From positions 1 to 64,000 of the IMG/VR virus record IMGVR_UViG_3300008448_000033: 64,000 bases of DNA. One strand, given 5' to 3'. Under the pieces are notes generated by a model, which had not been told where the DNA came from, searched no databases, and was given only the letters and a program-made list of their open reading frames with translations. This document shows positions 1 to 64,000 of the stretch, piece after piece. A program made the translations under genes and the position numbers. Numbering within the stretch: position 1 is the first letter of the stretch; every line of letters starts with the position of its first letter. This stretch comes from a virus.

Positions 1-23
1 TTGACCATCAACCCCACCATCAT
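1..23 (-). CDS. 5' end of a gene running off the left edge
   Basis: An AGGAG ribosome-binding site in the tail of the next gene is followed by ATGATG at 18-23 and an open frame (M-M-V-G-L-M-V) to the window edge. Only seven codons are visible, so no family can be assigned. Its position suggests another member of the small-gene array. Confidence 0.4.
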
Positions 24-30
24 TATGCTC

Positions 31-213
31 CTAAGTGTTGTAATTGTCAACAAACAATTTTACTGTTTCGTACCAAAAGAAAGATTGTGTGTCTACATCA
101 TCTGTGAACCATTCAACATGGTAAAGAGCTAAATGATCCTCTCTTTTTGTTACAATACCAAAAAGGTGTCCGCTATTTACCATTTTGCCTATTAGCGGAT
201 CGGTGGGCATCAT
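31..213 (-). CDS. Small SH3-like array protein
   Basis: 60 residues. Shows the array pattern: a leading strand (IGKMV), a short turn, then FGIVTKRE, then YHVEWF and a C-terminal hydrophobic strand/helix ending VDNY. This spacing suggests a small SH3/KOW/Tudor-like beta-barrel; the fold is inferred and no catalytic residues are seen. A GGGAG site precedes a double ATG, so the start may be three bases further in. The start overlaps the tail of the upstream gene by about 40 bases, suggesting translational coupling. Function unknown. Confidence 0.75.
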   Translation of the reverse strand: MMPTDPLIGKMVNSGHLFGIVTKREDHLALYHVEWFTDDVDTQSFFWYETVKLFVDNYNT

Positions 214-397
214 ACTCCCAATCTTTGTAATGGGCGATCAAGTCTTTTATAACAGCGGAGCTAAGTCCATGCTCAACTTCTGCAACAATGTCACCATACT
301 GGAACCAATACACAGTATAGTATTTTTCTTGTTTGTCCACAACAATTCCAATGGAACTATATTTTGAAATGCTGCTTCTAACCATTTCACCGATCAT
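173..397 (-). CDS. Small SH3-like array protein
   Basis: 74 residues with IGEMV, then SIGIVVDKQEKYYTVYWF, then a terminal I-x-D-L-I-x-H-Y strand. The YTVYWF block is almost the family consensus, so this is one of the clearest members. The C-terminus adds a charged tail (about residues 60-74) that overlaps the next gene in another frame. No enzyme motif. Function unknown; a paralogue of its neighbours. Confidence 0.8.
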   Translation of the reverse strand: MIGEMVRSSISKYSSIGIVVDKQEKYYTVYWFQYGDIVAEVEHGLSSAVIKDLIAHYKDWEYDAHRSANRQNGK

Positions 398-614
398 GTA
401 GGGGCATCATAGACCACTTTTCGTAATTGGTCAAGTCTTTGTGTTTGAGCAACTTTCGCTTGACTTCATATTCTGTGAAGTCAAATATTGCATTTGACTT
501 GAAGAATTTGACTTCGTAATGACGATTTTGAAACACGCCTTCAACCATATTTACTACTATACCAAATCCTAGAAATCTGTCAACAACAATTTCACTTATG
601 AGAGGATCAGTCAT
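387..614 (-). CDS. Small SH3-like array protein
   Basis: 75 residues. Pattern: ISEIVV, FGIVVNMVEG, YEVKFF, then an alpha/beta tail with several lysines. An AAAGG site precedes the ATG. It overlaps the downstream gene by 11 bases. It differs from neighbours by an inserted hydrophilic loop between the second and third strands. Function unknown; assigned to the array family by pattern only. Confidence 0.75.
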   Translation of the reverse strand: MTDPLISEIVVDRFLGFGIVVNMVEGVFQNRHYEVKFFKSNAIFDFTEYEVKRKLLKHKDLTNYEKWSMMPLHDR

Positions 615-779
615 TTACCAATAACCTTTGCGCTTCTGCCAATCCTGCCCCATGATGATCCACTCCTCTGCCTTGTCACCTAGCCAATGGAATGCAATGG
701 CACCGGCAATACCAAGGGGAACGAACACAAACAACATCAAGAGGAATGCTAGCACAACACTAACAACAATGTCAAGCAT
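615..779 (-). CDS. Small membrane protein
   Basis: 54 residues when started at the ATG preceded by AGAGGTGATC, which fits better than the longer upstream start. Residues about 3-35 form a long hydrophobic stretch (VVSVVLAFLLMLFVFVPLG and an Ala/Gly-rich second half), so one long or two short membrane helices are likely, followed by a basic tail (QKRKGYW). It sits between soluble array genes. Could be a membrane-acting early protein; no family recognised. Confidence 0.7.
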   Translation of the reverse strand: MLDIVVSVVLAFLLMLFVFVPLGIAGAIAFHWLGDKAEEWIIMGQDWQKRKGYW

Positions 780-781
780 GA

Positions 782-988
782 TCACCTCTTTTGATGGTAT
801 CCCATCAAAAAATTCATTCGCCAAGTGTCAACATAATTCCCAGAATAAAAGCAAGTCACTTCGCTGGTGTTGGTTTCTGGATCGGTGAACGCGATATCGT
901 AGTGAAAACCACTTATGTATGCAGGATATTTGTCGGTGACGATTCCATACTTAACACCGTCAAATACCATATCACCAACTTCAGTCAT
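782..988 (-). CDS. Small SH3-like array protein
   Basis: 68 residues, ATG preceded by GGTGGACA. Contains VGDMVFDGVKYGIVTDK followed by FHYDIAFTD, the same strand-turn-GIV-strand layout as the other array members, with an aspartate-rich loop and a C-terminal basic tail. Three bases separate it from the downstream membrane-protein start. Function unknown. Confidence 0.78.
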   Translation of the reverse strand: MTEVGDMVFDGVKYGIVTDKYPAYISGFHYDIAFTDPETNTSEVTCFYSGNYVDTWRMNFLMGYHQKR

Positions 989-1208
989 TGTCCACCACTA
1001 AGTTATAGTTATCTTTTAAGTATTTATCGCCAAAGACAACGATATCGCCAGCTTGTGATTTATCATAGCCGAAATTATTTGCCATGACAAGCATTTTCCA
1101 TGACAATTTTGGTTTACCAGTAATCTTATTTGTAGCCATAAAGCTTTCAAGTAAGACGCCCATAATCCCAAACGCTGGATCTTCTACTATATCACCCTGC
1201 TTGAACAT
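981..1208 (-). CDS. Small SH3-like array protein
   Basis: 75 residues. Starts FKQGDIVEDPAFGIMGVL and carries a second GDIVV near residue 55, so it may hold one barrel with a long insert or a duplicated first strand. An alternative TTG lies two codons upstream and the ribosome-binding site is weak, so the exact start is uncertain. The tail overlaps the next gene slightly. Function unknown. Confidence 0.72.
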   Translation of the reverse strand: MFKQGDIVEDPAFGIMGVLLESFMATNKITGKPKLSWKMLVMANNFGYDKSQAGDIVVFGDKYLKDNYNLVVDND

Positions 1209-1410
1209 TGTCAATGCCGTGATAATGCTTGTAATTCTCTACATAAATGTCAATGATATCGCTAGGATAGAACAGGGTGGGCATATTCATAAGCTTGGCA
1301 AGCTCGCTATCGCCCTCCCAACGAATTTCGTAATCATCGCCCTTTACATCGACAATAACGCCACTCATAGAGTTACGGTTAGACGTAACGCGAGTACCAA
1401 TCTTATACAT
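1192..1410 (-). CDS. Small SH3-like array protein
   Basis: 72 residues; the start is set by TAGGAGATAAA just before ATG. Contains IGTRVTSNRNSMSGVIVDVK and YEIRWEGD, the family's first strand, GIV-like strand and Y-x-I/V-x-W strand in order. Ends with a Tyr/His-rich helix. It overlaps the downstream gene by 17 bases. Function unknown. Confidence 0.78.
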   Translation of the reverse strand: MYKIGTRVTSNRNSMSGVIVDVKGDDYEIRWEGDSELAKLMNMPTLFYPSDIIDIYVENYKHYHGIDNVQAG

Positions 1411-1418
1411 TTTATCTC

Positions 1419-1649
1419 CTAAAGGCAAGTAAGAAAGTAATGTTCTTCTTCTCTGTGTTCGCTACCACCATATCTAAACTTGTCCATATCTTCCGCAGAA
1501 AAGATCTCACCTGCTTTTGAACCAGAGGTGACTAGGATTTCTACATCGTTATAGCCATCCTCGTTAACTTTAAGGATTATACTATAATCCCCGTCCTCGT
1601 CAATCCAAATTTGACCAACTTCAAGCTTGTCAGGAATTTTGCCGGTCAT
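1419..1649 (-). CDS. Array protein, VGQIW subgroup
   Basis: 76 residues. Belongs to a second subgroup of the array with V-G-Q-I-W near residue 11, then YSIILKV, then VEILVTSG, a strand-rich layout without the YxVxWF block. GGAG lies eight bases before the ATG chosen here; a longer in-frame start exists but lacks a site. The last residues are Glu/His-rich. Function unknown; shared pattern with the next five genes. Confidence 0.75.
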   Translation of the reverse strand: MTGKIPDKLEVGQIWIDEDGDYSIILKVNEDGYNDVEILVTSGSKAGEIFSAEDMDKFRYGGSEHREEEHYFLTCL

Positions 1650-1878
1650 GGACAATTCTCCACTCGTCAAGTTCAAAATTCATGAATACCATTTCAGTAT
1701 TGCCAGTATTCATATTTAACATACGGAATACAAGTTTGTCAAGAGGATCACCAGTATCCCTATCATCTGGTTCAATCAAGACAAAATATTCCCAATTATC
1801 CTCACCATGCCATTGACGTTTCCAAATCTGCCCAACCTTGGGATCATCGTCAATTACAATTGCTTTCTTTTTCTTCAT
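1630..1878 (-). CDS. Array protein, VGQIW subgroup
   Basis: 82 residues with a lysine-rich start (MKKKKA), then VGQIWKRQWHGEDNWEYFVL, then LVFRMLNMNTGNTE and a final DEWRIV strand. The W-x-x-x-W-x-Y-F-V-L-I arrangement recurs in the neighbours. Overlaps the gene downstream by 20 bases. No catalytic motif; function unknown. Confidence 0.75.
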   Translation of the reverse strand: MKKKKAIVIDDDPKVGQIWKRQWHGEDNWEYFVLIEPDDRDTGDPLDKLVFRMLNMNTGNTEMVFMNFELDEWRIVHDRQNS

Positions 1879-2080
1879 CTACTGGCACCGTCCATCTTAG
1901 CAAGTATGTGCTATTCTCAAACGATTGTCCACCGTGCCAATTGCAATAGACGATCATCAACCTATGCTTGCCAAATACTTGTCCTGTCTCGCCAATGATC
2001 ATATAATAACGATCACAATGTTTCAAGGATTTTCTTATCTGTCCTATGTATAGAGAATCACTCAAGCTTTTTCCATACAT
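1850..2080 (-). CDS. Array protein, VGQIW subgroup (start uncertain)
   Basis: 76 residues from this ATG. Contains YIGQIRKSLKHCDRYYMII, then LMIVYCNWHGG and YLLRW: the same order as neighbouring VGQIW proteins with Arg replacing Trp. No clear ribosome-binding site precedes any ATG. A TTG at 2065, behind GGAAAAAGC and overlapping the upstream stop, is an attractive alternative. Function unknown. Confidence 0.65.
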   Translation of the reverse strand: MYGKSLSDSLYIGQIRKSLKHCDRYYMIIGETGQVFGKHRLMIVYCNWHGGQSFENSTYLLRWTVPVDEEKESNCN

Positions 2081-2258
2081 CGGTTTGCAGCCAATGATTA
2101 AGATCATAGCCATGATGTATTATTTCGCTATCGTCGCCTATACGCAACAGATCATAGTATCCATGTTTATCTTTGTCAATGATGATATAAAGCTTTGTCT
2201 TATCGTAAACCCAAATCTCGCCTATAGTCGGGGTTATTGTCGTCAATGTTGAACCCAT
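2058..2258 (-). CDS. Array protein, VGQIW subgroup
   Basis: 66 residues: IGEIWVYDKTKLYIIIDKD, then YDLLRIGDD and GYDLNHWLQ. It closely follows the neighbour's strand order (IGxIW, L-Y-I-I-I, a turn, a closing helix with W). Overlaps its downstream neighbour and lies inside the 5' end of the next upstream gene. Function unknown. Confidence 0.75.
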   Translation of the reverse strand: MGSTLTTITPTIGEIWVYDKTKLYIIIDKDKHGYYDLLRIGDDSEIIHHGYDLNHWLQTDVWKKLE

Positions 2259-2466
2259 CAGCTTCTAAAACGTCAAGATAAAGTTTGTACCGCTCACCAG
2301 TCTCCATAACTAGAGTCTCAACGATTGTATCGCAATTACGATACTTGATTGCAACAGAGAAATCAAGAATAAAAAGGTGACGTTTGATATTTCCAAGACC
2401 TCTCACATACATGGGAGTATACCAAATTTGCCCCACACTAGGAAGGAAATTTACAGTCTCACCCAA
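2200..2466 (-). CDS. Array protein, VGQIW subgroup, TTG start
   Basis: 88 residues, starting at TTG preceded by CGGAGTGACAG. Contains SVGQIWYTPM, then LFILDFSVAIKYR, then VETLVMETGERYKLYLDVLE. The V-M-x-T-G-E element is also seen in relatives. It overlaps the downstream gene by 59 bases in another frame, the deepest overlap in the array. Function unknown. Confidence 0.72.
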   Translation of the reverse strand: MGETVNFLPSVGQIWYTPMYVRGLGNIKRHLFILDFSVAIKYRNCDTIVETLVMETGERYKLYLDVLEADGFNIDDNNPDYRRDLGLR

Positions 2467-2672
2467 CTGTCACTCCGAAAGTCTGGTTGAATTTGATAGC
2501 TATTACCAACAAAAAATCCTCTGCACTCGTCGGCATCACCACCTAAGAATACCATACTCCATACGCACTCGTCAACGCGATTGAGAATAAGCCAATGGTT
2601 GACGAATAGACAATCTTCCTCGTCACGATATTCAATCTTCCACATTTCGCCGGGATTCATAGTGATCGACAT
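2451..2672 (-). CDS. Array protein, VGQIW subgroup
   Basis: 73 residues: NPGEMWKIEYRDEEDCLF, then HWLILNRVDECVWSMVFLGG, then a strand with QIQPDF. GGAGGGA lies upstream of ATG. A divergent member with a Cys in each strand but no zinc pair. Function unknown. Confidence 0.72.
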   Translation of the reverse strand: MSITMNPGEMWKIEYRDEEDCLFVNHWLILNRVDECVWSMVFLGGDADECRGFFVGNSYQIQPDFRSDSWVRL

Positions 2673-2889
2673 TTTTAAGTGATCCCTCCTCTAGCATTCT
2701 ATCAATTTCTTTTTCGTCACGCCAGCGATCAATAACACCGGGAGCTTTTCTCTCATAGACACGCGAACACCAACAAGACCAGCAAGAACCGTCATATTCA
2801 AGCAGTATAAACTGGACAAAATTATTGTCAAGCTGATCTGTGTAAAACATTTGTCCAGCTTTATACTTTGGCTTCTTGGTCTTTTTCAT
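2632..2889 (-). CDS. Array protein, VGQIW subgroup
   Basis: 85 residues; lysine-rich start, then KAGQMFYTDQLDNNFVQFILL, then a CWSCWCSRVYE strand and a charged C-terminal helix (about residues 55-80). C-W-S-C-W-C could bind a metal or be chance. Overlaps both neighbours. Function unknown. Confidence 0.7.
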   Translation of the reverse strand: MKKTKKPKYKAGQMFYTDQLDNNFVQFILLEYDGSCWSCWCSRVYERKAPGVIDRWRDEKEIDRMLEEGSLKNVDHYESRRNVED

Positions 2890-3112
2890 GCTGCTCGCTC
2901 ATCTTTTGTTCATAATCTGCAAGATATATCTTGACATCATGCCACAAATAGTGGCGTGTGCTTTTTGCGCTTGAGAACCAATATATAGTGTAGTATGGAC
3001 CCATACCACCACTAGCGGTAGTGTATCTGCTTACGATACCATAACCAAACGTATGTGAAAAGACAAATCTTGATACTGCTTTTGCCCCACCATCTTTAGC
3101 TTTTGTTGGCAA
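2861..3112 (-). CDS. Small SH3-like array protein, TTG start
   Basis: 83 residues, TTG start behind GGGGGAAACACC. Contains FGYGIVSRYTTASGG, then YYTIYWFSSAK and VKIYLADYEQ: a clear member of the YxVxWF subgroup with a long loop between strands two and three. The C-terminal tail is charged. Function unknown. Confidence 0.78.
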   Translation of the reverse strand: MPTKAKDGGAKAVSRFVFSHTFGYGIVSRYTTASGGMGPYYTIYWFSSAKSTRHYLWHDVKIYLADYEQKMSEQHEKDQEAKV

Positions 3113-3281
3113 GGTGTTTCCCCCATGCCCGAATCTCTAACTCGTATGAATGGATTGTATCAAGGGTCTGGGTATCTTGCAACACAAGAATGTTACCCTT
3201 GTTGGATGCTCTTATTATTTTGACAATAACATAGGTCGTCTTGAATCCAACTATTATATCGCCTACACTATATTCAGTCAA
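3096..3281 (-). CDS. Small SH3-like array protein, TTG start
   Basis: 61 residues, TTG start behind AAGGAAATAGGTC. Begins with VGDIIVGFKTTYVIVKIIR, then NILVLQDTQT, then YELEIRAW. All-beta in appearance; lacks the GIV...WF block but keeps the VGDI first strand. Overlaps the downstream gene by 17 bases. Function unknown. Confidence 0.7.
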   Translation of the reverse strand: MTEYSVGDIIVGFKTTYVIVKIIRASNKGNILVLQDTQTLDTIHSYELEIRAWGKHLANKS

Positions 3282-3284
3282 GAC

Positions 3285-3542
3285 CTATTTCCTTGGCTTG
3301 TTGAACAACCCTTCAATCTTGTCGTTGTAAAAGTGTTTACCTTTTACTGCCGCAGCAAGATAGGTGTTATGCAAGTCAAGTATTTCACGATCATTATAGT
3401 CATTTATCTTGCGCTTGCCATAGAAAAATTGGACTTTATTTCTATAGCCACTAAGCTTTTTCTTGCCAACTTCAATGATTATACCAAGACCATACCACTC
3501 GTCAAGAACAAATGTACCTACAGGGAGTGTTGGTATGCTCAT
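3285..3542 (-). CDS. Small SH3-like array protein
   Basis: 85 residues with VGTFVLDEWYGLGIIIEVGK, then YRNKVQFFYGKRK, then a helical, basic C-terminus. The G-L-G-I-I-I and K-V-Q-F-F elements match the family's second and third strands. RBS AAGG then ATG. Function unknown; the basic surface would suit nucleic-acid or acidic-protein binding. Confidence 0.75.
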   Translation of the reverse strand: MSIPTLPVGTFVLDEWYGLGIIIEVGKKKLSGYRNKVQFFYGKRKINDYNDREILDLHNTYLAAAVKGKHFYNDKIEGLFNKPRK

Positions 3543-3545
3543 TGA

Positions 3546-3758
3546 TTACTCTACCTTTGTGGCATAATCGTCCAACCACCAATCGTTAATTAGCTTAACC
3601 TCGTCCCTACCGTGGTCGTCCGAAAAGTGGACACGATAATTAACAGAGTTCTTTCCAAATGGCACCACTTCAACTACAGTATAGATTGCACCACCCTTTT
3701 TGTCAAGGAAGATATCACCAGCATTGTGACGCTTAATTGTATTATTCTTTTTAGACAT
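3546..3758 (-). CDS. Small SH3-like array protein
   Basis: 70 residues; basic N-terminus (SKKNNTIKRH), AGDIFLDKKGGAIYTVVEVV, then YRVHFSDDH and a closing VKLINDWWLDDY. GTGAGGCACC precedes ATG. Function unknown. One of several array members that begin with a short positively charged extension. Confidence 0.77.
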   Translation of the reverse strand: MSKKNNTIKRHNAGDIFLDKKGGAIYTVVEVVPFGKNSVNYRVHFSDDHGRDEVKLINDWWLDDYATKVE

Positions 3759-3764
3759 GGTGCC

Positions 3765-3941
3765 TCACTTCTTGATGGAAGTCAAGTCACAAACGCAAAC
3801 ACCCTTGGCATCCACATAACGTACCGTATAAGGCGCACAGGTAGGCTCACAAGCCTTCTTAGCTTCCTCGTCCTTAATCTGGAGTGCGGTGCAACCAACG
3901 CAGGAACCAAGGAACAGGAGAAAGAACGCAAGATCACTCAT
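3765..3941 (-). CDS. Small lipoprotein
   Basis: 58 residues, ATG behind GGTGGAG. Begins with a short hydrophobic signal (LAFFLLFLG) followed by a lipobox-like L-G-S-C and a second Cys three residues on; the mature part has a Cys-x3-Cys and a C-V-C-D element and would lie outside the inner membrane. A lipoprotein made in an early small-gene array could act in superinfection exclusion or envelope takeover; this is inference from context only. Confidence 0.72.
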   Translation of the reverse strand: MSDLAFFLLFLGSCVGCTALQIKDEEAKKACEPTCAPYTVRYVDAKGVCVCDLTSIKK

Positions 3942-4185
3942 TTTGTTTGCTCCACCTTAAAAAGTATTCGCGGTATGATTTAGTTTCTTTGATTGACTCT
4001 GTTGACCAAGCGTTACCGTCATGGCTAATATAATTGAACCATCTAACCTTGTAAAGCTTTTTTCCAAGGTGATCAGTCTCGTCTGCGAAACCTAAAATAA
4101 TTCCAAAGTCAAGCACTTCGTTACAATCAGTATCAGTATCCACAAACGCAACCATGTCACCAGTTTTAAGCTTTATCCTTGACAA
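3934..4185 (-). CDS. Small SH3-like array protein, TTG start
   Basis: 83 residues, TTG start behind GGAAGTGAGC. Contains TGDMVAFVDTDTD, LDFGIILGFAD, then YKVRWFNY and a C-terminal helix. One of the best matches to the family consensus (GIIL...YKVRWF). Overlaps the lipoprotein start by eight bases. Function unknown. Confidence 0.8.
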   Translation of the reverse strand: MSRIKLKTGDMVAFVDTDTDCNEVLDFGIILGFADETDHLGKKLYKVRWFNYISHDGNAWSTESIKETKSYREYFLRWSKQNE

Positions 4186-4192
4186 TCAAAGC

Positions 4193-4387
4193 TCACTTCC
4201 TCTTATTTATTGCATCAACTAATGTCAAGCCAATGTCTCTAACCATCTTAACAGTATCGTCTGCCTTGTCAAGCTTTTCCTTGAGCAGGGTCTTAATCTC
4301 GTCGTAGGAGGGAGTATCGAACGGATCTATCTTAGCCTGTTCGTTATACTTTGTCAAGTCCTGTCCACAATTAGGGCAGTAATTCAT
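4193..4387 (-). CDS. Small zinc-ribbon protein
   Basis: 64 residues from the ATG behind CAGGAGTGAAA. Starts with a half zinc ribbon (CPNCGQDL) and continues as an acidic/basic amphipathic helix (about residues 20-60). A single CxxC pair would need dimerisation or a partner to bind zinc. Function unknown. Confidence 0.72.
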   Translation of the reverse strand: MNYCPNCGQDLTKYNEQAKIDPFDTPSYDEIKTLLKEKLDKADDTVKMVRDIGLTLVDAINKRK

Positions 4388-4389
4388 TT

Positions 4390-4641
4390 TCACTCCTGCA
4401 CATTCTTGACGATAATGCTGGCATTGCACTCGCAACGCTTATACTTTGTGCTGTAAACGCTGTTAGGATAGCACGCAGTAGCGCATTTGTCAAAGAAATT
4501 TTGATCGTTCATCTCTTGCTTCTTGTTATCGCTCACCCACATTGAAAACAGGGCAGCAATCATAACAGAAAATGAAATAACCGCTGCAATAACTGCATTC
4601 TCAAATGAAATGCTATCATAGATCCGCTTAAGTGTATTCAT
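4390..4641 (-). CDS. Single-pass membrane protein with Cys-rich tail
   Basis: 83 residues from the ATG behind AAAGGACATACA. A membrane helix spans about residues 14-36 (AVIAAVISFSVMIAALFSMW), followed by a tail with four cysteines (CATAC, CECN) likely exposed to an oxidising compartment if the N-terminus is inside. Three bases separate it from the zinc-ribbon start. Function unknown. Confidence 0.72.
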   Translation of the reverse strand: MNTLKRIYDSISFENAVIAAVISFSVMIAALFSMWVSDNKKQEMNDQNFFDKCATACYPNSVYSTKYKRCECNASIIVKNVQE

Positions 4642-4651
4642 TGTATGTCCT

Positions 4652-4915
4652 TTATCCCCCGAAGTCAAGTAGTGTGTTGTCTAGCAACCCTTGCCTTGTT
4701 GCATTTGCGTACAATTCGCGCATTGTATTTATGTATTCGTATTTACAATTCGGTATAACCGTTCCTGTGTCGAACCAGCGAATAGTATATCTTTTTGTTT
4801 CTGGTATGTCAACTGGATATTTTGAGTCAACATCAATTATAATGCCCATCCTATACTTATCTTGGACTGGTACATGGGTACACAGAAAGTCACCTATTTG
4901 CGGTTCGCTTATCAA
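4652..4915 (-). CDS. Small SH3-like array protein, TTG start
   Basis: 87 residues; TTG start behind AGTAGGTAA, overlapping the upstream stop. Contains IGDFLCTHV, then RMGIIIDVDSKY, then YTIRWFDTG. Strong match to the GIV...YxVxWF subgroup, with a C-terminal helical extension. Function unknown. Confidence 0.8.
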   Translation of the reverse strand: MISEPQIGDFLCTHVPVQDKYRMGIIIDVDSKYPVDIPETKRYTIRWFDTGTVIPNCKYEYINTMRELYANATRQGLLDNTLLDFGG

Positions 4916-5104
4916 TTACCTACTCTTTTCTAGCTTGCATCCAAAACCCATGCGAGTATCCGAATAAAGAGAGGGAATCTTGACAATGTTAGGGGGATCA
5001 CCCTTAACGATCTGGATCATTGGAAGATACTTCGATGCTCTCTTTGCAAGACTAGAAACAAGTCTAGCACGCAAATGCTTTCCTGTAAAGGTATTATTTC
5101 TCAT
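4916..5104 (-). CDS. Small basic protein of unknown function
   Basis: 62 residues, rich in Arg and Lys in the first half (GKHLRARLVSSLAKRASKY), then a short beta-rich part. It is the first gene after a strong sigma70-type promoter (-10 TATAAT at 5140-5145), so it probably heads a transcript running leftwards through the array. No family recognised. Confidence 0.68.
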   Translation of the reverse strand: MRNNTFTGKHLRARLVSSLAKRASKYLPMIQIVKGDPPNIVKIPSLYSDTRMGFGCKLEKSR

Positions 5105-5139
5105 TTAGTCTCCAGAGTGTCGAGGCTTGCGTCCACTCT

Positions 5140-5168
5140 ATTATATACTGCTTGGGGCAGGGAGTCAA
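5140..5168 (-). promoter_or_regulatory. Sigma70-type promoter
   Basis: TTGACT, 17 bases, TATAAT on the minus strand. The -35 box falls in the loop and 3' arm of the hairpin at 5154-5181; transcription would start just past that hairpin. Confidence 0.75.
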
Positions 5169-5181
5169 TGCTCCCTGCCCC
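5154..5181 (-). terminator. Hairpin after the wHTH-like gene
   Basis: Perfect 11-bp GC-rich stem with a six-base loop just downstream of the gene at 5190-5606. No run of T follows, so it may be a weak terminator or an mRNA-stabilising hairpin. It overlaps the promoter at 5140-5168. Confidence 0.6.
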
Positions 5182-5189
5182 GGTATTGC

Positions 5190-5606
5190 TTAGGCACTTG
5201 CCGCATCATCGAACATCGAAGGATTAATCTTGCGGAGCCAATCCTCGTCCATAGGGATCGCACCGCTCATCATGTCGGACATTCGCTGAACATCATCCGT
5301 AGAGAGGCTAGGAACCTCGCTATCGTCCGCAGAAACGGCATCCTCGTTGGACTCCTCGCCGGTATCACTTGCCGGTGCATCAACCGTCACCGGGGTAACG
5401 TCGAGCGTGATACCGTCTGCAAGAACGAAACCACCGTTGCGTCCTCGCTTGCCGGTGATCTTACCGGACTCCTTGAGAGAGTCAAGAACGTCGAGAACAT
5501 CGTTACCAAACTTACCGATAAGGTGAGTCTTGGGGCAGGGACGCTCATTGCTAGTGTGAAACTCGCGGATCGTAGTCAGCACGTTCGTAGTGTTAAGAGT
5601 AGTCAT
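5190..5606 (-). CDS. Possible winged-helix protein with acidic tail
   Basis: 138 residues, ATG behind GAGGAAAATAA. Residues about 28-65 (VLDVLDSLKESGKITGKRG followed by NGGFVL) look like a recognition helix followed by a basic beta-wing, suggesting a small winged-helix DNA-binding domain; this is a pattern judgement. The second half is acidic and low-complexity. It has its own promoter and a strong hairpin after it, so it is a single-gene unit, as expected for a regulator. Confidence 0.65.
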   Translation of the reverse strand: MTTLNTTNVLTTIREFHTSNERPCPKTHLIGKFGNDVLDVLDSLKESGKITGKRGRNGGFVLADGITLDVTPVTVDAPASDTGEESNEDAVSADDSEVPSLSTDDVQRMSDMMSGAIPMDEDWLRKINPSMFDDAASA

Positions 5607-5655
5607 TTATTTTCCTCGTTTCCGCCCATTGGGCTTGTTAGGTCTTGCGTTTGCC

Positions 5656-5862
5656 TTACTCACTCAGTATATCAAAATCGTTTTCGTTGTCAACCGTTTC
5701 TCTATCTTCCTCTACCGATTCCTGTAACTCACCACATTCAGCGCATTGCCAAGTCTCCAATCTGCAAGGGATTGCGATATCGTCCTCTCCCCAACCAACT
5801 ACAGAGATAACATCCAAAATCTCATATCTGTGATCGTCATCTGCACATTTAGATCTTATCAT
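5656..5862 (-). CDS. Small Cys-containing acidic protein
   Basis: 68 residues from the ATG behind AAGGGAGAAAC. Contains one CAEC pair near residue 41 and earlier single cysteines, then an acidic tail. Could be a half zinc ribbon. The promoter of the next gene lies inside its last codons. Function unknown. Confidence 0.65.
   Translation of the reverse strand: MIRSKCADDDHRYEILDVISVVGWGEDDIAIPCRLETWQCAECGELQESVEEDRETVDNENDFDILSE
5666..5693 (-). promoter_or_regulatory. Sigma70-type promoter
   Basis: TTGACA, 16 bases, TATACT on the minus strand, inside the 3' end of the gene at 5656-5862 and about 60 bases upstream of the start at 5606. Confidence 0.7.
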
Positions 5863-5876
5863 GTTTCTCCCTTTTG

Positions 5877-6107
5877 TCAAGCGGCACTCCACTTCTGCAC
5901 CAACATACGGTGATTATCGGTAGCAATCATCTTATCCGATCCATGCATAAAGTCAAGAACCTTGTTTGTATCTGGATCGTTTGTTACCTTGTCAATCGGA
6001 TGCACCATGCTCTCAAAACCAATCGCATTGACAGCATTATAGCCAGCATCTTGAGTAATGACAACAAAATTCCCCTTACGGTTCTGGATTGGAGTCCTCA
6101 ACGTCAT
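5877..6107 (-). CDS. Small protein of unknown function
   Basis: 76 residues from the ATG behind GGAGAGGAC. Begins TLRTPIQNRKGNFVVITQD and continues as an alpha/beta protein without a recognised motif. It overlaps the 3' end of the larger SH3-fusion gene by 32 bases, suggesting coupling. No family recognised. Confidence 0.65.
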   Translation of the reverse strand: MTLRTPIQNRKGNFVVITQDAGYNAVNAIGFESMVHPIDKVTNDPDTNKVLDFMHGSDKMIATDNHRMLVQKWSAA

Positions 6108-6888
6108 ATGTCCTCTCCACAAGTTTACCTGCAAACTTGTCTTTGCGGTTGACTAGCTTTAACGAGTTAATGCTATGCTCTCCACTTTCGCCTGTTGCGC
6201 TCCAAAGCACGGTGACAAGTCTAGTACCCTTGCCACTATACGAATCGGGATGAGTCTTGTCAAGAACATCAAGCACTATACCAATTCTAGGCTCATTCTT
6301 AAATTCTGCTCCCTTGTGGTAAAAGGGATCATGCAACCGCTTGTCATGGAACGGTGAACGCAACATGACAAGATTACCGGCAACAAATGGGACAGGACGC
6401 TGCATTTCGTTATATACTGCCAGCTTTCTACGATCATGGCAATAGAGAAAATTCTTCAAAGAGAGGTCGATAAGAAAATTGTTGATTGCGGTTGTATCAT
6501 CATACTGAACCTGTGTCCAGCTATATCTTGAAGATACAAGCGGATCGTGATAATAAAACCCTCGCCTAACGCAATCCTCATAATAGCTCTTTATCCAAGG
6601 ATTTGCAACAACATATTCTTGAAACTTTTTATTTGTCTCATCATACTTATCGCAAGCATAGCGAGCATACTGCCACAGCTTCCAAGAATCGTGAATATTC
6701 TTAAGATCAAGTTCGCTTATCTTATCAACACCAACACGCTTAGTCAAGTCAATAAGCATGGTAGCACGGTCAATATTCAACCCGTTGTTCCATCTGGGCT
6801 TGTAGCCATGTTCACTATACTGCTCAAATTCCTCTGGAATGTCAAAGAAAACTTGCATAGTCTTGTATCGTCTACTCACCCAACTCAT
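6076..6888 (-). CDS. Two-domain protein: helical domain plus SH3-like module
   Basis: 270 residues from the ATG behind AAGGAGGATATCAAGA. Residues about 1-165 are mostly helical and Tyr/Trp/Arg-rich (including SWKLWQYARYACDKY). From about 170 it carries the array module in order: VAGNLVMLRSP, RIGIVLDVLDK, TRLVTVLWS and a final NSLKLVNRK. It is one of two long proteins (with 12507-13154) that attach this module to a larger body, and may show what the single-domain paralogues compete with or mimic. Function unknown. Confidence 0.72.
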   Translation of the reverse strand: MSWVSRRYKTMQVFFDIPEEFEQYSEHGYKPRWNNGLNIDRATMLIDLTKRVGVDKISELDLKNIHDSWKLWQYARYACDKYDETNKKFQEYVVANPWIKSYYEDCVRRGFYYHDPLVSSRYSWTQVQYDDTTAINNFLIDLSLKNFLYCHDRRKLAVYNEMQRPVPFVAGNLVMLRSPFHDKRLHDPFYHKGAEFKNEPRIGIVLDVLDKTHPDSYSGKGTRLVTVLWSATGESGEHSINSLKLVNRKDKFAGKLVERTYDVEDSNPEP

Positions 6889-7102
6889 TCTTGATATCCT
6901 CCTTTGCAAGGTCGTTACGATGCATTCTATCAAATACAAGTTCGACAGTCAAACCATTTTCATTGTTGACAATGGCAGAACGCTTTTTGAAGCCATCATA
7001 CTTGATCTTGTAGTAATCATCAACAGCATATTTGGTCAACAGATCAACAATGAATTGCTCATCGAAAACAACCTTGACAGTCTCATCGTGAACAATCTGC
7101 AT
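6872..7102 (-). CDS. Small alpha/beta protein of unknown function
   Basis: 76 residues from the ATG behind GAGGAGCGTTAA. Begins QIVHDETVKVVFDEQFIVDLL and ends with a charged helix. Overlaps the start of the next gene by 17 bases. No motif recognised. Confidence 0.65.
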   Translation of the reverse strand: MQIVHDETVKVVFDEQFIVDLLTKYAVDDYYKIKYDGFKKRSAIVNNENGLTVELVFDRMHRNDLAKEDIKNELGE

Positions 7103-7103
7103 T

Positions 7104-7244
7104 TTAACGCTCCTCGTCATAATCTTCCTGTTCGGGGCAACAAGAGACACAATACGCCGCATCGTGATTGTCGTCAAGCTTAATCCACACTACCTCGTCC
7201 TCATGCAAATAGCAACCACAATCATAGCACTTAAGCACGCCCAT
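7104..7244 (-). CDS. Small zinc-ribbon protein
   Basis: 46 residues, ATG behind GAGGG. Two Cys pairs, CYDC near the start and C-V-S-C near residue 32, spaced as in a zinc ribbon, then an acidic tail. The stop lies two bases from the next start. Function unknown; a nucleic-acid or protein-binding zinc finger is likely. Confidence 0.7.
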   Translation of the reverse strand: MGVLKCYDCGCYLHEDEVVWIKLDDNHDAAYCVSCCPEQEDYDEER

Positions 7245-7252
7245 TATACCCT

Positions 7253-7312
7253 CTACTCATAGGAAAGAAAAATGCCGATCATCACAGTAAGAATAGCAGT
7301 AAGAACCATCAT
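7253..7312 (-). CDS. 19-residue membrane micropeptide
   Basis: ATGATG behind AGAGGTT opens a 19-codon frame encoding an almost fully hydrophobic peptide (MMVLTAILTVMIGIFLSYE). It would form a single membrane helix. It sits in tandem with other short genes with normal spacing. Very short frames can arise by chance, so this rests on the ribosome-binding site and hydrophobicity. Confidence 0.45.
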   Translation of the reverse strand: MMVLTAILTVMIGIFLSYE

Positions 7313-7324
7313 TGTCAACCTCTA

Positions 7325-7537
7325 TTAGTTAAGGAAAATCTTGCCCGATTCAACAAGAGGCTTGACAAAAGCTTCATAATCCGATAATGCCTGCGCCTCG
7401 TTGACAAAGTAAGCATAATACTGCTCCTTAGTCCAACCATGCTTATCAAAATTATCTTCAAACAATGCCTTTTCGGCAGCATCCAAAGCCTTTTGGTGAA
7501 ACTCTGCCATGATATCAATATCAATACGATTAGACAT
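7325..7537 (-). CDS. Small helical protein of unknown function
   Basis: 70 residues from the ATG behind GAGGATGCAA. Mostly helical with many aromatic residues (KEQYYAYFVNEAQALSDYEAF). Overlaps the tail of the upstream gene by eight bases. No family recognised. Confidence 0.68.
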   Translation of the reverse strand: MSNRIDIDIMAEFHQKALDAAEKALFEDNFDKHGWTKEQYYAYFVNEAQALSDYEAFVKPLVESGKIFLN

Positions 7538-7781
7538 TTGCATCCTCCTCGTCCTCATTGTTAGGTGAACCTTCCAAATTACTTTCTACATAGGAAAGTA
7601 TATCACTTTCCTCATAATCGTCAAGCACAAAATCAGTAAGACCCCACAAGCAAGACTCAATCTCAACATTGCCATTGTCAATATTAATAGCAAGGTCTAG
7701 CGTAATAGTTTGGTTGTTTCTGGTAATGCCCCACTCAAAATCGTAAACTTGATTGTCCTCAAACTTAAATTCGGTTGGCAT
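7530..7781 (-). CDS. Small acidic protein of unknown function
   Basis: 83 residues, ATG behind AAGGAGGTAGCTA. N-terminal half is beta-rich (YDFEWGITRNNQTITLDLAI), C-terminal third is strongly acidic (EDEEDA). Strongly negative small phage proteins sometimes mimic DNA; that is only a possibility here. Confidence 0.68.
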   Translation of the reverse strand: MPTEFKFEDNQVYDFEWGITRNNQTITLDLAINIDNGNVEIESCLWGLTDFVLDDYEESDILSYVESNLEGSPNNEDEEDANV

Positions 7782-7998
7782 TAGCTACCTCCTTTGGACC
7801 CACATTAATTACTATAGCACAACGAGAGCAAAGATCAACACCGTTAACAATTCTAACACCTACAGGATGAACATCATAATCACAAGCATAGTAGCCATAA
7901 TCCATTCTTGGATGCGGTGCCTCTGCAAACTCCGAATACTCTACATCATCCTCACACTTAATGCAAGTAAAAATAGGAGGTTCAATCTCGCTTGACAT
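7765..7998 (-). CDS. Small zinc-binding protein
   Basis: 77 residues with CIKC near residue 12 and CSRC near residue 57, framing a Tyr/Asp-rich loop; together they form a likely zinc site. ATG behind GAGGAATGC. Overlaps both neighbours. Function unknown. Confidence 0.7.
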   Translation of the reverse strand: MSSEIEPPIFTCIKCEDDVEYSEFAEAPHPRMDYGYYACDYDVHPVGVRIVNGVDLCSRCAIVINVGPKEVANANRI

Positions 7999-8146
7999 TT
8001 TTGCATTCCTCGCAAGAGCAAAAGGTGGGAAGTTTCTGTAGAGCGGTACTTGCCTCTCCGATCATATACAGATCCCCAGTATATGCGCCTCGCAGAAGCT
8101 TGTCAACATTTTTCTTGTATGCTTTCGACCAGTCTGCAAGAGTCAT
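7982..8146 (-). CDS. Small Cys-containing protein
   Basis: 54 residues; ATG directly behind AAGGGGGGTGC and overlapping the upstream stop (ATGA). An amphipathic N-terminal helix (LADWSKAYKKNVDKLLRGAY) is followed by CSCEEC near the C-terminus. Overlaps the next gene in another frame by 17 bases. Function unknown. Confidence 0.65.
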   Translation of the reverse strand: MTLADWSKAYKKNVDKLLRGAYTGDLYMIGEASTALQKLPTFCSCEECKNVKRD

Positions 8147-8337
8147 GCACCCCCCTTGTCCTCGTTAGGATCATTACTATTAGGGAACATACCAAACTTT
8201 TCAAGTCTCATTTCTACAATATCTTTGATGATTTGTAAAGCGTCATCCATTGGAAGATCAACATCTGCTGCAATATCGTAGATCCCATTTAGTGTATCAA
8301 TTTCGCTGTTCAAGTCAAGCTTGATCGGATAATCCAC
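8143..8337 (-). CDS. Small helical protein, GTG start
   Basis: 64 residues, GTG start behind GGGGAAGGCATA and overlapping the upstream TAG. Asp-rich with a central amphipathic helix (DDALQIIKDIVEMRLEKFG). No motif recognised. Confidence 0.68.
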   Translation of the reverse strand: MDYPIKLDLNSEIDTLNGIYDIAADVDLPMDDALQIIKDIVEMRLEKFGMFPNSNDPNEDKGGA

Positions 8338-8672
8338 TATGCCTTCCCCTTGTGGTTTTCGTTACCCTTGAAGGTTGCCACAGTCTCAAACTTGATACCG
8401 GGAGTCTTGGAGAGCATACCCATTTGGCAGGATTTGCCCTTGTAAAGCCCACTATTATTCTTCCAGAATGCAAGGTAGGCTTCGCGGTCTGCACCGTTCT
8501 TAAACTTAAGAACCTGCACGCTGCCCTGCTTGCCCTCTCCCGCCGAAACACCAGCATAGCGTACCACAGTCTCCTCACTACAGTCAACGCAATTCGTTGC
8601 AAGACCACCAACCCTACGCTTGGCAGGGGAGCGAGGATCAAACTCTACACCGCATTCAACGCAAGTACGCAT
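8337..8672 (-). CDS. Zinc-ribbon protein
   Basis: 111 residues, ATG behind AAAGGTGTTATC. N-terminal zinc ribbon with CVEC near residue 4 and CVDC near residue 28, then a basic alpha/beta domain (SVQVLKFKNGADREAYLAFW) of unknown class. Probably nucleic-acid binding. Base composition is more GC-rich than the right part of the window. Confidence 0.7.
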   Translation of the reverse strand: MRTCVECGVEFDPRSPAKRRVGGLATNCVDCSEETVVRYAGVSAGEGKQGSVQVLKFKNGADREAYLAFWKNNSGLYKGKSCQMGMLSKTPGIKFETVATFKGNENHKGKA

Positions 8673-8683
8673 GATAACACCTT

Positions 8684-8956
8684 TTATTTTTTAGTCAATG
8701 ATTTGTTAAATTTCTTGATCCAAGTTTCTGCCGCTTGCTCTGCGAATTTCTTTGCTTTTGCCAAGTCAACATGATTTCTTGGATAGAGAGTGCCAATATA
8801 CTCCCTTGAAACCTTAATGTCAACCGCTGTTAGCCAAAGAGGATCATCGCTATAGCCAACATCATACACTTGCCAAACCTGCAATTCAACCATCCCAAGT
8901 TTAGCACAATGTCCACCTCTACCGTCTTTCTTCCACTTCCAAGCAAGTTTCTTCAT
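8684..8956 (-). CDS. Small Trp-rich protein of unknown function
   Basis: 90 residues from the ATG behind GAGGGTAAC. Lysine/tryptophan-rich N-terminus (KKLAWKWKKDGRGGH), a beta strand region (VELQVWQVYDVG), and a C-terminal helix (AKKFAEQAAETWIKKFNK). It is the last protein gene before the structured RNA and tRNA-Leu genes. No family recognised. Confidence 0.66.
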   Translation of the reverse strand: MKKLAWKWKKDGRGGHCAKLGMVELQVWQVYDVGYSDDPLWLTAVDIKVSREYIGTLYPRNHVDLAKAKKFAEQAAETWIKKFNKSLTKK

Positions 8957-8972
8957 GTTACCCTCAAAATAA

Positions 8973-9278
8973 TTACAATGCAAGGCGTGTTTTTACACCA
9001 AAGAGAACCGGCTCATGCTTCGCTTTTTATCGGTTTGCCACTATTCTGGTTCACATGAACGGGCTAGTGTCCTATCCCCCAACCACAGCGACCTACGCTA
9101 GATTGCAGTTACCCTATCAGCTTTTTCTCGCATAGTCAAGTGAATAAAAGAGTTTCTAAACTACGCTTTCGGGAGCGTTAGCATTCCGCCTCTTAACGAG
9201 ATTTCTAGCTGCACTTGTGGATTTTGTCTCACTCTTTAAAAGATGGCTACCTTTAAGCCTACTTCCCTCGCATTGTAA
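8973..9278 (-). ncRNA. Structured RNA A (unassigned), about 306 nt
   Basis: No good reading frame occupies this stretch. Its ends pair: 8973-8985 with 9266-9278, 13 bp with one G-U. Inside are further complementary arms: a hairpin near 9166-9185 (ACGCT/AGCGT core), a GTTC/GAAC hairpin near 9050-9061 within a CACTA/TAGTG helix, an AACCG/CGGTT helix, and a GTGT/ACAC hairpin near the 3' side. It follows tRNA-Leu-CAA and is probably processed from the same transcript. A GAGGGAAGT stretch near the 5' side recalls RNase P conserved region I, but conserved region V is missing. No tRNA-like ends as in tmRNA. Class unknown. Confidence 0.6.
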
Positions 9279-9284
9279 CACGAT

Positions 9285-9372
9285 TGGTGGGCAAGGTGGG
9301 AGTCGAACCCACAATGTCTAAGGTGACGCCGGAGTTTGAAGCCGGTGGATATGCCAATTCTCCTACTCGCCC
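9285..9372 (-). tRNA. tRNA-Leu (CAA)
   Basis: Seven-bp acceptor (GGGCGAG/CTTGCCC), three-bp D stem, anticodon loop TTCAAAC, long variable arm, T arm GTGGG-TTCGACT-CCCAC, and an encoded ACCA end. The pair at 31-39 is C-U, a mismatch at the base of the anticodon loop. The long variable arm and A73 fit leucine. Reads UUG. Confidence 0.85.
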
Positions 9373-9379
9373 GAAAAGT

Positions 9380-9466
9380 TGGTGGGGAAAGTCGGAATCG
9401 AACCGACAAGGGATTGCTCCCGGCAGATTTTAAGTCTGCTGTGTTTACCTATTTCACCATATCCCC
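9380..9466 (-). tRNA. tRNA-Leu (UAA)
   Basis: Acceptor GGGGATA/TTTCCCC with one T-T mismatch, anticodon stem GCAGA/TCTGC with loop CTTAAAA, long variable arm, T loop TTCGATT, encoded ACCA. First gene after the promoter at 9476-9505. Confidence 0.9.
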
Positions 9467-9475
9467 ATTAAACTC

Positions 9476-9505
9476 ATTCTACCATAGATCTATTTACTTT
9501 TTCAA
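9476..9505 (-). promoter_or_regulatory. Promoter of the tRNA-Leu pair
   Basis: TTGAAA, 18 bases, TAGAAT preceded by TATGG, just upstream of tRNA-Leu (UAA). It would also transcribe tRNA-Leu (CAA) and structured RNA A. Confidence 0.65.
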
Positions 9506-9760
9506 CTTCTTTGTATTTTTAGTTAGGTTGTCGAACATCGTTGCTACCGGCAACCCTTTCAACCAATCATCGTACATTTTCTTCATCTTGTCAATACCTT
9601 GTTCAAGGTGCCATACTTCCTCACCTGTTTCCATGTGTTTGACAAGGTACATCGTTGGGGCTTCGATCTCTCGCAATTCTACAGCAATTACAACACCAAG
9701 TCCACTCATAAAACCATAGACTAGATCTCCAATTTTGTGCTTGGTGCCTTCCTCATTCAC
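9494..9760 (-). CDS. Small SH3-like array protein, GTG start
   Basis: 88 residues; GTG start behind GAGGAGTATGATGG, overlapping the upstream stop. IGDLVYGFMSGLGVVIAVEL, then MYLVKHMETGEEVWHLEQG and a helical, lysine-rich tail. Combines the GIV-type second strand with the M-x-T-G-E element of the VGQIW subgroup, linking the two subgroups. Function unknown. Confidence 0.78.
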   Translation of the reverse strand: MNEEGTKHKIGDLVYGFMSGLGVVIAVELREIEAPTMYLVKHMETGEEVWHLEQGIDKMKKMYDDWLKGLPVATMFDNLTKNTKKLKK

Positions 9761-9960
9761 CCATCATACTCCTCTACGGTTGAAGTGTCAATAATACTTG
9801 CAAGGTTATTTGCACCTCTACGCATATAATCAGTACCGCCATCCGTAAAGATTTCACCACACTTGCACTTGACAAAATCGTGACGATGCTTGCTCACAAT
9901 CTCGTCACCACACTTTGCACACTTGCAACTATTACGGATTATACGGTAATTCTTCGACAT
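9757..9960 (-). CDS. Zinc-ribbon protein with GGTDYxRRG motif
   Basis: 67 residues from the ATG behind AAAGGTTGAAA. Contains CAKCGDEI, an HRHDF block, CKCGEIF, then GGTDYMRRG. This compact zinc ribbon with C-terminal G-G-x-D-Y-x-R-R is a recurring small phage protein type of unknown function (resembles DUF7695 from memory). Overlaps neighbours by a few bases. Confidence 0.72.
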   Translation of the reverse strand: MSKNYRIIRNSCKCAKCGDEIVSKHRHDFVKCKCGEIFTDGGTDYMRRGANNLASIIDTSTVEEYDG

Positions 9961-10168
9961 TTTCAACCTTTTTGTAGTCCTTGAACATATCTTCATGGCA
10001 ATGATCTTTATCGTTCATAACAAAACTATAGAAATAATAAGGATAACGAGAGTCATTTTCAATGTCAAGAATAATCAATAAATCCCCGTAGTATTCATCT
10101 TCCTCGTTGATGTTGACAAGCATATCACCAATGTTGTATCTTGTCAAATCTTTTCTATGCTCGCCCAT
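9932..10168 (-). CDS. Small SH3-like array protein
   Basis: 78 residues; IGDMLVNINEEDEYYGDLLIILDI, then YYFYSFVMND and a C-terminal helix. Matches the array's first two strands (IGDxL, LLIILDI) with an acidic loop. GGAGGA upstream of ATG. Function unknown. Confidence 0.75.
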   Translation of the reverse strand: MGEHRKDLTRYNIGDMLVNINEEDEYYGDLLIILDIENDSRYPYYFYSFVMNDKDHCHEDMFKDYKKVENVEELPYNP

Positions 10169-10326
10169 GTATAACCACCATCCTCCTGTGGTGAGTCAAA
10201 CCATTTGACAATATAATAAAAATTGTCATAGTGAACAACTATACCATAAGGTTGTGGATGCTCCAAATTATTCCATGTTGACATTTTGACAAACTCGCCA
10301 ACATCAAAAGTTTTCTCTCTCCGCAT
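10144..10326 (-). CDS. Small SH3-like array protein
   Basis: 60 residues; VGEFVKMSTWNN, PYGIVVHYDNFYYIVKWFDS, then TWASIEKI. An almost consensus member: YGIVV, YYIVKWF, final W-x-S-I. GAGGTTGATAACTA precedes ATG. Function unknown. Confidence 0.82.
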   Translation of the reverse strand: MRREKTFDVGEFVKMSTWNNLEHPQPYGIVVHYDNFYYIVKWFDSPQEDGGYTWASIEKI

Positions 10327-10486
10327 TAGTTATCAACCTCAAACTTTTATTGGAGTGGAATCCATTACGGTTCATACTCTGCCAGAACACTTCAAAAATG
10401 TCAAGACCATTATCATTATGAATCTGGACAATAGTACCGGGACCAACAAATAGTGGATGCGTTACAATACTACCAATTGCAAACAT
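10304..10486 (-). CDS. Small SH3-like array protein read from a tRNA end
   Basis: 60 residues; IGSIVTHPLFVGPGTIVQIHN, then FEVFWQS, then SLRLI. A clear array member. Its ribosome-binding site GGAGG lies in the 3' acceptor strand of tRNA-Thr, and the A of its ATG is the last base of the encoded CCA end. A transcript cut at the tRNA 3' end would lose this start region, so tRNA processing and translation of this gene look mutually exclusive. Confidence 0.8.
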   Translation of the reverse strand: MFAIGSIVTHPLFVGPGTIVQIHNDNGLDIFEVFWQSMNRNGFHSNKSLRLITNAERENF

Positions 10487-10559
10487 GGTGCCTCCGACTA
10501 GAATCGAACTAGTAATTCATCATTACAAGGGATGAGTTATACCATTTAACTACAGAGGC
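10486..10559 (-). tRNA. tRNA-Thr (UGU)
   Basis: Acceptor GCCTCTG/CGGAGGC, D stem GTTA/AAC, anticodon loop CTTGTAA in a CATC/GATG stem with one mismatch, T arm ACTAG-TTCGATT-CTAGT, encoded ACCA. Last base is shared with the next gene's start codon. Confidence 0.88.
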
Positions 10560-10578
10560 GTCAAGAACAAATTGGTGT

Positions 10579-10652
10579 TGAGCCTTCGTATGGGATTTGA
10601 ACCCATATTAACGATGCCTCGTTATCCTGCCGGTTAGATCAACGAAGGCTCA
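10579..10652 (-). tRNA. tRNA-like element with shortened anticodon arm
   Basis: Has an ATC/GAT D stem with a GG in the loop, a standard T arm (ATGGG-TTCAAAT-CCCAT), and an end helix of 11 perfect bp (10579-10589 with 10642-10652) instead of seven. Between the D st and T arms there are about six bases fewer than in a normal tRNA; that segment folds as TAACG/CGTTA around a six-base loop AGGCAT with no U33. No anticodon can be assigned. A decayed tRNA gene or a non-decoding tRNA mimic. Confidence 0.6.
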
Positions 10653-10655
10653 AAT

Positions 10656-10730
10656 TGGTGACTCCAACCAGATTTGAACTGGTGTAATAGCCTTGAAAGG
10701 GCTATGTCCTAACCGCTAGACGATGGAGCC
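10656..10730 (-). tRNA. tRNA-Glu (UUC)
   Basis: Acceptor GGCTCCA/TGGAGTC, D arm GTC...GAC, anticodon stem TAGCC/GGCTA with loop CTTTCAA, T arm ACCAG-TTCAAAT-CTGGT, encoded ACCA. Confidence 0.9.
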
Positions 10731-10737
10731 TTAAAAT

Positions 10738-10813
10738 TGGTAGGGAGTGTCGGACTCGAACCGACCACCAAAGGATTAAAAGTCCTTTGCTCTACCTGAT
10801 GAGCTAACTCCCC
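10738..10813 (-). tRNA. tRNA-Lys (UUU)
   Basis: Acceptor GGGGAGT/ACTCCCT, D stem GCTC/GAGC, anticodon stem AAGGA/TCCTT with loop CTTTTAA, T arm GTCGG-TTCGAGT-CCGAC, encoded ACCA. Its first ten bases are also the last codons and stop of the upstream HNH gene. Confidence 0.92.
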
Positions 10814-11160
10814 ATGCTTTCTAACTCATGTATCTCTCTATGACAGTTTGCACAGACTAAGATACATTTGTCAATTTCTTTTTTTATTGCTTCCCAAGAT
10901 CGTGTTAAACCTTTATGGCTTATGCCAAAATCTTTATGCTGTGGTTCTATGTGATGAAAGTCGAGAGCAGATATACACTTATTATACCCACATTTCTGGC
11001 ATTGTCCACCTTTATGTTCCACCGCCATTTGCTTTAACATATCTCTGCGTTTTTGCACTTGATAACTTCTACATTTCGTACAACGGTAATACCCTCTACC
11101 CTCTAGGACGAATGGCACATTACCATGCTTCTTGCAATCTCTGTTTTCATAATTTGGCAT
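10804..11160 (-). CDS. HNH homing endonuclease-like protein
   Basis: 118 residues, ATG behind AGGAGGTGTTGTT. Two N-terminal CxxC-type pairs (CTKC, CQKC) and an HNH core: ALDFHHIEPQHKDF, then CILVCANCHREIH. Families of this type cut DNA near their own insertion site. It lies inside the tRNA cluster and its stop overlaps the 5' end of tRNA-Lys by ten bases, as if selfish insertion placed it exactly at a tRNA boundary. It has its own extended -10 promoter. Confidence 0.85.
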   Translation of the reverse strand: MPNYENRDCKKHGNVPFVLEGRGYYRCTKCRSYQVQKRRDMLKQMAVEHKGGQCQKCGYNKCISALDFHHIEPQHKDFGISHKGLTRSWEAIKKEIDKCILVCANCHREIHELESMGS

Positions 11161-11181
11161 AACAACACCTCCTATGCCTAA

Positions 11182-11204
11182 ATAGTACCACAGATTACAA
11201 AAAG
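11182..11204 (-). promoter_or_regulatory. Extended -10 promoter of the HNH gene
   Basis: TGTGGTACTAT on the minus strand with a poor -35 region. The same TGTGGTA lead-in occurs in the tRNA-Arg, tRNA-Ile and 18985-19012 promoters, which suggests a phage-preferred extended -10 form. Confidence 0.5.
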
Positions 11205-11214
11205 ACTTAAAAAT

Positions 11215-11289
11215 TGGCTGGACGGGCTGGAGTCGAACCAGCGATAGGAAAATTAACAGTTTTCTGCCTTGCCTCTTGGCTACCGTCCA
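11215..11289 (-). tRNA. tRNA-Asn (GUU)
   Basis: Acceptor TGGACGG/CCGTCCA, anticodon stem GAAAA/TTTTC with loop CTGTTAA, T arm GCTGG-TTCGACT-CCAGC, encoded GCCA. Lies 28 bases after structured RNA B and is probably on the same transcript. Confidence 0.9.
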
Positions 11290-11317
11290 ACTATATCATA
11301 CTCACTCTAAATTACAA

Positions 11318-11597
11318 CTTGAATCTAGTGGAGCAGGTTCTTTAAAATGGGTTCCATTCCACTCCCCGCTTTTCGGTAGTGATACCCTTATCGTATCACA
11401 TGATAGCTGCATTTCAACACAATTCGGTACAAGCCCATTTAGTTTTGGATAGCACTCGCACACAAGTAAATGTCACCTAGCAGTAACGCAAGGACTCGTT
11501 TTCGGTCTAAACACTATCCTCAAGACAGCAATGCCCTACCAGACGTTTAACAGCAGCTTTAAACGTACCTCATATGTATTACCTAACTAGATTCAAG
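11318..11597 (-). ncRNA. Structured RNA B (unassigned), about 280 nt
   Basis: Non-coding stretch whose ends form a perfect 12-bp helix (11318-11329 with 11586-11597). Internal hairpins include 11379-11385/11393-11399 (7 bp) and 11543-11549/11560-11566 (7 bp). A consensus -10 (TATAAT, 11600-11605) with TTGCCT 16 bases upstream places the start at or inside the 5' arm of the closing helix. Not a tRNA, tmRNA or RNase P by visible motifs. No clear sequence similarity to RNA A. Unassigned. Confidence 0.62.
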
Positions 11598-11599
11598 AC

Positions 11600-11627
11600 A
11601 TTATACACTCTTTATGTACCAAGGCAA
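11600..11627 (-). promoter_or_regulatory. Promoter of structured RNA B
   Basis: TTGCCT, 16 bases, TATAAT on the minus strand. The -35 overlaps the 3' arm of element C. Confidence 0.65.
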
Positions 11628-11740
11628 GGGGAACTTTCTTCACATTTCCCTTGCTAGACGCCCTATTATAATTCTCCCCTGTATACGGGACGGTGATCGA
11701 AGCGCCATACATCACCTAATTAATAATTTCCTGCCTTGGT
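11618..11740 (-). ncRNA. Structured element C (unassigned), about 123 nt
   Basis: Ends pair perfectly over 9 bp (11618-11626 with 11732-11740). Inside: GGTGAT/ATCACC (11691-11696 with 11710-11715), a TCCC/GGGA hairpin, and GCAAGGG/CCCTTGC near the 3' end. It lies between tRNA-Arg and RNA B in the same orientation and resembles in size the stable non-tRNA RNAs known from the T4 tRNA cluster. It may be an independent RNA or a leader. Confidence 0.5.
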
Positions 11741-11789
11741 TTCTTGGTTAACTTACTATAAACTATCATCGTACTCCTGTCAACAAAAT

Positions 11790-11866
11790 TGGCGATCTGG
11801 GAGGGAATCGAACCCCCAACCTAAGAGGTAGAAGCTCTTTGCTCTATCCAATTGAGCTACCAGACC
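11790..11866 (-). tRNA. tRNA-Arg (UCU)
   Basis: Acceptor GGTCTGG/CCAGATC, D stem GCTC/GAGC, anticodon stem AAGAG/CTCTT with loop CTTCTAC, T arm GGGGG-TTCGATT-CCCTC, encoded GCCA. Reads AGA. Confidence 0.9.
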
Positions 11867-11872
11867 GCAAAA

Positions 11873-11901
11873 GATGTACCACAGATATTGGAACTTGTCA
11901 A
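11873..11901 (-). promoter_or_regulatory. Promoter of tRNA-Arg
   Basis: TTGACA, 17 bases, TACATC preceded by TGTGG, ending seven bases before the tRNA 5' end. Confidence 0.6.
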
Positions 11902-11974
11902 CGAAATCTACTCGTTGGGCGTGTACGGTGACGATGCGCGAGGAGGAACCGTAGGACGCCTCTGTAGGTACAAT

Positions 11975-12064
11975 TGGTGCGCCCGCTAGGAGTCGAACCT
12001 AGTCTAGGCGGTCATCTACCGCAAAGCGATTATAAGTCGCTCTCGCAATCCGATGCACGGGCGC
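11975..12064 (-). tRNA. Class II tRNA with UAU anticodon (Ile?)
   Basis: Acceptor GCGCCCG/CGGGCGC, anticodon stem GCGA/TCGC with loop CTTATAA giving anticodon TAT, an extra arm of five bp (GCGGT/ACCGC), T arm CTAGG-TTCGACT-CCTAG, encoded ACCA. The D arm is short and irregular. UAU reads AUA (Ile), but a long variable arm is normally found only in Leu, Ser and Tyr tRNAs, so what it is charged with is uncertain. Confidence 0.75.
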
Positions 12065-12077
12065 GTTAACTTTGTAT

Positions 12078-12105
12078 ATCGTACCACAAACCACTTAATT
12101 GTCAA
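12078..12105 (-). promoter_or_regulatory. Promoter of the class II tRNA
   Basis: TTGACA, 16 bases, TACGAT preceded by TGTGG, 14 bases upstream of the tRNA. A 7-bp inverted repeat (12119-12125 with 12173-12179, long loop) separates it from the upstream gene and may end that transcript. Confidence 0.65.
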
Positions 12106-12200
12106 CGATCAACTTACAGAGAGAGTCTAACACTTTTTCTTGACCATGTTAAGTTTTCGATGGACTGTTTATCTCTCTCATTTAAGTTACTTTATCATAC

Positions 12201-12416
12201 TCAAACGCTCTTTGCAACTACCTTCCCGATCACGCTATTCCAGTTAAAGACACGGTAGCCTTTCTTCTGGACATCCCAGACAAGCTCCTTGCCTACAGGA
12301 TACTCCACAACCTTTCGCTTGTCAACCTTAGACTTTGGAAGATCGTTCAGTCGAGCAAACTTAATCTTGCGTTTCGTTCCATCATCTTTACGATATGTTG
12401 CCTCAAACAAAACCAT
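12201..12416 (-). CDS. SH3 beta-barrel protein (DUF2693-like)
   Basis: 71 residues, ATG behind AAGGAGATTGACAA. Pattern FEATYRKDDGTKRKIKFARL, then LVWDVQKKGYRVFNWNSVIG, resembling the phage DUF2693 SH3 beta-barrel type from memory. It has a paralogue at 57094-57348 with the same order (K-x-D-G-T/S-x-R-K-x-K-F-x-x-L, VWD, R-x-F-N-W-x-x-V-x-G). Own promoter upstream. Function unknown. Confidence 0.75.
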   Translation of the reverse strand: MVLFEATYRKDDGTKRKIKFARLNDLPKSKVDKRKVVEYPVGKELVWDVQKKGYRVFNWNSVIGKVVAKSV

Positions 12417-12441
12417 TTGTCAATCTCCTTTTTATGAATTT

Positions 12442-12470
12442 ATCTTAACACACTACCGGCAGGAGTTCAA
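12442..12470 (-). promoter_or_regulatory. Sigma70-type promoter
   Basis: TTGAAC, 17 bases, TAAGAT. The -35 lies in the loop of an inverted repeat (ACCGGCAG with CTGTCGGT). Confidence 0.6.
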
Positions 12471-12506
12471 GCACTTTCTGTCGGTGTCCGGTCATTTTAT
12501 CTCCAA

Positions 12507-13154
12507 TTAAAAGATGATACCACCATTATCGGTTGGCTCACTTGCAAGCTTATCATAATCCTTCTGCCTTGCAAGTGCAATCTTATACTCGTCAACCATA
12601 AGGGATTGACCGGATTCCACAAAATAAACCTTGTAAATCTTGTTGCCTCGCACGGCACGCTCAACGTATGGCATCACTTCAAGAATTGTGCCAATGCCAG
12701 TCATTGCATAATGACTGTGCATGGAACGAGTGCGTACATTATCTCCAATGTTAAACTTAGGCTTTGCCCTGTAGCCATCAATCAAGATCTTAGCATACTT
12801 GTTCTCACAAATGCTACGATATTCGGCAGGAGTGGGAACGTAGCCACTATCCTTGGCTACCTTGGAAACGATGTTGACAAAGTAGCTGGTTCGCCGGTAA
12901 TAGTCAACAGCAACTTTAAAGTTTTCCTTCTTGTCCGAATTGTGATAGTCGTTATACCAATCATTATTGCAATCGGTATAATTCTTGCTAATCCGCTCAA
13001 GGGCAATAAACTGCCCATTAGTCAAGAAATTCTTGTTGCGATAATAGGAATCAATGGAAGAAAGAAACCCATCCTTGGTGCGCTGATCAACATGGGGATT
13101 GTCAATAAGCTTCTTGATCATCGCAGGAATTTCGGGATTAGTAACCTTGTCCAT
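12507..13154 (-). CDS. Two-domain protein: helical domain plus SH3-like module
   Basis: 215 residues, ATG behind GGAGGAAAAAC. Residues about 1-125 are helical and Tyr/Asn-rich; the rest carries FNIGDNVRTRSM, GIGTILEVMPY, YKVYFVESG and a closing VDEYKIALAR, the same strand order as the single-domain array proteins. Together with 6076-6888 it shows the module attached to a longer body. Function unknown. Flanked by a terminator/promoter hairpin upstream. Confidence 0.73.
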   Translation of the reverse strand: MDKVTNPEIPAMIKKLIDNPHVDQRTKDGFLSSIDSYYRNKNFLTNGQFIALERISKNYTDCNNDWYNDYHNSDKKENFKVAVDYYRRTSYFVNIVSKVAKDSGYVPTPAEYRSICENKYAKILIDGYRAKPKFNIGDNVRTRSMHSHYAMTGIGTILEVMPYVERAVRGNKIYKVYFVESGQSLMVDEYKIALARQKDYDKLASEPTDNGGIIF

Positions 13155-13173
13155 GTTTTTCCTCCGTTAAGGT

Positions 13174-13204
13174 GGGTGACGGTAGAGACATTCTACCGTC
13201 ACCC
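13174..13204 (-). terminator. Terminator hairpin with embedded promoter
   Basis: Perfect 13-bp stem with a five-base loop after the VWA gene. A promoter (13190-13218) has its -10 in the loop and arm, so new transcripts begin inside the 3' arm. Confidence 0.7.
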
Positions 13205-13218
13205 TTGTCCTTAGTCAA
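13190..13218 (-). promoter_or_regulatory. Sigma70-type promoter overlapping a terminator
   Basis: TTGACT, 17 bases, TAGAAT; the -35 overlaps the last codons of the VWA gene and the -10 lies in the hairpin at 13174-13204. Confidence 0.7.
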
Positions 13219-14386
13219 CAGAAATTACACGCTCATGCGTCTTGAAGTACGGTGCCTCCATGTTTTCACGATCAGTCATCCACAAGCGAGGAACCGTGCA
13301 AGCAATGGGCTTAGGTGCCTGTAGATCGGTCAACACGATAAGACCGTCATAAGTACCCTTGTCATTGACATACTTCGTAGGAGCATCGAAGCAAGTCCCG
13401 CCGCACATAACACGCTCTGCGGCATGACGAGTACCCCGCTTCCACTCATAGATCTTATCAGTACCAACGCGAGTGTCAAACGGAATCACCGTGAAGGTAG
13501 CAAGCTTGGCAAGATCGTCAAGTGCAGAAAAAAACTTGACAAGCATAACGTCACTAACGCTACCGGACTGATCGACGGCAATGGCAATATTAGCACGCCT
13601 CTCGACCTTGCTACCAGCATGAATATACGGAAAACGCTTGTTAAGACGGCGAACCGTATTAGTCTTGTTGGCACGCTGCGAAGTCTTGATAAAGTACCTC
13701 AAAACATTCTTCCAGTCAACCCTAGTCCGCATACGCTCGATAATTTCCTTCTGCATATCGGCAGGGATCGTACCCCAACCCTTTCGGGCAGAGTCGTCAT
13801 GGGCTTCCTTAAGCATCTCCTTAAGACGCTGCTTGGCAAGCTCCTTGACTTCCTCGCTCAATTGACCATCCTCGCCCCAACCGGAGTGATCATCAAACGA
13901 GTCCCCGAAACCCTCGCCCTCGCCTTCACCATCACCCTTGTCATTCTGGGGAAGGTTAGCATAATACCATTCGCTCGTCTTGTAAAGCGGAAGATCCTTG
14001 AACGGACCCTTGCCGGGAATACAAGCCATATCGGGAAGTTCGTCCGCAAGGTAGGAATTAATTGCAAGATCGGTTGCAATATTCCAACGCTTGTTCATCT
14101 TCTTGCCACTACCATCCTCTGCATCGGGCAGACGAGTGGTAACGTGATCGAAAGCAATGTGATAAAACTCATGCTTAAGAACACCCAGACGATGCTTAGG
14201 CTCCAGTTTAGCAAAGAAATTAGGATTGTAAATCATTTCAAAATAGCCAGACTCGTTGATGCGAACACCAGCGGTAGGAATTGCCGTACTGCTAATCTTC
14301 TCCATGTTACGCGAGAGAGCAGCAAAGAACGGTTCCTTGTCAAGCAGCGAAAGAATGTGGTAGTTAAGATCGAATCCGTTGCTCAT
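13211..14386 (-). CDS. VWA-like metallopeptidase-type partner of MoxR ATPase (DUF2201-like)
   Basis: 391 residues, ATG behind AAGGAGG. N-terminal half carries a zinc-peptidase-like HEFYHIAFDH (about residues 91-100); the middle is Gly/Glu/Asp low-complexity; the C-terminal part begins IAIAVDQSGSVSD, a VWA-type metal-ion-dependent adhesion site (D-x-S-G-S). This layout fits the family paired with MoxR AAA+ ATPases in bacteria and phages. The ATPase gene lies directly upstream. Such pairs are thought to act as remodelling chaperones; the phage role is unknown. Confidence 0.82.
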   Translation of the reverse strand: MSNGFDLNYHILSLLDKEPFFAALSRNMEKISSTAIPTAGVRINESGYFEMIYNPNFFAKLEPKHRLGVLKHEFYHIAFDHVTTRLPDAEDGSGKKMNKRWNIATDLAINSYLADELPDMACIPGKGPFKDLPLYKTSEWYYANLPQNDKGDGEGEGEGFGDSFDDHSGWGEDGQLSEEVKELAKQRLKEMLKEAHDDSARKGWGTIPADMQKEIIERMRTRVDWKNVLRYFIKTSQRANKTNTVRRLNKRFPYIHAGSKVERRANIAIAVDQSGSVSDVMLVKFFSALDDLAKLATFTVIPFDTRVGTDKIYEWKRGTRHAAERVMCGGTCFDAPTKYVNDKGTYDGLIVLTDLQAPKPIACTVPRLWMTDRENMEAPYFKTHERVISVD

Positions 14387-14405
14387 GTCGAACCTCCTTG
14401 AAGTA

Positions 14406-14433
14406 ACTATATCAGTATTTCGTTTTTTGTAAA
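14406..14433 (-). promoter_or_regulatory. Sigma70-type promoter of the VWA gene
   Basis: TTTACA, 16 bases, TATAGT, about 20 bases upstream of the VWA start. Confidence 0.65.
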
Positions 14434-14440
14434 GAGGAAA

Positions 14441-14471
14441 GAGAGGGGAAGCACCATTACTTCCCGCTCTC
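14441..14471 (-). terminator. Hairpin between ATPase and VWA genes
   Basis: GAGAG-GGGAAG pairs with CTTCCC-GC-TCTC around an eight-base loop. A promoter (14483-14511: TTGACA, 17 bases, TAAGAT) would start transcription just before the hairpin. Confidence 0.55.
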
Positions 14472-14482
14472 TCACTCTTTGC

Positions 14483-14511
14483 ATCTTAGCCTATCGGTTA
14501 CGCCTTGTCAA
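14483..14511 (-). promoter_or_regulatory. Sigma70-type promoter at the ATPase 3' end
   Basis: TTGACA, 17 bases, TAAGAT; overlaps the last codons of the ATPase gene. Gives the VWA gene a second promoter. Confidence 0.65.
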
Positions 14512-15628
14512 CCGTGACCTTCTTGCCGGTCATAATCTCGACAAGGTGATGGTTAACCGACTTACCCTTGTAGGTGGACTTGTTCATAATCGGAATGTTC
14601 TTGACATTGCCGATACCCTGCTTGGCAAGCGAGTTCCAAAACTTCATGGCAGGCTCGCTAGGCATGGTGATGAACAGACGAGTGGCATTCTTAGCGATAG
14701 CATCGGTAAACTCGTTCTTAAGGATACCGTGAGCGGTCACCTTGTCAACGAATGCAGTATAGTCGTTGATCGTCCAACCGTCAAGCTTCTTGAAGTCACC
14801 ATCAACCATGACATCCTCGACGGTAACCTGCTTCTGGTACTTGTCTGCGAAGTCACGCAGGGCAACCGCAGCTTCAACGCCAACGAACGCATTAGCAACC
14901 TCAAACACCATCGAAAGGTTGCCCGCCTTGTTCTTGTCATCGAAGTCAAGCAGACTCGACACGCTAAGACACTCATTCAGTCGGAACCAAGAACGACGCG
15001 AAGGGTACACCTTGTTAGGCTCAAACTCACCCTTATGCTCAAGGTGCGGACGGTTCTGGTTGATGAAGTCCCAGACGATAGAATGCACCTTTCCCTTAGA
15101 GTAGTCAAGCCAATCCTCAACGCTAGGCTCAACATCGAACACGGTCCAACGATCCAATTCGGCAGGGTCCATCTCACCGACCTGATACTGCGAACCGTGC
15201 GTGCCTCCATTCACGGCAGCAAAGATAAGGGTCTTAGGGTGAAGGTGCCAACCGTTAAGCTTACGCGAGTCGGTAAGCTCAAAGATACCCTGTCGAACCT
15301 CGTTCACCGCACGGTCAACCTCGTCCAGAAAGAGGACAACAGGCTTATCACAAGCGGTCTTGTACCAATCGGGAGGGTTCCACTTGGTAGTCCCCCCATC
15401 AAGGCTAGGCAGACCGATAAGATCACCCTCAGTCATCTGCGAGGCTCGACGCTCGACAACCGGCAGCGGACCCGAATAGATATCGGGCAGCGTGTTGTGG
15501 ACGTTACCAGCAAACTGGTAAACAGTCTCGCTCTTGCCGGTACCATGCTTGCCCCGAAGCAGAATGGGCTTCTTAACGCGAGCGATGAGCGGAGCAACCT
15601 TGTTGAACGTCTTGAAATCAATAGCCAT
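14498..15628 (-). CDS. MoxR-type AAA+ ATPase
   Basis: 376 residues, ATG behind AAGGAGAGTACGAA. Walker A GKHGTGKSE (about residues 26-34), Walker B VVLFLDEVDRA (about 98-108), a sensor-like FAAVNGG strand and a helical lid. ATP-driven remodelling; expected to work with the VWA/metallopeptidase product encoded just downstream. It shares the GC-richer codon use of this region. Confidence 0.85.
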   Translation of the reverse strand: MAIDFKTFNKVAPLIARVKKPILLRGKHGTGKSETVYQFAGNVHNTLPDIYSGPLPVVERRASQMTEGDLIGLPSLDGGTTKWNPPDWYKTACDKPVVLFLDEVDRAVNEVRQGIFELTDSRKLNGWHLHPKTLIFAAVNGGTHGSQYQVGEMDPAELDRWTVFDVEPSVEDWLDYSKGKVHSIVWDFINQNRPHLEHKGEFEPNKVYPSRRSWFRLNECLSVSSLLDFDDKNKAGNLSMVFEVANAFVGVEAAVALRDFADKYQKQVTVEDVMVDGDFKKLDGWTINDYTAFVDKVTAHGILKNEFTDAIAKNATRLFITMPSEPAMKFWNSLAKQGIGNVKNIPIMNKSTYKGKSVNHHLVEIMTGKKVTVDKA

Positions 15629-15687
15629 TTCGTACTCTCCTTGTCTTGCGGTTTTGACGTTGGCACCATGCCGCCGTCGATGAAGTT

Positions 15688-15716
15688 AGATTACCAAACT
15701 ACCTGCTTGCCGTCAA
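15688..15716 (-). promoter_or_regulatory. Possible promoter of the ATPase gene
   Basis: TTGACG, 17 bases, TAATCT, between the zinc-knuckle gene and the ATPase. The -10 is weak. Confidence 0.45.
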
Positions 15717-16379
15717 CTACTTTTTCTTGCTACGCACCGAATCAGCAATGTTATCTGGAATGCTGGTCACGGTTTCAACATCGGTCAAGTACCGATCTTC
15801 AAAGATATTACCACTACCATTTGCAGGAGTCAACATATTTGCAATAAAATCCGGGTGGAATGCATAGTTATTTTCGTTGCCAATACTATCTCGCCACTTG
15901 ATCAGCATATAACCAGCAGATCCTAACATATCTCGCGTTGCGATGGAAGCAATAACTTTCTTATTGCGGACTGAAGAATGTGCCTCAAACTGCAATTCCC
16001 CACTATAAGTAAGATCATCTGTCTTGGTGATCACAAGAGTATCAAGAGAATCGGAACTAGTCAAGTCATAATAGCTTGACCGCATCCAGCTAGGAATCTC
16101 ATAAGAAAGCACGGTACCGACACCGAAACCATGCCGCTTATACATATCATTAATTGCCGCTCGACGCAACAGCTCATCACGCTTAAACTTGGCAAGCGCA
16201 TTCTTGCGAGCATCGCAGGATGCACGATTATGACCAGTATTGGCACAATAATTGCAACGCCGATTCTTAGCCATCTGTGCATACCGCTGCTTAACACTTT
16301 CGGGCGCACTAGGACAATTACGCCTAGTGTGACCATAGCTAAGACAATAACGACACAGCGGTTCCCTACGCCAACCCAT
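15717..16379 (-). CDS. CCHC zinc-knuckle protein
   Basis: 220 residues from the ATG behind GGAGGTGCGTG. Two retroviral-type zinc knuckles, CRYCLSYGHTRRNC and CNYCANTGHNRASC (both C-x2-C-x4-H-x4-C), occupy the first 55 residues, joined by a basic linker; this domain binds single-stranded RNA or DNA. A basic helical stretch follows, then a beta-rich C-terminal domain (FGVGTVLSYE, LIKWRD) that may be another SH3-like module. First gene after a strong promoter. Zinc knuckles of this type are rare in phages. Confidence 0.8.
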   Translation of the reverse strand: MGWRREPLCRYCLSYGHTRRNCPSAPESVKQRYAQMAKNRRCNYCANTGHNRASCDARKNALAKFKRDELLRRAAINDMYKRHGFGVGTVLSYEIPSWMRSSYYDLTSSDSLDTLVITKTDDLTYSGELQFEAHSSVRNKKVIASIATRDMLGSAGYMLIKWRDSIGNENNYAFHPDFIANMLTPANGSGNIFEDRYLTDVETVTSIPDNIADSVRSKKK

Positions 16380-16461
16380 CACGCACCTCCATGAACAGAC
16401 ATTAACAGATTAAAGAATACCGTGCAACCTTTTCTTTTTCGCTCCCCGAAACAGGAAGGAC

Positions 16462-16490
16462 AATATACACGCACCCTCCCCCCGTGTCAA
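16462..16490 (-). promoter_or_regulatory. Strong sigma70-type promoter (reverse)
   Basis: TTGACA, 17 bases including a G6-A-G3 run, TATATT. Drives the zinc-knuckle gene and possibly the ATPase/VWA genes. Confidence 0.78.
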
Positions 16491-16504
16491 CTTGCGCTTT
16501 TTGC

Positions 16505-16533
16505 TTGACGGGCGGCGGCTGTTGTGGTATACT
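16505..16533 (+). promoter_or_regulatory. Strong sigma70-type promoter (forward)
   Basis: TTGACG, 17 bases, TATACT preceded by TGTGG. Points right, away from the divergent reverse promoter 15 bases away, with no forward gene downstream. Confidence 0.72.
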
Positions 16534-16755
16534 ATAAGGTTATTGTCCGGTATATGGCGGCTGCGCCAGACCCTATTCCACCGATTACACTATATCATAT
16601 CTGGAGTTTCGGTCAAGCGGGAAATTGATAGTTCTATATCTGTAATTAGGATCGCTGTAGTCTGTGTCCTGTGCAGAACACAACGCCGCAAACTCTCAAA
16701 ACTCTTAATGAATTTGGCTACTACGAAAACAGGATATCGACCCGAAAGATTCCTG

Positions 16756-16784
16756 TTGACACAGAATTTTTTTCATGGTATACT
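16756..16784 (+). promoter_or_regulatory. Strong sigma70-type promoter (forward)
   Basis: TTGACA, 17 bases, TATACT preceded by ATGG: almost consensus. Points into the 3' end of the reverse gene at 16846, so its transcript would be antisense to that gene. Confidence 0.72.
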
Positions 16785-16845
16785 GGAAGATTTCGTTTTT
16801 TTCAAGAGTGTCGGCTACGAAACTCTATGGATGGGAGATATAGTT

Positions 16846-17394
16846 TTAGGGTATTTTTATATTCGCTTTCAGCCAGTTTTTCCAAAAATCTAGAATATCT
16901 TTTGTTTCATAAATTTTTATAATGTTTTTTGCATTTATAAAATTCTTTTTAAACATTGTACAGTTCATATTAAATTTTTTAGGTTCATCTGAACCGCTTG
17001 TAAAAAACATAACACTTACTGTTTTATTCTTATCATTAAGATCTTCCAGCAATAAAGCATAATCAATGCTGGATACCATAACAAATAAATTCTTATCAGA
17101 AGTTTTATCCTTATATTCAATAGCTGAGAATTTTAATCCTTTGCTAACAAATTGATTTTTATTCAAAAGATTATTTATCTTGCTGCTGAATAGTTCCGTT
17201 ACTGAATCGTAGGTTATTTCTTTATCATTGCCTAATGACTTTTTAACATTCTTAAAGAATCTTTTTTCTTCTTCAAAACGACAACCTGTTATAAAATAAT
17301 GAGCTACTTCTCCCAAGTCATCATATGATTGGGGATCGCCATTATAATATATATCACCAGTTTTATACGCGCACACGCGAAGCTCTTTTCTCAA
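16846..17394 (-). CDS. Protein of unknown function, TTG start
   Basis: 182 residues in an open frame starting at TTG; no ATG lies near the start. Alpha/beta with several amphipathic stretches (FVMVSSIDYALLLEDL, VSVMFFTSGS). The leader has two G6 runs, unusual for this AT-rich DNA. Two forward promoters point into it. No family recognised. Confidence 0.6.
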   Translation of the reverse strand: MRKELRVCAYKTGDIYYNGDPQSYDDLGEVAHYFITGCRFEEEKRFFKNVKKSLGNDKEITYDSVTELFSSKINNLLNKNQFVSKGLKFSAIEYKDKTSDKNLFVMVSSIDYALLLEDLNDKNKTVSVMFFTSGSDEPKKFNMNCTMFKKNFINAKNIIKIYETKDILDFWKNWLKANIKIP

Positions 17395-17432
17395 ATTTTT
17401 CAGACACCCCCCACCCCCCTACTACCCCGGTA

Positions 17433-17690
17433 CTACTGCATCAATTTTCCTACTTTGTCTATATGATCTATACTTCCTACATCAGTTTCACCAGATTGCC
17501 ATAAGGGTGTATCACACAACCACATTATATTGTAGTCAAAACTATTGAGTACATTAAGTATAACGCATGGGAAGTCTATTCCTTTTGCTATACCAGACCC
17601 CGGTAGTAGTACAAACTCTCCACCTTTAAACTTTGGTTCACCTCTGAACCTCTTTATTCTCTTGAGTTTCTTGGCTTTCGGGCTTTTCAT
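17433..17690 (-). CDS. Small SH3-like protein with basic N-terminus
   Basis: 85 residues from the ATG behind GGAGGAAAGAT. Lys/Arg-rich start, then KGGEFVLLPGSGIAKG, PCVILNVLN, YNIMWLCD and IDHIDKV: the array's strand order. A member of the SH3-like family outside the main array, now in AT-rich codon use. Function unknown. Confidence 0.72.
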   Translation of the reverse strand: MKSPKAKKLKRIKRFRGEPKFKGGEFVLLPGSGIAKGIDFPCVILNVLNSFDYNIMWLCDTPLWQSGETDVGSIDHIDKVGKLMQ

Positions 17691-18171
17691 ATCTTTCCTC
17701 CATCTCTTTAGAGAAACTTTCAAAGTCTAGTTTGTGATGTTTTACCATCTGCTCCAAGACTTCCATCTTTTTCTTTATATAGAAAAGCTCTCTTAAAGTG
17801 TTTATATCTATGTCATCTATTTCAGATAAGAGTATAGAATAGAACTGCTCCTCTGTCAACTTTTTTTTCTTCTTTGATTCTTTTGTATCCATATACCTTG
17901 GCTCATTATTATTTTGGTAATGATCAAAGTGATTCCATAAATCTTTCTTAAATCTCTCAACGCCTTTTCTTGATAGAGTATTGTACCAAGTTTTTCTTTT
18001 AAGCTTTCTGTAATAATACTTTCTGGTAGACACACTATATTGTGCTAGCTCATCATCAGCAATCTCTATTGCTTCGTCACCAGCGATACCCTCTCTATAA
18101 ATACCAATATGAGGAAGCTTGGCATAACCAAGCTTTGCCATACCAAATAAGTCTTTACTTGAGTACAGCAT
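17638..18171 (-). CDS. Helical, charged protein of unknown function
   Basis: 177 residues from ATG. Early alpha/beta part, then a lysine-rich stretch (KESKKKKKL) and a long coiled-coil-like C-terminus (TLRELFYIKKKMEVLEQMV and onwards). Overlaps both neighbours. No family recognised. Confidence 0.65.
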   Translation of the reverse strand: MLYSSKDLFGMAKLGYAKLPHIGIYREGIAGDEAIEIADDELAQYSVSTRKYYYRKLKRKTWYNTLSRKGVERFKKDLWNHFDHYQNNNEPRYMDTKESKKKKKLTEEQFYSILLSEIDDIDINTLRELFYIKKKMEVLEQMVKHHKLDFESFSKEMEERYEKPESQETQENKEVQR

Positions 18172-18565
18172 TGTTTTTCTCACAATTATCACACATGCAC
18201 TTTAACCAATAACCATTTTTTCTTCTAACTGAAGAATTGGGCGAACCACAAGTTTCACAAGTTACTTTAGATATAGATTCATACTTTGCAATAATCTTAT
18301 CAAGCTCCTCATACTTTTCTGGTTCTTCCATAAAAAAAGTATTTGATTCAAGATAAAATCTAAGTCCACCAAACTTTTCTTTCATTTGCGCCACATAAGG
18401 TAGATCTGGTAGACTAGACCACTTATCATATTTCTCATAAATTTCTGAGCTTAGGTTGGCTACAAGTTCGTACCAACCCTCATCAAACTCAGGCCAAATA
18501 TTTTTCTTATAAAGCTTAGGATATTTAGATCTAAGATCATCCACGAATTTAACTTGTTTGTCCAT
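18155..18565 (-). CDS. Zinc-ribbon-ended protein of unknown function
   Basis: 136 residues from the ATG behind GGAGGTTTACT. Contains a Trp-rich central part (WPEFDEGWYELV), KEKFGGLRFYLE near residue 64, and a C-terminal CETC...CMCDNC zinc ribbon. The KEKFGxLRFY block with a C-terminal zinc ribbon recurs in small phage proteins; role unknown. Confidence 0.7.
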   Translation of the reverse strand: MDKQVKFVDDLRSKYPKLYKKNIWPEFDEGWYELVANLSSEIYEKYDKWSSLPDLPYVAQMKEKFGGLRFYLESNTFFMEEPEKYEELDKIIAKYESISKVTCETCGSPNSSVRRKNGYWLKCMCDNCEKNNAVLK

Positions 18566-18585
18566 AGTAAACCTCCAAAACAAAA

Positions 18586-18606
18586 AGGCACCCCCGAAGG
18601 GATGCC
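18586..18606 (-). terminator. Rho-independent terminator
   Basis: AGGCA/TGCCT plus CCC/GGG stem with one bulge and a UUCG-type loop, followed by TTTTTGTTTT on the minus strand. A promoter ends four bases upstream. Confidence 0.75.
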
Positions 18607-18609
18607 TAG

Positions 18610-18638
18610 ATGTTAACATATCAACTTATGTTTGTAAA
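18610..18638 (-). promoter_or_regulatory. Possible promoter abutting a terminator
   Basis: TTTACA, 17 bases, TAACAT. Predicted start falls at the base of the terminator hairpin. Confidence 0.45.
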
Positions 18639-18640
18639 GC

Positions 18641-18934
18641 CTAGCGGGCGCGAACCTCTAGCTCTCTCTCAAGAAATGAGAGTAGTGAGCGAGCTTCAGA
18701 TAGTGTTAGCTCCATAGCGTTCCTTGAACCGCCACGACCACGGTAAACAGTTACATTGCTTGTACCACCATGACGGGTATCTTCGCGGCGGATGCTAAAT
18801 CCAACACGTTGTAGCTTGCGATTTGATTCGTAGCTTCCATCATGGTCTGCTGGGCGAAAAATAGTACGGTTTGGATCACGACCAGTAGCCTTACGAGTTG
18901 TCTTAGTGTTACGCTTTGAGTTACGAGTTGACAT
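18641..18934 (-). CDS. Small very basic protein
   Basis: 97 residues, ATG behind AAGGAGATCAA. Arg-rich throughout (about residues 1-70 with RGRGGSRNAM), then a helix LSEARSLLSFLERELEVRA. Probably binds nucleic acid. Its GC-richer codon use differs from its AT-rich neighbours and matches the left region. Flanked by its own promoter and terminator. Confidence 0.7.
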   Translation of the reverse strand: MSTRNSKRNTKTTRKATGRDPNRTIFRPADHDGSYESNRKLQRVGFSIRREDTRHGGTSNVTVYRGRGGSRNAMELTLSEARSLLSFLERELEVRAR

Positions 18935-18984
18935 TTGATCTCCTTGCCTTTCGGCTTGTTAGTGGCTCATCGCCAGTTTTATAC

Positions 18985-19012
18985 ATCTTACCACACTTGA
19001 ATAACTTGTTAA
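18985..19012 (-). promoter_or_regulatory. Sigma70-type promoter with extended -10
   Basis: TTAACA, 16 bases, TAAGAT preceded by TGTGG. Serves the small basic protein gene after a 50-base leader. Confidence 0.68.
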
Positions 19013-19206
19013 GTACTTTCTTTTACCACTTTATACTCACCAGACTGCATATAATTTTGTATTTTATCAAGCAAATAAATATAATCTTCTAAGCTATCTC
19101 TATTATTATCGTCTTTAATAAAGGTATAGCTAATGATACATTTATCGCTAGTTGTTTCAACCGTTATAGTAGCGATATTGTCTCTTGTTAAGATTATTTT
19201 ACTCAT
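19009..19206 (-). CDS. Small protein of unknown function
   Basis: 65 residues; start overlaps the purA-like stop (TAATG). Beta-rich N-terminus (KIILTRDNIATITVETT), helical C-terminus (EDYIYLLDKIQNYMQ). Probably translated together with the purA-like gene. No family recognised. Confidence 0.68.
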   Translation of the reverse strand: MSKIILTRDNIATITVETTSDKCIISYTFIKDDNNRDSLEDYIYLLDKIQNYMQSGEYKVVKEST

Positions 19207-20204
19207 TAGATTCTTTCTGGGGAATCAGACCAATAAACTTTTACATAATATGGGATTCTTGAAGTAACCCATCCTTGCATTTCTTTTTCATTTGGGAATT
19301 CTACAAGGAAATCTTTTTCGTCGTAGACTCTCCAAACTCCAACATCTCTCAAAATATCAGTCTTGTTAAATACAACTTTATTTACACCATTAATATTAAT
19401 GGCTTTGATAAGATCATTCATTTTGATCCAATTACATTGACGGGGACGACCAGTAGTGGCACCATATTCCATGCCTTTTTCACGAATCTCTTTAAATACT
19501 TCTTCATCTGGTTCAAACTTCTTTAGTCCAACATATGTTTCATAAGCCTTTGCAACGCCCCAAATATTTCTGATCTTCTGTGGTGGAACACCATTGCCGA
19601 TTGCAGCAGCAACAGTGCATCCACTACTAGTAACATAAGGATAGTCTCCCCAGTCAATATCAAGTCCAAAGCCCTGCGCCCCTTCAAAAAGAATTCTACA
19701 ATTTTCTCTAGAAGAGTGCAATTCCTCATACATATCAATTAGATATGGCTCTAAGGCTTTTACTTGTTCCGCTCGTAAGCCCTTACGCCAGTGCTTGTCA
19801 CGATAGGCTTGACCGACTCCACGTTTTGTTGTCCCGATAGTGTTATCTTGTCGATCCTCCATAATGTGTTCATCGGTGATGATATGAGCATTTCGTGCAA
19901 TAAATACCAAGCCCTGACACCTGATACCACCATTTTCTAACTCCTCCATTTCCTGAAAGAAATGGTCCACGTTTAAAACACAACCGGGACCGATAATACT
20001 TTTAATCCCGTAGAACACGCCACTAGGGATAGAGTGGGTAATAAACTTCTTCCCCTCATGGTAAATAGTATGACCGGCATTATTGCCGCCGTTGTATCTA
20101 ACTACATGAGTATAGTTTTCTTTCTTGCATAATTGATGTGTAACTTTGCCCTTACCAGAATCACCATAAGCTAAATCTACGACTACATCAGCATACTCAA
20201 TCAT
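19206..20204 (-). CDS. purA: Short adenylosuccinate synthetase (PurA/PurZ type)
   Basis: 332 residues, ATG behind GAGGATAAT. Family enzymes join aspartate to a 6-oxopurine nucleotide using GTP. Visible: GDSGKGK P-loop (D15 kept, following residue Ser instead of the usual Glu), NNAGHT with H45, IGTTKRGVGQAY, FEGAQG, DYPYVTSS, GATTGRPRQ, NKTDIL. Bacterial PurA is about 430 residues; this length matches archaeal short PurA and phage PurZ, which makes the precursor of 2-aminoadenine DNA. Ser in the P-loop is a reason to test for PurZ activity. No DatZ- or MazZ-like gene is seen here, so ordinary AMP supply remains possible. Confidence 0.88.
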   Translation of the reverse strand: MIEYADVVVDLAYGDSGKGKVTHQLCKKENYTHVVRYNGGNNAGHTIYHEGKKFITHSIPSGVFYGIKSIIGPGCVLNVDHFFQEMEELENGGIRCQGLVFIARNAHIITDEHIMEDRQDNTIGTTKRGVGQAYRDKHWRKGLRAEQVKALEPYLIDMYEELHSSRENCRILFEGAQGFGLDIDWGDYPYVTSSGCTVAAAIGNGVPPQKIRNIWGVAKAYETYVGLKKFEPDEEVFKEIREKGMEYGATTGRPRQCNWIKMNDLIKAININGVNKVVFNKTDILRDVGVWRVYDEKDFLVEFPNEKEMQGWVTSRIPYYVKVYWSDSPERI

Positions 20205-20212
20205 ATTATCCT

Positions 20213-20482
20213 CTATTCATCATCCTCTGGGATGTCATCATCGTTATATTCTTCTAGTTGATCTTCGATTGGATAATCTTCATCGTCCTCTTCATAATAG
20301 TTTTCATTTAAAAGCTTTTTTGAATCACTCCAATACATAAGCTCTTCTTCAGCTTCAGCAATAATGCTTTCAATCTCCTCTTGATGGTCTTCATCAATAA
20401 GATCTAGCATTTCTTCATACTTCTCTCTTGCTTCTTCAACTGAAATCTTATTTCTTTGTAGAGAACGGCAAATCGTACACAT
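20213..20482 (-). CDS. Acidic coiled-coil protein
   Basis: 89 residues from the ATG behind GGAGGTTTGTTA. CTIC near the start, then a long charged helix (about 12-55) and a highly acidic tail (EEDDEDYPIEDQ). One CxxC pair only. Starts a transcript and precedes the purA-like gene by eight bases. Function unknown. Confidence 0.68.
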   Translation of the reverse strand: MCTICRSLQRNKISVEEAREKYEEMLDLIDEDHQEEIESIIAEAEEELMYWSDSKKLLNENYYEEDDEDYPIEDQLEEYNDDDIPEDDE

Positions 20483-20504
20483 TAACAAACCTCCATTGAG
20501 TAAG

Positions 20505-20533
20505 TGTATACCAGATAGTTTTTAAGTTGTAAA
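20505..20533 (-). promoter_or_regulatory. Sigma70-type promoter
   Basis: TTTACA, 17 bases, TATACA. Would drive the acidic protein, the purA-like gene and the small gene after it. Confidence 0.68.
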
Positions 20534-20538
20534 GTGTT

Positions 20539-20997
20539 TTATCTTCTAAAATAGACTTTTATTTTAGATTCTTTGAGAGATTCCTTTTGCTTCAGTTCTG
20601 ATTTAGGAAGATGCTCTAGTCTATGTAGAAATGCATAGTACCATTTTTCAGGTAGCGTTACAACTCCATCTTCTTTTCGCTCAACATTATCTAGAGTTCT
20701 TGAAGTTAATCTATCATAATCAAATAAAAAATTTTTTCCATCTAAATCAACATAAAATTTATATAATTTTTTATTAACTTCATCTTTATACTTTGCTAAA
20801 TCTTTAATCTCTTCATATCTTTCAAAAGCAAAATCTATTACACCATATTCTTTTACTAGATCATAGACCATAGAACCCGGAATAACATCATCATCTTGAT
20901 TCTTTGTGTCCTTTATGGACCTTAAAGATTCTAGGAACTCTGGCGGGAAGCTTCTATCGTCCGTATCAAAATGTGGTAATTCGTTTAAAGGCTTCAT
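20539..20997 (-). CDS. Protein of unknown function
   Basis: 152 residues, ATG behind TGGAATAAA. Mixed alpha/beta, acidic first half, Lys-rich end (KQKESLKESKIKVYFRR). No motif recognised. Immediately follows the Dps-like gene. Confidence 0.65.
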   Translation of the reverse strand: MKPLNELPHFDTDDRSFPPEFLESLRSIKDTKNQDDDVIPGSMVYDLVKEYGVIDFAFERYEEIKDLAKYKDEVNKKLYKFYVDLDGKNFLFDYDRLTSRTLDNVERKEDGVVTLPEKWYYAFLHRLEHLPKSELKQKESLKESKIKVYFRR

Positions 20998-20998
20998 T

Positions 20999-21361
20999 TT
21001 ATTCCAAAGTTAATAGATATTTTAGCTTGTTGAGTGTTTGTAACATTTCATCTCTAATGTTCAAAAGGTCAGTATCTTTATCGCCAGATAATTGAGCACC
21101 CAAACCAATTAGATAATCAATTGAAGAATTAATAAACTCTTTAACGCTTGTATCGCTTAGATTTGTTAATTCAATTGATTCTTTAACCAATTCAAATCTG
21201 CCATATTTGCCCATATGGACCTCTACAAATGAATCAATTAGATCTGATAAATCATCATAGGCTTCACCATAAGCCTTATGTCTAGCATATGATTTTGTTT
21301 GCCAATGAAAGATTCTTAATTGTTGTTGAATTCTTAGTAGATCATTAATATAAGTTTCCAT
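20999..21361 (-). CDS. Dps/ferritin-like four-helix protein (DUF5856-like)
   Basis: 120 residues, ATG behind AGGAG. Residues about 12-45 read QLRIFHWQTKSYARHKAYGE followed by YDDLSDLIDSFVE, the helix-one/two pattern of Dps-like proteins with a conserved FHWQT. In Dps these helices form the iron site; here the ligand set is not complete enough to claim iron binding. Phages often carry this small relative near virion genes. Could protect DNA or be structural. Confidence 0.72.
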   Translation of the reverse strand: METYINDLLRIQQQLRIFHWQTKSYARHKAYGEAYDDLSDLIDSFVEVHMGKYGRFELVKESIELTNLSDTSVKEFINSSIDYLIGLGAQLSGDKDTDLLNIRDEMLQTLNKLKYLLTLE

Positions 21362-21370
21362 GTAAAACTC

Positions 21371-22822
21371 CTAAATGTCTATAACTGTAAATACTGGATT
21401 TGCATCACGGCTTGTGGTTTTAAAAATTGCAAAATTTCCAATATGTAAATCACCTGTCCTATCGCCAGCCTCTTCAAAATCTAACAACATTTTTATAATT
21501 TCATTTGCTTCATTCCGCGTTATTACTTTTGGTATTCCGATTGATTTTAATGATTCCATAGTTCTAGTTAAGGTAGCTTTTCTGTCGCCTCTATAAGTAT
21601 GATAATTCGCTTGAAAGGCGTTAAGAATCTCATAAAATTCGTTGGATGCTTTATTTGAATCTCTACTGGTATCTTCTATGTGGGTAGTAAACGGAACCAC
21701 TTCAGGAGTAACTACCCAATATAATTTATCATTCCAGCTACTAATTTCGTTAGCGGCTATCAAACTAGATAAATCTACCTCACCATAATCCATAGCCGGG
21801 AAAGTATTTTCAGATGCTTTTCCGCTATGAAGCCGATCTATTAATTTTTTATACCAATCAAAATCGTTATTGTACGTACCAGTAAAAAATTTAATATAAT
21901 AATCGTTGCTTAATTTGTATAGCTCGCCTTGAGTTCCATAAGTTATTTCTTTGGTGATGGTTGTATTCTTTAGGATAGGAATTTCTGAAATTATTTTTTT
22001 AATTGAATCTTCTCTCGTAGCTGATCGGAATCTAATCCCAGCATTCTCAAAGGCATCTTTTATCACACTACTTCTGCCCATACCGGCAACAATATCAAAA
22101 CCTTTTAATTTTGCTTTAGAAAGCAAATCAGCATTTTTTTCTAAAGCTTTTGGATCAGAAATATCATCACCAACTTCTTTTGTATATTGTATTGGTTTTT
22201 TTGGTATAGCAAAATAATTTGCTTCATCTAAAACTTTTTCTACATGATGTGTTACGACTTTTGTTTGATCCTGTGTTAGAGCAGATTCAAATTCTTGTAG
22301 ATGTTCTGCTTTATCATCCCAAATTTCTATCAATGAAATCTTAGGATATTCCTGTAATACTTTTTTAATTTGTTTAATTTTAAAGTCTACAGTATCATTA
22401 CCAGAATCATTTAATTTGACAAGATTAAATTCTAATCCCTGTTGTTCAAGAAGATCTGCCACTCTATCACCAAAGTTTTTTTCTAGTCTACCAGATAGCA
22501 TCATTGAAAATGTTTTTTTATTATCAATCGCTTCTCTTGCAGCTGTTATTGTATCTTTGAACCAGTAACTTAAATCTGGGTTTTCTTCAACATTTGGTTC
22601 GGCTAATGATTCTTTGCTAGCCCACCAATTTCCTTTGTACCCTTTGGGTTTTTCTGGGCTTCTAAAAAGAGTACCATCAAAATCAAAAACAGTCAAACGT
22701 ATAACCATGTTTTCGTTGGGATTTTGTGCTTCTCCTAAAACATATCTACTCCAAAACTTTTTATAGTTTGGTTGTTCTTTTTGATCTGTTTTTGACTTTA
22801 AAAATTTTCTAAATGAATTCAT
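21371..22822 (-). CDS. HAD phosphatase-like domain fused to a kinase-like domain
   Basis: 483 residues. Residues about 41-200 form a HAD domain: FDFDGTLF (D47-x-D49 nucleophile and acid/base pair), a later MLSGR, and IWDDKAEH, close to the HAD domain found in RNA-repair proteins. From about residue 290 a kinase-like fold is suggested by GELYKLSNDYYIKFF (N-lobe) and GDLHIGNFAIF (D458, H460, N463) with a terminal I-D-I (D482), matching the catalytic and metal loops of aminoglycoside-kinase-like proteins. One chain could both remove and add phosphate. Lies among putative head-packaged proteins. Confidence 0.7.
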   Translation of the reverse strand: MNSFRKFLKSKTDQKEQPNYKKFWSRYVLGEAQNPNENMVIRLTVFDFDGTLFRSPEKPKGYKGNWWASKESLAEPNVEENPDLSYWFKDTITAAREAIDNKKTFSMMLSGRLEKNFGDRVADLLEQQGLEFNLVKLNDSGNDTVDFKIKQIKKVLQEYPKISLIEIWDDKAEHLQEFESALTQDQTKVVTHHVEKVLDEANYFAIPKKPIQYTKEVGDDISDPKALEKNADLLSKAKLKGFDIVAGMGRSSVIKDAFENAGIRFRSATREDSIKKIISEIPILKNTTITKEITYGTQGELYKLSNDYYIKFFTGTYNNDFDWYKKLIDRLHSGKASENTFPAMDYGEVDLSSLIAANEISSWNDKLYWVVTPEVVPFTTHIEDTSRDSNKASNEFYEILNAFQANYHTYRGDRKATLTRTMESLKSIGIPKVITRNEANEIIKMLLDFEEAGDRTGDLHIGNFAIFKTTSRDANPVFTVIDI

Positions 22823-22823
22823 T

Positions 22824-23225
22824 TTATTTCTTTTTAAGCGTTTGATATTCCATATAGTCTGTAACTGATTTAATCATTGAATTAGCAATTGCAATCTTTT
22901 CTTGTACCCAAGGTTCTAGGTTAGTATCATCTTCAAGAATATTGTGCAACATTGTAGCATTTTTAGCTAAATGATATAAATTGCTTTTTGACATTTCACC
23001 TTCATAATCAAGCTCTACGTCTTGAAGACCACCAGATTCCATTTCTTCTGGTTGCATTTCTGAGTCAAAGTCTGCGTCAATAACTTCCATTTCACCATGA
23101 CTTGGATGCCCACAACCACCTTCACACATATCGCCTTCGTGAACGGTGTAAGGATTATCACCCATTGTATGATGCATTTCTTGCAGGATCATTTTTTTTA
23201 AAAGTTTATCGTTTAGGTTTTTCAT
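22824..23225 (-). CDS. Tagged virion-type protein
   Basis: 133 residues. N-terminus MKNLNDKLLKKMILQE ends in L-Q-E, the cleavage type used by T4-like head proteases. Then a Cys/His/Gly patch (CEGGCGHPSH), an acidic middle, and a C-terminal helical part (KNATMLHNILEDDTNLEPWV). The ending is a recurrent phage virion-associated type. Likely an internal or decoration protein; function unknown. Confidence 0.68.
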   Translation of the reverse strand: MKNLNDKLLKKMILQEMHHTMGDNPYTVHEGDMCEGGCGHPSHGEMEVIDADFDSEMQPEEMESGGLQDVELDYEGEMSKSNLYHLAKNATMLHNILEDDTNLEPWVQEKIAIANSMIKSVTDYMEYQTLKKK

Positions 23226-23235
23226 ATTTAGCTCC

Positions 23236-23466
23236 CTACTTTAGCATTTGTTTTATGGTTTTTAAAGTATCTTGAACAGTTTTTAAATCTGTGCTTTTTA
23301 AAGCAGTATCGACTAAAGTATTTATTGTTTTTATTTTTTCAGGCGTTAATTGAGTAACGACAGTAGTTGTCATAGTTGGAGAAAGACTAGTAGGAGGAGC
23401 TAATTCCTCTTTAAGTTTAATCTGTTCTAAGATTAATTTTTCTAATTGTTTATTATTAATTTTCAT
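23236..23466 (-). CDS. Small tagged protein
   Basis: 76 residues; N-terminus MKINNKQLEKLILEQIK with I-L-E at 12-14 (tag), then a Pro/Thr-rich linker and a C-terminal helix (TDLKTVQDTLKTIKQML). Overlaps the next gene by 11 bases. Probably a head-packaged or scaffold-associated protein by its tag; function unknown. Confidence 0.66.
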   Translation of the reverse strand: MKINNKQLEKLILEQIKLKEELAPPTSLSPTMTTTVVTQLTPEKIKTINTLVDTALKSTDLKTVQDTLKTIKQMLK

Positions 23467-24760
23467 TTGTTTCCTCTAAAGCACTTGGTCCAAATGGCCC
23501 GAATCTTTCACCCCTTGCTACTGCACCTTGACCTTTATGTTTCTTAGCATTCTTTTTAAAACCACTCGCTCTTCCAAATGATTTATTTAAAAAAGCATCT
23601 TGTTTTTTAGCTGCTGCAACGCTAAGAACCTCTTCTATCTCTTTCATCTTTTCTTCTGTTTCTTTTATTTCTTTTTCGTACTTCTTATTTAGTATAGTTG
23701 TAATATCTTTTGACTTATTTTGTTGCTCTTTTGCCCATTCTTTATCTATGCTATTGTTAGGTCTACGTTTAGCTCGCCTTGCTCTTTTTTTTGCACGTTC
23801 TTGCCAATATTTTGATAATTTTATTTTAGATTCTTGTAAATAGTCTTCTTCTTCAGAAAAATCTGATCCTTGTTCAAGCGCAACATATAAACCTTTTTCT
23901 TGAAGATCGCTTCCAAGTTCTTTTAATTTTGCAGATATCTTAGGATCTTTTTTTAGCGAATGATAAATTCTTGTACCATGATCTAGATACTTATATTTTA
24001 TCATATTTATGAGATCGGTAATTTTTTCTGCTTTTTCTTCATTTCCTTCTTCTTCAGCATCCGCTTTGCTTTGAAAAAATGTTTGAAAATCAGATGCACC
24101 ATTTATTATCGAATCGAGAACTTTAATAAAACTTATTTTATTCCCACGGCTATGAGCTAATCTTTTTACTATTTTCATGGCTTGGCCTACATAAGCCTCA
24201 GTTTCATCTCTGTCCATTAAGTAATTAAAATCTTCTTTTTGTTTGTCGGTTAAAAAACGATAAGGAGATTTATCTTCTATATTTGCAAGACCTCTTGTAA
24301 AGTCCTGAGTTAAATGAAATGATTCATGATAAAATAAATCAGCTACCGCACCATGAAAATATTTATAATATTTTTCTAAATCATTAAAGCTTTGTACCTG
24401 TGAATCAATTTCAATTTCTAAATTAATATCGCCTTTATTAAAGGTATAAGAAACACCACCGTATTCTCTTGAACTATTATTACTGGGGAAATATCTAGCG
24501 CCTATTAATCTTATTAGGACTCCTTCATTGTCGGACAATCCATCAATTTTTTCAATAGTGACGGAAACTTCATTTATCTTTTGTATAAATTCATTATCAA
24601 TTTTATTAGCAAATCTATCGCTACGAAATACTAAACTATCTCTTAAGATTTGTTCTGGATTTCTTTTAAAGAAATTTAATAAAAATTCAGCAAATTGATT
24701 GGAGATTTTATTTCTCCAAGCGTTTTTACTTCTTGCTTCATTTATTAATATTTTAATCAT
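23456..24760 (-). CDS. Putative zinc metallopeptidase with head-targeting-like tag
   Basis: 434 residues. Starts MIKILINEARS (I-N-E at 6-8). YHESFHLTQDF (HESFH at 145-149) is a zincin-type HExxH site, and DRDETEAY about 40 residues later could give the third ligand Glu. The C-terminal third is very basic and helical (EEDYLQESKIKLSKYWQERA, then RRAKRR) and would bind DNA. Possible roles: a protease carried in the head and injected with the genome, or one acting in head maturation. Inference only; activity untested. Confidence 0.68.
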   Translation of the reverse strand: MIKILINEARSKNAWRNKISNQFAEFLLNFFKRNPEQILRDSLVFRSDRFANKIDNEFIQKINEVSVTIEKIDGLSDNEGVLIRLIGARYFPSNNSSREYGGVSYTFNKGDINLEIEIDSQVQSFNDLEKYYKYFHGAVADLFYHESFHLTQDFTRGLANIEDKSPYRFLTDKQKEDFNYLMDRDETEAYVGQAMKIVKRLAHSRGNKISFIKVLDSIINGASDFQTFFQSKADAEEEGNEEKAEKITDLINMIKYKYLDHGTRIYHSLKKDPKISAKLKELGSDLQEKGLYVALEQGSDFSEEEDYLQESKIKLSKYWQERAKKRARRAKRRPNNSIDKEWAKEQQNKSKDITTILNKKYEKEIKETEEKMKEIEEVLSVAAAKKQDAFLNKSFGRASGFKKNAKKHKGQGAVARGERFGPFGPSALEETNEN

Positions 24761-24764
24761 AGTT

Positions 24765-25484
24765 TTATAATCTTCTTGCGAATAAAGTATTTGCTGCTTT
24801 AACTAATTGTTTGATAAAGTCTTCTTTATTTGTTATTATAGGTTTTCCTTTTGCATCACGTTGGTTTAACTTATCATCTGCTTTTGATATTAAATATTCA
24901 ACTTGTTTAATTAGTTTCGGACTTCTGTAAGCTTTGTTTATGAAATTTTCAGAATCAATTTTATTGATTTCACAGTCATCAATGATTGGTGGCGTTTCTT
25001 CGTAACCATCTAATTTTGTTAATTTATAATTTTTTCCTTTATATTTAACTTGAAATCCTGTTTGCACTTCTGATTCTGGTTCTCTTTCTAAACTACTCCA
25101 AACTCTTTTTGCAGAATCACTAACGCTTCTTCTATCGGGCATCATAGATGCGCCCCCATCAGTATTATAAACATAAGCCATTGCAAGCTTATACATCATT
25201 TTACCAATTCCTTTACCTTCATATTTTTGCTGAATTGAGCTTCCATTAACGTTATATGCGTCTAAACATGGTCCCATATTAGCAGAAGATCCTTTTTGTA
25301 ATTCTAAAGAACCAATTAGAAAAGGTTTAGAAGATTCAAGAAATTCTTTAGCAGAGTAACTATCTGTTTTCGGAAATTGTGATAAGTCAACTAATATAAA
25401 TTTTATGTCGTTACCTTTATCGATTATGATACCATAGTCGAGATTATTATTTTCTACTTGTTCTTTTATAATAACCCTAATCAT
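24765..25484 (-). CDS. Putative GNAT acetyltransferase with tag
   Basis: 239 residues, start MIRVIIKEQVE (I-K-E at 6-8). GNAT motif A is visible as YEGKGIGKMMYKLAMAYV (acetyl-CoA pyrophosphate loop G-K-G-I-G-K), followed by DRRSVSDSAKRVWSSL, the usual next element. Family members acetylate amines, proteins or RNA. With its tag and neighbours it may be delivered into the host, as ADP-ribosyltransferases are in T4. Substrate unknown. Confidence 0.72.
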   Translation of the reverse strand: MIRVIIKEQVENNNLDYGIIIDKGNDIKFILVDLSQFPKTDSYSAKEFLESSKPFLIGSLELQKGSSANMGPCLDAYNVNGSSIQQKYEGKGIGKMMYKLAMAYVYNTDGGASMMPDRRSVSDSAKRVWSSLEREPESEVQTGFQVKYKGKNYKLTKLDGYEETPPIIDDCEINKIDSENFINKAYRSPKLIKQVEYLISKADDKLNQRDAKGKPIITNKEDFIKQLVKAANTLFARRL

Positions 25485-25895
25485 TTACCACTTCCTACAA
25501 CTCCAATATCTAGCTTTAGTTCTTGGACCGGGATTGTCACAGTTATGCCTTGCGCGAAATGATTTACGACGTTTTGGATTGCTCTTTTTAATTTTCATAT
25601 TTGGATCACCGAAATTAACTTTTTTAATATTTCCGGTGACAGGATCACGAACATACACTTTGAATTTTTTAACATCACCACGCATTGGCTTGCCCAAAGG
25701 TACTGATCTTCCTTGGTATTTTGCTTCTTCTAGTTTATCTGGGCATCCACAAGTTAGGTCTTCGTATAAACAAGCTTCACAAACTAGTGTACCGTCTTCC
25801 AAAACAGCAGAGTCGTCACCGATCTCTTCAACAATGAGGTGTTCTTGAATGCTCTCTTGGACGATTTTTTTAATTTCTGTATCTGTGAATTTCAT
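25485..25895 (-). CDS. Tagged Cys-rich basic protein
   Basis: 136 residues; start MKFTDTEIKKIVQESIQ (V-Q-E at 12-14). Then CEACLYEDLTCGC, and a very basic C-terminal half (SVPLGKPMRGDVKKFKVYV, later KKSNPKRRKSFRARH, then CRKW). The C-terminal block is a recurring phage module of unknown function, often next to tail/head genes; probably DNA-binding. Confidence 0.7.
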   Translation of the reverse strand: MKFTDTEIKKIVQESIQEHLIVEEIGDDSAVLEDGTLVCEACLYEDLTCGCPDKLEEAKYQGRSVPLGKPMRGDVKKFKVYVRDPVTGNIKKVNFGDPNMKIKKSNPKRRKSFRARHNCDNPGPRTKARYWSCRKW

Positions 25896-25898
25896 TTT

Positions 25899-26732
25899 CT
25901 ATTCCTCTTTTTTCTTTTTTGACTTCCAAGAAACTCTCATGGAGCTTTTCTTTCTTCTCATGCCTGCTCTGGTGCATGCTGATGGTGTTGGTCGGCAAGC
26001 AGGATATTTGCTTCGTTGTTCGCCGCTTTGTCTACCGCATGTTTTACAAGTTTTACGACCAGTTTTAGGATTGGTTCGGCAAGTATTGCAATCGACCCAA
26101 CCTCTACCCTTTTTACCACCAGCACGGGCAAACCAACCATGTAACCCTTGTGATTTTTCTCTGTCAAAAGTTCCTTCTTGTAGAATAATTTCTAAATCTT
26201 CTAAAGAAATGGATTCATTGTTTTTTTCTTTGCCATCGCAATAGGCACGCTCACTAAACCCATTTGGATGATCACAATCAATACTTTCCTTACGCTTGTC
26301 AGACCACCCTTCACCTTCTTCTATATCTTGCCCTTCTTTCATCTTGACTCTTGATTTTTTTCTACCGACTTTACCCCTTCGGCATCGAACGATGAAACCG
26401 GAAGCGTATGCGCTTGGAAATACATCATATTTTTGTTTAGCTAGATGGTAACAGCGATCTTTCTTTTCGTATATTAATTCTTCAAAAAGTAAATCCTCAT
26501 CTAATTCTAATTCTTCTTCTGCGTTAGACTGGGCTGGATAAGCTCTGTTAGGGGTTTTATCATAAATATCATCACCAGATACGATATTACCTAGAGGATT
26601 ATTCATCTTATAAGTTGGCATCTGTGTACCGATTTCGCCTTGTTTTCTTCTATCCTCGCCATCTGGTTTATAGAATGAAGAAATATCGTCACCATCTTTA
26701 GCTTCTTCTATGTTTTTAAATTTTATTTTCAT
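25899..26732 (-). CDS. Tagged multi-module Cys-rich protein (DUF5872-like)
   Basis: 277 residues from ATG (MKIKFKNIEEAKDG, I-E-E at 8-10). Contains RCYHLAKQKYDVFPSAYASG with a following R-C-R-R (DUF5872-like, from memory), a second Cys/His patch (IDCDHPNG), and a C-terminal GLHGWFARAGGKKG...C-N-T-C...KTCKTCGRQSG...KYPACRPTPSAC segment with many Cys and a basic end. These modules recur in phage virion-region genes. Likely DNA-binding and head-packaged; function unknown. Confidence 0.68.
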   Translation of the reverse strand: MKIKFKNIEEAKDGDDISSFYKPDGEDRRKQGEIGTQMPTYKMNNPLGNIVSGDDIYDKTPNRAYPAQSNAEEELELDEDLLFEELIYEKKDRCYHLAKQKYDVFPSAYASGFIVRCRRGKVGRKKSRVKMKEGQDIEEGEGWSDKRKESIDCDHPNGFSERAYCDGKEKNNESISLEDLEIILQEGTFDREKSQGLHGWFARAGGKKGRGWVDCNTCRTNPKTGRKTCKTCGRQSGEQRSKYPACRPTPSACTRAGMRRKKSSMRVSWKSKKKKEE

Positions 26733-26793
26733 TAAGATTTTACCAAAATTATATAACATAATTAGGTGAAACTTTAATATAAAGACAAAAAAA

Positions 26794-26813
26794 GGGAGCG
26801 GTTTCCCGCTCCC
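26794..26813 (-). terminator. Rho-independent terminator after hsp20
   Basis: GGGAGCGG/CCGCTCCC stem with a GAAA loop followed by T7 on the minus strand. Confidence 0.85.
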
Positions 26814-26836
26814 TCTTAAAAAGACATTATGTTATT

Positions 26837-27208
26837 TTATTGTATGGTGATGTTTTGAACAGTATCTTTCTTTTGCTTATATGGAATATTAATATTTAAT
26901 AGACCATTATTGTATTTAGAAGTTATGTTTAGCGTGTCTAAATCATTATCTAATTCAAAAGATCTTGATAGATTGCTAACAGGTTGTCCGTCAAAGCGCC
27001 TAGTGGCTTTAATATTCAAGATGTTATTCTTGACCGTAACTTCAATGTCTTCCTTGGCAACGCCGGGAGTACAGACAAAATACTGAATGCCGTCTTTCGT
27101 CTTATACATTTCATCTTCCATGAAGCGTTGTCTAAAGGTTTTCCCATGCGTTACATCAACATGTGGGAACATAGCTTCAAAAAAATCTTTGTTAATTAAT
27201 AGTGACAT
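26837..27208 (-). CDS. Small heat-shock protein (Hsp20/alpha-crystallin)
   Basis: 123 residues; ATG behind AAGGAGAAAATGT. The alpha-crystallin domain runs from YFVCTPGVAKEDIEVTVKN through LSRSFELDNDLDTLNI to NGLLNINIPYK (the A-x-x-x-n-G-L-L motif). Family members hold unfolding proteins. Transcribed alone from a near-consensus promoter and ended by a strong terminator, so probably made at high level. Hsp20 genes are common in large freshwater and marine phages. Confidence 0.9.
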   Translation of the reverse strand: MSLLINKDFFEAMFPHVDVTHGKTFRQRFMEDEMYKTKDGIQYFVCTPGVAKEDIEVTVKNNILNIKATRRFDGQPVSNLSRSFELDNDLDTLNITSKYNNGLLNINIPYKQKKDTVQNITIQ

Positions 27209-27251
27209 ACATTTTCTCCTTTTTGGTAATGCGGTTTTCCCGCTATGATCC

Positions 27252-27280
27252 ATAATATAAGCACTATAAAAAATTGTCAA
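27252..27280 (-). promoter_or_regulatory. Sigma70-type promoter of hsp20
   Basis: TTGACA, 17 bases, TATTAT, about 50 bases upstream of the start. Confidence 0.75.
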
Positions 27281-27282
27281 GT

Positions 27283-27660
27283 CTAGTGAAGAGTAAAATC
27301 TAAATTATGTTTAGAAAATAATATATTCTTTTGTTCCTGTACCGTCATAACATAACCTTGGATCTTCATCAAATCTTCTTCAGTCAGTAAAACATCCTTG
27401 ATGTTATGTTTTACGATGAATTCAGTTTCTTCTTTTGTTGGGTGGTTTATTTTATTTTCTAAGATGTCTCTAAACGCACGAACAACTACAAAAGTTTCCA
27501 TTAGATCGGGTATCTCTGTTTCTTCCCATTTTTCTACTGATTTATCGCCAATTGTCTCTTTTAGAAGCTGCGATATGACATAATAATCCGATGCGTTATT
27601 ACTCATAATCTCCATAAATTTTTCAAATACCATTGTATAATATTGTACTTTTTTTTGCAT
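27283..27660 (-). CDS. Helical protein of unknown function
   Basis: 125 residues, mostly helical (MVFEKFMEIMSNNASDYYV, later VVVRAFRDILENKI). One base separates its start from the upstream stop. No motif recognised. Confidence 0.65.
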   Translation of the reverse strand: MQKKVQYYTMVFEKFMEIMSNNASDYYVISQLLKETIGDKSVEKWEETEIPDLMETFVVVRAFRDILENKINHPTKEETEFIVKHNIKDVLLTEEDLMKIQGYVMTVQEQKNILFSKHNLDFTLH

Positions 27661-27661
27661 T

Positions 27662-27973
27662 TTAGCCTTTCAAGACCTTTTTATTTTCTTTTTCATTAAA
27701 AGTCTTATACAATGTATTTAGATCACCGGAAATGAAAATATCACTGCCAAAGTTGCCTTTATTGACAGTGGCTCTTAAAAATATTGCATTTTTATTTAGT
27801 TCTGGGAATGCGCCGGATTCTATTACTTTTTCTTTGAATTCCAGATCTTCTGTAACGCACACTACATAATCAAAGTTTAGTAATGCTTCACGCATTTTAT
27901 AATGTTTATTTCTTTCTAAGGCTGAATTGCTTTTCACATTTTCTTCATAAACTTCTATAACTTTGGTTAGCAT
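27662..27973 (-). CDS. Protein of unknown function
   Basis: 103 residues, alpha/beta: LLNFDYVVCVTEDLEFKEKV, then NAIFLRATVNKGNFGSDIF. Overlaps the upstream gene by seven bases. Alternating strands and helices suggest a small compact domain; family not recognised. Confidence 0.65.
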   Translation of the reverse strand: MLTKVIEVYEENVKSNSALERNKHYKMREALLNFDYVVCVTEDLEFKEKVIESGAFPELNKNAIFLRATVNKGNFGSDIFISGDLNTLYKTFNEKENKKVLKG

Positions 27974-28191
27974 TTAAAGAAATCCTCTTCTTTCATAATT
28001 ATTTTAGTGCCATTAGCACTAACAACAAAAAAATTATCTCCTTGGGGCCATTTCTCAATTATTATACCATAAAAAGGTATTTGATTTGTGGTAACATTTT
28101 TTATAGAATCTTGTAAAAAATCATAAATCATAGCGCCTTGAGGTACAAAAACCATATCAGATATTTTGTACCGACTGTCTTCACTAACCAT
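27967..28191 (-). CDS. SH3-like array-family protein outside the array
   Basis: 74 residues from the ATG behind CTGGAGAAA. KISDMVFVPQGAMI, PFYGIIIEKWPQGDNFFVVS, then a closing KIIMKEEDFFK. Matches the strand order of the left-end array (x-D-M-V, YGIII, FFVV). Shows the family is spread through the genome. Function unknown. Confidence 0.7.
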   Translation of the reverse strand: MVSEDSRYKISDMVFVPQGAMIYDFLQDSIKNVTTNQIPFYGIIIEKWPQGDNFFVVSANGTKIIMKEEDFFKC

Positions 28192-28471
28192 TTTCTCCAG
28201 AGCCTCCATTGCTATCTTTCATTCTCTCTAGCTCGCTCTTAGTATAGCTCAAGAGAATTTGGTATGCATCCTCTATGTTTAGATCAACAGTAATTAATCT
28301 TTTTCTTAAGCCATCAAGTACTTTTAGCTTTTCTTGAGGATCTTCTATTCTTTTTGCTGCTTCAAGACTTTTCATTATACCAGATAGCGCATTGATTGGC
28401 CTTTCAAGTATTACGTTAACTTCACTAGGTATATTTTCATAATCCACAGTTATATAAATTTTGGCAGACAT
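28184..28471 (-). CDS. Helical protein of unknown function
   Basis: 95 residues, ATG behind GGAGATAAT. Short beta start (AKIYITVDY) then helices (ALSGIMKSLEAAKRIEDPQE, SYTKSELERMK) and a Gly/Ser tail. No family recognised. First gene after a promoter/terminator junction. Confidence 0.66.
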   Translation of the reverse strand: MSAKIYITVDYENIPSEVNVILERPINALSGIMKSLEAAKRIEDPQEKLKVLDGLRKRLITVDLNIEDAYQILLSYTKSELERMKDSNGGSGENG

Positions 28472-28489
28472 ATTATCTCCTAAACAAAA

Positions 28490-28509
28490 AAGACGGTATA
28501 ACCCGTCTT
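28490..28509 (-). terminator. Rho-independent terminator
   Basis: AAGACGG/CCGTCTT stem and T6 tail on the minus strand, ending the coiled-coil gene at 28542-28895. A promoter ends two bases upstream. Confidence 0.78.
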
Positions 28510-28510
28510 C

Positions 28511-28538
28511 ATTGTAGCATCTTTGAATATTTTGTAAA
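28511..28538 (-). promoter_or_regulatory. Promoter abutting a terminator
   Basis: TTTACA, 16 bases, TACAAT. Predicted start lies inside the 5' arm of the terminator hairpin, so new transcripts would lack a complete stem. Confidence 0.62.
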
Positions 28539-28541
28539 GTC

Positions 28542-28895
28542 TTACTTAACTAATCTAAACAATGCATTAATTAACGCAATCGCTGTGCCTGATCCTACCA
28601 ACCATAATACTTTTGATTGTGATTCTTGATTAGATTTTAAAACTGCTAAGTCTTGTGCTAATTGGTCTGGAACTCTTTGCTCTAAAACTGTAATTCTTTT
28701 TTCTTGACCGCTAACGGAAACACTAATAGTTTCGGTAACTTTCTCTAGCTTTTCAATACTTGTTTCTAGCCTTTCAACACTAGAATAAAGTTGTTCTACT
28801 TTTAAGGCCATACCATTATTGCTTACTTTTAATTCAGTTATGGCGTTGGTTAATTCTTTTAAATTATCGCTTATTGATTGTAATTGGTCATTCAT
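28542..28895 (-). CDS. Coiled-coil protein with C-terminal membrane anchor (XhlA-like)
   Basis: 117 residues. Residues about 1-85 are heptad-rich (NLKELTNAITELKVSN, VERLETSIEKLEKVTETI); residues about 96-113 form a membrane helix (VLWLVGSGTAIALINALF). This is the layout of XhlA/hemolysin-type phage membrane proteins, some of which help lysis. No proof of a lysis role here. Confidence 0.68.
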   Translation of the reverse strand: MNDQLQSISDNLKELTNAITELKVSNNGMALKVEQLYSSVERLETSIEKLEKVTETISVSVSGQEKRITVLEQRVPDQLAQDLAVLKSNQESQSKVLWLVGSGTAIALINALFRLVK

Positions 28896-28926
28896 ATACT
28901 ATTCCTCTGCAATACAATAAATAGTG

Positions 28927-30510
28927 TTACATTTCGATAATAGCGTGTCCGGTTGTTAATAAAGTTGATGCTGCCGATACAGCATTTTGCAATGCACAAC
29001 GAGTGACTTTAGCTGGATCTATGATGCCAGCTTCTTTCATCCCAACATATTCAGATAGAGCAAAATTATAGCCAGTCCATTCGCCCTTGCATTTGCTTTC
29101 GTCTAGCAGGGTGGAAACAATAACATCTGGTTTTTCAGAGCAATTGACGGCAAGGTTACGAATAGGTTCATGGCAAGCTTCAAAAATTACTTTACGTCCA
29201 AAGTCTTCTTCCTGATCACCAGTCTCCAATACGATATTTTGTGCAGCTCTTAATAGGGCAACACCACCACCGGGAAGAATACCTTCTTCCTGTGCGCTTT
29301 TAACCGCAGCTAAGGCATCTTCAACGCGATGTTTTCTTTCGGTCATATCAACTTCGGTGACACCACCAACTCTGATAATAGCAGCACCAGAGGCAAGCTT
29401 ACTAATTCTTTCTTGTATTCTTTGGCATTCTGCTAGATCGCTTGTTTGAATGATTTCTTCTTTGAGTGATTGGATACGCTTTTCAACTTCGTTATAATCT
29501 CCAGAACCTCCTACAAATGTAGACCAATTCTTGAAAGCTTCAACATGCTTAACTGTGCCAAGGTCTGCTCTTGTAACCTCTTTTAGAGTCTTGCCGGATT
29601 CTTTACTAACGAATGTAGCACCAATAGACAAAGAGAGATCCTTCATGATATTCTTTCTATCTTGACCGTAGCTTGGAGCTTTTATGACACCAACTCTCAT
29701 AGTACCACGAACAGCATTAAGAATCAAAGCAGCAAGTGCTTGTCCTTCTACTGACTCTGCCATTATAACAAATGGCTTACCTTCTCTGGCAACTACTTCA
29801 AGAATAGGCAACAGATCATCTAGAGAATCAATAGTCCAATCTGTAACCATAACCAATGCATTTTCATAATGCATTGTGTTCTTTCTTTCTTCCGTGATAA
29901 ATTGTGCGGATGAAAATCCTGCATTAACTTGGAAACCCTCTACAACATCAAGAGTGGTATCTAGCGATTTACCTTCTTCAATAGATACTGCACCGTCACG
30001 ACCAGCTTTATCAATAGCCATAGAAACAAGTTTACCTATTTGTTTTTCACCATTTGCAGATATTGTAGCAATATGTTCAACATCTTCAAGGCTTTTAACT
30101 GGTGTGGCAATCTTTTTAAGATTCTCTACTACTTCTTCTACTGCTTGATCCATACCACGCTTTAAGGCCACAGGGGAAGCACCAGCAGCTAAATATCGCT
30201 GTGCATGGTTCACGATGGCTCTTGACAATACAGTTGCAGTTGTTGTGCCGTCACCAGCTTCATTAGCTGTTGTAGCAGAAACCTGCTTAATGATTTGTGC
30301 CCCTACATTTTCAAATGGATCATCAAGAAAAACATGTGAAGCAACAGTAACACCATCTTTTGTGATAAATGGATTTTTACCTTTTGGATGAATCACAACG
30401 TTTTTACCTTTTGGACCTAGAGTACAACTAACCGCATCTGCTAGTTTATTAACGCCGCTAACTATTTTTGAATTTAAACTCGTACCATTATCGAAAACTC
30501 TTTTACTCAA
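28927..30510 (-). CDS. groEL: Chaperonin GroEL
   Basis: 527 residues. LGPKGKNV and GDGTTTATVL are the ATP-binding signatures; with the TTG start used here the ATPase aspartate is residue 87, as in E. coli, which supports that start over the upstream GTG. PGGGVALLRA and NAVSAASTLLTT are also present. It ends at ...GHAIIEM, lacking the Gly-Gly-Met tail of bacterial GroEL. Family members fold proteins in a double-ring chamber. A GroES-like gene lies at 45604-45885, so the phage seems to carry both parts. AAAGG lies 12 bases upstream, rather far. Confidence 0.95.
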   Translation of the reverse strand: MSKRVFDNGTSLNSKIVSGVNKLADAVSCTLGPKGKNVVIHPKGKNPFITKDGVTVASHVFLDDPFENVGAQIIKQVSATTANEAGDGTTTATVLSRAIVNHAQRYLAAGASPVALKRGMDQAVEEVVENLKKIATPVKSLEDVEHIATISANGEKQIGKLVSMAIDKAGRDGAVSIEEGKSLDTTLDVVEGFQVNAGFSSAQFITEERKNTMHYENALVMVTDWTIDSLDDLLPILEVVAREGKPFVIMAESVEGQALAALILNAVRGTMRVGVIKAPSYGQDRKNIMKDLSLSIGATFVSKESGKTLKEVTRADLGTVKHVEAFKNWSTFVGGSGDYNEVEKRIQSLKEEIIQTSDLAECQRIQERISKLASGAAIIRVGGVTEVDMTERKHRVEDALAAVKSAQEEGILPGGGVALLRAAQNIVLETGDQEEDFGRKVIFEACHEPIRNLAVNCSEKPDVIVSTLLDESKCKGEWTGYNFALSEYVGMKEAGIIDPAKVTRCALQNAVSAASTLLTTGHAIIEM

Positions 30511-30529
30511 TTTTATAACCAACCTTTCT

Positions 30530-33367
30530 TTATCTTGTTTTGATTTTGAGATCACCGGCTTTAGATGATAACATATCAGATTTAAACTTTACAGAATTAA
30601 TTGTAAGTTTTTCCATTCCCGGTATTTGTATAATAATATCTGATCTATCTTGCACAACAATTTCTTGTGGATTGAAGTTACTGCTACCGTCATTTTCTAG
30701 GCTCACTTCGGAAACAGTAAGACCAGATGGACCATCTTTGACTTTTAAGAAGATATCATAGTTTTTATTTTCTTCGTCTTTACCAACGTCAGCTTCTCTT
30801 ACAAATGCCATAAGATCTTGCGGTTTCATTCGTCTAAGATTCTTGGTCAATACATTTCTTATTATACCATATACTTGTTCCATAGTTTCTTTATAAACGT
30901 CTGGATTCTTTTCTTTTGCAGAAACCATCCAAGCAGGAGCATCTAAAGTTTCATAATCTGGATCATACGTCTTATCTTTAAAATTACCTGTATTTGTTTT
31001 TAACTTCTCTAGAAATGTCTTTCTACCAACAACCCACCAAGGATCTCCTTTTGGATTTCTAACTAGGCTATCATCTTCTGTGCCAAATCCAAGAACCTTG
31101 TTCATTTTGTATTCATTATCTTTCTCGCCAGTTGCATATTTAGCTGAAAGTCCAGCAGTTTTACCATCCACGGTTTTCAAAATAAAATCAGCTTTGTTAT
31201 TTGTGCTACCAACTGATTCTGCACTAGCTATTTTACCAATCTTGTTTATAATAATTGGTTTTGCCTCAAGGGCAGATTGGAATAGATGTTTGTATTTATC
31301 GCTTTTTAATTTTTCTAGAACGTCTTCTCTGCTAGCATCTGGTCCTAAATCAATTCTATTCTTTAGTTGATCGGTTTCTTTTCCGGTCAATACAAAGCCA
31401 ATTATATGCTCATAAGCTAGACCTTCACGTTCTGCTATATCGACTCTATAAAAGACTTTAGCGATTACTTCACCATCTTTCATTACGTTTGTTGTATCTC
31501 TTTTATCATCAAACTTTAAAATACGCTCATCGTGCAATTTATAACCGGCAGATTTTAAAGCTGATTTAATCTTAGATATACCTTTCTCAAGAGATTCATC
31601 ATCCTCAAAGCGAACAGCTAAACTGTTTGGTGTTTTATTAGATGGTAAAACAGAAACAAATCCTTCTGGATTAGCAGAAGATATTTTTGATGTAATTTTG
31701 CTTAATTCTTTTTCGTTGAGAGCTTCAAGGACTAAAGAAGAAATAATATTTTCAGATAAATTGTCTGATGGTTCTGTAAACTTTTCAATATATTTTGAAT
31801 TTTTTAATAAATTTTCAGAGATATCTAATAAATTTAAAAAGCATTTTTCTAAATTTTTAAACTCTTTATTTGATGCTAAATAAAAAAATAATTCATTCAG
31901 TTTGCCAATGGCGAATAAACCACTATAAGCTCCAATTCTTATCTGTTGTTTTTCGCCCTTAACAGATTCAGACTTAATAAAAATTATTTTAGGATCTGAT
32001 TTTATATCGTTAATTGTTTTATTTACAATTTTTTCAAAATTGCTTACTGAGCTTTTATAATCACCAATAAATTTTTTTAAAGAATTAGGTATTTCTTCCT
32101 CGTTTAAAGATTTGATGTCATTCATAAAGTCTTGATAAAACTTTTTTGATTCTTCAGAATTTTTGCTAATTAAGGTTTTTATGGTTTCTAATTGTGTTTG
32201 TTCTATATTAGAAAAATCTATATTTTCAAATTGAAAATTTTTAATATTTTCTGCTATAGAAAATATTCTAGCATCCGTAGATTTTTTATTTGTTATTTTA
32301 CCGATATGGTTTATAAATTTATCTAATAATTGAGGATAAAGAACTTTTTTTGGCTCTAAAATATCTACTAGTAAAAATACTTTTTCATCGTATCTTGTAA
32401 TAAGATTTTTTAATTTATAAAAGTAAGATTTAATTTTTTCTTCATTGTTGTATATGTTATTAGTTTGGTTACAAAAATCTTCAATTAATATTGAAGACCA
32501 TATTTCCCTGTCAGAAAAAGTTTTTTCATTAAAATATTCCTCTACTTTAGTAGAATCAATATCAAATATAGAATATAATTTTTTGTATCCACCGCCAGCA
32601 GATTGATATAATTCTTTTTCTGTTTGATTTTTTAAAAACTCTTGGCTTGGACGAACGCTACCACCTCTATAAAAGTATTCACTTCCTCTTTTAACAGAAA
32701 TTCCTTTTTCAATTCCATTAGATACTATATAAAGATCAGCAGATGTTTTATAAAAATATCTATCTCCTTTTTTTTCTTTTTGGTTAAGACCAACAAGATT
32801 TAAAAAATCTATATTTTTAATATCAATTTGATTTTTCAAAGACCAATCATCTATGTTGGCTTGAACAAATTTGTATGTCTCACCATGAAGTTTAGTTCTT
32901 TCAGACTCATCTGGTAAAAAATATTCTAAGGTGTCATTTATACATTTTTCGCTAGTATTGGAGCCATTAAATTTAATATTTGGTATCTTCAAATAATTTT
33001 TTTGACGTAAAAATTTTATAATAGATAAAGCAAGACTGTACTCAGCGGCAGATCCAATATCTGTTGGTACTATAACATCATCACAAATTTTTACTGCTTT
33101 CTTTTTTTTATCTGATTTAGGCTCTTCTTTAGGAACCTCTTGCGAGGATTCTGGTGGCATTACCTGTGTAGATGCTACTGCTGGCTTGGTCCCTATTTGA
33201 TCGGTAAAAGTAGTTTTTCTTCTAATTATTGGTGGAACCGCTGTGATAGCTGGTTTCTCTGGTTTCTTTTTTGTTTCTACTAATTCTAAAACAGATTCAT
33301 AGATCAATTTATACTGATCGCTTTGTTTAAATAATTGTTCGTCTATAAATTGATCTAAATCTTTCAT
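30530..33367 (-). CDS. Large tagged protein with two nuclease-like modules
   Basis: 945 residues. Starts MKDLDQFIDEQ, very like the T4 capsid-targeting sequence MKTYQEFIAE (I-D-E at 8-10). A Lys/Pro-rich linker follows (about 33-95). Module 1: SADLYIV then GISVKR (D211, K226). Module 2: NNKADFILKTVDGKTAGLSAK (D727, K743). Both have a D...(15-16)...x-x-K arrangement typical of PD-(D/E)xK nucleases. The middle is helical and lysine-rich. Probably head-packaged and delivered with the genome, perhaps to cut host or rival DNA; this is inference. Confidence 0.65.
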   Translation of the reverse strand: MKDLDQFIDEQLFKQSDQYKLIYESVLELVETKKKPEKPAITAVPPIIRRKTTFTDQIGTKPAVASTQVMPPESSQEVPKEEPKSDKKKKAVKICDDVIVPTDIGSAAEYSLALSIIKFLRQKNYLKIPNIKFNGSNTSEKCINDTLEYFLPDESERTKLHGETYKFVQANIDDWSLKNQIDIKNIDFLNLVGLNQKEKKGDRYFYKTSADLYIVSNGIEKGISVKRGSEYFYRGGSVRPSQEFLKNQTEKELYQSAGGGYKKLYSIFDIDSTKVEEYFNEKTFSDREIWSSILIEDFCNQTNNIYNNEEKIKSYFYKLKNLITRYDEKVFLLVDILEPKKVLYPQLLDKFINHIGKITNKKSTDARIFSIAENIKNFQFENIDFSNIEQTQLETIKTLISKNSEESKKFYQDFMNDIKSLNEEEIPNSLKKFIGDYKSSVSNFEKIVNKTINDIKSDPKIIFIKSESVKGEKQQIRIGAYSGLFAIGKLNELFFYLASNKEFKNLEKCFLNLLDISENLLKNSKYIEKFTEPSDNLSENIISSLVLEALNEKELSKITSKISSANPEGFVSVLPSNKTPNSLAVRFEDDESLEKGISKIKSALKSAGYKLHDERILKFDDKRDTTNVMKDGEVIAKVFYRVDIAEREGLAYEHIIGFVLTGKETDQLKNRIDLGPDASREDVLEKLKSDKYKHLFQSALEAKPIIINKIGKIASAESVGSTNNKADFILKTVDGKTAGLSAKYATGEKDNEYKMNKVLGFGTEDDSLVRNPKGDPWWVVGRKTFLEKLKTNTGNFKDKTYDPDYETLDAPAWMVSAKEKNPDVYKETMEQVYGIIRNVLTKNLRRMKPQDLMAFVREADVGKDEENKNYDIFLKVKDGPSGLTVSEVSLENDGSSNFNPQEIVVQDRSDIIIQIPGMEKLTINSVKFKSDMLSSKAGDLKIKTR

Positions 33368-33368
33368 T

Positions 33369-34022
33369 CTAGATTACCTCGTCTGCAATACCTAGCTTAA
33401 CTGCTTCTTCGGCAGATAAATAGATGTTGACATGTTTTTCAAACATTTTTTTAATTGTTTGTTCTGACATTTTTGTTTCTTTACGCAAAGCAGAAATATA
33501 GGCTTGTTGTGTAAAGTTAACCTCTTCCATTTCATTTTGTAGATTATGGATCGGTCCTTCATTACCGGCAGCAACTGAATGGATCATAATGCGGCAATGC
33601 TTACCAACCTTACGCTTGCCCTTTGTGCCAGAGGCTAGCAAAAGCACGCCAGCACTCATAACCTTACCTAAGCCAATTGTGTGGATCTCGCAAACGTTCT
33701 TTGTCCAGCGCATTGTATCATAGATAGCAAACATATCATTAGCAGATCCGCCATTTGTGCAGATATAGAAATTGATTGGATCATTTTTGATTACGGTCTT
33801 TCCTCTAACTTTTTCTTCTTTCGCTCCAATGTCTCTAAGAGTTAATAGTGTTTTTACTAACTCACCAGATGTTTCCTCGCCAACGTCACCAAATAATCCA
33901 ACATTTCTTGAAATTGAATCTTCTGGACCTTCAACAATAAATTGTTGGGGTACTACAACTTCTTCTTCTGCTACATCTTCCTGTACTTGTTCTTTTGTTT
34001 TTTTGCTTGTAAAAGTTTTCAT
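33369..34022 (-). CDS. ClpP-like serine protease
   Basis: 217 residues. ClpP fold signatures: INFYICTNGGSANDMFAIYD, nucleophile S123 in GKVMSAGVLLLASG, H148 in RIMIHSVAAG, and YLSAEEAVKLGIADEV at the end. The residue matching the catalytic Asp (E. coli D171) is N199. The first 30 residues are an acidic extension not found in bacterial ClpP. May work with host ClpX/ClpA, or process head proteins; phage ClpP-like enzymes do both in different systems. Adjacent to the tagged 945-residue protein. Confidence 0.85.
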   Translation of the reverse strand: MKTFTSKKTKEQVQEDVAEEEVVVPQQFIVEGPEDSISRNVGLFGDVGEETSGELVKTLLTLRDIGAKEEKVRGKTVIKNDPINFYICTNGGSANDMFAIYDTMRWTKNVCEIHTIGLGKVMSAGVLLLASGTKGKRKVGKHCRIMIHSVAAGNEGPIHNLQNEMEEVNFTQQAYISALRKETKMSEQTIKKMFEKHVNIYLSAEEAVKLGIADEVI

Positions 34023-34315
34023 TTTCCCTTCTTTCCGAGTACAACGATCTTATGCTCTCCAGCACGATATTTGTGTTCAATTACGGTAGTTGGAAACTTA
34101 TTTGCCCATTCGATCCATTCTTCTTTTGACTTAAAATTCTTTTTAAAGATAACAATTCTATAGTTTTCTTTAACATTCCATCCAATTGCATTTTCTGACC
34201 AGTCTTTAAACAGATTATCTACTTCTTTCTTGCTTGTGAACCTCTGTACTTGCACTTTATAAACTACACTATTATCGACTTCTTCTGCTGATTCTCTCCA
34301 AGCTGAAACATGCAT
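34019..34315 (-). CDS. Small protein of unknown function
   Basis: 98 residues from the ATG behind AAGGAGCTAACAG. Alpha/beta with many aromatic and Lys residues (VVYKVQVQRFTSKKEVDNLF, EEWIEWANKFPTTVIEHKYR). Overlaps the clpP start by four bases (ATGA), so probably co-translated with it. Family not recognised. Confidence 0.68.
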   Translation of the reverse strand: MHVSAWRESAEEVDNSVVYKVQVQRFTSKKEVDNLFKDWSENAIGWNVKENYRIVIFKKNFKSKEEWIEWANKFPTTVIEHKYRAGEHKIVVLGKKGK

Positions 34316-34319
34316 ACTG

Positions 34320-34586
34320 TTAGCTCCTTCGTTTTTTAACGGGCTTATAGTGTATGGTACCATCTTGCCAATACAAGTCAATCTCGTTATTTAAGAATTT
34401 ATGCACATAGTTTATGTATTTCTGCAAAGAATCTAACTTTGTCCGTTGCTGAAAAGCCCAGTTTACAACAGTGATAGCCATAAATAAACGTTCGGCTATG
34501 ATAACATTATCTTCTTTCTTTTTATATTGATCGATAATGTTTTTTATGATCTGTTGTCTATCTGGACCAGCAGCGGATGTGTTCAT
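34320..34586 (-). CDS. Small helical protein of unknown function
   Basis: 88 residues: DRQQIIKNIIDQYKKKEDNV, a central hydrophobic helix (AERLFMAITVVNWAF), then YVHKFLNNEIDLYW and a basic end. No motif recognised. Confidence 0.66.
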   Translation of the reverse strand: MNTSAAGPDRQQIIKNIIDQYKKKEDNVIIAERLFMAITVVNWAFQQRTKLDSLQKYINYVHKFLNNEIDLYWQDGTIHYKPVKKRRS

Positions 34587-34591
34587 TGTAG

Positions 34592-34696
34592 TTACCTGAT
34601 AATTTTCTTATTTCTCTTGACATGCTCAAAGAGAGTTTTGTTTAGTTTTTGTTCTTTTACTTCCTTAATCAATTCTTTTAAAAGTTTAATCAACAT
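34592..34696 (-). CDS. 34-residue basic peptide
   Basis: ATG behind CGGAGGAAGATAAAA, a strong ribosome-binding site. Sequence begins MLIKLLKELIKEVKEQKLNK and is a single amphipathic basic helix. It overlaps the tail of the upstream gene by 11 bases. Too short for family assignment. Confidence 0.55.
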   Translation of the reverse strand: MLIKLLKELIKEVKEQKLNKTLFEHVKRNKKIIR

Positions 34697-35087
34697 TTTT
34701 ATCTTCCTCCGATTTATTATTAATTAGATTACCAAAGTTTTCTTTCACTTCTTTATAAGTATTATATTTTAATTTGTAATGTAAATGTTTTTTTAAAGTA
34801 CTCATGTATGTATCACCAAACTCATTCATTTTACGGTCATACACTTCTGCAATCTTAGCATACTCTTCTTGCTTCTCTGTATCTTCTTCTGCACATTTTT
34901 GAGATACTAATTCAAGTGCTTTTAAGCCATTATCATGCATCCTGCTAAGTTGCCCAAGTATGAAGTACGACATTTCTTCAAATATTTTAAGCGAATCTCT
35001 TACTGCTTCTTCTCTTGAGCTTCTATTCATATACTCTGAATACAAATAACCCATATAAAATACAAAAATATAAATCACAATCTGCAT
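34686..35087 (-). CDS. Membrane-anchored coiled-coil protein
   Basis: 133 residues from the ATG behind AGAGGTTGAAA. N-terminal membrane helix (IVIYIFVFYMGYLYSEY, about residues 3-19), then a long charged helical region (about 25-125, including EMSYFILGQLSRMHD). Could be an envelope-acting protein such as a spanin or exclusion factor; no family evidence. Confidence 0.66.
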   Translation of the reverse strand: MQIVIYIFVFYMGYLYSEYMNRSSREEAVRDSLKIFEEMSYFILGQLSRMHDNGLKALELVSQKCAEEDTEKQEEYAKIAEVYDRKMNEFGDTYMSTLKKHLHYKLKYNTYKEVKENFGNLINNKSEEDKNVD

Positions 35088-35121
35088 TTTCAACCTCTTT
35101 TCAGCTAGTATAACATAAAAA

Positions 35122-35152
35122 AGTGCGCTGGTAATCTTTCTACCAGCGCACT
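35122..35152 (-). terminator. Rho-independent terminator
   Basis: 12-bp perfect stem (AGTGCGCTGGTA/TACCAGCGCACT), seven-base loop, then T6 on the minus strand, after the tagged gene at 35176-35445. Confidence 0.85.
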
Positions 35153-35175
35153 TAAACATTTTATTAGAGATTAGT

Positions 35176-35445
35176 TTATTCTTCTAGTGCTTCTTTCAGG
35201 ATGCCCTTTACGCTTTCTTGTGGAAGTGCGGTTAGGAATGCATAAAGAGCAGACTTTGGAATTTTTTGTTCATCTAATGCTTCAAGAAAATCAACTACTG
35301 AATCTACGGTTACTGATTCTTCATCATCTGATGAATAGATTTCTAAATATTCATTTAGCAATCCATCTAGCTCATGTTCGCCAGACTCAATCTTTTCTAA
35401 TTCTTCAGCGATTAGTTCTTTAAGTTCGCCCTTTGTTATTTGCAT
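35176..35445 (-). CDS. Small tagged acidic protein
   Basis: 89 residues; MQITKGELKELIAEELEK with I-A-E at 12-14 (tag). The rest is acidic and helical (DSVVDFLEALDEQKIPKSA, KGILKEALEE). Ended by a strong terminator. By its tag probably a head-packaged or scaffold-bound protein; function unknown. Confidence 0.68.
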   Translation of the reverse strand: MQITKGELKELIAEELEKIESGEHELDGLLNEYLEIYSSDDEESVTVDSVVDFLEALDEQKIPKSALYAFLTALPQESVKGILKEALEE

Positions 35446-35457
35446 TTTATATCCTTA

Positions 35458-36444
35458 TTATACACCGTGCTTATTTGAAGATTTTGCAGGAGTTAAGTTA
35501 CCAGTTTTGCCAGAACCCTTAGCCTCATTGCCTACCTTACCGCCAGCACCAAATGGTTTTTTACCTGCACCGTGGCCTTTTGGATTTGCTTTACCGCCAC
35601 CTTTTGATGTTTCATGGAAAGGTGCGCCGCCTTTCTTTTGTGGACCTTGACCAGTTAATTTTGAGTGGGTTTTACCGTGTTTACCGCCAGCTTTTTTAGC
35701 TTCATTTGAAGGTGCGCCTGATTTGGCTTTCTTTTTCATCTTCATTTTTTCTTTGGCTGACATTGCTTTGCCTTTTGCGCGAGCTTCGGCAAGGATACGA
35801 GCCTTAACGCGAGCTAAAACAGCTTCGGTTAAATCAGTTGATTCGTGTACTGGTTTGCCGCTTTGGGCTTTAGAATCTTTCATACCTTTTCTTTCGCCGG
35901 GATCTTGTACTTTTTTCTTTTCCACTTCAGCTTGTTTTTTTTCGGCTTCAGATTGTTCTTCGTTCAAGTCTTCTTCGCCATAAAGACCTTCTTCCATTTC
36001 TGCTTCTTCACCTTCTTCATCTTCCATTTCTGGTTCTTCGCCTTCTTCATCTTCCATTTCTGGTTCTTCTTCTGAAGGTTCTTCCATATCTTCTTCACCA
36101 GCACCTTCTTCGACTTCAATGCCTAATTCTGGGAATTCACTACCAATGGCTTTGATGACTCTTGAAACAACTTCTTTCTCGCTACCGCCACCAGCACCTT
36201 CCATGTCGAGTTCCATATCTTCGCCGCCCATATCGTCTTCGGCTTCTTCCATGTAATCGCCTTCTGGCATTTCTGGTTCCATCATATTTTCTTCTACTTC
36301 TTCACCACCAGCAACTTTCTTCATGCCCATACCTTCTTTGAGAACAGTGTTTTGCTCAACAAAGTTATCAGCAAATTTTTCCATATTTGCCAATTTCATA
36401 AAACGGCGGATAGTTCCCTCATCTAATCTTTTAGTATTGCTCAT
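35458..36444 (-). CDS. Low-complexity acidic-then-basic protein
   Basis: 328 residues. N-terminal 40 residues are folded-looking (MSNTKRLDEGTIRRFMKLAN, FADNFVE), then about 40-165 is Glu/Asp/Met/Gly-rich with a tandem 10-residue repeat built on EMEDEEGEEP, then from about 170 it is Lys/Gly/Ala-rich (KMKMKKKAKSGAPS, GGKANPKGHGAGKKP). Such charge separation suits a scaffold-like or DNA-condensing internal head protein. Function unproven. Confidence 0.68.
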   Translation of the reverse strand: MSNTKRLDEGTIRRFMKLANMEKFADNFVEQNTVLKEGMGMKKVAGGEEVEENMMEPEMPEGDYMEEAEDDMGGEDMELDMEGAGGGSEKEVVSRVIKAIGSEFPELGIEVEEGAGEEDMEEPSEEEPEMEDEEGEEPEMEDEEGEEAEMEEGLYGEEDLNEEQSEAEKKQAEVEKKKVQDPGERKGMKDSKAQSGKPVHESTDLTEAVLARVKARILAEARAKGKAMSAKEKMKMKKKAKSGAPSNEAKKAGGKHGKTHSKLTGQGPQKKGGAPFHETSKGGGKANPKGHGAGKKPFGAGGKVGNEAKGSGKTGNLTPAKSSNKHGV

Positions 36445-36488
36445 ATATTATCTCCTAATAAAATGTTTATAAAGATATACTAATCTTT

Positions 36489-36749
36489 TTATAAATAGTA
36501 TTCTTTATCTAAATGTTCCTTAAATTTTTCTTTTGCCTCATCTTCTAATTGCTTTATACGCACAAAACTGTAATTCATGCGTTTTGCTACCTGCCTTAAA
36601 GTCATCGGTCCACCGTTCTTTTCAAGTGCAATATCAATACAATTTAAATCTTCTTCATAATCTATCCAAGATCTGCAATTTTCATTTGGGCACGCCGTAT
36701 CAAGCTCTTTACAAGTTTCTGTGCATGTTTTAAAACTATATAGTGTCAT
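36489..36749 (-). CDS. Sigma-70 region 4-like HTH protein with Cys-rich N-terminus
   Basis: 86 residues. Residues about 40-80 (CIDIALEKNGGPMTLRQVAK, then SFVRIKQLEDEA) match the sigma region 4 pattern TLxEVAxRLxxSxxRIxQIE, which contacts -35 DNA. The N-terminus has four to five cysteines (C-T-E-T-C, C-P-N-E-N-C, N-C) that may bind zinc or an iron-sulphur cluster. Lacks sigma region 2, so it cannot be a full sigma factor. Could redirect host polymerase to phage promoters. Confidence 0.72.
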   Translation of the reverse strand: MTLYSFKTCTETCKELDTACPNENCRSWIDYEEDLNCIDIALEKNGGPMTLRQVAKRMNYSFVRIKQLEDEAKEKFKEHLDKEYYL

Positions 36750-37054
36750 AATTCTGAATTCTCCTTTGAAATTATATCAAATATATCTTGTATTTCGCTT
36801 TCTTCTAGAGCAAAATCGTTTTTAACTTCATTAAATTGTTTTTCGTCTTTTTTAATTTTGTCTTGTAAACTAACTCTTTTATTAGTTTCTTGCAAAAGAC
36901 TTATAATTCTTGGATCTCTTTCAAGATAGCCTTTTATGATAATATCAAAAAAAGCTGATTTAGATAATTTATCATAATCAAGTTGAATCTTTAGCTTTGC
37001 TAAAGTTGAATCTTCTTGGTCAATAAATAATCTAGAACCAGCTATTTTAAGCAT
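36746..37054 (-). CDS. Helical protein of unknown function
   Basis: 102 residues; LAKLKIQLDYDKLSKSAFFD resembles ribbon-helix-helix style starts, followed by YLERDPRIISLLQETNKRV and a long charged coil. May be a DNA-binding RHH protein; low certainty. Overlaps both neighbours by a few bases. Confidence 0.62.
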   Translation of the reverse strand: MLKIAGSRLFIDQEDSTLAKLKIQLDYDKLSKSAFFDIIIKGYLERDPRIISLLQETNKRVSLQDKIKKDEKQFNEVKNDFALEESEIQDIFDIISKENSEL

Positions 37055-38075
37055 GTGGAGTTGTTTTCAAAATATGTGTGGAGCTTTCGTTCTGACCGGC
37101 ACTTGTTTGCTTAATAAATTCAGCTTTTAGGTAAAGCTCTTCTATGTTTCTAGCCCCGCTGTAAGAAAGACCGCTGCGAATATTACCAACTAAATCGTTG
37201 AAAATGTTAGTAACAGATCCCTTGCAAGGAATCATTGTCGCAATACCTTCTGGAGCGGATGACTTTCCTCTCCATTCCTGTTGCGCTTCACGGCTTGCCA
37301 TACCACGGTAACTCTTAAATCTAGTGGCATGCAGTACCGATTCAACCACATTACCGGGAGCTTCATCTGTACCGGCTAAAAGGGAGCCAAGCATTACAAA
37401 ATCAGCACCAGCAGCAAGAGCTTTAACAGCATCGCCAGCATTTTTAATGCCGCCATCAGCGATTACTGCTGCACGTATAGCAACAGAAGCACATTCCATA
37501 ATAGCTGTGAGATTTGGCACACCATGACCAGTTTGAATACGGGTAGAACAAATTGATCCACCGCCTATTCCTACCCGAATTGAGTCCGCTCCCCAAGCTT
37601 CTAGTCTTTCAAAAGCATGCCTAGTGGCTACGTTACCTGCCATGATATGGATAGATAAACCATACTTATCTCTAATAGATCTAATGGCATTTTTTACCAT
37701 TATATGATCGCCGTGCGCCACATCAATGCAGATAAAATCTGCACCTGCACTTTGCAAAGCATCAACGCGGTCCATAAAATCGCCAGTAGTACCGATAGCA
37801 GCACCAACTCGTTCACCTTCGCGCTTTACTGCTCTTACAATGTCTGCTTGTTCGCTAACGCTATTATAGCGATGAATTATCGCAACGCCGCCCAATTTAG
37901 ATAGAGCAATAGCCATATCCTGACCTGATACAGTATCCATAGGACTGGCAATAACAGGAGAATCAAAAACTAAGTTTTTTCCCAGCGCGCTAGTGAGTGA
38001 AATTTCTGATCTTGATTCTATATCGCTGTACTTTGGAACTAACAGAACATCATCGTAGCTTAAAGTTTCTTTCAT
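37047..38075 (-). CDS. IMP dehydrogenase / GMP reductase family, CBS-less
   Basis: 342 residues from the ATG behind [27 protein letters not shown] and [11 protein letters not shown] open the barrel; [11 protein letters not shown] carries the catalytic Cys176; [20 protein letters not shown] and YRGMASREA follow. IMPDH makes XMP from IMP; GMPR does GMP to IMP. There is no CBS pair. YRGM and SIC favour IMPDH, the length favours GMPR, so the direction is uncertain. With the purA-like enzyme it gives the phage both arms of the IMP branch point. Confidence 0.88.
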
Positions 38076-38299
38076 TTTTTCCTCTTTTCTTGACAATCTG
38101 GACAATAAAGATCCACTTTCTTCTGATCGCTAAAGACTTCGACAAACCAAGTCATAGCCATCTGTTTATCTTTTTTATCATATTGTTTCTGGCATGTCAA
38201 GCATTCGTTCGGTAAATTCAACATTAAATCTATTGTCGATGTTGTTTTCTTTCCAGCCATTTTGTTCAGCATCCGTCTTTGTTTTCTGTTCATTGCCAT
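38072..38299 (-). CDS. Small phage zinc protein
   Basis: 75 residues (possibly two fewer, a second ATG follows). NRKQRRMLNK start, then CLTC near residue 34 and CPDC near residue 66, ending QEKRKK. A recurring small phage protein with this N-terminal MNRKQRR and two CxxC pairs; function unknown. Overlaps the IMPDH-like start by four bases (ATGA). Confidence 0.75.
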   Translation of the reverse strand: MAMNRKQRRMLNKMAGKKTTSTIDLMLNLPNECLTCQKQYDKKDKQMAMTWFVEVFSDQKKVDLYCPDCQEKRKK

Positions 38300-38564
38300 T
38301 TAAATATTCCTTATATTCTTCGCAGTCCTTTGGAAGTATTGTAACGATTGATTTAGTCGTTCTAGAATAAATAACAAATAAATCTTCATTTTTATAATTC
38401 ACCATATGTAAACTTTTAGAATTCGTGTAAGTATTTATATGTTTGGTTTTGTTTTGCTTTATTAGCAGAATTATATTTTTTCTGTCATCGTGATTTAAAA
38501 CCAGATTATAACGCTGTTTAGCCCTTTTGGCAGCGTGCTTGTGTCTTTTCTGTCTAACATTCAT
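38178..38564 (-). CDS. Basic protein of unknown function
   Basis: 128 residues; very basic start (RQKRHKHAAKRAKQRYN), beta-rich middle (DLFVIYSRTTKSIVTILP), acidic end. Overlaps the downstream zinc protein by 122 bases in another frame, a deep overlap; either both are real or its C-terminus is less constrained. Function unknown. Confidence 0.58.
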   Translation of the reverse strand: MNVRQKRHKHAAKRAKQRYNLVLNHDDRKNIILLIKQNKTKHINTYTNSKSLHMVNYKNEDLFVIYSRTTKSIVTILPKDCEEYKEYLNGNEQKTKTDAEQNGWKENNIDNRFNVEFTERMLDMPETI

Positions 38565-38582
38565 GTTTGCTCCAAATCAAAA

Positions 38583-38612
38583 CCCACAGTATGCATTATA
38601 ACATACTGTGGG
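38583..38612 (-). terminator. Rho-independent terminator after dUTPase
   Basis: 11-bp perfect stem (CCCACAGTATG/CATACTGTGGG), T4 tail. The loop contains TATAAT, a consensus -10 with only a weak -35 (TTTATC). Confidence 0.78.
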
Positions 38613-38632
38613 CTTAGATAAAGCTCTATGAA

Positions 38633-39145
38633 TTATTTAGTTCCTGAACTGCCAAATCCGCTTGTTCCTCTAGTATTTTCAGAAATATCAAAGTTTTCTA
38701 CCTGTTCAAGTTTGCTTTCCCAAACCTTTTGTACCGTGAACTGTGCAATCTTATCATGGTGATTAATGATCACGGTATTATTAGTACCGTTATACACAAC
38801 GATTCCCCAAGGACCAGTATAAAAACTGTCCACAAGACCAAGAATAACAAACTTGCCTTTGCTATTCATCCCAGACCTTCCACGAATATCACACGCCCAA
38901 CCTTTAGGGGGCATGATAGCCAGACCAGTTGGTACAATAACTGTTGCACCGGGATCAATATAGATGGGAGTTTCTGGTGTATCGCAAAATAAATCCCATG
39001 CCGCATCTTCAGAGTGCGCTTTCTGCGGTCCTTTAGCGGTTTTTGTTAATGGCTTCCATTGTAATACTGGTTTATAAAAATCTTCAAATTTCTTTGTCCA
39101 CTCAGTTTCCTTACCATTTTCTGTATTAACATACCATGTTGTCAT
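38633..39145 (-). CDS. dut: dUTPase
   Basis: 170 residues. The trimeric dUTPase motifs appear in order: AAWDLF (motif 1), GRSGMNSKG (motif 2), VDSFYTGPWG (motif 3), DKIAQFTVQKV (motif 4), RGTSGFGSSG (motif 5, C-terminal). Converts dUTP to dUMP, keeping uracil out of DNA and feeding ThyX. About 30 extra residues at the N-terminus. Ended by a strong terminator. Confidence 0.93.
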   Translation of the reverse strand: MTTWYVNTENGKETEWTKKFEDFYKPVLQWKPLTKTAKGPQKAHSEDAAWDLFCDTPETPIYIDPGATVIVPTGLAIMPPKGWACDIRGRSGMNSKGKFVILGLVDSFYTGPWGIVVYNGTNNTVIINHHDKIAQFTVQKVWESKLEQVENFDISENTRGTSGFGSSGTK

Positions 39146-39393
39146 TGTTGCTCCTTAATAGGTTCTTTATACATTTCGTACCAAAAATAAACACATTCAT
39201 TCGCTTTTGGATATTTTTCATAATGCTCAGTTAGTTTTCTTTTGATATCTTCATTAGAAAAACAAGCATATGAGGTATACATTTTACCATAGTTACAGGC
39301 TTGCTCATCAAAAATCATTTCTGGAAATGGTGTTCCTTTTTTGTGAGTTGATACTTTAAGTGTTATCGCTGTTGGGGTTTCTGGGTCTATCAT
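39142..39393 (-). CDS. Small protein of unknown function
   Basis: 83 residues: beta start (TAITLKVSTHKKGTPFPEMI), then helices rich in Tyr (SYACFSNEDIKRKLTEHYEK). Overlaps the dUTPase start by four bases (ATGA), so translated with it. No family recognised. Confidence 0.66.
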   Translation of the reverse strand: MIDPETPTAITLKVSTHKKGTPFPEMIFDEQACNYGKMYTSYACFSNEDIKRKLTEHYEKYPKANECVYFWYEMYKEPIKEQQ

Positions 39394-39680
39394 CTCATAG
39401 CCTCTGCTTTCTTTTTCATTTGTCTTGCAAGATCTTCAAGTTTATAGGCAGCATCCATAAGAACTTTTTTACTGCCTAAATTGTGATCTATAGAAACAAC
39501 AGTATCGGCTAATTTAATTTTAGTACCTTCATGCTCAAAAACGACAGATGACTTAGAAACTACCTCGCTATTTTCTAATACTTCCACATCTTCATGCATT
39601 AATCTCCAAAACATTTTGTCTCCCTTATATTCCGATTGCTCTAATTCATTTCTCATAAACCAATCTTTTGTTCTGCTCAT
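39390..39680 (-). CDS. Small protein of unknown function
   Basis: 96 residues; beta-rich middle (VVFEHEGTKIKLADTVVSI) and a C-terminal helix (AYKLEDLARQMKKKAEAM). Overlaps neighbours by four bases on each side, in one operon with the DnaE-type polymerase and dUTPase. No family recognised. Confidence 0.66.
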   Translation of the reverse strand: MSRTKDWFMRNELEQSEYKGDKMFWRLMHEDVEVLENSEVVSKSSVVFEHEGTKIKLADTVVSIDHNLGSKKVLMDAAYKLEDLARQMKKKAEAMR

Positions 39681-42600
39681 GCCAATAACCTCGTCTGATC
39701 TTTAAGTGATTTGATTGAAAACCCATATCCATCTTTATTGATTTGACCCATATAAGGTCTATTCAAGTGAATGATGTCGTTCTCTCTTATAGACCAACAT
39801 TTAATTGTTGTCAATGAGTTTGTATTATCGGTCACTGTTAAAATCCAATACGGTCTACCTTTTTTATTTAATTTAATCTCTTTATTTCTTGGAATAAACC
39901 AAACGATATCTTGGTCTAATTCTTCATCAAAATCACCAATTGGTTGGATATTTTTCTTATTAAGTTTAAGAAGCACTTTCTCGGACATAACAAGATTAAT
40001 CGGATAAATGCCAGTTAAAGCTGTCATATGCTCAATTCTTTCCTCTGTAGTGAAATCTCCTTCTGGCTTATATTTTTCAATATTTTCATCTAGTTTCTTT
40101 TTTGTCTTTGGACGATCAACTACAACTGCACTCCAAAAATGCTTGGCACCAGTAAATCTTTTATCTATCAAATCACTCATAGCACCACCTCTTGTTAGAG
40201 CATCAAGAGCTTTTTTATTAAATTTGCTATAAACAATATCTGGATGAAATAAAACATCTTCAATTGTTTTAAAAGGTCTATGCTTAATAATTTCATTAAT
40301 TGCCGCATCACCAAGACCTTTAATAGAGGATAGTGGTTGAATCAATGTTTTAGAATCATTTGAGTCTACTTCCCAAGTAGTACCAGATGAATTAATATCA
40401 AGTCTTTTAATATTATATCCATATGTCTTAGCAATGGCTATGGCTTGCTCTTTTCGCTTTTCTGGTTCTTTGTCGAGGAATGCAGCGAGCCATTCAGCAG
40501 GGTAGTAGTAAAAAAGATAGGCACACTGATAAGATAGAATGGAATAGCAAACAGCATGAGAGAGGTTGAAACCATAACCGCTGAAGAATTCCATAGTTTT
40601 CCAGAGGTTAATTGCATTTTCTTCGCTAATTCCCTTTTCACTACATCCCTCAATAAATTTACCATACAGCTTCTCCTTTACAGCAGCTTCTTTACCAGTT
40701 CCTTTTTTAGTTAGAACTTTACGAAGCTCATTGCCTTCATCAAGCGAAATATCTTTTCCTAATTTGTGTGCCAGCAAGCTCAATTGCTCTTGGAAAACAA
40801 GAAAACCAAATGTTTCACCGGCAACTTCTTTAACTAATTCATGAACGTATTCAACTTCATCAGGATTATTTTTAGCATTTACATATTTTGTATGAACGTT
40901 AGCGGATAATGGACCGGGACGATAAATAGAAGTAATAGCTGCAATATCTACAATGTTTTTTGGCTTTGCATCCATGCAGAATTTTTGTGCATTTGGATTT
41001 GTAAATTGGAATGTACCACAGAAATTACCATTTTGAAATACGTGTTCATAAACGTTTTGATCGTTAAGATTCATTGTATTCGGATGTAATTTTTCATCAT
41101 AGAATTTTTTAACTTCTTGAAACGTTGGCTCTTTGATACCGTGATGATTTTTAAGAATTTGACGAATGCAAGTATCAACCATTTCAAGAGTTGATAATCC
41201 AAGAATATCAAACTTGATAAAACCAAGTGGTTCTAAATGACGAACTGTTTGTCCTTCTGTCCAAGGTGTCTGCACAACATCGCCACTTTTAATTAATGGC
41301 ATTTTTTGATCAATGTTATCTGCAAATAAAACTCCACCCGCATGTCGAGAAATAGAACGAATTTGCTTTTGTAAAGTTTCGACATGTGTTGCAACATTTG
41401 GATATTTCAAAAGATAAGCAACTAGTGATGGTGAATGTTCCTTTAACTCTTCCCAAGTTGGGTCATAAACACCGGCAGTAATACCATGAATCTTTTTACA
41501 AACTGGTGTTGCCTCGTTAATCATTTTGCTTGTTACTTCATTTACTTCTTGAAATGGAATTTCGTATAGCTTGCTAATATCTTTAACAAGCGAACGAGCC
41601 TTAAGAGTATTATAATTTGAAATTGGTACTACAGTATTTTCACCATATTCTTTAATAAACATTTCCTTAGCTGAAAACGCATCCATGCAATCATAATCAA
41701 TATCTGGATAGTCTTTAGCATTCTTGCGAATAAATCGTGAGAACTGGAGCTTGTATTTGATTGGGTCAATTTGAGTAATACCAAGTAGATAAGATACAAG
41801 CGAACCAGCACCAGATCCACGACCACTGCCAACCAATTGTGTAGACGATACTTTATCGCTAATAGTTCTCATGGTTAGAAAGTATTTAGAGAAACCACGA
41901 TCTTTAATCGTATATAGCTCCTCTTTTAATCTTTCAATATATTCATTATCTTTATGAAGATTAAATTTCTTTAGATTCTCCACAGCAATTTTTGCCAAGC
42001 AAAGATCAGCAGTTGTCCCCTCTGGAACAACAAAACTTGGTAATTTAATAGTTGTATCAGGAGTATAATCTTGAATGCGATTTTGTAGAATGTCCGCAGT
42101 ACGGGCAATGCTTTCTTCTACCAGTTTATCGTCGTAAGAAAATCCAAGGCGATCTGAATACTCACGATACGCCGCGAACAATTCATCCCCGTTTTTAGGA
42201 TAAAGTTGGTACTCCATTTCTGCAAGTGATTGTGGTAACTGATCAATCTTAATCTCATCTTTCCGTTTACCCATCCATCCAAGCATTTTATAAATTTCAC
42301 GGTCCTTCCACTTATCAGGTGAAGGAAAGTGAGCATCGCATGTACTGACCAGTTGAAAACCATATTGCTTACTTAACTCAATAATGTGTTGATTGATTAT
42401 GTGCTGCTCTTTATAATTTGCCCATTGAAGCTCGCCATAAAAACGATCTCCAAAGATCTCCATCATTCTTTGAACAGTTCTTTCCATCGCTCCCATAACA
42501 GCACTGCTACCGAGGTCACGATTACGCCAATAGTCATTCCCAAGAATACCGCCAATACAGGCAGTTGAGGCAATAATTCCGCCATTGTATTTATGGAGAA

Positions 42601-43108
42601 GGTTGTAATCAATACGAGGATAACGATAGAAATTATCTCCACGATAGGATTCACTAACCAATTTAAAAAGATTATTAAGCCCTTCCTGATTAATCGCGTT
42701 AAGGACAAGATGACTCCTTTGGTTCAATGTATTATATGAACCCTTCTTTGTTTCGCTTTCATCTTCAACAACAAGTCCAACATCTTCATCGACCTGTTTT
42801 GCAAGTTTAGCGTCTTCTTTATGTTTTTCTTTTTCTAATTTCCAAGATGGAATATCTGGATGTACATAGGCTTCAATTCCGTAAACAATCTTAAAATCTT
42901 TACCTTCATCCTTCATTTTTTTAGATTTCTGAAAAGCATAAGCAAAGCTATTCATGTTGCCATGCTCAGTAAAAGCCATGCCTTTCAAACCATTTGAAAA
43001 AGCAAAGTCGGCATGCTCTTCTGGATATCCCATGCCATCGAATATTGAAAATGTGGTATGACCGTGCATATTGTAAAACGGAATAGATGGTTTTTTATTT
43101 TCTGTCAT
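39677..43108 (-). CDS. dnaE: DNA polymerase III alpha subunit (C family)
   Basis: 1143 residues. N-terminal PHP domain (YNMHGHTTFSIFDG, FTEHGNM, later STCDAHF), then the C-family core VGSGRGSGAGSLVSYLLG and the catalytic YPDIDYD pair of Asp, a later STCI-independent palm/fingers region and a helix-hairpin-helix-like KGLGDAAINEI. No dedicated DnaQ exonuclease is seen; the PHP domain has several metal ligands and may proofread. A phage-encoded replicative C-family polymerase beside a PolA is unusual. Confidence 0.95.
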   Translation of the reverse strand: MTENKKPSIPFYNMHGHTTFSIFDGMGYPEEHADFAFSNGLKGMAFTEHGNMNSFAYAFQKSKKMKDEGKDFKIVYGIEAYVHPDIPSWKLEKEKHKEDAKLAKQVDEDVGLVVEDESETKKGSYNTLNQRSHLVLNAINQEGLNNLFKLVSESYRGDNFYRYPRIDYNLLHKYNGGIIASTACIGGILGNDYWRNRDLGSSAVMGAMERTVQRMMEIFGDRFYGELQWANYKEQHIINQHIIELSKQYGFQLVSTCDAHFPSPDKWKDREIYKMLGWMGKRKDEIKIDQLPQSLAEMEYQLYPKNGDELFAAYREYSDRLGFSYDDKLVEESIARTADILQNRIQDYTPDTTIKLPSFVVPEGTTADLCLAKIAVENLKKFNLHKDNEYIERLKEELYTIKDRGFSKYFLTMRTISDKVSSTQLVGSGRGSGAGSLVSYLLGITQIDPIKYKLQFSRFIRKNAKDYPDIDYDCMDAFSAKEMFIKEYGENTVVPISNYNTLKARSLVKDISKLYEIPFQEVNEVTSKMINEATPVCKKIHGITAGVYDPTWEELKEHSPSLVAYLLKYPNVATHVETLQKQIRSISRHAGGVLFADNIDQKMPLIKSGDVVQTPWTEGQTVRHLEPLGFIKFDILGLSTLEMVDTCIRQILKNHHGIKEPTFQEVKKFYDEKLHPNTMNLNDQNVYEHVFQNGNFCGTFQFTNPNAQKFCMDAKPKNIVDIAAITSIYRPGPLSANVHTKYVNAKNNPDEVEYVHELVKEVAGETFGFLVFQEQLSLLAHKLGKDISLDEGNELRKVLTKKGTGKEAAVKEKLYGKFIEGCSEKGISEENAINLWKTMEFFSGYGFNLSHAVCYSILSYQCAYLFYYYPAEWLAAFLDKEPEKRKEQAIAIAKTYGYNIKRLDINSSGTTWEVDSNDSKTLIQPLSSIKGLGDAAINEIIKHRPFKTIEDVLFHPDIVYSKFNKKALDALTRGGAMSDLIDKRFTGAKHFWSAVVVDRPKTKKKLDENIEKYKPEGDFTTEERIEHMTALTGIYPINLVMSEKVLLKLNKKNIQPIGDFDEELDQDIVWFIPRNKEIKLNKKGRPYWILTVTDNTNSLTTIKCWSIRENDIIHLNRPYMGQINKDGYGFSIKSLKDQTRLLA

Positions 43109-43259
43109 TGCATACCTTCTTTAGATTTATATCGTGCTGTAGAGTGTTAGTATACTGCGAAACATAATAGCAGTCACTTTCTTTTTTTAAGAAAATAATT
43201 CCAACAGTTACTAATGCTGCCAATATCAGCAATGGACGACCATATTTTTCAGGTATCAT
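43095..43259 (-). CDS. Small membrane protein
   Basis: 54 residues, ATG behind GAGGGCGTAA. Residues about 9-24 are a membrane helix (PLLILAALVTVGIIF), then a basic/Cys tail (KKESDCYY, VCNDRK). The stop overlaps the dnaE start by 14 bases. Function unknown. Confidence 0.66.
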   Translation of the reverse strand: MIPEKYGRPLLILAALVTVGIIFLKKESDCYYVSQYTNTLQHDINLKKVCNDRK

Positions 43260-44127
43260 TTACGCCCTCAAATAGCTCATATCTTTTTGTTGTTAAAAAG
43301 ATATTATCTCTTTTATACACAAGCTTATTTTCGTCTGATTTTAAAAAGTTTTTATAGTTATCCCAAGAATTGATTTCATGAAACCAAGGTAAATCTCTTA
43401 TTACATATTCTGATAGATCTAATGGATAAAAAATTTCATTCAATTTCATGTTCAAGGTTCTTACCGTGTTCATGGATCTATCAGAATTATGCCAAACATG
43501 CAAGGCATACTCTTTTAAATTGTCTTTACATCTTTTAAATTCAGAAGTTTTAAAAGTAAAACTGATATGTTTATTGTCTTTTACGGATAGACCATCGTGA
43601 CAGAATATTATGTTTGTATTACTTGAGATTATGTCTCTATTTTCATATATAACACTTTCAGGTACAACTCCAAAAGGAAAAGCACAATAGAATTTTTTTG
43701 GAGTGGTCCATCTGCTTATCTCAGAACAAACTTTATAAGCAGTATCTGCACCATAAAGAATAGAATGTCCAAGCGAATCATGTCTATCTCTGTTTTTGGG
43801 ATGAATTGGGATATAATATATTTGTATTTCTTTTCTTCTTTTAATATCATGGCGTGTATTTACCATTTCTGGTCTAGAATAAATAGTTGCAGGATCGTAT
43901 ATCATCTCTCCAACAACTTTTTTGATTAAGGGTTGTGTCCCTAAATGACCAACTATCCAGATTGTATCACAACCAGCAACAGCGCACTCAAAAACTGCTC
44001 TTTCAATAGCGGTATAGTTATCTGCAATTGGCATAAGAGTGTCATGCCAAGGCATATTAAACATATTATCAGGACTTGCTATAGGAACGATACCAGCTAA
44101 ATGATTAACAGTTTTTTCTTGTTGCAT
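43249..44127 (-). CDS. Nucleotidyltransferase-like phage protein
   Basis: 292 residues. Begins LAGIVPIASPDNMFNMPWHD, then ADNYTAIERAVFECAVAGCD and TIWIVGHLGTQPLIKKVVG, an N-terminal Rossmann-like layout resembling sugar-nucleotidyltransferases; later HDSLGHSILYGADTAYKV. It is a recurring phage family of unproven activity. Its start overlaps the upstream gene. Confidence 0.7.
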   Translation of the reverse strand: MQQEKTVNHLAGIVPIASPDNMFNMPWHDTLMPIADNYTAIERAVFECAVAGCDTIWIVGHLGTQPLIKKVVGEMIYDPATIYSRPEMVNTRHDIKRRKEIQIYYIPIHPKNRDRHDSLGHSILYGADTAYKVCSEISRWTTPKKFYCAFPFGVVPESVIYENRDIISSNTNIIFCHDGLSVKDNKHISFTFKTSEFKRCKDNLKEYALHVWHNSDRSMNTVRTLNMKLNEIFYPLDLSEYVIRDLPWFHEINSWDNYKNFLKSDENKLVYKRDNIFLTTKRYELFEGVNDT

Positions 44128-44926
44128 TTAATAAAATTCTTTCTATATGATTAAAATATTTATGTTCTTTTTTATCGCTTTTTAATATTTCTTGAGGAGT
44201 TTTATCAATTATGTGAAAATTTTCTAACATATCATTATACAATGTTTTACCATATGGATAAATCTCTCTATGCGATATATTAACAATTAATTTTTTACAC
44301 TCTCCGGTTATAGCAGATTTTAAATTCCCTTTTGCATTATATTTTTTTAATTCTCTTAAAACTTTCATTCTAGACAGAGAGATATCAAAATCTTGATTTT
44401 TAATTTCTTCATCTGATAAATATGAAATTGCAGCTATCTTTGCTTCGTCTTGATTTATCTTTATTGTTTTTACAAAATCATCATCTAATTCTAAATTATG
44501 ATTTATTATTTGAATGCCTTTTTGGGCATCAAACCAATCTATTACAAGATTTCTAGAATTAGTTTTATTTATTGATGCCAAGCCATTTATATTTTGCTCA
44601 TCAAATAAAAATAAATTTTTGTATGAAATATTACAAACGAAGTTTTCTTTTGTTGTTATTTTTAATAAATTAGAATCTGCCAATCTAATACTTTGAACAA
44701 TATTAGAAAATGGAGATAAGTGATTAATAGATAATAAAAACATTATTTCTTGCCATTTATCTATACTTTTAATTTTATCGTCAAACATAGAAAATGGATC
44801 TGGTTTATTTATCTTTGTATAAACTATTGGTATTTTATTTATATAAGAATAGCACAGCGCACTCAAGTCTGAGCCTATGATTAGATCATCATAAACTAAG
44901 TCAAGAGTGCGCTGTATATTAGCCAT
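44105..44926 (-). CDS. Protein of unknown function, possibly dinucleotide-binding
   Basis: 273 residues. YDDLIIGSDLSALCYSYINK near the start resembles the dinucleotide-binding start of FAD/NAD oxidoreductases but lacks the full G-x-G-x-x-G. The rest is lysine-rich alpha/beta. It overlaps thyX upstream and the nucleotidyltransferase-like gene downstream, suggesting the two unknowns work together. Confidence 0.62.
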   Translation of the reverse strand: MANIQRTLDLVYDDLIIGSDLSALCYSYINKIPIVYTKINKPDPFSMFDDKIKSIDKWQEIMFLLSINHLSPFSNIVQSIRLADSNLLKITTKENFVCNISYKNLFLFDEQNINGLASINKTNSRNLVIDWFDAQKGIQIINHNLELDDDFVKTIKINQDEAKIAAISYLSDEEIKNQDFDISLSRMKVLRELKKYNAKGNLKSAITGECKKLIVNISHREIYPYGKTLYNDMLENFHIIDKTPQEILKSDKKEHKYFNHIERILLNATRKNC

Positions 44927-45611
44927 TTTTTACTTCGTTATAAGCCTTAATTGTTTCTGGATATTTCTCTTCCAAAATCTTTAGCATTGCTTCGGCTACA
45001 CGTTGAATTTCCCATTGTGCGCCTTCATGTGAGCGTAATTCAATAAACTTTAAAATATTGTTAAGGTTTGCACTTGCATAATATTCTGTATACATATTCT
45101 GCGGTAAAATACCTCTTGCTTGCTCTCGACAAACTCCCTTACGCATCATTTCTTCATAAAGAAAAACAGCAGCCAAATGATGATCGCGGATAGCTCTTGA
45201 TGCAGATACTTCACCAACTTCGTAAACAACAGGATCAATCATATTACCTTCGTTACTAGCTTGGCGATTTTTTTCATGTTGAGTTCTAAATGTCATTGGT
45301 TCGTAAAATTCTAGATTCTCTGCTGTATAACGGCGAGAGATTTCATTATAGCTCCAAGTACGATGACGATGATGCTGTGAACGAATAAATAACGGAACTT
45401 TTACACGAAACGTAATGAAACAATGCTCTAGTGTGCTTGTATGCTTATGTTTAATAAGGTAGCGAATTAGTTTACGGTCCTTATCATCTAATTCAGACTT
45501 ATGAACCCCAAACGATACGCGAGCAGAGTTAACAACAGTGAGGTCTGAGCCAACTGCATCAACAAGTTCAACTTTTCCAATTCCATCTCCATATAATTCA
45601 ATACTAGTCAT
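44919..45611 (-). CDS. thyX: Flavin-dependent thymidylate synthase
   Basis: 230 residues from the ATG behind GGAG. The ThyX signature RHRTWSYNEISRRY is present (R-H-R-x-x-S-x-N-x-x-S-x-R-Y), with QHHRHRTW before it. Makes dTMP from dUMP with FAD and methylene-tetrahydrofolate. Forms an operon with the GroES-like gene and follows dUTP/dCMP supply enzymes. Confidence 0.95.
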   Translation of the reverse strand: MTSIELYGDGIGKVELVDAVGSDLTVVNSARVSFGVHKSELDDKDRKLIRYLIKHKHTSTLEHCFITFRVKVPLFIRSQHHRHRTWSYNEISRRYTAENLEFYEPMTFRTQHEKNRQASNEGNMIDPVVYEVGEVSASRAIRDHHLAAVFLYEEMMRKGVCREQARGILPQNMYTEYYASANLNNILKFIELRSHEGAQWEIQRVAEAMLKILEEKYPETIKAYNEVKNG

Positions 45612-45885
45612 TCGGTACAACTCCTAAGACAACATTCTCTGATACCATAAGAAAAGTCTGACCTTCAACAGATATAGACTCAATTGTATTCGTCGGAACA
45701 ACAAGCAAATCTCCTATATTTTCTGCAAACCGTGACCCTTCTTCGGCATCCAATAGCAGCACAACCGAATGTGGATCAATCTTCATTTTATAACCTTCTG
45801 GTAGGGTTATTGAAGCAGTTTGCTTATCATTTTTGCTACTGTGCTTTTCAACAAGCATGTATTTGTTTTTTGGATATAGCTTCAT
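45604..45885 (-). CDS. GroES-like co-chaperonin
   Basis: 93 residues. Beta-barrel layout of GroES/T4 gp31: KLYPKNKYMLVEKHSSKND, then GDLLVVPTNTIESISVEGQT and a closing VSENVVLGVV. A mobile-loop-like segment lies at about 18-28 (SKNDKQTASITL). Would cap the phage GroEL or, like gp31, replace host GroES. Identification rests on the strand pattern at low identity. Confidence 0.7.
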   Translation of the reverse strand: MKLYPKNKYMLVEKHSSKNDKQTASITLPEGYKMKIDPHSVVLLLDAEEGSRFAENIGDLLVVPTNTIESISVEGQTFLMVSENVVLGVVPND

Positions 45886-45894
45886 TTTTACCTC

Positions 45895-46149
45895 TTACTT
45901 TGTGATTGTGTCATAAACATGTTCTAGCTGATCAAAATCAGTATCGTCCTTCTTTAGGCGATAAGCCTTCATAACTGCTTTCATTTCTTCTTTTGAAAGC
46001 CAACCATTATCAACATAGTTCTTTCGTAGATCCTTCTTTTGATCCTTGTACGGTTCCATAGCAGCTTCAATTGTAGCAATAGCCTTAATGTAGTCCTTCA
46101 TACGCTCTTCTTTTGTCTTCTTAACTTCGCCGGTCATTACAGTCTGCAT
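45895..46149 (-). CDS. Helical protein of unknown function (possibly GapR-like)
   Basis: 84 residues: RMKDYIKAIATIEAAMEPYK, DLRKNYVDNGWLSKEEMKAV, AYRLKKDDTDFDQLEHVYD. The M-E-P-Y-K...L-x-x-N-Y...GWLSKEE...A-Y-R-L-K-K-D order recalls DUF2312/GapR DNA-binding proteins, but this is weak. Confidence 0.62.
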   Translation of the reverse strand: MQTVMTGEVKKTKEERMKDYIKAIATIEAAMEPYKDQKKDLRKNYVDNGWLSKEEMKAVMKAYRLKKDDTDFDQLEHVYDTITK

Positions 46150-46170
46150 GTTTTCTCCTTTGAAATAAAA

Positions 46171-46205
46171 ACCGCTCTATGAGAGACAATCTATCATAGA
46201 GCGGT
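46171..46205 (-). terminator. Terminator with embedded promoter
   Basis: 12-bp perfect stem (ACCGCTCTATGA/TCATAGAGCGGT), T5-A-T3 tail, after the RNR gene. A promoter (46188-46216) has its -10 in the loop. Confidence 0.8.
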
Positions 46206-46216
46206 TAGGTTGTAAA
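46188..46216 (-). promoter_or_regulatory. Promoter overlapping a terminator
   Basis: TTTACA, 17 bases, TAGATT; the -10 is in the hairpin loop so new RNA starts in the 3' arm. Would drive the helical gene, GroES-like gene and thyX. Confidence 0.62.
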
Positions 46217-46225
46217 GCTACTTTT

Positions 46226-48085
46226 TTACTTAACCGGACAGACTCCACCTTCGCACTCTAACGAGCTTTGAAGATTTCCGTCACCAATATCACCAACATC
46301 AATTGGTTTGATCTTGGCTGATAGCTTCTCGTATTGCTCCTTTGTGATTGTTTCTTTTGGAGCTTGTTTAAAACCATGCTCGCTGTGGCATAGGAATGAA
46401 ATAGTTTTTAGATATTTCAGGTTATCCGCTAGCCATTCTTTTAGTGCTGGTAGTTCTTCCTTGCGGTAATAAACCGTAACTGAAACAGCTTGATCGGCCC
46501 AATGTTTCTGAGCAAGTTTAACAACATCTAATTGTTTCCACGTTGTCCAATCTTCATCCGCTACTGGTGCATTATCTGGTGCTGCAACATAGAAGTCAAC
46601 AACTTGTGTATTATGATCCAGCGTACCGTCAAACCTCATTACTGGTTCCACATAATGACCGGCTTCACGCAATAATGGTAAAAGAGGATCGCCAGATCCA
46701 AAGCGGACACGCTGAATAATATAGCGGGAAAAAGCAGGGTGGACGCCTTCGTATGAATCAAAGACTTTGGAAATCGTGCCCGATGGTTTGATAACAGTTG
46801 TTCGTAGGCTTTCTGGGATTCCAAGTTCTTTGCTGTATCTTGTGTTTTCATCTTGAATAGCCTTATATGCCCTATCTAGGACTTCTGGTGTAAACAATGG
46901 AGATTGTAGACAACCTGTAATACCTGTACCAATACGACGATTACGTTTTACAACCGCATCGCATTTTGGTTGATGATATTTTTCAGTCGTTACACGTTTA
47001 CCCCAACGATGCATTAATCTAGCAGCTTCGATAAACTCTTCTTCATTTTGGAGGTTTGGAAGAGCAATTTCTTGGAGGTTGCATGGTTCTCCATCCTCAA
47101 GCGTTGCTTCAGCGCATGGATTGACTCCAATTGCTGAATCCGCTTTGAGTTCTCCCATTCTTCCAAACTTTTGTATATTAGTTCTATTAACAATACCAAA
47201 GGGTTCGCCCTCCTCGTATGTTTTCCAGAACAAAGGATGTAAATCATCTACATCATCGACGACAACAGAAAAGTTAGCCATAGCCCGCTGTGTTGGAACA
47301 TTTCCAAGATCCCAACGTTTAGCTTTTAGATATTCCTTATCCCAAGGATCTCCTAATATAATTATGGCACTACGGCGAACATTACCAGCTACAACCATTT
47401 CGCCAATAGAGCATAGAATATCTGCTGCGTCTAGAGGCTTAACCATCTTACCTTCACGAAGCTTTAGGATAGCACATAGCTTATCGACAAAAGCAACAAG
47501 TGGTTTTGGACCACTGCTTGTTCCACCGAAACCGTGAATTGGATCACCAGCGGGACGAATACAGATAGTTGAATAGCTAAACGATTTCCCTGAAACAAAA
47601 TATGATTCAAGGATACGACAAGTTAGTTCATTCCAGCCTTCACGACTATCCGGTACGATGAAATCTGCGTCCTTTGTATCTCTCCAAACAATATTAACGT
47701 CTTTCTTGACTCTTGGCAACTTAGAAACAAAACGATGTTCTACTGACATGCCAACACCACCACCCAACATAAGGAGGTCTTGTGCAAGAACAAAGTTTTC
47801 CCAACTATCACCGGCAACAAACCAGCAGTTATTCAGGGCAACACCACCTAGCTTTTTATGGCTAGGAGCACCAGAATACCACCAACCACGACCGGCAGGA
47901 CCAGCTTTGCGATTAGTCAAATAATATTTAAGACGAGCGATTTCTTCTTCGCTTACATTATGCCCTTGTACGTTGCCTCTGATGACACGATCAACTGTAT
48001 CGGTCCAATTCTCTAGAACACCTGTATCTTTACGCGCATAGGTACGTTTATAAACAACTTTAGCTAAGTTAGACCATTGTGACAT
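46226..48085 (-). CDS. Class II (adenosylcobalamin) ribonucleotide reductase
   Basis: 619 residues. N-terminal redox Cys87 (ALNNCWFV), active-site NPCAEATLEDGEPCNL (Cys324, Glu326, Cys335), a phosphate-binding PSGT near residue 430, and a C-terminal C-E-G-G-V-C pair (611, 616) for reduction by thioredoxin. No radical-cofactor subunit gene is nearby and the length fits the monomeric B12-dependent class. Makes deoxynucleotides; needs host B12. Overlaps the thioredoxin gene by one base. Confidence 0.93.
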   Translation of the reverse strand: MSQWSNLAKVVYKRTYARKDTGVLENWTDTVDRVIRGNVQGHNVSEEEIARLKYYLTNRKAGPAGRGWWYSGAPSHKKLGGVALNNCWFVAGDSWENFVLAQDLLMLGGGVGMSVEHRFVSKLPRVKKDVNIVWRDTKDADFIVPDSREGWNELTCRILESYFVSGKSFSYSTICIRPAGDPIHGFGGTSSGPKPLVAFVDKLCAILKLREGKMVKPLDAADILCSIGEMVVAGNVRRSAIIILGDPWDKEYLKAKRWDLGNVPTQRAMANFSVVVDDVDDLHPLFWKTYEEGEPFGIVNRTNIQKFGRMGELKADSAIGVNPCAEATLEDGEPCNLQEIALPNLQNEEEFIEAARLMHRWGKRVTTEKYHQPKCDAVVKRNRRIGTGITGCLQSPLFTPEVLDRAYKAIQDENTRYSKELGIPESLRTTVIKPSGTISKVFDSYEGVHPAFSRYIIQRVRFGSGDPLLPLLREAGHYVEPVMRFDGTLDHNTQVVDFYVAAPDNAPVADEDWTTWKQLDVVKLAQKHWADQAVSVTVYYRKEELPALKEWLADNLKYLKTISFLCHSEHGFKQAPKETITKEQYEKLSAKIKPIDVGDIGDGNLQSSLECEGGVCPVK

Positions 48086-48333
48086 TAGATTATCTCCTTT
48101 AATCTTACAACATTTTGTGCTCCAACAAGTCTTGATACTTCTTCATCATTCTCAATAACCATAAAAGTTGGAACGCCTGTGATAGCAAAATCGTTTGCCA
48201 TATCACGATTTTCATCAATATCCACTACTTCAAATTGAATATCAGAGTGGGATTCTTTTAACATATTAAAAACTGGTTTTGCTTGCTTGCATGGATTACA
48301 CCAGCTAGCACTAAACATGACGACTTTTTTCAT
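48085..48333 (-). CDS. Thioredoxin/glutaredoxin-like protein
   Basis: 82 residues; WCNPC active site (residues 12-16), cis-Pro in TGVPTFMV, and an ending typical of small thioredoxins. Almost certainly re-reduces the RNR encoded immediately downstream. Overlaps the helicase gene by four bases. Confidence 0.93.
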   Translation of the reverse strand: MKKVVMFSASWCNPCKQAKPVFNMLKESHSDIQFEVVDIDENRDMANDFAITGVPTFMVIENDEEVSRLVGAQNVVRLKEII

Positions 48334-49712
48334 GAAACTTTCTTCTCCTTTTTTTGTTTCAAATATTTTTCTTTCAATGCCTTCTCTTGGTCTTTCGCGG
48401 ATTTTACCAAAATATCCGTAACACTTTCAGTAGTTTGTTGCAGAACTTTTATGCTTACGTTTGATGTATCCATGAAAATTGGGAATACTAATCCATCAGG
48501 TCCATTTCTGTTCTTAGCAACATAAAAACGTCCTTCGTTTGTATTTTTATCTTTTATTGTTCTTGAAACTGTAAAGATAAAGTCTGCAACGAAACATTTA
48601 TTGAAGGCTTCAGAAATGCTCTCCATTGTAATAACTTCTGCATTAAGACCGCTTCTGTTTGTTTGTGAAGCTGTCCATACAGGGCATCCAAATGTTTGAG
48701 CAATAGCACGAAGCTCTTCATAGATAGTCTCCAATTCGTTACGCTTTTCTTTCTGTGCGCTGATTGGTTTAATTAGATCGCCATAATCCACAATGACCAT
48801 ATCAATTTTAAAATCTTTACGTCTTAATTTTTCAAGATGATTTTTGATCATATTGGTCGTTGCTGATTTAGTTGGATATTCCTTAACAATGAGCTTACCC
48901 TTAATGTCTTTGATACCATTCCAAACTTCTTCTTTGAATGTTGGTACGTCAGATAGAGGAATTCCAGTAATGCAGGAATCGTATCTAAGGGAGACAACCT
49001 TATCTTGTAGCTCTAGAGTATAGTGAACAACATTCAGACCTGCTTCCAAAGCTTTGGAACCAAGATGAACAAGTACCATGCTTTTGCCAGCACCAGTTGG
49101 TGCAATAACTACACCAAGCTCGCCTTTGCCCAAGCCACCCTTTGAAATACCGTCAATAAGCTGCCAACCAGTAGAAACTGGATTTCTAGCCAATAACTCA
49201 AATCGCTTTTCAAAATCTAGGTGATAGTCATAACCATGATTATTGTCTGTGCCAAGCTTAATTGCGTCATTAATAACTTTACTCACCTCATCGAATGATG
49301 AATTCTGTATAAGACCAACGGATTTAATCATAGCCTCTTTAAGCTTTTGCTTTTTACAAAAGTCAAGAGAAACATCCTTAATATGTTCTGCTCCTTCAAC
49401 GCTAAAATCATTGCTTTGGATACGAGCATAATAATCTCGTACCTGTTTCTGTAGCAATTCGTTTTCAAAGCCTATATCGCTTCTAAGAATAACAGTAATT
49501 GTATCTCTTGTTGGGTGAGTTCCATATTTCTTACGGTATTCAAAGACTTTTTGTGTGAATACACGAAGATATTTTAGTTCTAAAAAATTAATGTCTAGGA
49601 CTTCACTGATTTGGTCAGCAAACACCCGATCATCAAGAATCAAATTGACCAAGTTCTCTTGAAACTTGGTTCCAAACTTTGAAAAGTCCTGCTTTTCTTC
49701 GATAAATGACAT
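48330..49712 (-). CDS. DnaB-family replicative helicase
   Basis: 460 residues from the ATG behind GGAGAGAAA. Walker A GVVIAPTGAGKSM, then VVHYTLELQDKVVSLRYDSC, Walker B IDMVIVDYGDLI, a later QTNRSG, and FYVAKNRNGPDG near the end: the RecA-like core of DnaB/gp41 helicases, after a helical N-terminal domain of about 150 residues. Unwinds DNA ahead of the polymerase. Confidence 0.93.
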   Translation of the reverse strand: MSFIEEKQDFSKFGTKFQENLVNLILDDRVFADQISEVLDINFLELKYLRVFTQKVFEYRKKYGTHPTRDTITVILRSDIGFENELLQKQVRDYYARIQSNDFSVEGAEHIKDVSLDFCKKQKLKEAMIKSVGLIQNSSFDEVSKVINDAIKLGTDNNHGYDYHLDFEKRFELLARNPVSTGWQLIDGISKGGLGKGELGVVIAPTGAGKSMVLVHLGSKALEAGLNVVHYTLELQDKVVSLRYDSCITGIPLSDVPTFKEEVWNGIKDIKGKLIVKEYPTKSATTNMIKNHLEKLRRKDFKIDMVIVDYGDLIKPISAQKEKRNELETIYEELRAIAQTFGCPVWTASQTNRSGLNAEVITMESISEAFNKCFVADFIFTVSRTIKDKNTNEGRFYVAKNRNGPDGLVFPIFMDTSNVSIKVLQQTTESVTDILVKSAKDQEKALKEKYLKQKKEKKVS

Positions 49713-49722
49713 TTTCTCTCCA

Positions 49723-50709
49723 TCAACAGTTTTCATTCATTATCCTCTTTAGGTTCATATAAAGCTCTTCAAAGTTACTCTCGCCAAAGCCATCTGTCAA
49801 CATCATTTTTTGTATTTCAATTTTGTTGAAAGTGCATTCACTATTTTCTAGAGCATAATTTATTTTATGTACATCTTGAATAGATAAATTTGAAGAATAC
49901 AGTTGCATTAAACTGTAATTTAATTTGATTTTTTTTTCTTGATCTACAATATTATCAAAGGCTTTTGCTTTTCCTTTATTTTCTCTAGAAAAAGAAATAA
50001 TGTCGTCTATGTAATAAGTTTTTTCCTCTGATAGAAATGGAAACCTTTTTGCAACAGTCGGCAAGCCTACACCGTCAACACCATCAATATTGTCCGATGT
50101 GTCTCCAGACAAAGCTCTAGCTAAACAGAAATTATTTGGGTGTATTTTATACTCTTCTAAAATTCTTTTTGTATTAAGAATCTCTTTCTGCACAGGTCTA
50201 TAAAGAATTGTATTTTTATTACACAACTGTATAAAATCTTTGTCGCTTGAGACAATAACTTTTTGATAATCTTTTAGTTCTTGCTTATAAACAAGTGCAG
50301 AAATAATGTCGTCTGCTTCAACGCCATCAAACATTAATTGTATAATTGGCATCTGATTAAGATATTCAACTAATCTTAGCATTTGCCAGACTTTATTTTT
50401 TAATTCTTCATTTTCGTCTAAATTCCTAATATTTCTGTTTAGACGTAACGGCTTACGACCATCTTTGTATTCTTTATAAGATAGTTTTTTCTTTCGTGAA
50501 CCGCCAGTTCCATCCCAACAAATAATAACTCTATTTGGATTAACTTCTCTTATAAGTTTTTGTAAAATCTTTAAAAATCCTTTAATTCCACCAATTGGTT
50601 CGCCATTATTTGATAAGCTTGGATCTACTATAAATGCTCTAAAGTAGTTATTATTACCATCAATTATTAGAAGCTTCTTCTTTTCTTGACTTGACGAGTT
50701 CTCGCTCAT
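49723..50709 (-). CDS. 5'-3' exonuclease / RNase H (FEN/PIN family)
   Basis: 328 residues. LLIIDGNNNYFRAF (first Asp), VIICWDGTGGSRKK, DGVEADDIISALVY, VIVSSDKDFIQL, and LSGDTSDNIDGVDGVG (helix-hairpin-helix) are the FEN metal-site blocks in order. Removes RNA primers and flaps. In an operon with the helicase. Confidence 0.93.
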   Translation of the reverse strand: MSENSSSQEKKKLLIIDGNNNYFRAFIVDPSLSNNGEPIGGIKGFLKILQKLIREVNPNRVIICWDGTGGSRKKKLSYKEYKDGRKPLRLNRNIRNLDENEELKNKVWQMLRLVEYLNQMPIIQLMFDGVEADDIISALVYKQELKDYQKVIVSSDKDFIQLCNKNTILYRPVQKEILNTKRILEEYKIHPNNFCLARALSGDTSDNIDGVDGVGLPTVAKRFPFLSEEKTYYIDDIISFSRENKGKAKAFDNIVDQEKKIKLNYSLMQLYSSNLSIQDVHKINYALENSECTFNKIEIQKMMLTDGFGESNFEELYMNLKRIMNENC

Positions 50710-51076
50710 GACGCTCTACCTCTGCAACACAGCTAAATAATTCTTTAGTTGCATCGCCAATAAATGGACCGTCATAACCGCTGTTGCGGAGCCTTTTAGC
50801 AACATAGAAAAGACGGTACAAAACGTCATTATACCTGTCTAAGTCTTTAAAGTTCACAAGAAGCTTATTGTATTTTTCACGAAGTTCTTCTAGGTCTTCT
50901 GATAGCCGATCTGCCATATCTGATTCTGATTGGACGATCATGGTCATATAAGTTGCGCGTTCTTTTAGCGTAGTTGGGATTTCATCACCTTTACCATCCA
51001 CAAGACTACCAGCTTTTAAAATTTCTTTAGCCTCTTCTATTTCTGCTTTAAGCTTTTCTAATTCTGTATTAATCAT
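50660..51076 (-). CDS. Coiled-coil protein of unknown function
   Basis: 138 residues, almost all helical and charged (LEKLKAEIEEAKEILKAGSL, ERATYMTMIVQSESDMADRL). Overlaps the FEN gene by 50 bases. Possibly a structural or replication accessory protein; no family recognised. Confidence 0.65.
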   Translation of the reverse strand: MINTELEKLKAEIEEAKEILKAGSLVDGKGDEIPTTLKERATYMTMIVQSESDMADRLSEDLEELREKYNKLLVNFKDLDRYNDVLYRLFYVAKRLRNSGYDGPFIGDATKELFSCVAEVERHERELVKSRKEEASNN

Positions 51077-51423
51077 AATTTATAGGTTCCTATGGTTTCA
51101 CTATCAACAGTATAATAAACTTTTGAAATACCACGCTCCTTAAGGATCTCATGGCACATAACACAAGGCTTGCTCATACGGTCTTCATGCTTTCCCTTGC
51201 TTGCACGGGCAACATAAACTATAGCACCTTTAGTCTGTGCGCGAGGGATATTAAGAATCGCTTTAATTTCTGCATGATAAGTAGAAAGACCCTTCTCTTC
51301 GGGACGATACTTCGCGCCAATAGAAGAATACTTCTCAGAATTAATTCCGAAGTTAATGATAGCACCGCCCCGAACAAGCACAGCGCCATGACGAAAGTTG
51401 CCATAGGTAGAACACTCTGCCAT
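51073..51423 (-). CDS. Cytidine/deoxycytidylate deaminase family
   Basis: 116 residues. Zinc-site motifs YHAEIKAI and PCVMCHEIL, with an N-terminal HGAVLVRGGAIINFG strand. Family enzymes deaminate dCMP or cytidine, feeding dUMP to ThyX. It is shorter than typical dCMP deaminases (about 140+), so substrate is uncertain. Confidence 0.85.
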   Translation of the reverse strand: MAECSTYGNFRHGAVLVRGGAIINFGINSEKYSSIGAKYRPEEKGLSTYHAEIKAILNIPRAQTKGAIVYVARASKGKHEDRMSKPCVMCHEILKERGISKVYYTVDSETIGTYKL

Positions 51424-51431
51424 CTTCTTAG

Positions 51432-51989
51432 CTAACTGAAAGATACCTCCGCACGCTCTTGGAACAATCCTTCTTGCTGATTAAGGTCTGCTGGTTGTCG
51501 TTGGTCTTCATTTATTGCCTCCGTTGATGATTCACTATACTGCTGAACTAATTCTTGTTCAAGTTCTTTCTTAACCGACTTTGCATCGTGATCATAAAAT
51601 TCTTTATACCATTTTTGATCTCTTGCGGTTTTTTTAGAATGACAGTTGGCACAACGGACAACACACTTCTTTATTTCTTTTTCTAAGGTTTTAACTGTGG
51701 TTCTACCAGATACCATTTTAGAAACGTCTTTGTGTTTATCACCAGTTACATGATCTAGCTGTAAAACAAATGGATCTTTTTCTCCGCAATCTATACAGGG
51801 ATGTTGAAGATAATATTTAAACACATATTTTCTTCCAATAAATCGTCTGTAATCGTCTTTTACGCGACTACAAACTTTACAAAAGTTTTTTGATTTAAAC
51901 TTTTCTCGCTCACCGATAGCATTACAATTTTTACAAGTAAACAAGATTTCTTGTTGTACTGGTCCAAACAACTCTAATTGTTCATCCAT
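51432..51989 (-). CDS. HNH homing endonuclease-like protein
   Basis: 185 residues from the ATG behind GAGGTTTAC. Zinc-binding CKNC and CKVC near the start, CIDCGEKD, then LQLDHVTGDKHKD and KKCVVRCANCHSKKTARD, the HNH core. A charged C-terminal tail follows. Probably a mobile intervening gene between the deaminase and UVDE. Confidence 0.85.
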   Translation of the reverse strand: MDEQLELFGPVQQEILFTCKNCNAIGEREKFKSKNFCKVCSRVKDDYRRFIGRKYVFKYYLQHPCIDCGEKDPFVLQLDHVTGDKHKDVSKMVSGRTTVKTLEKEIKKCVVRCANCHSKKTARDQKWYKEFYDHDAKSVKKELEQELVQQYSESSTEAINEDQRQPADLNQQEGLFQERAEVSFS

Positions 51990-51999
51990 GTAAACCTCA

Positions 52000-52929
52000 T
52001 TAATTTTTGATACCAAACTTTTCTCTAATATCAAGTAGAGCAATATTTTTCATTTTTGCTTCAATATCGACATCCACAGAATCTTCTAGCATTAGCTTTA
52101 GCTGCTCTTCAGGAATATATCTTATCATTTGCGAATGCGCTCGTTTTTGATTGTATGGAGCATTTTCCATACCAATCTCTGTATTTGAAAGATGTTGCAA
52201 TGGTTTGATATTACCCCAAGTGTTTAAAACATAAGGAAAAACTTCCAAAAAATTTTGATCATCGTTAGAAATGATATGATGATGGCTATCGAAAACAATA
52301 GGAACATTAATTTTTCTACTAATTCTAAGAAGCTGTCCAACATTATAACACCTTTCGTCATTCTCTAAGGTTAAACGATTTTTAATATTATTGGGTAGAG
52401 AAGAAAATACTTCAACAATTCTATCTTCACGATTGGCTTTACCACCGTGAATATTGATAGCATAGTAAGGAGTTTGTTCAAACCCCATAGTATCAAATAC
52501 CCAAGCGTGATATGCAAGTTCTTTAATGCTGTTCTCTACCGTACTGTCTTTATCGCTACTGATAACACAAAACTGACCGGGGTGACAAGTTACTCTGATC
52601 CCTGATTCCTTGAACTGTCTCCCAGCAAGAGCGAGGTCTGTTTTAATTTGTTCATCGTTTTTAGCAATATCTCCACAGAATTCAAATAGTGGGAATAAGC
52701 CACTTGAAAGTCTGAAAGATTTGATGTTGCATTCATTGAGACGAGGAATGATTCGCAGGATTTCCTTGACATTTCCACGATATGTTTCAAGAATTCTCTC
52801 TCTTGTGTATTTCCCATTTTTGTATGCACCTAATTGTAAAAGTTTTTCATCTATGATGTTCTCATAAATAGTAGTCCCATCGCGTTTTGTACGCGGTTCA
52901 ATCCACTGGCAGCAAAGTCCCAAGCTCAT
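52000..52929 (-). CDS. uvsE: UV damage endonuclease (UVDE)
   Basis: 309 residues. LGLCCQWIEPR, RLNECNIKSFRLSSGLFP, VTCHPGQFCVIS, YYAINIHGGKANRED, LTLENDERCYNV, VPIVFDSHHHI and MENAPYNQKRAHSQMIRY follow the UVDE TIM-barrel order, with the metal-binding His, Glu and Asp residues. Nicks DNA 5' of UV photoproducts. Probably repairs the phage genome in sunlit water. Confidence 0.92.
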   Translation of the reverse strand: MSLGLCCQWIEPRTKRDGTTIYENIIDEKLLQLGAYKNGKYTRERILETYRGNVKEILRIIPRLNECNIKSFRLSSGLFPLFEFCGDIAKNDEQIKTDLALAGRQFKESGIRVTCHPGQFCVISSDKDSTVENSIKELAYHAWVFDTMGFEQTPYYAINIHGGKANREDRIVEVFSSLPNNIKNRLTLENDERCYNVGQLLRISRKINVPIVFDSHHHIISNDDQNFLEVFPYVLNTWGNIKPLQHLSNTEIGMENAPYNQKRAHSQMIRYIPEEQLKLMLEDSVDVDIEAKMKNIALLDIREKFGIKN

Positions 52930-53168
52930 TAAGAATCCTTTGTGTCTAGAAGAGCGTTATCTAGTTCATACTGTACGCTATCAAGTGCTTTCTGTCTAGC
53001 TTCTTCTATTGAATCCGCTTCGCCTTTTTCTTCTACTTTTATGTGCCACCAATATTTTCCATCCTCTTTTGGTCCACCAATTATGATTTTAATTGGACCA
53101 TTATCGCCAATAATCTTTACTCTACCAGCGTGTTTTAAATCTATAGTAGTCCAATCAATTTTTGACAT
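52929..53168 (-). CDS. Small protein of unknown function
   Basis: 79 residues: beta-rich (GRVKIIGDNGPIKIIIGG, WWHIKVEEKG), then a helix. Overlaps the UVDE start by one base. No family recognised. Confidence 0.66.
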   Translation of the reverse strand: MSKIDWTTIDLKHAGRVKIIGDNGPIKIIIGGPKEDGKYWWHIKVEEKGEADSIEEARQKALDSVQYELDNALLDTKDS

Positions 53169-53174
53169 AAAAAA

Positions 53175-53201
53175 GCCCTCTTGGCAAGAATGCCAGAAGG
53201 C
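53175..53201 (-). terminator. Rho-independent terminator
   Basis: Stem of about 11 bp with two wobble pairs and T6 tail on the minus strand, after the tagged gene at 53223-53570. TTTACA lies upstream but its -10 is poor. Confidence 0.72.
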
Positions 53202-53222
53202 TTTTAAAGTGTAAAATTGTTT

Positions 53223-53570
53223 TTAAAGTTTTCCGTGATCGGGCACAGAAAATCCTGTCTTTGGAATAATTAGTTTTCCGTTTTCGTGAACAATGATACC
53301 ATCAAACATCAATTCTGACACTGCAATTTTTAATTGAGTACGGTAATCACCACCTCTTGGTTTTGCAAATGGTTTGCCGGTAGCTTGTTCATAAATATCT
53401 TGTAAATATGGCGATGGAACTGGTTTCAACTCAGCTAGATGTTCTTCACCTGATGTCCCAACAAATTTTTTATAATTCTTTTTGATGTTATCAAAAACAC
53501 CTTCTTTAATAACATGATTCTTTATTTCTTCTCTGATTATGTTTCTCAAATAACTTTCTGTAATTTTCAT
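53223..53570 (-). CDS. Tagged protein of unknown function
   Basis: 115 residues; MKITESYLRNIIREEIKNHV with I-R-E at 12-14 (tag). Then GTSGEEHLAELKPVPSPYL and a C-terminal LMFDGIIVHENGKLI strand. Probably head-packaged by its tag; function unknown. Confidence 0.68.
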   Translation of the reverse strand: MKITESYLRNIIREEIKNHVIKEGVFDNIKKNYKKFVGTSGEEHLAELKPVPSPYLQDIYEQATGKPFAKPRGGDYRTQLKIAVSELMFDGIIVHENGKLIIPKTGFSVPDHGKL

Positions 53571-53594
53571 TTAATTCTCCCAAATTTTTGTAAT

Positions 53595-54191
53595 TTATTT
53601 TTTATTTTTACTTTTAACATTTTTAATTAACTTCTCAAGCTTTTCTATTCTTTCTTCTAAATCTTTTATTGATGTTTCTTTATTAAAGAGACTTGATTTT
53701 TCATTTTCTTTCCCTTCAAGCGCAGACAATCTCGCAGATAAAGAAGCAAATTTTGCGGATGCTTTAACTTGATGTGTTTTACAGTCAGTAGGTTCTTCTT
53801 TTTCTTCTTCTGGTTTAGAATCACCACTTTTACCTTTGACTTTTAATTTGCCCTTAATGAAGCTTTTAGCTAAATTCATTAGGGCGGGAGTACCAGCAGA
53901 GGATACGGCACCGGCTAAAGCACCGATTGTAGCCGTAATTGCAGTTGCGTGATCCTCTGCTGGTTGTGGCTTAGGAATTACCGGATCTGCTTTTGGTTGC
54001 TCCACAACGGCAACCATTTCTTGCACACCAGCATCCATTTTTTCTTCCTGTTTAACAATTTGTTGTTCATCGCCAAAAAAAGAAATAGAATCTAGATCTT
54101 GACGATCAGAATATTTTGATAATTCTGCAAGATCTTTTATTTCTATCTTTGTGCCATCTTTTAATGTAACTAATGCTTTTTGCTCTGCCAT
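53595..54191 (-). CDS. Protein with hydrophobic centre and coiled-coil end
   Basis: 198 residues. Charged N-terminal half, a central hydrophobic Ala/Gly segment (about 85-110: TAITATIGALAGAVSSAGT), then a Lys-rich linker and coiled coil (SIKDLEERIEKLEKLIKNV). Could insert in membrane or pack in a capsid. No family recognised. Confidence 0.62.
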   Translation of the reverse strand: MAEQKALVTLKDGTKIEIKDLAELSKYSDRQDLDSISFFGDEQQIVKQEEKMDAGVQEMVAVVEQPKADPVIPKPQPAEDHATAITATIGALAGAVSSAGTPALMNLAKSFIKGKLKVKGKSGDSKPEEEKEEPTDCKTHQVKASAKFASLSARLSALEGKENEKSSLFNKETSIKDLEERIEKLEKLIKNVKSKNKK

Positions 54192-54192
54192 G

Positions 54193-54621
54193 TTATCTTA
54201 TCTCTATGATAAATTGATCTTTTTTGACACCTTTTTCTAATATATATAGTTCAGCTTCTTTTGCAAAGTCTTTTGATAGATTACCTTTATTATAAAATAT
54301 GATTTTAATATTTTTTAATTTACTATTTTTTAATAATGCAACTGCCGATGAATCAAGTATTGGTATGATTTTTTTCTTTTCTTCTGGTTCTTCTTTCTTA
54401 AAGAACTCTTTCTTTTTTGGTTTTTCAATAACTTTCTTTTCTTCTTCTTTCATTTCAAACTTAAAACAGTCAGGCATATTTGAGCATTTAAATTCTTCTG
54501 CTCTGCGATACCAAAAAAAATTAACACATCCATAGCTATCTTTTTCTACTGGTGTCCAATCGCATTCTACTGCATCGCTTTTTAAAGCTAATAAAAATAT
54601 TAATAAAAATAAACGGCGCAT
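54193..54621 (-). CDS. Secreted/periplasmic protein of unknown function
   Basis: 142 residues. Signal peptide RRLFLLIFLLALKSDA (cleavage likely before VECDW), three further cysteines (C-V-N, C-S-N, C-F-K), then a Lys/Glu-rich linker and a small alpha/beta end. Overall like a small exported envelope protein. No family recognised. Confidence 0.65.
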   Translation of the reverse strand: MRRLFLLIFLLALKSDAVECDWTPVEKDSYGCVNFFWYRRAEEFKCSNMPDCFKFEMKEEEKKVIEKPKKKEFFKKEEPEEKKKIIPILDSSAVALLKNSKLKNIKIIFYNKGNLSKDFAKEAELYILEKGVKKDQFIIEIR

Positions 54622-54641
54622 GTTTGTTCTCCGTTTTAATT

Positions 54642-54935
54642 TTATTTTTTCTTTCCTTTTACAGCTTTAGCTTTTTGTTTTAAAGCTTCGGCTTTTGCTT
54701 TCGCTTCGGCTTTAGCAAGTTCAGCTTTTAATTCTAATTCTTTCATTTTTTCTTCGTGCTTTTGTTCGCTTTTCTTTTGCCAGAATTTCCAACCGGCACC
54801 ACTACCTAGCAAAACAACAACAACTAGCACAACTGCCACAACTGGATTGCCGCCAGTTAATTCTTTTAATTGTGCTAATTCGCCAGCCATAGTTTGTGGT
54901 TGAGCAACGCTTGCAACTGTTTCTGTGTTTTCCAT
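54642..54935 (-). CDS. Single-pass membrane protein with charged coil
   Basis: 97 residues. Membrane helix PVVAVVLVVVVLLGSGAGWKF (about 31-51), then a long Lys/Glu/Ala helix (ELELKAELAKAEAKAKAEAL). The layout is that of an inner-membrane spanin or holin-like protein, but no partner can be identified. Shares an operon region with a secreted protein and the RecA-like gene. Confidence 0.65.
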   Translation of the reverse strand: MENTETVASVAQPQTMAGELAQLKELTGGNPVVAVVLVVVVLLGSGAGWKFWQKKSEQKHEEKMKELELKAELAKAEAKAKAEALKQKAKAVKGKKK

Positions 54936-54956
54936 CTCCTTTCTCCCATATTATAA

Positions 54957-54986
54957 GACAGGACCAGAAGTAAATCTGATCCTGTC
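54957..54986 (-). terminator. Hairpin after the uvsX gene
   Basis: 12-bp stem with one wobble (GACAGGATCAGA/TTTGGTCCTGTC-type), then TTATAAT. No T run, so a weak terminator or mRNA-stabilising hairpin. Confidence 0.58.
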
Positions 54987-55010
54987 AAATAATTAGTTAA
55001 ATTTTATTAA

Positions 55011-56159
55011 TTAAGCCACTTCTTCGGAATCTGTTTCTGATTCTCCATCAATATTATAATAATTTTTTGCTTCACCTTGACGATTCTCAAATTTAACTAT
55101 TACTTCCTCTTCCATGACCTTGTAAACAGTCTCACGGAATGCTTGATCTTCCATTAACTCATCCCATTGAGAGGCTTGGAATTTCTTTGGTTGTCCACTA
55201 ATTTCAATTTCATACCAAGCACCCATTTGCTTAATAAATGGTTTAATAGCCTCAAACACACTTTCATGGTCTAGAATACCAATTTCCTCACCAGCCCATA
55301 AGATACGGAATGTGCATTCACGACCAACGGTTCCAAATCTTGATTTCTCAAGACGAACTTTTACCTCATTACCAATTCTATATCCATTTCTATCATGAAC
55401 ATATGAATCCTTGCCTTTTCTACCTGTTAGCCATAGTCTTAGGCTATAAGCAAAAGCAAGACCTTTACCACCGGGAGTTGAATATCTCTCGGAGTCGGTT
55501 AGGTACTTAATATTACCTGTAACACTAAGGTTATGCTTAAGCTGGTTTAGAACTATCAAGGTTGATTGTGAATTAGCTATCGGCATGATGATCTTTGATA
55601 AGCCTTTTGCCATAATACGTGGCTTAACTGCCATGCTTTCATTTGGGTTGAAAGTTCCTTCAATGTCTGTCTTTGAAGGCGTTAGCGCAAACGAATCCCA
55701 AATAAACAACATCCTATTTTGATTATTCTTCAACAATTCTTCGATTGTTTCAAGAACAAATTCAACGCTCGTTGCTTGAACGTATAGCATTTTTGAAACA
55801 TCAAGACCAATTTTCTCCCAGAACGTTGGATCAATCGCGCTTTCTGAGTCAAAATAAATTACATCAATCCCTTTTTTCTGAGCGTTTGCAGCAATTTGCG
55901 CTGCCATGTAGCTTTTACCAGAGCCTTCCATACCGGCAATTTCTGAAATCTTACCAACTGGTATCCCAGCTAGTTTACCACGACAAACAATTGAATCTAG
56001 CCAGCGTGAGCCAGTAGAAATCCAATCAGTAACTTCTGTTGGGCTTTCTTGCAATAGGTCAAAAGATACCTCTTGACCAGCTTTTTTATTAATAATTTTT
56101 CTTAGTTCGTCTATTGATACTTTTCCTGCCGGAACGCTTTCTTCTTTCTTTTTAGCCAT
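55011..56159 (-). CDS. uvsX: RecA/UvsX-family recombinase
   Basis: 382 residues, ATG behind TAGGAGAATA. Walker A GMEGSGKSYMAAQIAANAQ, Walker B-like LFIWDSFAL, loop STLIVLNQLKHNL, GGKGLAFAYSLRLWL, and a C-terminal acidic tail; typical of UvsX/RecA. Pairs DNA strands for recombination and repair. The preceding SSB gene is its usual partner. Confidence 0.93.
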   Translation of the reverse strand: MAKKKEESVPAGKVSIDELRKIINKKAGQEVSFDLLQESPTEVTDWISTGSRWLDSIVCRGKLAGIPVGKISEIAGMEGSGKSYMAAQIAANAQKKGIDVIYFDSESAIDPTFWEKIGLDVSKMLYVQATSVEFVLETIEELLKNNQNRMLFIWDSFALTPSKTDIEGTFNPNESMAVKPRIMAKGLSKIIMPIANSQSTLIVLNQLKHNLSVTGNIKYLTDSERYSTPGGKGLAFAYSLRLWLTGRKGKDSYVHDRNGYRIGNEVKVRLEKSRFGTVGRECTFRILWAGEEIGILDHESVFEAIKPFIKQMGAWYEIEISGQPKKFQASQWDELMEDQAFRETVYKVMEEEVIVKFENRQGEAKNYYNIDGESETDSEEVA

Positions 56160-56178
56160 ATTATTCTCCTAAGTAAAA

Positions 56179-56205
56179 GAGCCACAGACTTTTGATCTGT
56201 GGCTC
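56179..56205 (-). terminator. Rho-independent terminator after the SSB gene
   Basis: 10-bp perfect stem (GAGCCACAGA/TCTGTGGCTC), T4 tail. A promoter with -10 TAGACT at 56206-56211 abuts it. Confidence 0.78.
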
Positions 56206-56234
56206 AGTCTACATCATAACTAATTTAGTGTTAA
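56206..56234 (-). promoter_or_regulatory. Promoter abutting a terminator (for uvsX)
   Basis: TTAACA, 17 bases, TAGACT; start falls in the 5' arm of the hairpin. Confidence 0.6.
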
Positions 56235-57025
56235 GCGTCTAAATCCATATCTTCAAAGGCTTGTTCAAATTCAGATTTAGCCTTTACAGACTTTTTAGCT
56301 TGTACTGGCGTTGCTCCAAACTTTTTAAGTTCTGTAGAGGTTTTTTCTACTTCTTCTTCTGATTGATCAGAAGCTAGGAATGTTACTACGATTTTCTCTA
56401 CTTCTTCTGAAGTCTTACGAGCAAATAGAGTGTTGAAGTCTGGAATTTGCTTTAATAGCTCCGCAGCCTTAGCTGGTCCTTCATCTGTTAGCTTTGATGA
56501 ATTACGGGCAGCTGTAACATTTGTATCGGCGTACTGCTTACCGTTAGCTTGTTCTTTTAGAAGGAACATATCTACGCCCTTATCTGGGTCTGTGATATCT
56601 CCATACTCCTCGTCAAGAACATATTGTAGAAAAGCCTTGTACACAGTTTGGCTATAACCAAATACTCTAACACCTTCAGTTTCTTCGCCTCTTACATAGA
56701 TAGCAGAGTAGAAGCGTTCCTTGGCACCGATGTCCTTAGCCATCTTCTTACCATCTTCTGATTTCTCTCTATAAAGCTTTGCAACTAGATCACAAGCTTC
56801 ACAGTGTTCGCCATAGTTCTTCTTTGGGCACAGAAAACCCTTAGCGTCAATTTGGTAGTGAAAGTAGAACTTCTTGAATGGATCACCATCCTCTGGACAA
56901 AGAACGCGAATCTTTGTCTTTACTCCATCCTTAAGCGAGAAAAACTTGTTATTCTTATCGCTTGGTAGGTTCTTCTTTTGGGCTTCGTCTTGCTTCTGTT
57001 GCATCTTTTTCATATCAATAGCCAT
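56231..57025 (-). CDS. Single-strand DNA-binding protein (T4 gp32-like)
   Basis: 264 residues. OB-fold/zinc region FFSLKDGVKTKIRVL, GFLCPKKNYGEHCEACDLV (zinc ligands, as in gp32), KERFYSAIYV, and an acidic C-terminal tail. Lysine-rich N-terminus (MKKMQQKQDEAQKK) matches gp32's cooperative binding arm. Has its own strong promoter and terminator, as expected for an abundant protein. Confidence 0.9.
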   Translation of the reverse strand: MAIDMKKMQQKQDEAQKKNLPSDKNNKFFSLKDGVKTKIRVLCPEDGDPFKKFYFHYQIDAKGFLCPKKNYGEHCEACDLVAKLYREKSEDGKKMAKDIGAKERFYSAIYVRGEETEGVRVFGYSQTVYKAFLQYVLDEEYGDITDPDKGVDMFLLKEQANGKQYADTNVTAARNSSKLTDEGPAKAAELLKQIPDFNTLFARKTSEEVEKIVVTFLASDQSEEEVEKTSTELKKFGATPVQAKKSVKAKSEFEQAFEDMDLDA

Positions 57026-57069
57026 TTGTATTCTCCTTGTCGGTCAGTGTCCCTGCCGACTGTTGTAAG

Positions 57070-57098
57070 ACTCTAGCACGGTCTGCGCTAGAGTTAAA
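57070..57098 (-). promoter_or_regulatory. Promoter inside a palindrome
   Basis: TTTAAC, 17 bases, TAGAGT; ACTCTAGC (57070-57077) and GCTAGAGT (57087-57094) flank a nine-base centre, so -10 and -35 each lie in one arm. A candidate operator for a dimeric regulator. Confidence 0.55.
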
Positions 57099-57348
57099 GC
57101 ACAAATTTTTTAGTTTCTTTTTTTACTTCACCTAAAACAGTTTTCCAATTAAAAATTCTTATTTCTTGACTTTCTAAATCCCAAACTCTTTCTAAACCAT
57201 CTTGTAACGGGTAAGTTTTTTTACCAGTGAGTTTGCTCTCTAGAAATAGCTTAGGCATTTCTGCTAATTTTACAAATTTCATTTTTCTCAGAGATCCATC
57301 TTGCTTCTTGAACACGCCTTCGTAAACATCTAATTCAACCTCTGTCAT
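57094..57348 (-). CDS. SH3 beta-barrel protein (DUF2693-like)
   Basis: 84 residues. VYEGVFKKQDGSLRKMKFVKL, then ERVWDLESQEIRIFNWKTVL: clear paralogue of 12201-12416. The small beta-barrel may bind nucleic acid or protein. Overlaps the FtsZ-like gene by four bases and lies upstream of the SSB gene. Confidence 0.78.
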   Translation of the reverse strand: MTEVELDVYEGVFKKQDGSLRKMKFVKLAEMPKLFLESKLTGKKTYPLQDGLERVWDLESQEIRIFNWKTVLGEVKKETKKFVL

Positions 57349-58169
57349 TCTTGAATCCTTTGACTAAAAGCGTGTATAAAACAATAATCTTGCTCTTGCT
57401 TTGTAGAGTATATTGTAAAGCTTACTTTGCAATTGTCAACTGCTTTTGCAGTAACTAATGATTTAATATTTTTTAGAATAGAACCATCAGTTTTTAATTT
57501 TTCTTCGTTAAACACAAAATAAAAATATTTATCACTTATATTTTGTAAGTTATATAAATAGTTCTCTACATTATTTTTTATATCGTAAACACCAACCGTA
57601 CATATCCTTGCTATATCTTTTGGTGTTGCTATGTTCCCAAATATACCATCAGTTGTTTCGTTTGTTAAGATAAAATTTAAACAATTAAATATGTATTCGT
57701 TTATTTTTTGATAATATCCTATAACTGGTAGGTCGCCTAATATGTTTTCTACATTTGGGTTACTAACTAAATATATTTTCTTAAATATACCAGATCTAGC
57801 ATATTCCTGTAAGACATTAAAAGTAAGTTTTTCCTGTAATAAATTATTACCAGCTAGAGAATTAGTCTGTGGTCTTATGTAGATTATATTTAATTCTCTC
57901 TCTTTTAACTGCTGAAGTATACGCAGTGATGCTCCAGATATCATTCCAGAGCCTCCTACTATCAGGAACGCTCTATCTCCAATTTTATCTAAATAATTTG
58001 ATAGGCTTGGAGCATTTTTTTCATAGTCTTCGGGTGTTTTTTGTTCCTTAACAGGAATACAGTTTTCACCCTCAATATTTTTATCTATCAAAATAACATT
58101 ATATTTCTCATCACCTTCAAATAATTCAGCGATGTTGCAACCAGCGTTTCCAAGTCCAATTATAGTCAT
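57345..58169 (-). CDS. Divergent FtsZ/tubulin-like protein
   Basis: 274 residues. MTIIGLGNAGCNIAELF matches the first nucleotide loop of FtsZ/tubulins (GxGxxGxN); VGGSGMISGASLRILQQLK (72-81 core) fits the tubulin signature GGGTGSG with changes; IYIRPQTNSLAGNNLLQ and KIYLVSNPNVENILGD follow the order of FtsZ. A C-terminal activation domain is short. May form filaments in DNA segregation or in a phage replication compartment. Distinct in sequence from known PhuZ/TubZ. Binding of GTP is untested. Confidence 0.72.
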   Translation of the reverse strand: MTIIGLGNAGCNIAELFEGDEKYNVILIDKNIEGENCIPVKEQKTPEDYEKNAPSLSNYLDKIGDRAFLIVGGSGMISGASLRILQQLKERELNIIYIRPQTNSLAGNNLLQEKLTFNVLQEYARSGIFKKIYLVSNPNVENILGDLPVIGYYQKINEYIFNCLNFILTNETTDGIFGNIATPKDIARICTVGVYDIKNNVENYLYNLQNISDKYFYFVFNEEKLKTDGSILKNIKSLVTAKAVDNCKVSFTIYSTKQEQDYCFIHAFSQRIQE

Positions 58170-58170
58170 A

Positions 58171-59373
58171 TTATACCTTTAGTTTTATTTTCTTCATTTC
58201 ACCGTAATTCTTTCCAATCTTAACATTAGCTAGAAATTTACCGTATTTAGTATCTTGCACAATTTTTAGAATCTCTAAAACGTCATTTTTTTCATCATCT
58301 GCTAGGTCCAAGACAAATTCATCGTGTAGAAGAAAAGAAATAAATGTCTTCTTACCTTTTAGATAGTCGTCTACCTTTAATATTTGCCTGTGATACAAAT
58401 CAATAAAAGTGCTTTGATTTAGATAAGGAATAGCATGATGTTCATCGCTTTCAATCTTACGTCCAAAAGGAGTATGAACATAGCCATCTACCCAATACAA
58501 TGTCTTCAAAGAGTTTTTATCAAAAAGAGCATCTAGTTTTGGAGCATACTTCTGATAAACTGGGTTGCTTGAATTATAAAGCCATTCTGTGACAATTTTT
58601 TTCGTGTCTGTTCTATTCAAGCCTCCTAAAATGTCTCTGCCAATCCATTCGTACATATCTTCTTGTGGTTGCTCTTTGTTTAAGAGGGCTAAAGATGTTC
58701 TGAATTCAGCCGCGTTGACATCAATTGATACAAACCAATCATTTTGAGGTTTTAGCGCACCTCTATAGGCTTTTTGAAAGTTTTGAATAGGAAAACTATT
58801 TTGCTTAGTTGAGAGCCGACCGGTGATTGATCCATAAAGATTATAATTTACATATTTTTTAGCATCGCGGATACGATGAAAATAGGATAAATCTCTTTCG
58901 GTAATAATATTATTTTTTAGCACATCAAGATCAATGTTTAATTCTCTGAATTTGATATCTGTTAAAAGCTCGTTGAAACGTCTGAAAAATTCGTACTCCT
59001 GTGGTTTAGGGTATGTCTTTAAAACATGTTCTGTTATTTCATTTTTTAAAAAACAATATTCCAACAGAAATTTTTTTGGCACCAAATCGTAAAAACAATT
59101 TTCTCTCAATGAGACTTTTGCTTCTTTGAAAGATGCAAGAAAAGCTTTTAACTTGTAATTAATGAAATCCCAATTTTCTTTCAAATTATCAGGGCACACT
59201 TCTCCAAGAGATTTACCCTCACAATAAAGTTGTGCATAGTCAATATTTCTACCTTTTAGGAAGGCAGAATATGACCAACTTTTAGTTAAATTTTCTGGAA
59301 TTTCTTTTATTAGATCATTCTCAATATAAATAGCAACACAATTTTCTTTATCATCCAGAGCTTGAAAGATCAT
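58171..59373 (-). CDS. polA: DNA polymerase I-type polymerase domain (A family)
   Basis: 400 residues. SITGRLSTKQNSFPIQNFQK, motif A DVNAAEFR (D218, E223), motif B R254-T-D-T-K258, motif C HDEF (350-353) are in order. No 5' or 3' exonuclease domain. Residue 262 (E. coli Phe762 position) is Thr, and the usual YG after motif B is YN. With a separate DnaE, this may be a repair/gap-filling or lagging-strand polymerase. The N-terminal 170 residues are novel. Confidence 0.92.
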   Translation of the reverse strand: MIFQALDDKENCVAIYIENDLIKEIPENLTKSWSYSAFLKGRNIDYAQLYCEGKSLGEVCPDNLKENWDFINYKLKAFLASFKEAKVSLRENCFYDLVPKKFLLEYCFLKNEITEHVLKTYPKPQEYEFFRRFNELLTDIKFRELNIDLDVLKNNIITERDLSYFHRIRDAKKYVNYNLYGSITGRLSTKQNSFPIQNFQKAYRGALKPQNDWFVSIDVNAAEFRTSLALLNKEQPQEDMYEWIGRDILGGLNRTDTKKIVTEWLYNSSNPVYQKYAPKLDALFDKNSLKTLYWVDGYVHTPFGRKIESDEHHAIPYLNQSTFIDLYHRQILKVDDYLKGKKTFISFLLHDEFVLDLADDEKNDVLEILKIVQDTKYGKFLANVKIGKNYGEMKKIKLKV

Positions 59374-59380
59374 TTTTCAC

Positions 59381-60670
59381 CTAAAATTTGAATTCATCTT
59401 GCATGAAGATTGCTTTGTTGATCATCTTCTCTCTATCTATAGCACGCCTGTCTGTTCTGTCAACATCAAACAAATTAGAAGTTATGTTATTTATATAATC
59501 TACGGATGACCTGATGTTATAGGTTTTATTATAGGCTAATGCTCCTCTATAATATTTATCAAATTCAAGTTGATTCCATTTTTGTCTTGTTTCTAGCGCT
59601 CTAAAATATAGTAGAAGTCTTATCCAATGTTCAGTAGGAAATATATCATTTATAATTTCTATGTTTAGTATTTCTCTGGTTGTTTTACCAACAAATATTT
59701 CTCTTGTTTTAACAGATTCTTTACCGCTAATAACTTCTGTATTTGGAAAAATAAAAGTATTATAAAACTGCAAAAACATAAACTTTAATAATTCTAATTC
59801 TGTAGTTTCTTCATACTTTTTACCAATCATTGCTTTGACATATCTTTTATTATAAAAAGATTCTTCGCTATCTATACCATTTCTGGCAAAATATCCATCC
59901 TGTATTTGATACCCGCAAAGATCAATTAAACCAGTTTGGTTAAGCATAGATTGTTTTGTATTGAATATTAATCTCCAAGGAGCGTTCTTGTCAACTAAAA
60001 ATCCAAATCTATTTGCTGATTCTAGATAGAATTCAAAATTTTTATCTTTTATGTATTCATCATGTTTTATCTGATCGTTGTTAAAAGAGTTGCTTCTAAG
60101 ATCTACTATAAGTCCAGATACATATGGGCTACAATATATGCTTTGCAAAAAAGCGGTTCTAGTGAAGGGAATTTGTTGTATTTTAATAAATTTAGAAATT
60201 ATGTCAATAAAAATCTGTGAAAAATCTTTAACATTGTTTATTTTATTATTTTGTTCTTTGGTTATAAATAAAGCAAAATCATCGTAAACAGATTCAATAT
60301 AATTTTGATATTCTAAGTGAAAGGAAACATAGGCTTTTACAGGAAAAAGATTAGTAAAAACGCTATCTGGAGCGATTTTACCAAGACCAGCTCTGAAGTA
60401 TTTTTGAAGATCAACATACGCTTGAGCCGGTATATCCAAAAGCATTAGATCGGCATTTGATAAAATGGGTGATAAAAAATTAGTATCTATGAAAATAGAA
60501 CTGTTTTTATTATCAATTCTACCATAAAAACGATCATTAAATTCTAGTGTACTTATTTTTTTGGTTTCTCTATTCAAAAAAATTGTGTCATATGTATCTT
60601 TTTTTCTAAAAAAATCTGCTAAAGATTCTTTTTCTTCAACATTTAAAATAAAATTATTTTGTAATGGCAT
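59381..60670 (-). CDS. Putative virion structural protein
   Basis: 429 residues. RFGFLVDKNAPWRLIFN is a recurring phage virion motif; the rest is alpha/beta with many aromatics and no enzyme motif. Lies between PolA and a large baseplate-region gene, overlapping neither. No family recognised beyond the virion pattern. Confidence 0.6.
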   Translation of the reverse strand: MPLQNNFILNVEEKESLADFFRKKDTYDTIFLNRETKKISTLEFNDRFYGRIDNKNSSIFIDTNFLSPILSNADLMLLDIPAQAYVDLQKYFRAGLGKIAPDSVFTNLFPVKAYVSFHLEYQNYIESVYDDFALFITKEQNNKINNVKDFSQIFIDIISKFIKIQQIPFTRTAFLQSIYCSPYVSGLIVDLRSNSFNNDQIKHDEYIKDKNFEFYLESANRFGFLVDKNAPWRLIFNTKQSMLNQTGLIDLCGYQIQDGYFARNGIDSEESFYNKRYVKAMIGKKYEETTELELLKFMFLQFYNTFIFPNTEVISGKESVKTREIFVGKTTREILNIEIINDIFPTEHWIRLLLYFRALETRQKWNQLEFDKYYRGALAYNKTYNIRSSVDYINNITSNLFDVDRTDRRAIDREKMINKAIFMQDEFKF

Positions 60671-60672
60671 TA

Positions 60673-63291
60673 TTATTTACCGTCAATTGGTGGTTTTCTT
60701 TCTTCTATCTGTTTAATCTGTGCGGATCTATCTTGTACTGCTTGCGATGTAGTATCTTTTTGTTTAGCAGAACCAGCAGCATTCTGATCTCTTCCGTCCA
60801 TTGAATAAAGTAGAGTAACTGATATTTTTGTCGAAAAAGAACCCGGTTCTATAGAGTGATAAACTTTATTTACGTTATAAATACCGCCAACACCAAATTG
60901 CACTACTTCATCGCGTCTTGCGTCTGGTGCGCTCAATAAAAATGTAGGGTCTACGAAAACTTTAGAACCAGCAAAGAACAATGTATTACCGAACATTTCT
61001 ATATCACCATTAAAAAGGCCAGATCTAACAAATGGATTTCCTCTAGATAGATCTCTATTGTTTTGAACAGCTATAACTGCTAATTGAGATGATATTTGAG
61101 ACTTAGAAAAATTAACTTTTTTAAATAAGCCTTTTTCTGCGCCTATTTGTACGTCTATTATACCGCTTGTGTCTCTTGTGCCATAATCAAGAATCTTTCC
61201 TGTTATATTATCCATTTGCCTAGTAGTAATATAATAATAATTTATTAGATAGCTTTTATTTGCCAATTCTTGTCGGAATAAAATATCGGCTTCAACACTT
61301 TTTAAGACAAATGGCAAAAGATGTCTTTTTCTTTCCATAAGTTCTTGATATGGAACTCTAGAAAAAAACTCTACTTCTGTTTGTTTATCGTCAGATGGTA
61401 CAGTTCTGGCGCTGCAACTGCCTATTGTAATGTCGCCAAAATGTTTTTTCATTTGAGTACCAAATACATTACCAACCATCGAATCAAAAACTAATTCTTT
61501 AAACAGTTTTTCTATAAAGAATTGTAATTGTATTACTTTTACTTTTTTATTTATGAAATGCTCAAATAGAAATTTTTTAAATCTTTCTAAAGAGATTGGT
61601 AAATCTGCTAGATTTGCTACATTTGGAGGTCCATATTCAAAAACTTCCACACCATCTTTATTTTTTACTTTTTTAACATTTGAATAAGTAAAATTTCCAA
61701 GTAAAGGAACAGTTGAAGCCAAATCTTTATCATTTGTCAGGCAACCAAACGCATATTCAAGAATATCTCCTAAGAAAACGAATGTAATAATTTTATCAGT
61801 CTTGGAGTCAAATAATGAGCTTGTCTCTTTTTGTTCTTTTTGTTTTGCGGCACTATCTTTTTTCTTATTTTTTGATAGGTCTTTTTTAACAAATGCTTGA
61901 TCATTTTCTACAGGGGGTACTGGTCCTACTTTTGTTATCTCTGGTGCGTCTAAACTAACAGCCCCTTCTATCGATAGGACTTTTGTATCAGATTCTATAT
62001 TTTTTTCAAAATGAGTTTTTAAATTATCAAGAGTTTGTTTTTTAATTTTAAGAGTGTGTAACTTTGAATTACTAAATAAATCTTTTAAAAATTCTTTATA
62101 AATCGTATTTTCTTCTTGGGCAACTTTTTCTTGTAATCTTTTTATTGCTTCGTCTTTTTGTTTTTTAATTTCTAATTCTTTTTTTAAGAATTGCGCTTCC
62201 ATACGAGTTAATTTCTTTTTAGTATTAATTTTAGTAGTAATAACGTTAGAGGTTTCAGGTATTTTCTCTATCTCTGCGATTTTATCATTATATGGAGCTA
62301 TTCTTTTTAATATATCAAAATGATTTATAATTTTTCCATCATCGGTTTTGTAATATAAAACACTTGCTTCTGTTGAACTTAAATCAGTTATTGCTGCACC
62401 TAGATAATTTGCTGTTATGCCAATTTTACCTTCAGAATTAACATCTATTTCAAAATCTCTATGTCCTAAATAATAAGTGTATGAAGACCTTTCTAAAGCA
62501 TATCTTATTTCTTGTATATCTGTTTCTTTTAAATCAGTTGAGCCATAATTTATTCTTCTTAGGGTTTTTTCATCATACGACCAACCTATTTCTAATTTTA
62601 TTCTAAAAGAATTAGTATCTGACATTTCAGCTACCGTACCATCACCCTCTTTTGCAATAGCTGCATCTCTATTAAAGAAATCTTTGAAACAAACTTCTGC
62701 AAAAACATTCTCATCTTCCTCGGAACGAACAAGGAATTTTTTAAAGAGTATATTAAAGTCAGTAAAAAAATACTTTATTGAAGTAGTAAGAAAGGCTGGA
62801 ACTATTTTTGAGGTTTGATCATCGATAGTTACGCTTTGTATGCCTGCACCATATGCCTTACCGTATTCTTTTAATAGAATTTCTTCTCCTTTGGTCGGCA
62901 TGGATAATACATCTTCAAAAGGAGCTAAGAAAGTATAACTACTTCTATTAAGTTCTTTAGTTGTTATTAATTGTGGATTAAGAATTTTTTTTCTTAAATC
63001 TCCTTTATCAAAAACCCTTGTTTGAATAACTTTATAAAGCCTAACTTTAGGCATTATAGTGCTAAAAAAAACTGGTGTCGTGTTGACAAATTTATTAACT
63101 TTTTTTGGTCCAAATAAAAGATTCACAAAATATGAATTATCATCTGCATTTTGAGCGTCAATTCTTATAAAGTTTTTATAGAATGTTGCTTGCTCTAAAG
63201 TTTTTTTAAATTTTACAATATGGTCCAAATAAAGCAAAAGACCGCCTTGATCCTCTATCGTATAACCAGTTTTTGTTTCTTTATTAGCCAT
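60673..63291 (-). CDS. Large virion/baseplate protein
   Basis: 872 residues. Begins GGLLLYLDHIVKFKKTLEQA; a Lys-rich coiled coil at about 350-440 (KLTRMEAQFLKKELEIKKQK, QEKVAQEENTIY); C-terminal part is beta-rich with QLAVIAVQNNRDLSRGNP and VDPTFLLSAPDARRD, then QVAQDRSAQIKQ-like end. Two bases before the LysM/gp53-like gene; size and position fit a baseplate/tail component. No family recognised. Confidence 0.62.
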   Translation of the reverse strand: MANKETKTGYTIEDQGGLLLYLDHIVKFKKTLEQATFYKNFIRIDAQNADDNSYFVNLLFGPKKVNKFVNTTPVFFSTIMPKVRLYKVIQTRVFDKGDLRKKILNPQLITTKELNRSSYTFLAPFEDVLSMPTKGEEILLKEYGKAYGAGIQSVTIDDQTSKIVPAFLTTSIKYFFTDFNILFKKFLVRSEEDENVFAEVCFKDFFNRDAAIAKEGDGTVAEMSDTNSFRIKLEIGWSYDEKTLRRINYGSTDLKETDIQEIRYALERSSYTYYLGHRDFEIDVNSEGKIGITANYLGAAITDLSSTEASVLYYKTDDGKIINHFDILKRIAPYNDKIAEIEKIPETSNVITTKINTKKKLTRMEAQFLKKELEIKKQKDEAIKRLQEKVAQEENTIYKEFLKDLFSNSKLHTLKIKKQTLDNLKTHFEKNIESDTKVLSIEGAVSLDAPEITKVGPVPPVENDQAFVKKDLSKNKKKDSAAKQKEQKETSSLFDSKTDKIITFVFLGDILEYAFGCLTNDKDLASTVPLLGNFTYSNVKKVKNKDGVEVFEYGPPNVANLADLPISLERFKKFLFEHFINKKVKVIQLQFFIEKLFKELVFDSMVGNVFGTQMKKHFGDITIGSCSARTVPSDDKQTEVEFFSRVPYQELMERKRHLLPFVLKSVEADILFRQELANKSYLINYYYITTRQMDNITGKILDYGTRDTSGIIDVQIGAEKGLFKKVNFSKSQISSQLAVIAVQNNRDLSRGNPFVRSGLFNGDIEMFGNTLFFAGSKVFVDPTFLLSAPDARRDEVVQFGVGGIYNVNKVYHSIEPGSFSTKISVTLLYSMDGRDQNAAGSAKQKDTTSQAVQDRSAQIKQIEERKPPIDGK

Positions 63292-63293
63292 AT

Positions 63294-63635
63294 TTAACCA
63301 CCGTAGTAATAGCCTAAAGCTTTTTGTAGCGGTAATGGTATATAAATAACATCACCAATTGAATTATGCTGTTCTGTTGGTCTGGAATTGAACCAAGCTA
63401 TAAGCCACCAGTATCTAAAATCATCATAATGTTTTTGCGACAAAACATAATATTTATCACCCGATGCCCACACATGAGGCGCTTTTATTAAGTTTATCTT
63501 CATACTATCAGTAACCTCTGTGATAGTTTGTGTACCATATTGATTTATAAATAATCTATTTCTATTTTCAAATGTTTTTTTATATTGCTCAGTAGCATTT
63601 TCAAAAACTCTACTATAGTCATATCTAGTAGCCAT
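63294..63635 (-). CDS. Baseplate wedge protein (gp53-like, LysM-like)
   Basis: 113 residues. WASGDKYYVLSQKHYDDFRYW, WWLIAWFN and GDVIYIPLPL form the W-x-x-G-D-x-Y-x-V-L...W-x-I-A-x-x-N...G-x-x-I-x-I-P pattern of T4 gp53 and related LysM-like wedge proteins that bind baseplate subunits. Supports a contractile-tail baseplate. Confidence 0.8.
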   Translation of the reverse strand: MATRYDYSRVFENATEQYKKTFENRNRLFINQYGTQTITEVTDSMKINLIKAPHVWASGDKYYVLSQKHYDDFRYWWLIAWFNSRPTEQHNSIGDVIYIPLPLQKALGYYYGG

Positions 63636-63639
63636 TTAT

Positions 63640-64000
63640 TTATACTCCATATGGGAAATTTCTTGTTCTTGGAACAATTCTATCATTATCACCTTTTTCC
63701 CAACCAAGTGCATCTGTGTGCATGATATCAAGATTTAAATCTAGTTTATAAATCATTGAATATAAATTTCCATTTTTTGAAAAATAACCAGATTCAGTGT
63801 CGGTTTCATAACTTACACTATCCATTTTACAAATTAATTTACCGCTTTGATTATTTGATCTGGCTAGGTTTGCAAATTTAACCCCTAAAATTGGCGGTGT
63901 AGAGAGTAATAAGGCATTTCCTGTAATTATGCTTGCCGGTGTTGATTGACCAATTATTGTCGTTACATCCTGCGTAGTTGTAGGATTAAACTTAGATCTT
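63640..64000 (-). CDS. Virion structural protein, 5' end off the window
   Basis: The frame stays open to the right edge, so the internal ATG at 63825 is not the real start. Visible (about 119 codons): ITGNALLLSTPPILGVKFAN, ARSNNQSGKLICKMDSVSYE, NLYSMIYKLDLNLDIMHTDA, LGWEKGD and a C-terminal FPYGV. The PPILGVKFAN...GxLYSxxYxLxLxLxIxHTDALGW layout is a tail/baseplate-associated phage type seen beside gp53-like genes. Confidence 0.72.
   Translation of the reverse strand, partial: RSKFNPTTTQDVTTIIGQSTPASIITGNALLLSTPPILGVKFANLARSNNQSGKLICKMDSVSYETDTESGYFSKNGNLYSMIYKLDLNLDIMHTDALGWEKGDNDRIVPRTRNFPYGV

Follow-up and report, generated by a model that had tools for sequence, protein, structure and literature searches.

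Genes starting with a hydrophobic-x-E motif

The DNA analysed here ("the window") comprises the first 64 kb of a record of 85,591 bases, which is a fragment of the genome of a marine T4-like phage. A gp23-type major capsid protein (78290-80200 of the record) and a scaffold-like gene (80216-81673 of the record) lie beyond the window. Among annotated phages, the nearest relative found is Flavobacterium phage immuto; the capsid proteins match at 335 bits, and the sheath, the scaffold, a helicase, and other genes are common to both phages. At positions 1-12200 of the window all ORFs are short, and eight minus-strand tRNA genes lie near the right end of this region. Further genes encode a short adenylosuccinate synthetase (19206-20204, PF00709; the scores of the best PurA model, 275 bits, and of PurZ, 140 bits, are both below the curated NCBIfam cut-offs), a phage GroEL (28927-30555), which is also present in immuto, an IMP dehydrogenase-like protein (37047-38105), and a DnaE-type DNA polymerase III alpha subunit (39677-43108). 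The short synthetase could be linked to DNA with modified bases.

Nine proteins had been noted to begin with a short amphipathic stretch ending in L/I/V-x-E, with the Glu at residues 8-16 and, in four of them, the motif exactly at residues 12-14. All nine motifs were found at these places, including the four at 12-14, and all nine genes, named here by their left coordinates, are on the minus strand. Six of them are adjacent. Gene 22824 (22824-23225, 133 aa) starts with MKNLNDKLLKKMILQE (23178-23225, Glu at residue 16), and its body is common to 31 ORFs of related loci. Gene 23236 (23236-23466) encodes a small protein of 76 aa with the tag MKINNKQLEKLILE (23425-23466, Glu at 14), and gene 23456 (23456-24760) a 434-aa protein that starts with MIKILINE↓A (24737-24760, Glu at 8; arrows mark predicted cuts). 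The latter is a possible metalloprotease, judged by its HExxH motif (YHESFHLTQD); a homologue search that included viral contigs found none.

The other three genes of the run encode a GNAT-like protein and two precursors. Gene 24765 (24765-25484) has the tag MIRVIIKE (25461-25484, Glu at 8). Gene 25485 (25485-25895) starts with MKFTDTEIKKIVQE (25854-25895, Glu at 14) and has several LxE sites, one of which, LEE↓A (25725-25733), is followed by a basic module of the phrog_7595 family (25485-25724). Gene 25899 (25899-26732) encodes a multi-module precursor with the tag MKIKFKNIEE↓A (26703-26732, Glu at 10); the ATG at 26732 was taken as its start, not the longest-ORF ATG at 26759. Internal sites are present ahead of two of its modules, i.e. 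IYE↓KK (26466-26474) ahead of the DRCYHLAKQKYD..PSAYASG module and LQE↓GT (26175-26183) ahead of the GWF..GWVDCNTC module.

Three genes lie apart from the run. The 945-aa protein of gene 30530 (30530-33367) starts with MKDLDQFIDE↓Q (33338-33367, Glu at 10), in a register equal to that of T4 IPIII (residues 7, 8, and 10); searches including tblastn in phages found no homologue. By eye, this protein has two PD-(D/E)XK-like stretches, SADLYIV..ISVKRG and KADFIL..LSAKY, and it is possibly a packaged nuclease. Gene 35176 (35176-35445) encodes a small acidic protein with the tag MQITKGELKELIAE (35404-35445, Glu at 14). Gene 53223 (53223-53570, 115 aa) has the tag MKITESYLRNIIRE (53529-53570, Glu at 14) and, with its Glu at residue 23, another site, IKE↓G; no relatives were found in viral contigs.

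Two candidates were missing from the initial list. A 130-aa protein encoded near the scaffold gene (82026-82448 of the record) starts with MDKQELKKIIKPLIKECIREVLLEEG, one of the best tags. Gene 21371 (21371-22822, minus strand) encodes a HAD_SAK_1 domain protein with the site LGE↓A at residues 29-31 (22730-22738), about 8-11 residues ahead of the point where similarity to other HAD proteins sets in. In two megaphage homologues the HAD domain is not preceded by a comparable tag, and no relatives were found in viral contigs. A kinase-like C-terminus of this protein was an impression only, and Pfam gave no detection. In addition, a protein of 328 aa in which LxE occurs about 10 times (35458-36444, minus strand) is a possible head-core (scaffold-like) component; tblastn in phages gave no match for 35458 or for 60673.

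The motif occurs more often than expected by chance

The N-termini of the listed proteins have the form typical of T4-type internal head proteins with a capsid targeting sequence (CTS), a short propeptide ending in hydrophobic-x-E. L/I- and E-rich N-terminal helices often contain LxE by accident, and we estimated how far this could account for the tags. The loose rule ([LIV]xE, Glu at residues 8-16) is matched by 32 of the 131 called genes, compared with 18.6±3.8 in shuffled N-termini (p=0.001) and 20.0±3.7 in internal segments. About 19-20 genes thus meet it by chance, and many matches are in clearly unrelated genes. By itself the rule is weak and modestly above chance, and many isolated matches, e.g. 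GroEL and a helicase, are accidental. Requiring two hydrophobics ahead of x and E, a stricter condition, gave 15 matches versus 8.4-9.4 by chance (p=0.02). The run of six adjacent positive genes had a permutation p value of 0.014, so that this cluster is probably not a chance product. Exact matches to the late promoter motif TATAAATA never occurred upstream of tagged genes.

The motif is kept at module boundaries and on homologous proteins

On the N-terminal side of the module of gene 25485, [LIVM]xE is present at the exact module boundary in 72 of 74 distinct IMG/VR homologue sequences, while no other offset exceeds 10/74; these counts are not fully independent, because the homologues within the family are related. 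P3 is L/I/V/M in 73/74 sequences, P1 is Glu in 73, and P1′ is Ala in 71, whereas P2 is free, with 13 residue types. The length and the content of the region upstream of the module vary among the homologues. Small Pelagibacter and Roseobacter phages that are not of the T4 type encode the bare module. In four of them (Aegir, CRP-901, HTVC026P, and HTVC111P) the P1 Glu is replaced by the start codon (M-AKYQGR, M-ATYKGK, M-AKYKGR), and the bare modules of CRP-2 and CRP-6 begin with short unrelated stretches. LxE was also enriched in the 8 residues preceding three other modules, with 12/17, 10/22, and 5/8 cases versus 2.9, 3.7, and 1.0 expected.

The N-termini could instead bind a scaffold or another partner and stay uncut, with the conserved LxE forming part of a binding helix. 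Their amphipathic character would fit such a role, as would the finding that targeting and processing of T4 IPIII map to different residues (PMC9026906). Binding of this kind would, however, not predict a restricted P3 and P1 with a free P2, followed by Ala/Gly/Ser, nor bare homologues that begin exactly at the junction, nor a site of this kind in the capsid protein (see below), and we regard it as unlikely. Head processing of the phiKZ type (S80) was also considered. In phiKZ and SPN3US an SH-clan prohead protease likewise cuts inner-body and ejection proteins after x-E, and the sites are redundant there, but the motifs are SxE or AxE, and several propeptides are longer than 100 residues. The prevalence of L/I/V/M at P3 is not compatible with SxE/AxE, and this type was rejected.

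A two-hydrophobic-x-E tag at the N-terminus is present in 47 of 91 proteins with these modules, compared with 8.2±2.7 after shuffling; the first ATG of the frame was used as the start codon in the IMG/VR loci. The tags include MKTYREFVTE↓AEYQG, which is very close to the T4 tag, and the window-type MMKIAKSQLLEIIREE. The tag of one locus (L066) is almost the same as that of T4 IPIII.

For gene 24765, a scan of viral contigs with a single query yielded 0 loci, and a query with a two-sequence alignment yielded 18. All 13 homologues tested, i.e. those that were short or had a readable N-terminus, are tagged, versus 1.8 expected, with tags such as MNLLREYIRELLTE↓A, MKQLLTEWRKFVLTE↓G, and MRLTENQLRDIIRNIILRE↓G. 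The tag Glu (E8) is among 14 invariant columns of the alignment. Homologous bodies bear differing tag types, which argues that the tag has a function and does not merely reflect shared descent. The body is unrelated to the 25485 module; the top Foldseek matches of a low-confidence model were GNAT acetyltransferases (E about 0.001), suggesting a GNAT-like fold. Conservation of the site at the boundary of the mature protein among homologues was found for 25485, 25899, and 24765 only. Taken with the six-gene cluster and the virion data described below, the junctions and the tagged homologues make it very improbable that the tags are accidental.

Capsid protein and prohead protease

The prohead protease of T4 removes 65 N-terminal residues from gp23 (PMC9958956). 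The capsid protein of the phage studied here contains AQELLKE↓ANSMGGG ahead of its conserved part, with LKE↓A placed where gp23 is cut. The corresponding sequence of immuto is KQIVSE↓ANVTG, and other relatives have LLDE↓A, YLAE↓S, and YLKE↓N. Judged by sequence, the phage has a capsid protein of the gp23 type whose predicted cut site, an LxE site as in T4, resembles those of the tags.

A model search of the 85.6-kb contig gave no match to the S77 prohead protease. A ClpP-like protease gene is present at 33369-34022 (minus strand; PF00574), which also matches PHROG families of head maturation proteases, and the proteins could be packaged and cut by this enzyme in place of a T4-type S77 protease. 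However, the T4-type portal (PF07230) was not found on the contig either, and both portal and S77 are present in the complete genome of immuto and in two large related records, so that the head region is probably incomplete on the contig. Moreover, S77 and ClpP-like genes coexist in two related records, and immuto has S77 but no ClpP-like match. A replacement of S77 by the ClpP-like enzyme is therefore disfavoured and seems improbable. S77 is encoded in 9 of 13 related records. A search of 16 records with 24765 homologues detected it in 8; the records without a match are L143 and L144 (150 and 297 kb), which have an untagged, fused homologue, and six others, some of them short. The terminase model PF17289 had no match even in complete relatives, and its absence here is uninformative.

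Tagged proteins in the virion of cyanophage S-CREM2

We compared the gene starts of cyanophage S-CREM2 with the published mass spectrometry of its virions (PMC10665884, Table 3). Among non-tail proteins, a set that we chose from annotation and position, 7 of 16 virion proteins are tagged versus 9 of 128 others (Fisher p=0.0003); the association is weaker when all proteins are included (p=0.026). Nine tagged proteins were undetected in the virion, and nine non-tail virion proteins lack the strict motif, including gp160. This virion-detected protein has two modules in common with gene 25899, and its three modules are preceded by KLSE↓A, NLEE↓K, and EISE↓G. The SAM hydrolase, the kinase, the cytidylyltransferase, and gp13 of the virion begin with tags ending in FLEE/FLTE; the cargo differs from that of the phage studied here. 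The words "targeting" or "cleav" do not occur in the main text of that publication. A Cas9-annotated protein detected in the virion, gp12 (7704-10313 of L128), contains FASFMAE↓A (residues 19-25), which resembles a tag.

A probable T4-type targeting and processing system

For T4 IPIII, ten residues are enough for targeting; residues 4 and 7 act in targeting, and 8 and 10 in processing. T4-like phages have been suggested to use the CTS as a general route for packaging varied proteins (PMC9026906). The proteins described here resemble T4 IPI-III and Alt in the short N-terminal tag ending in hydrophobic-x-E. They differ in that many tags form a longer helix (MKxTxxxLxxIIxE, Glu at 14-16), the cargo is unrelated, and some precursors have several modules with LxE ahead of each.

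Four mainly independent lines of evidence support a T4-type tag with a protease site, i.e. the junctions, the homologues of the GNAT-like protein, the capsid site, and the S-CREM2 proteome. The preliminary description had extended this reading to all nine proteins. It is strongly borne out for 24765, 25485, and 25899 by the junctions, the tagged homologues, and the modules in common with gp160, and moderately for 22824; for 23236, 23456, 30530, 35176, and 53223, for which no usable homologues were found, the motif is what suggests a tag. Overall, we consider it quite probable that this relative of immuto has a T4-type system of capsid targeting and prohead proteolysis, in which the tags vary and modular precursors are cut at several sites. 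The amphipathic tag would bring each precursor into the prohead core, and the prohead protease would cut after [LIVM]xE, so that the tag is lost and the modules of multi-module precursors are parted. The mature proteins, i.e. small basic modules, the GNAT-like enzyme, and perhaps the HAD enzyme and the metalloprotease, would remain in the full head and probably enter the bacterium with the injected DNA. For this phage, we infer targeting, cleavage, and injection, with an S77 enzyme encoded outside the contig as the protease.

No report of such a tag code in marine T4-like phages was found in the literature searched, which excluded most subscription journals. We lean slightly towards the view that marine and freshwater T4-like phages use a general address code, in which interchangeable tag types and [LIVM]xE load arbitrary enzymes and polyproteins into the head, to be cut into injected effectors. 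The tag is a testable sequence rule, and, if the code holds, the injected proteins of uncultured phages would be predictable from sequence. It would account for the kinases, cytidylyltransferases, and similar enzymes in cyanophage virions, and for T4-like phages abundant in aquatic habitats, many hypothetical proteins could be assigned as head cargo that is injected when infection begins.
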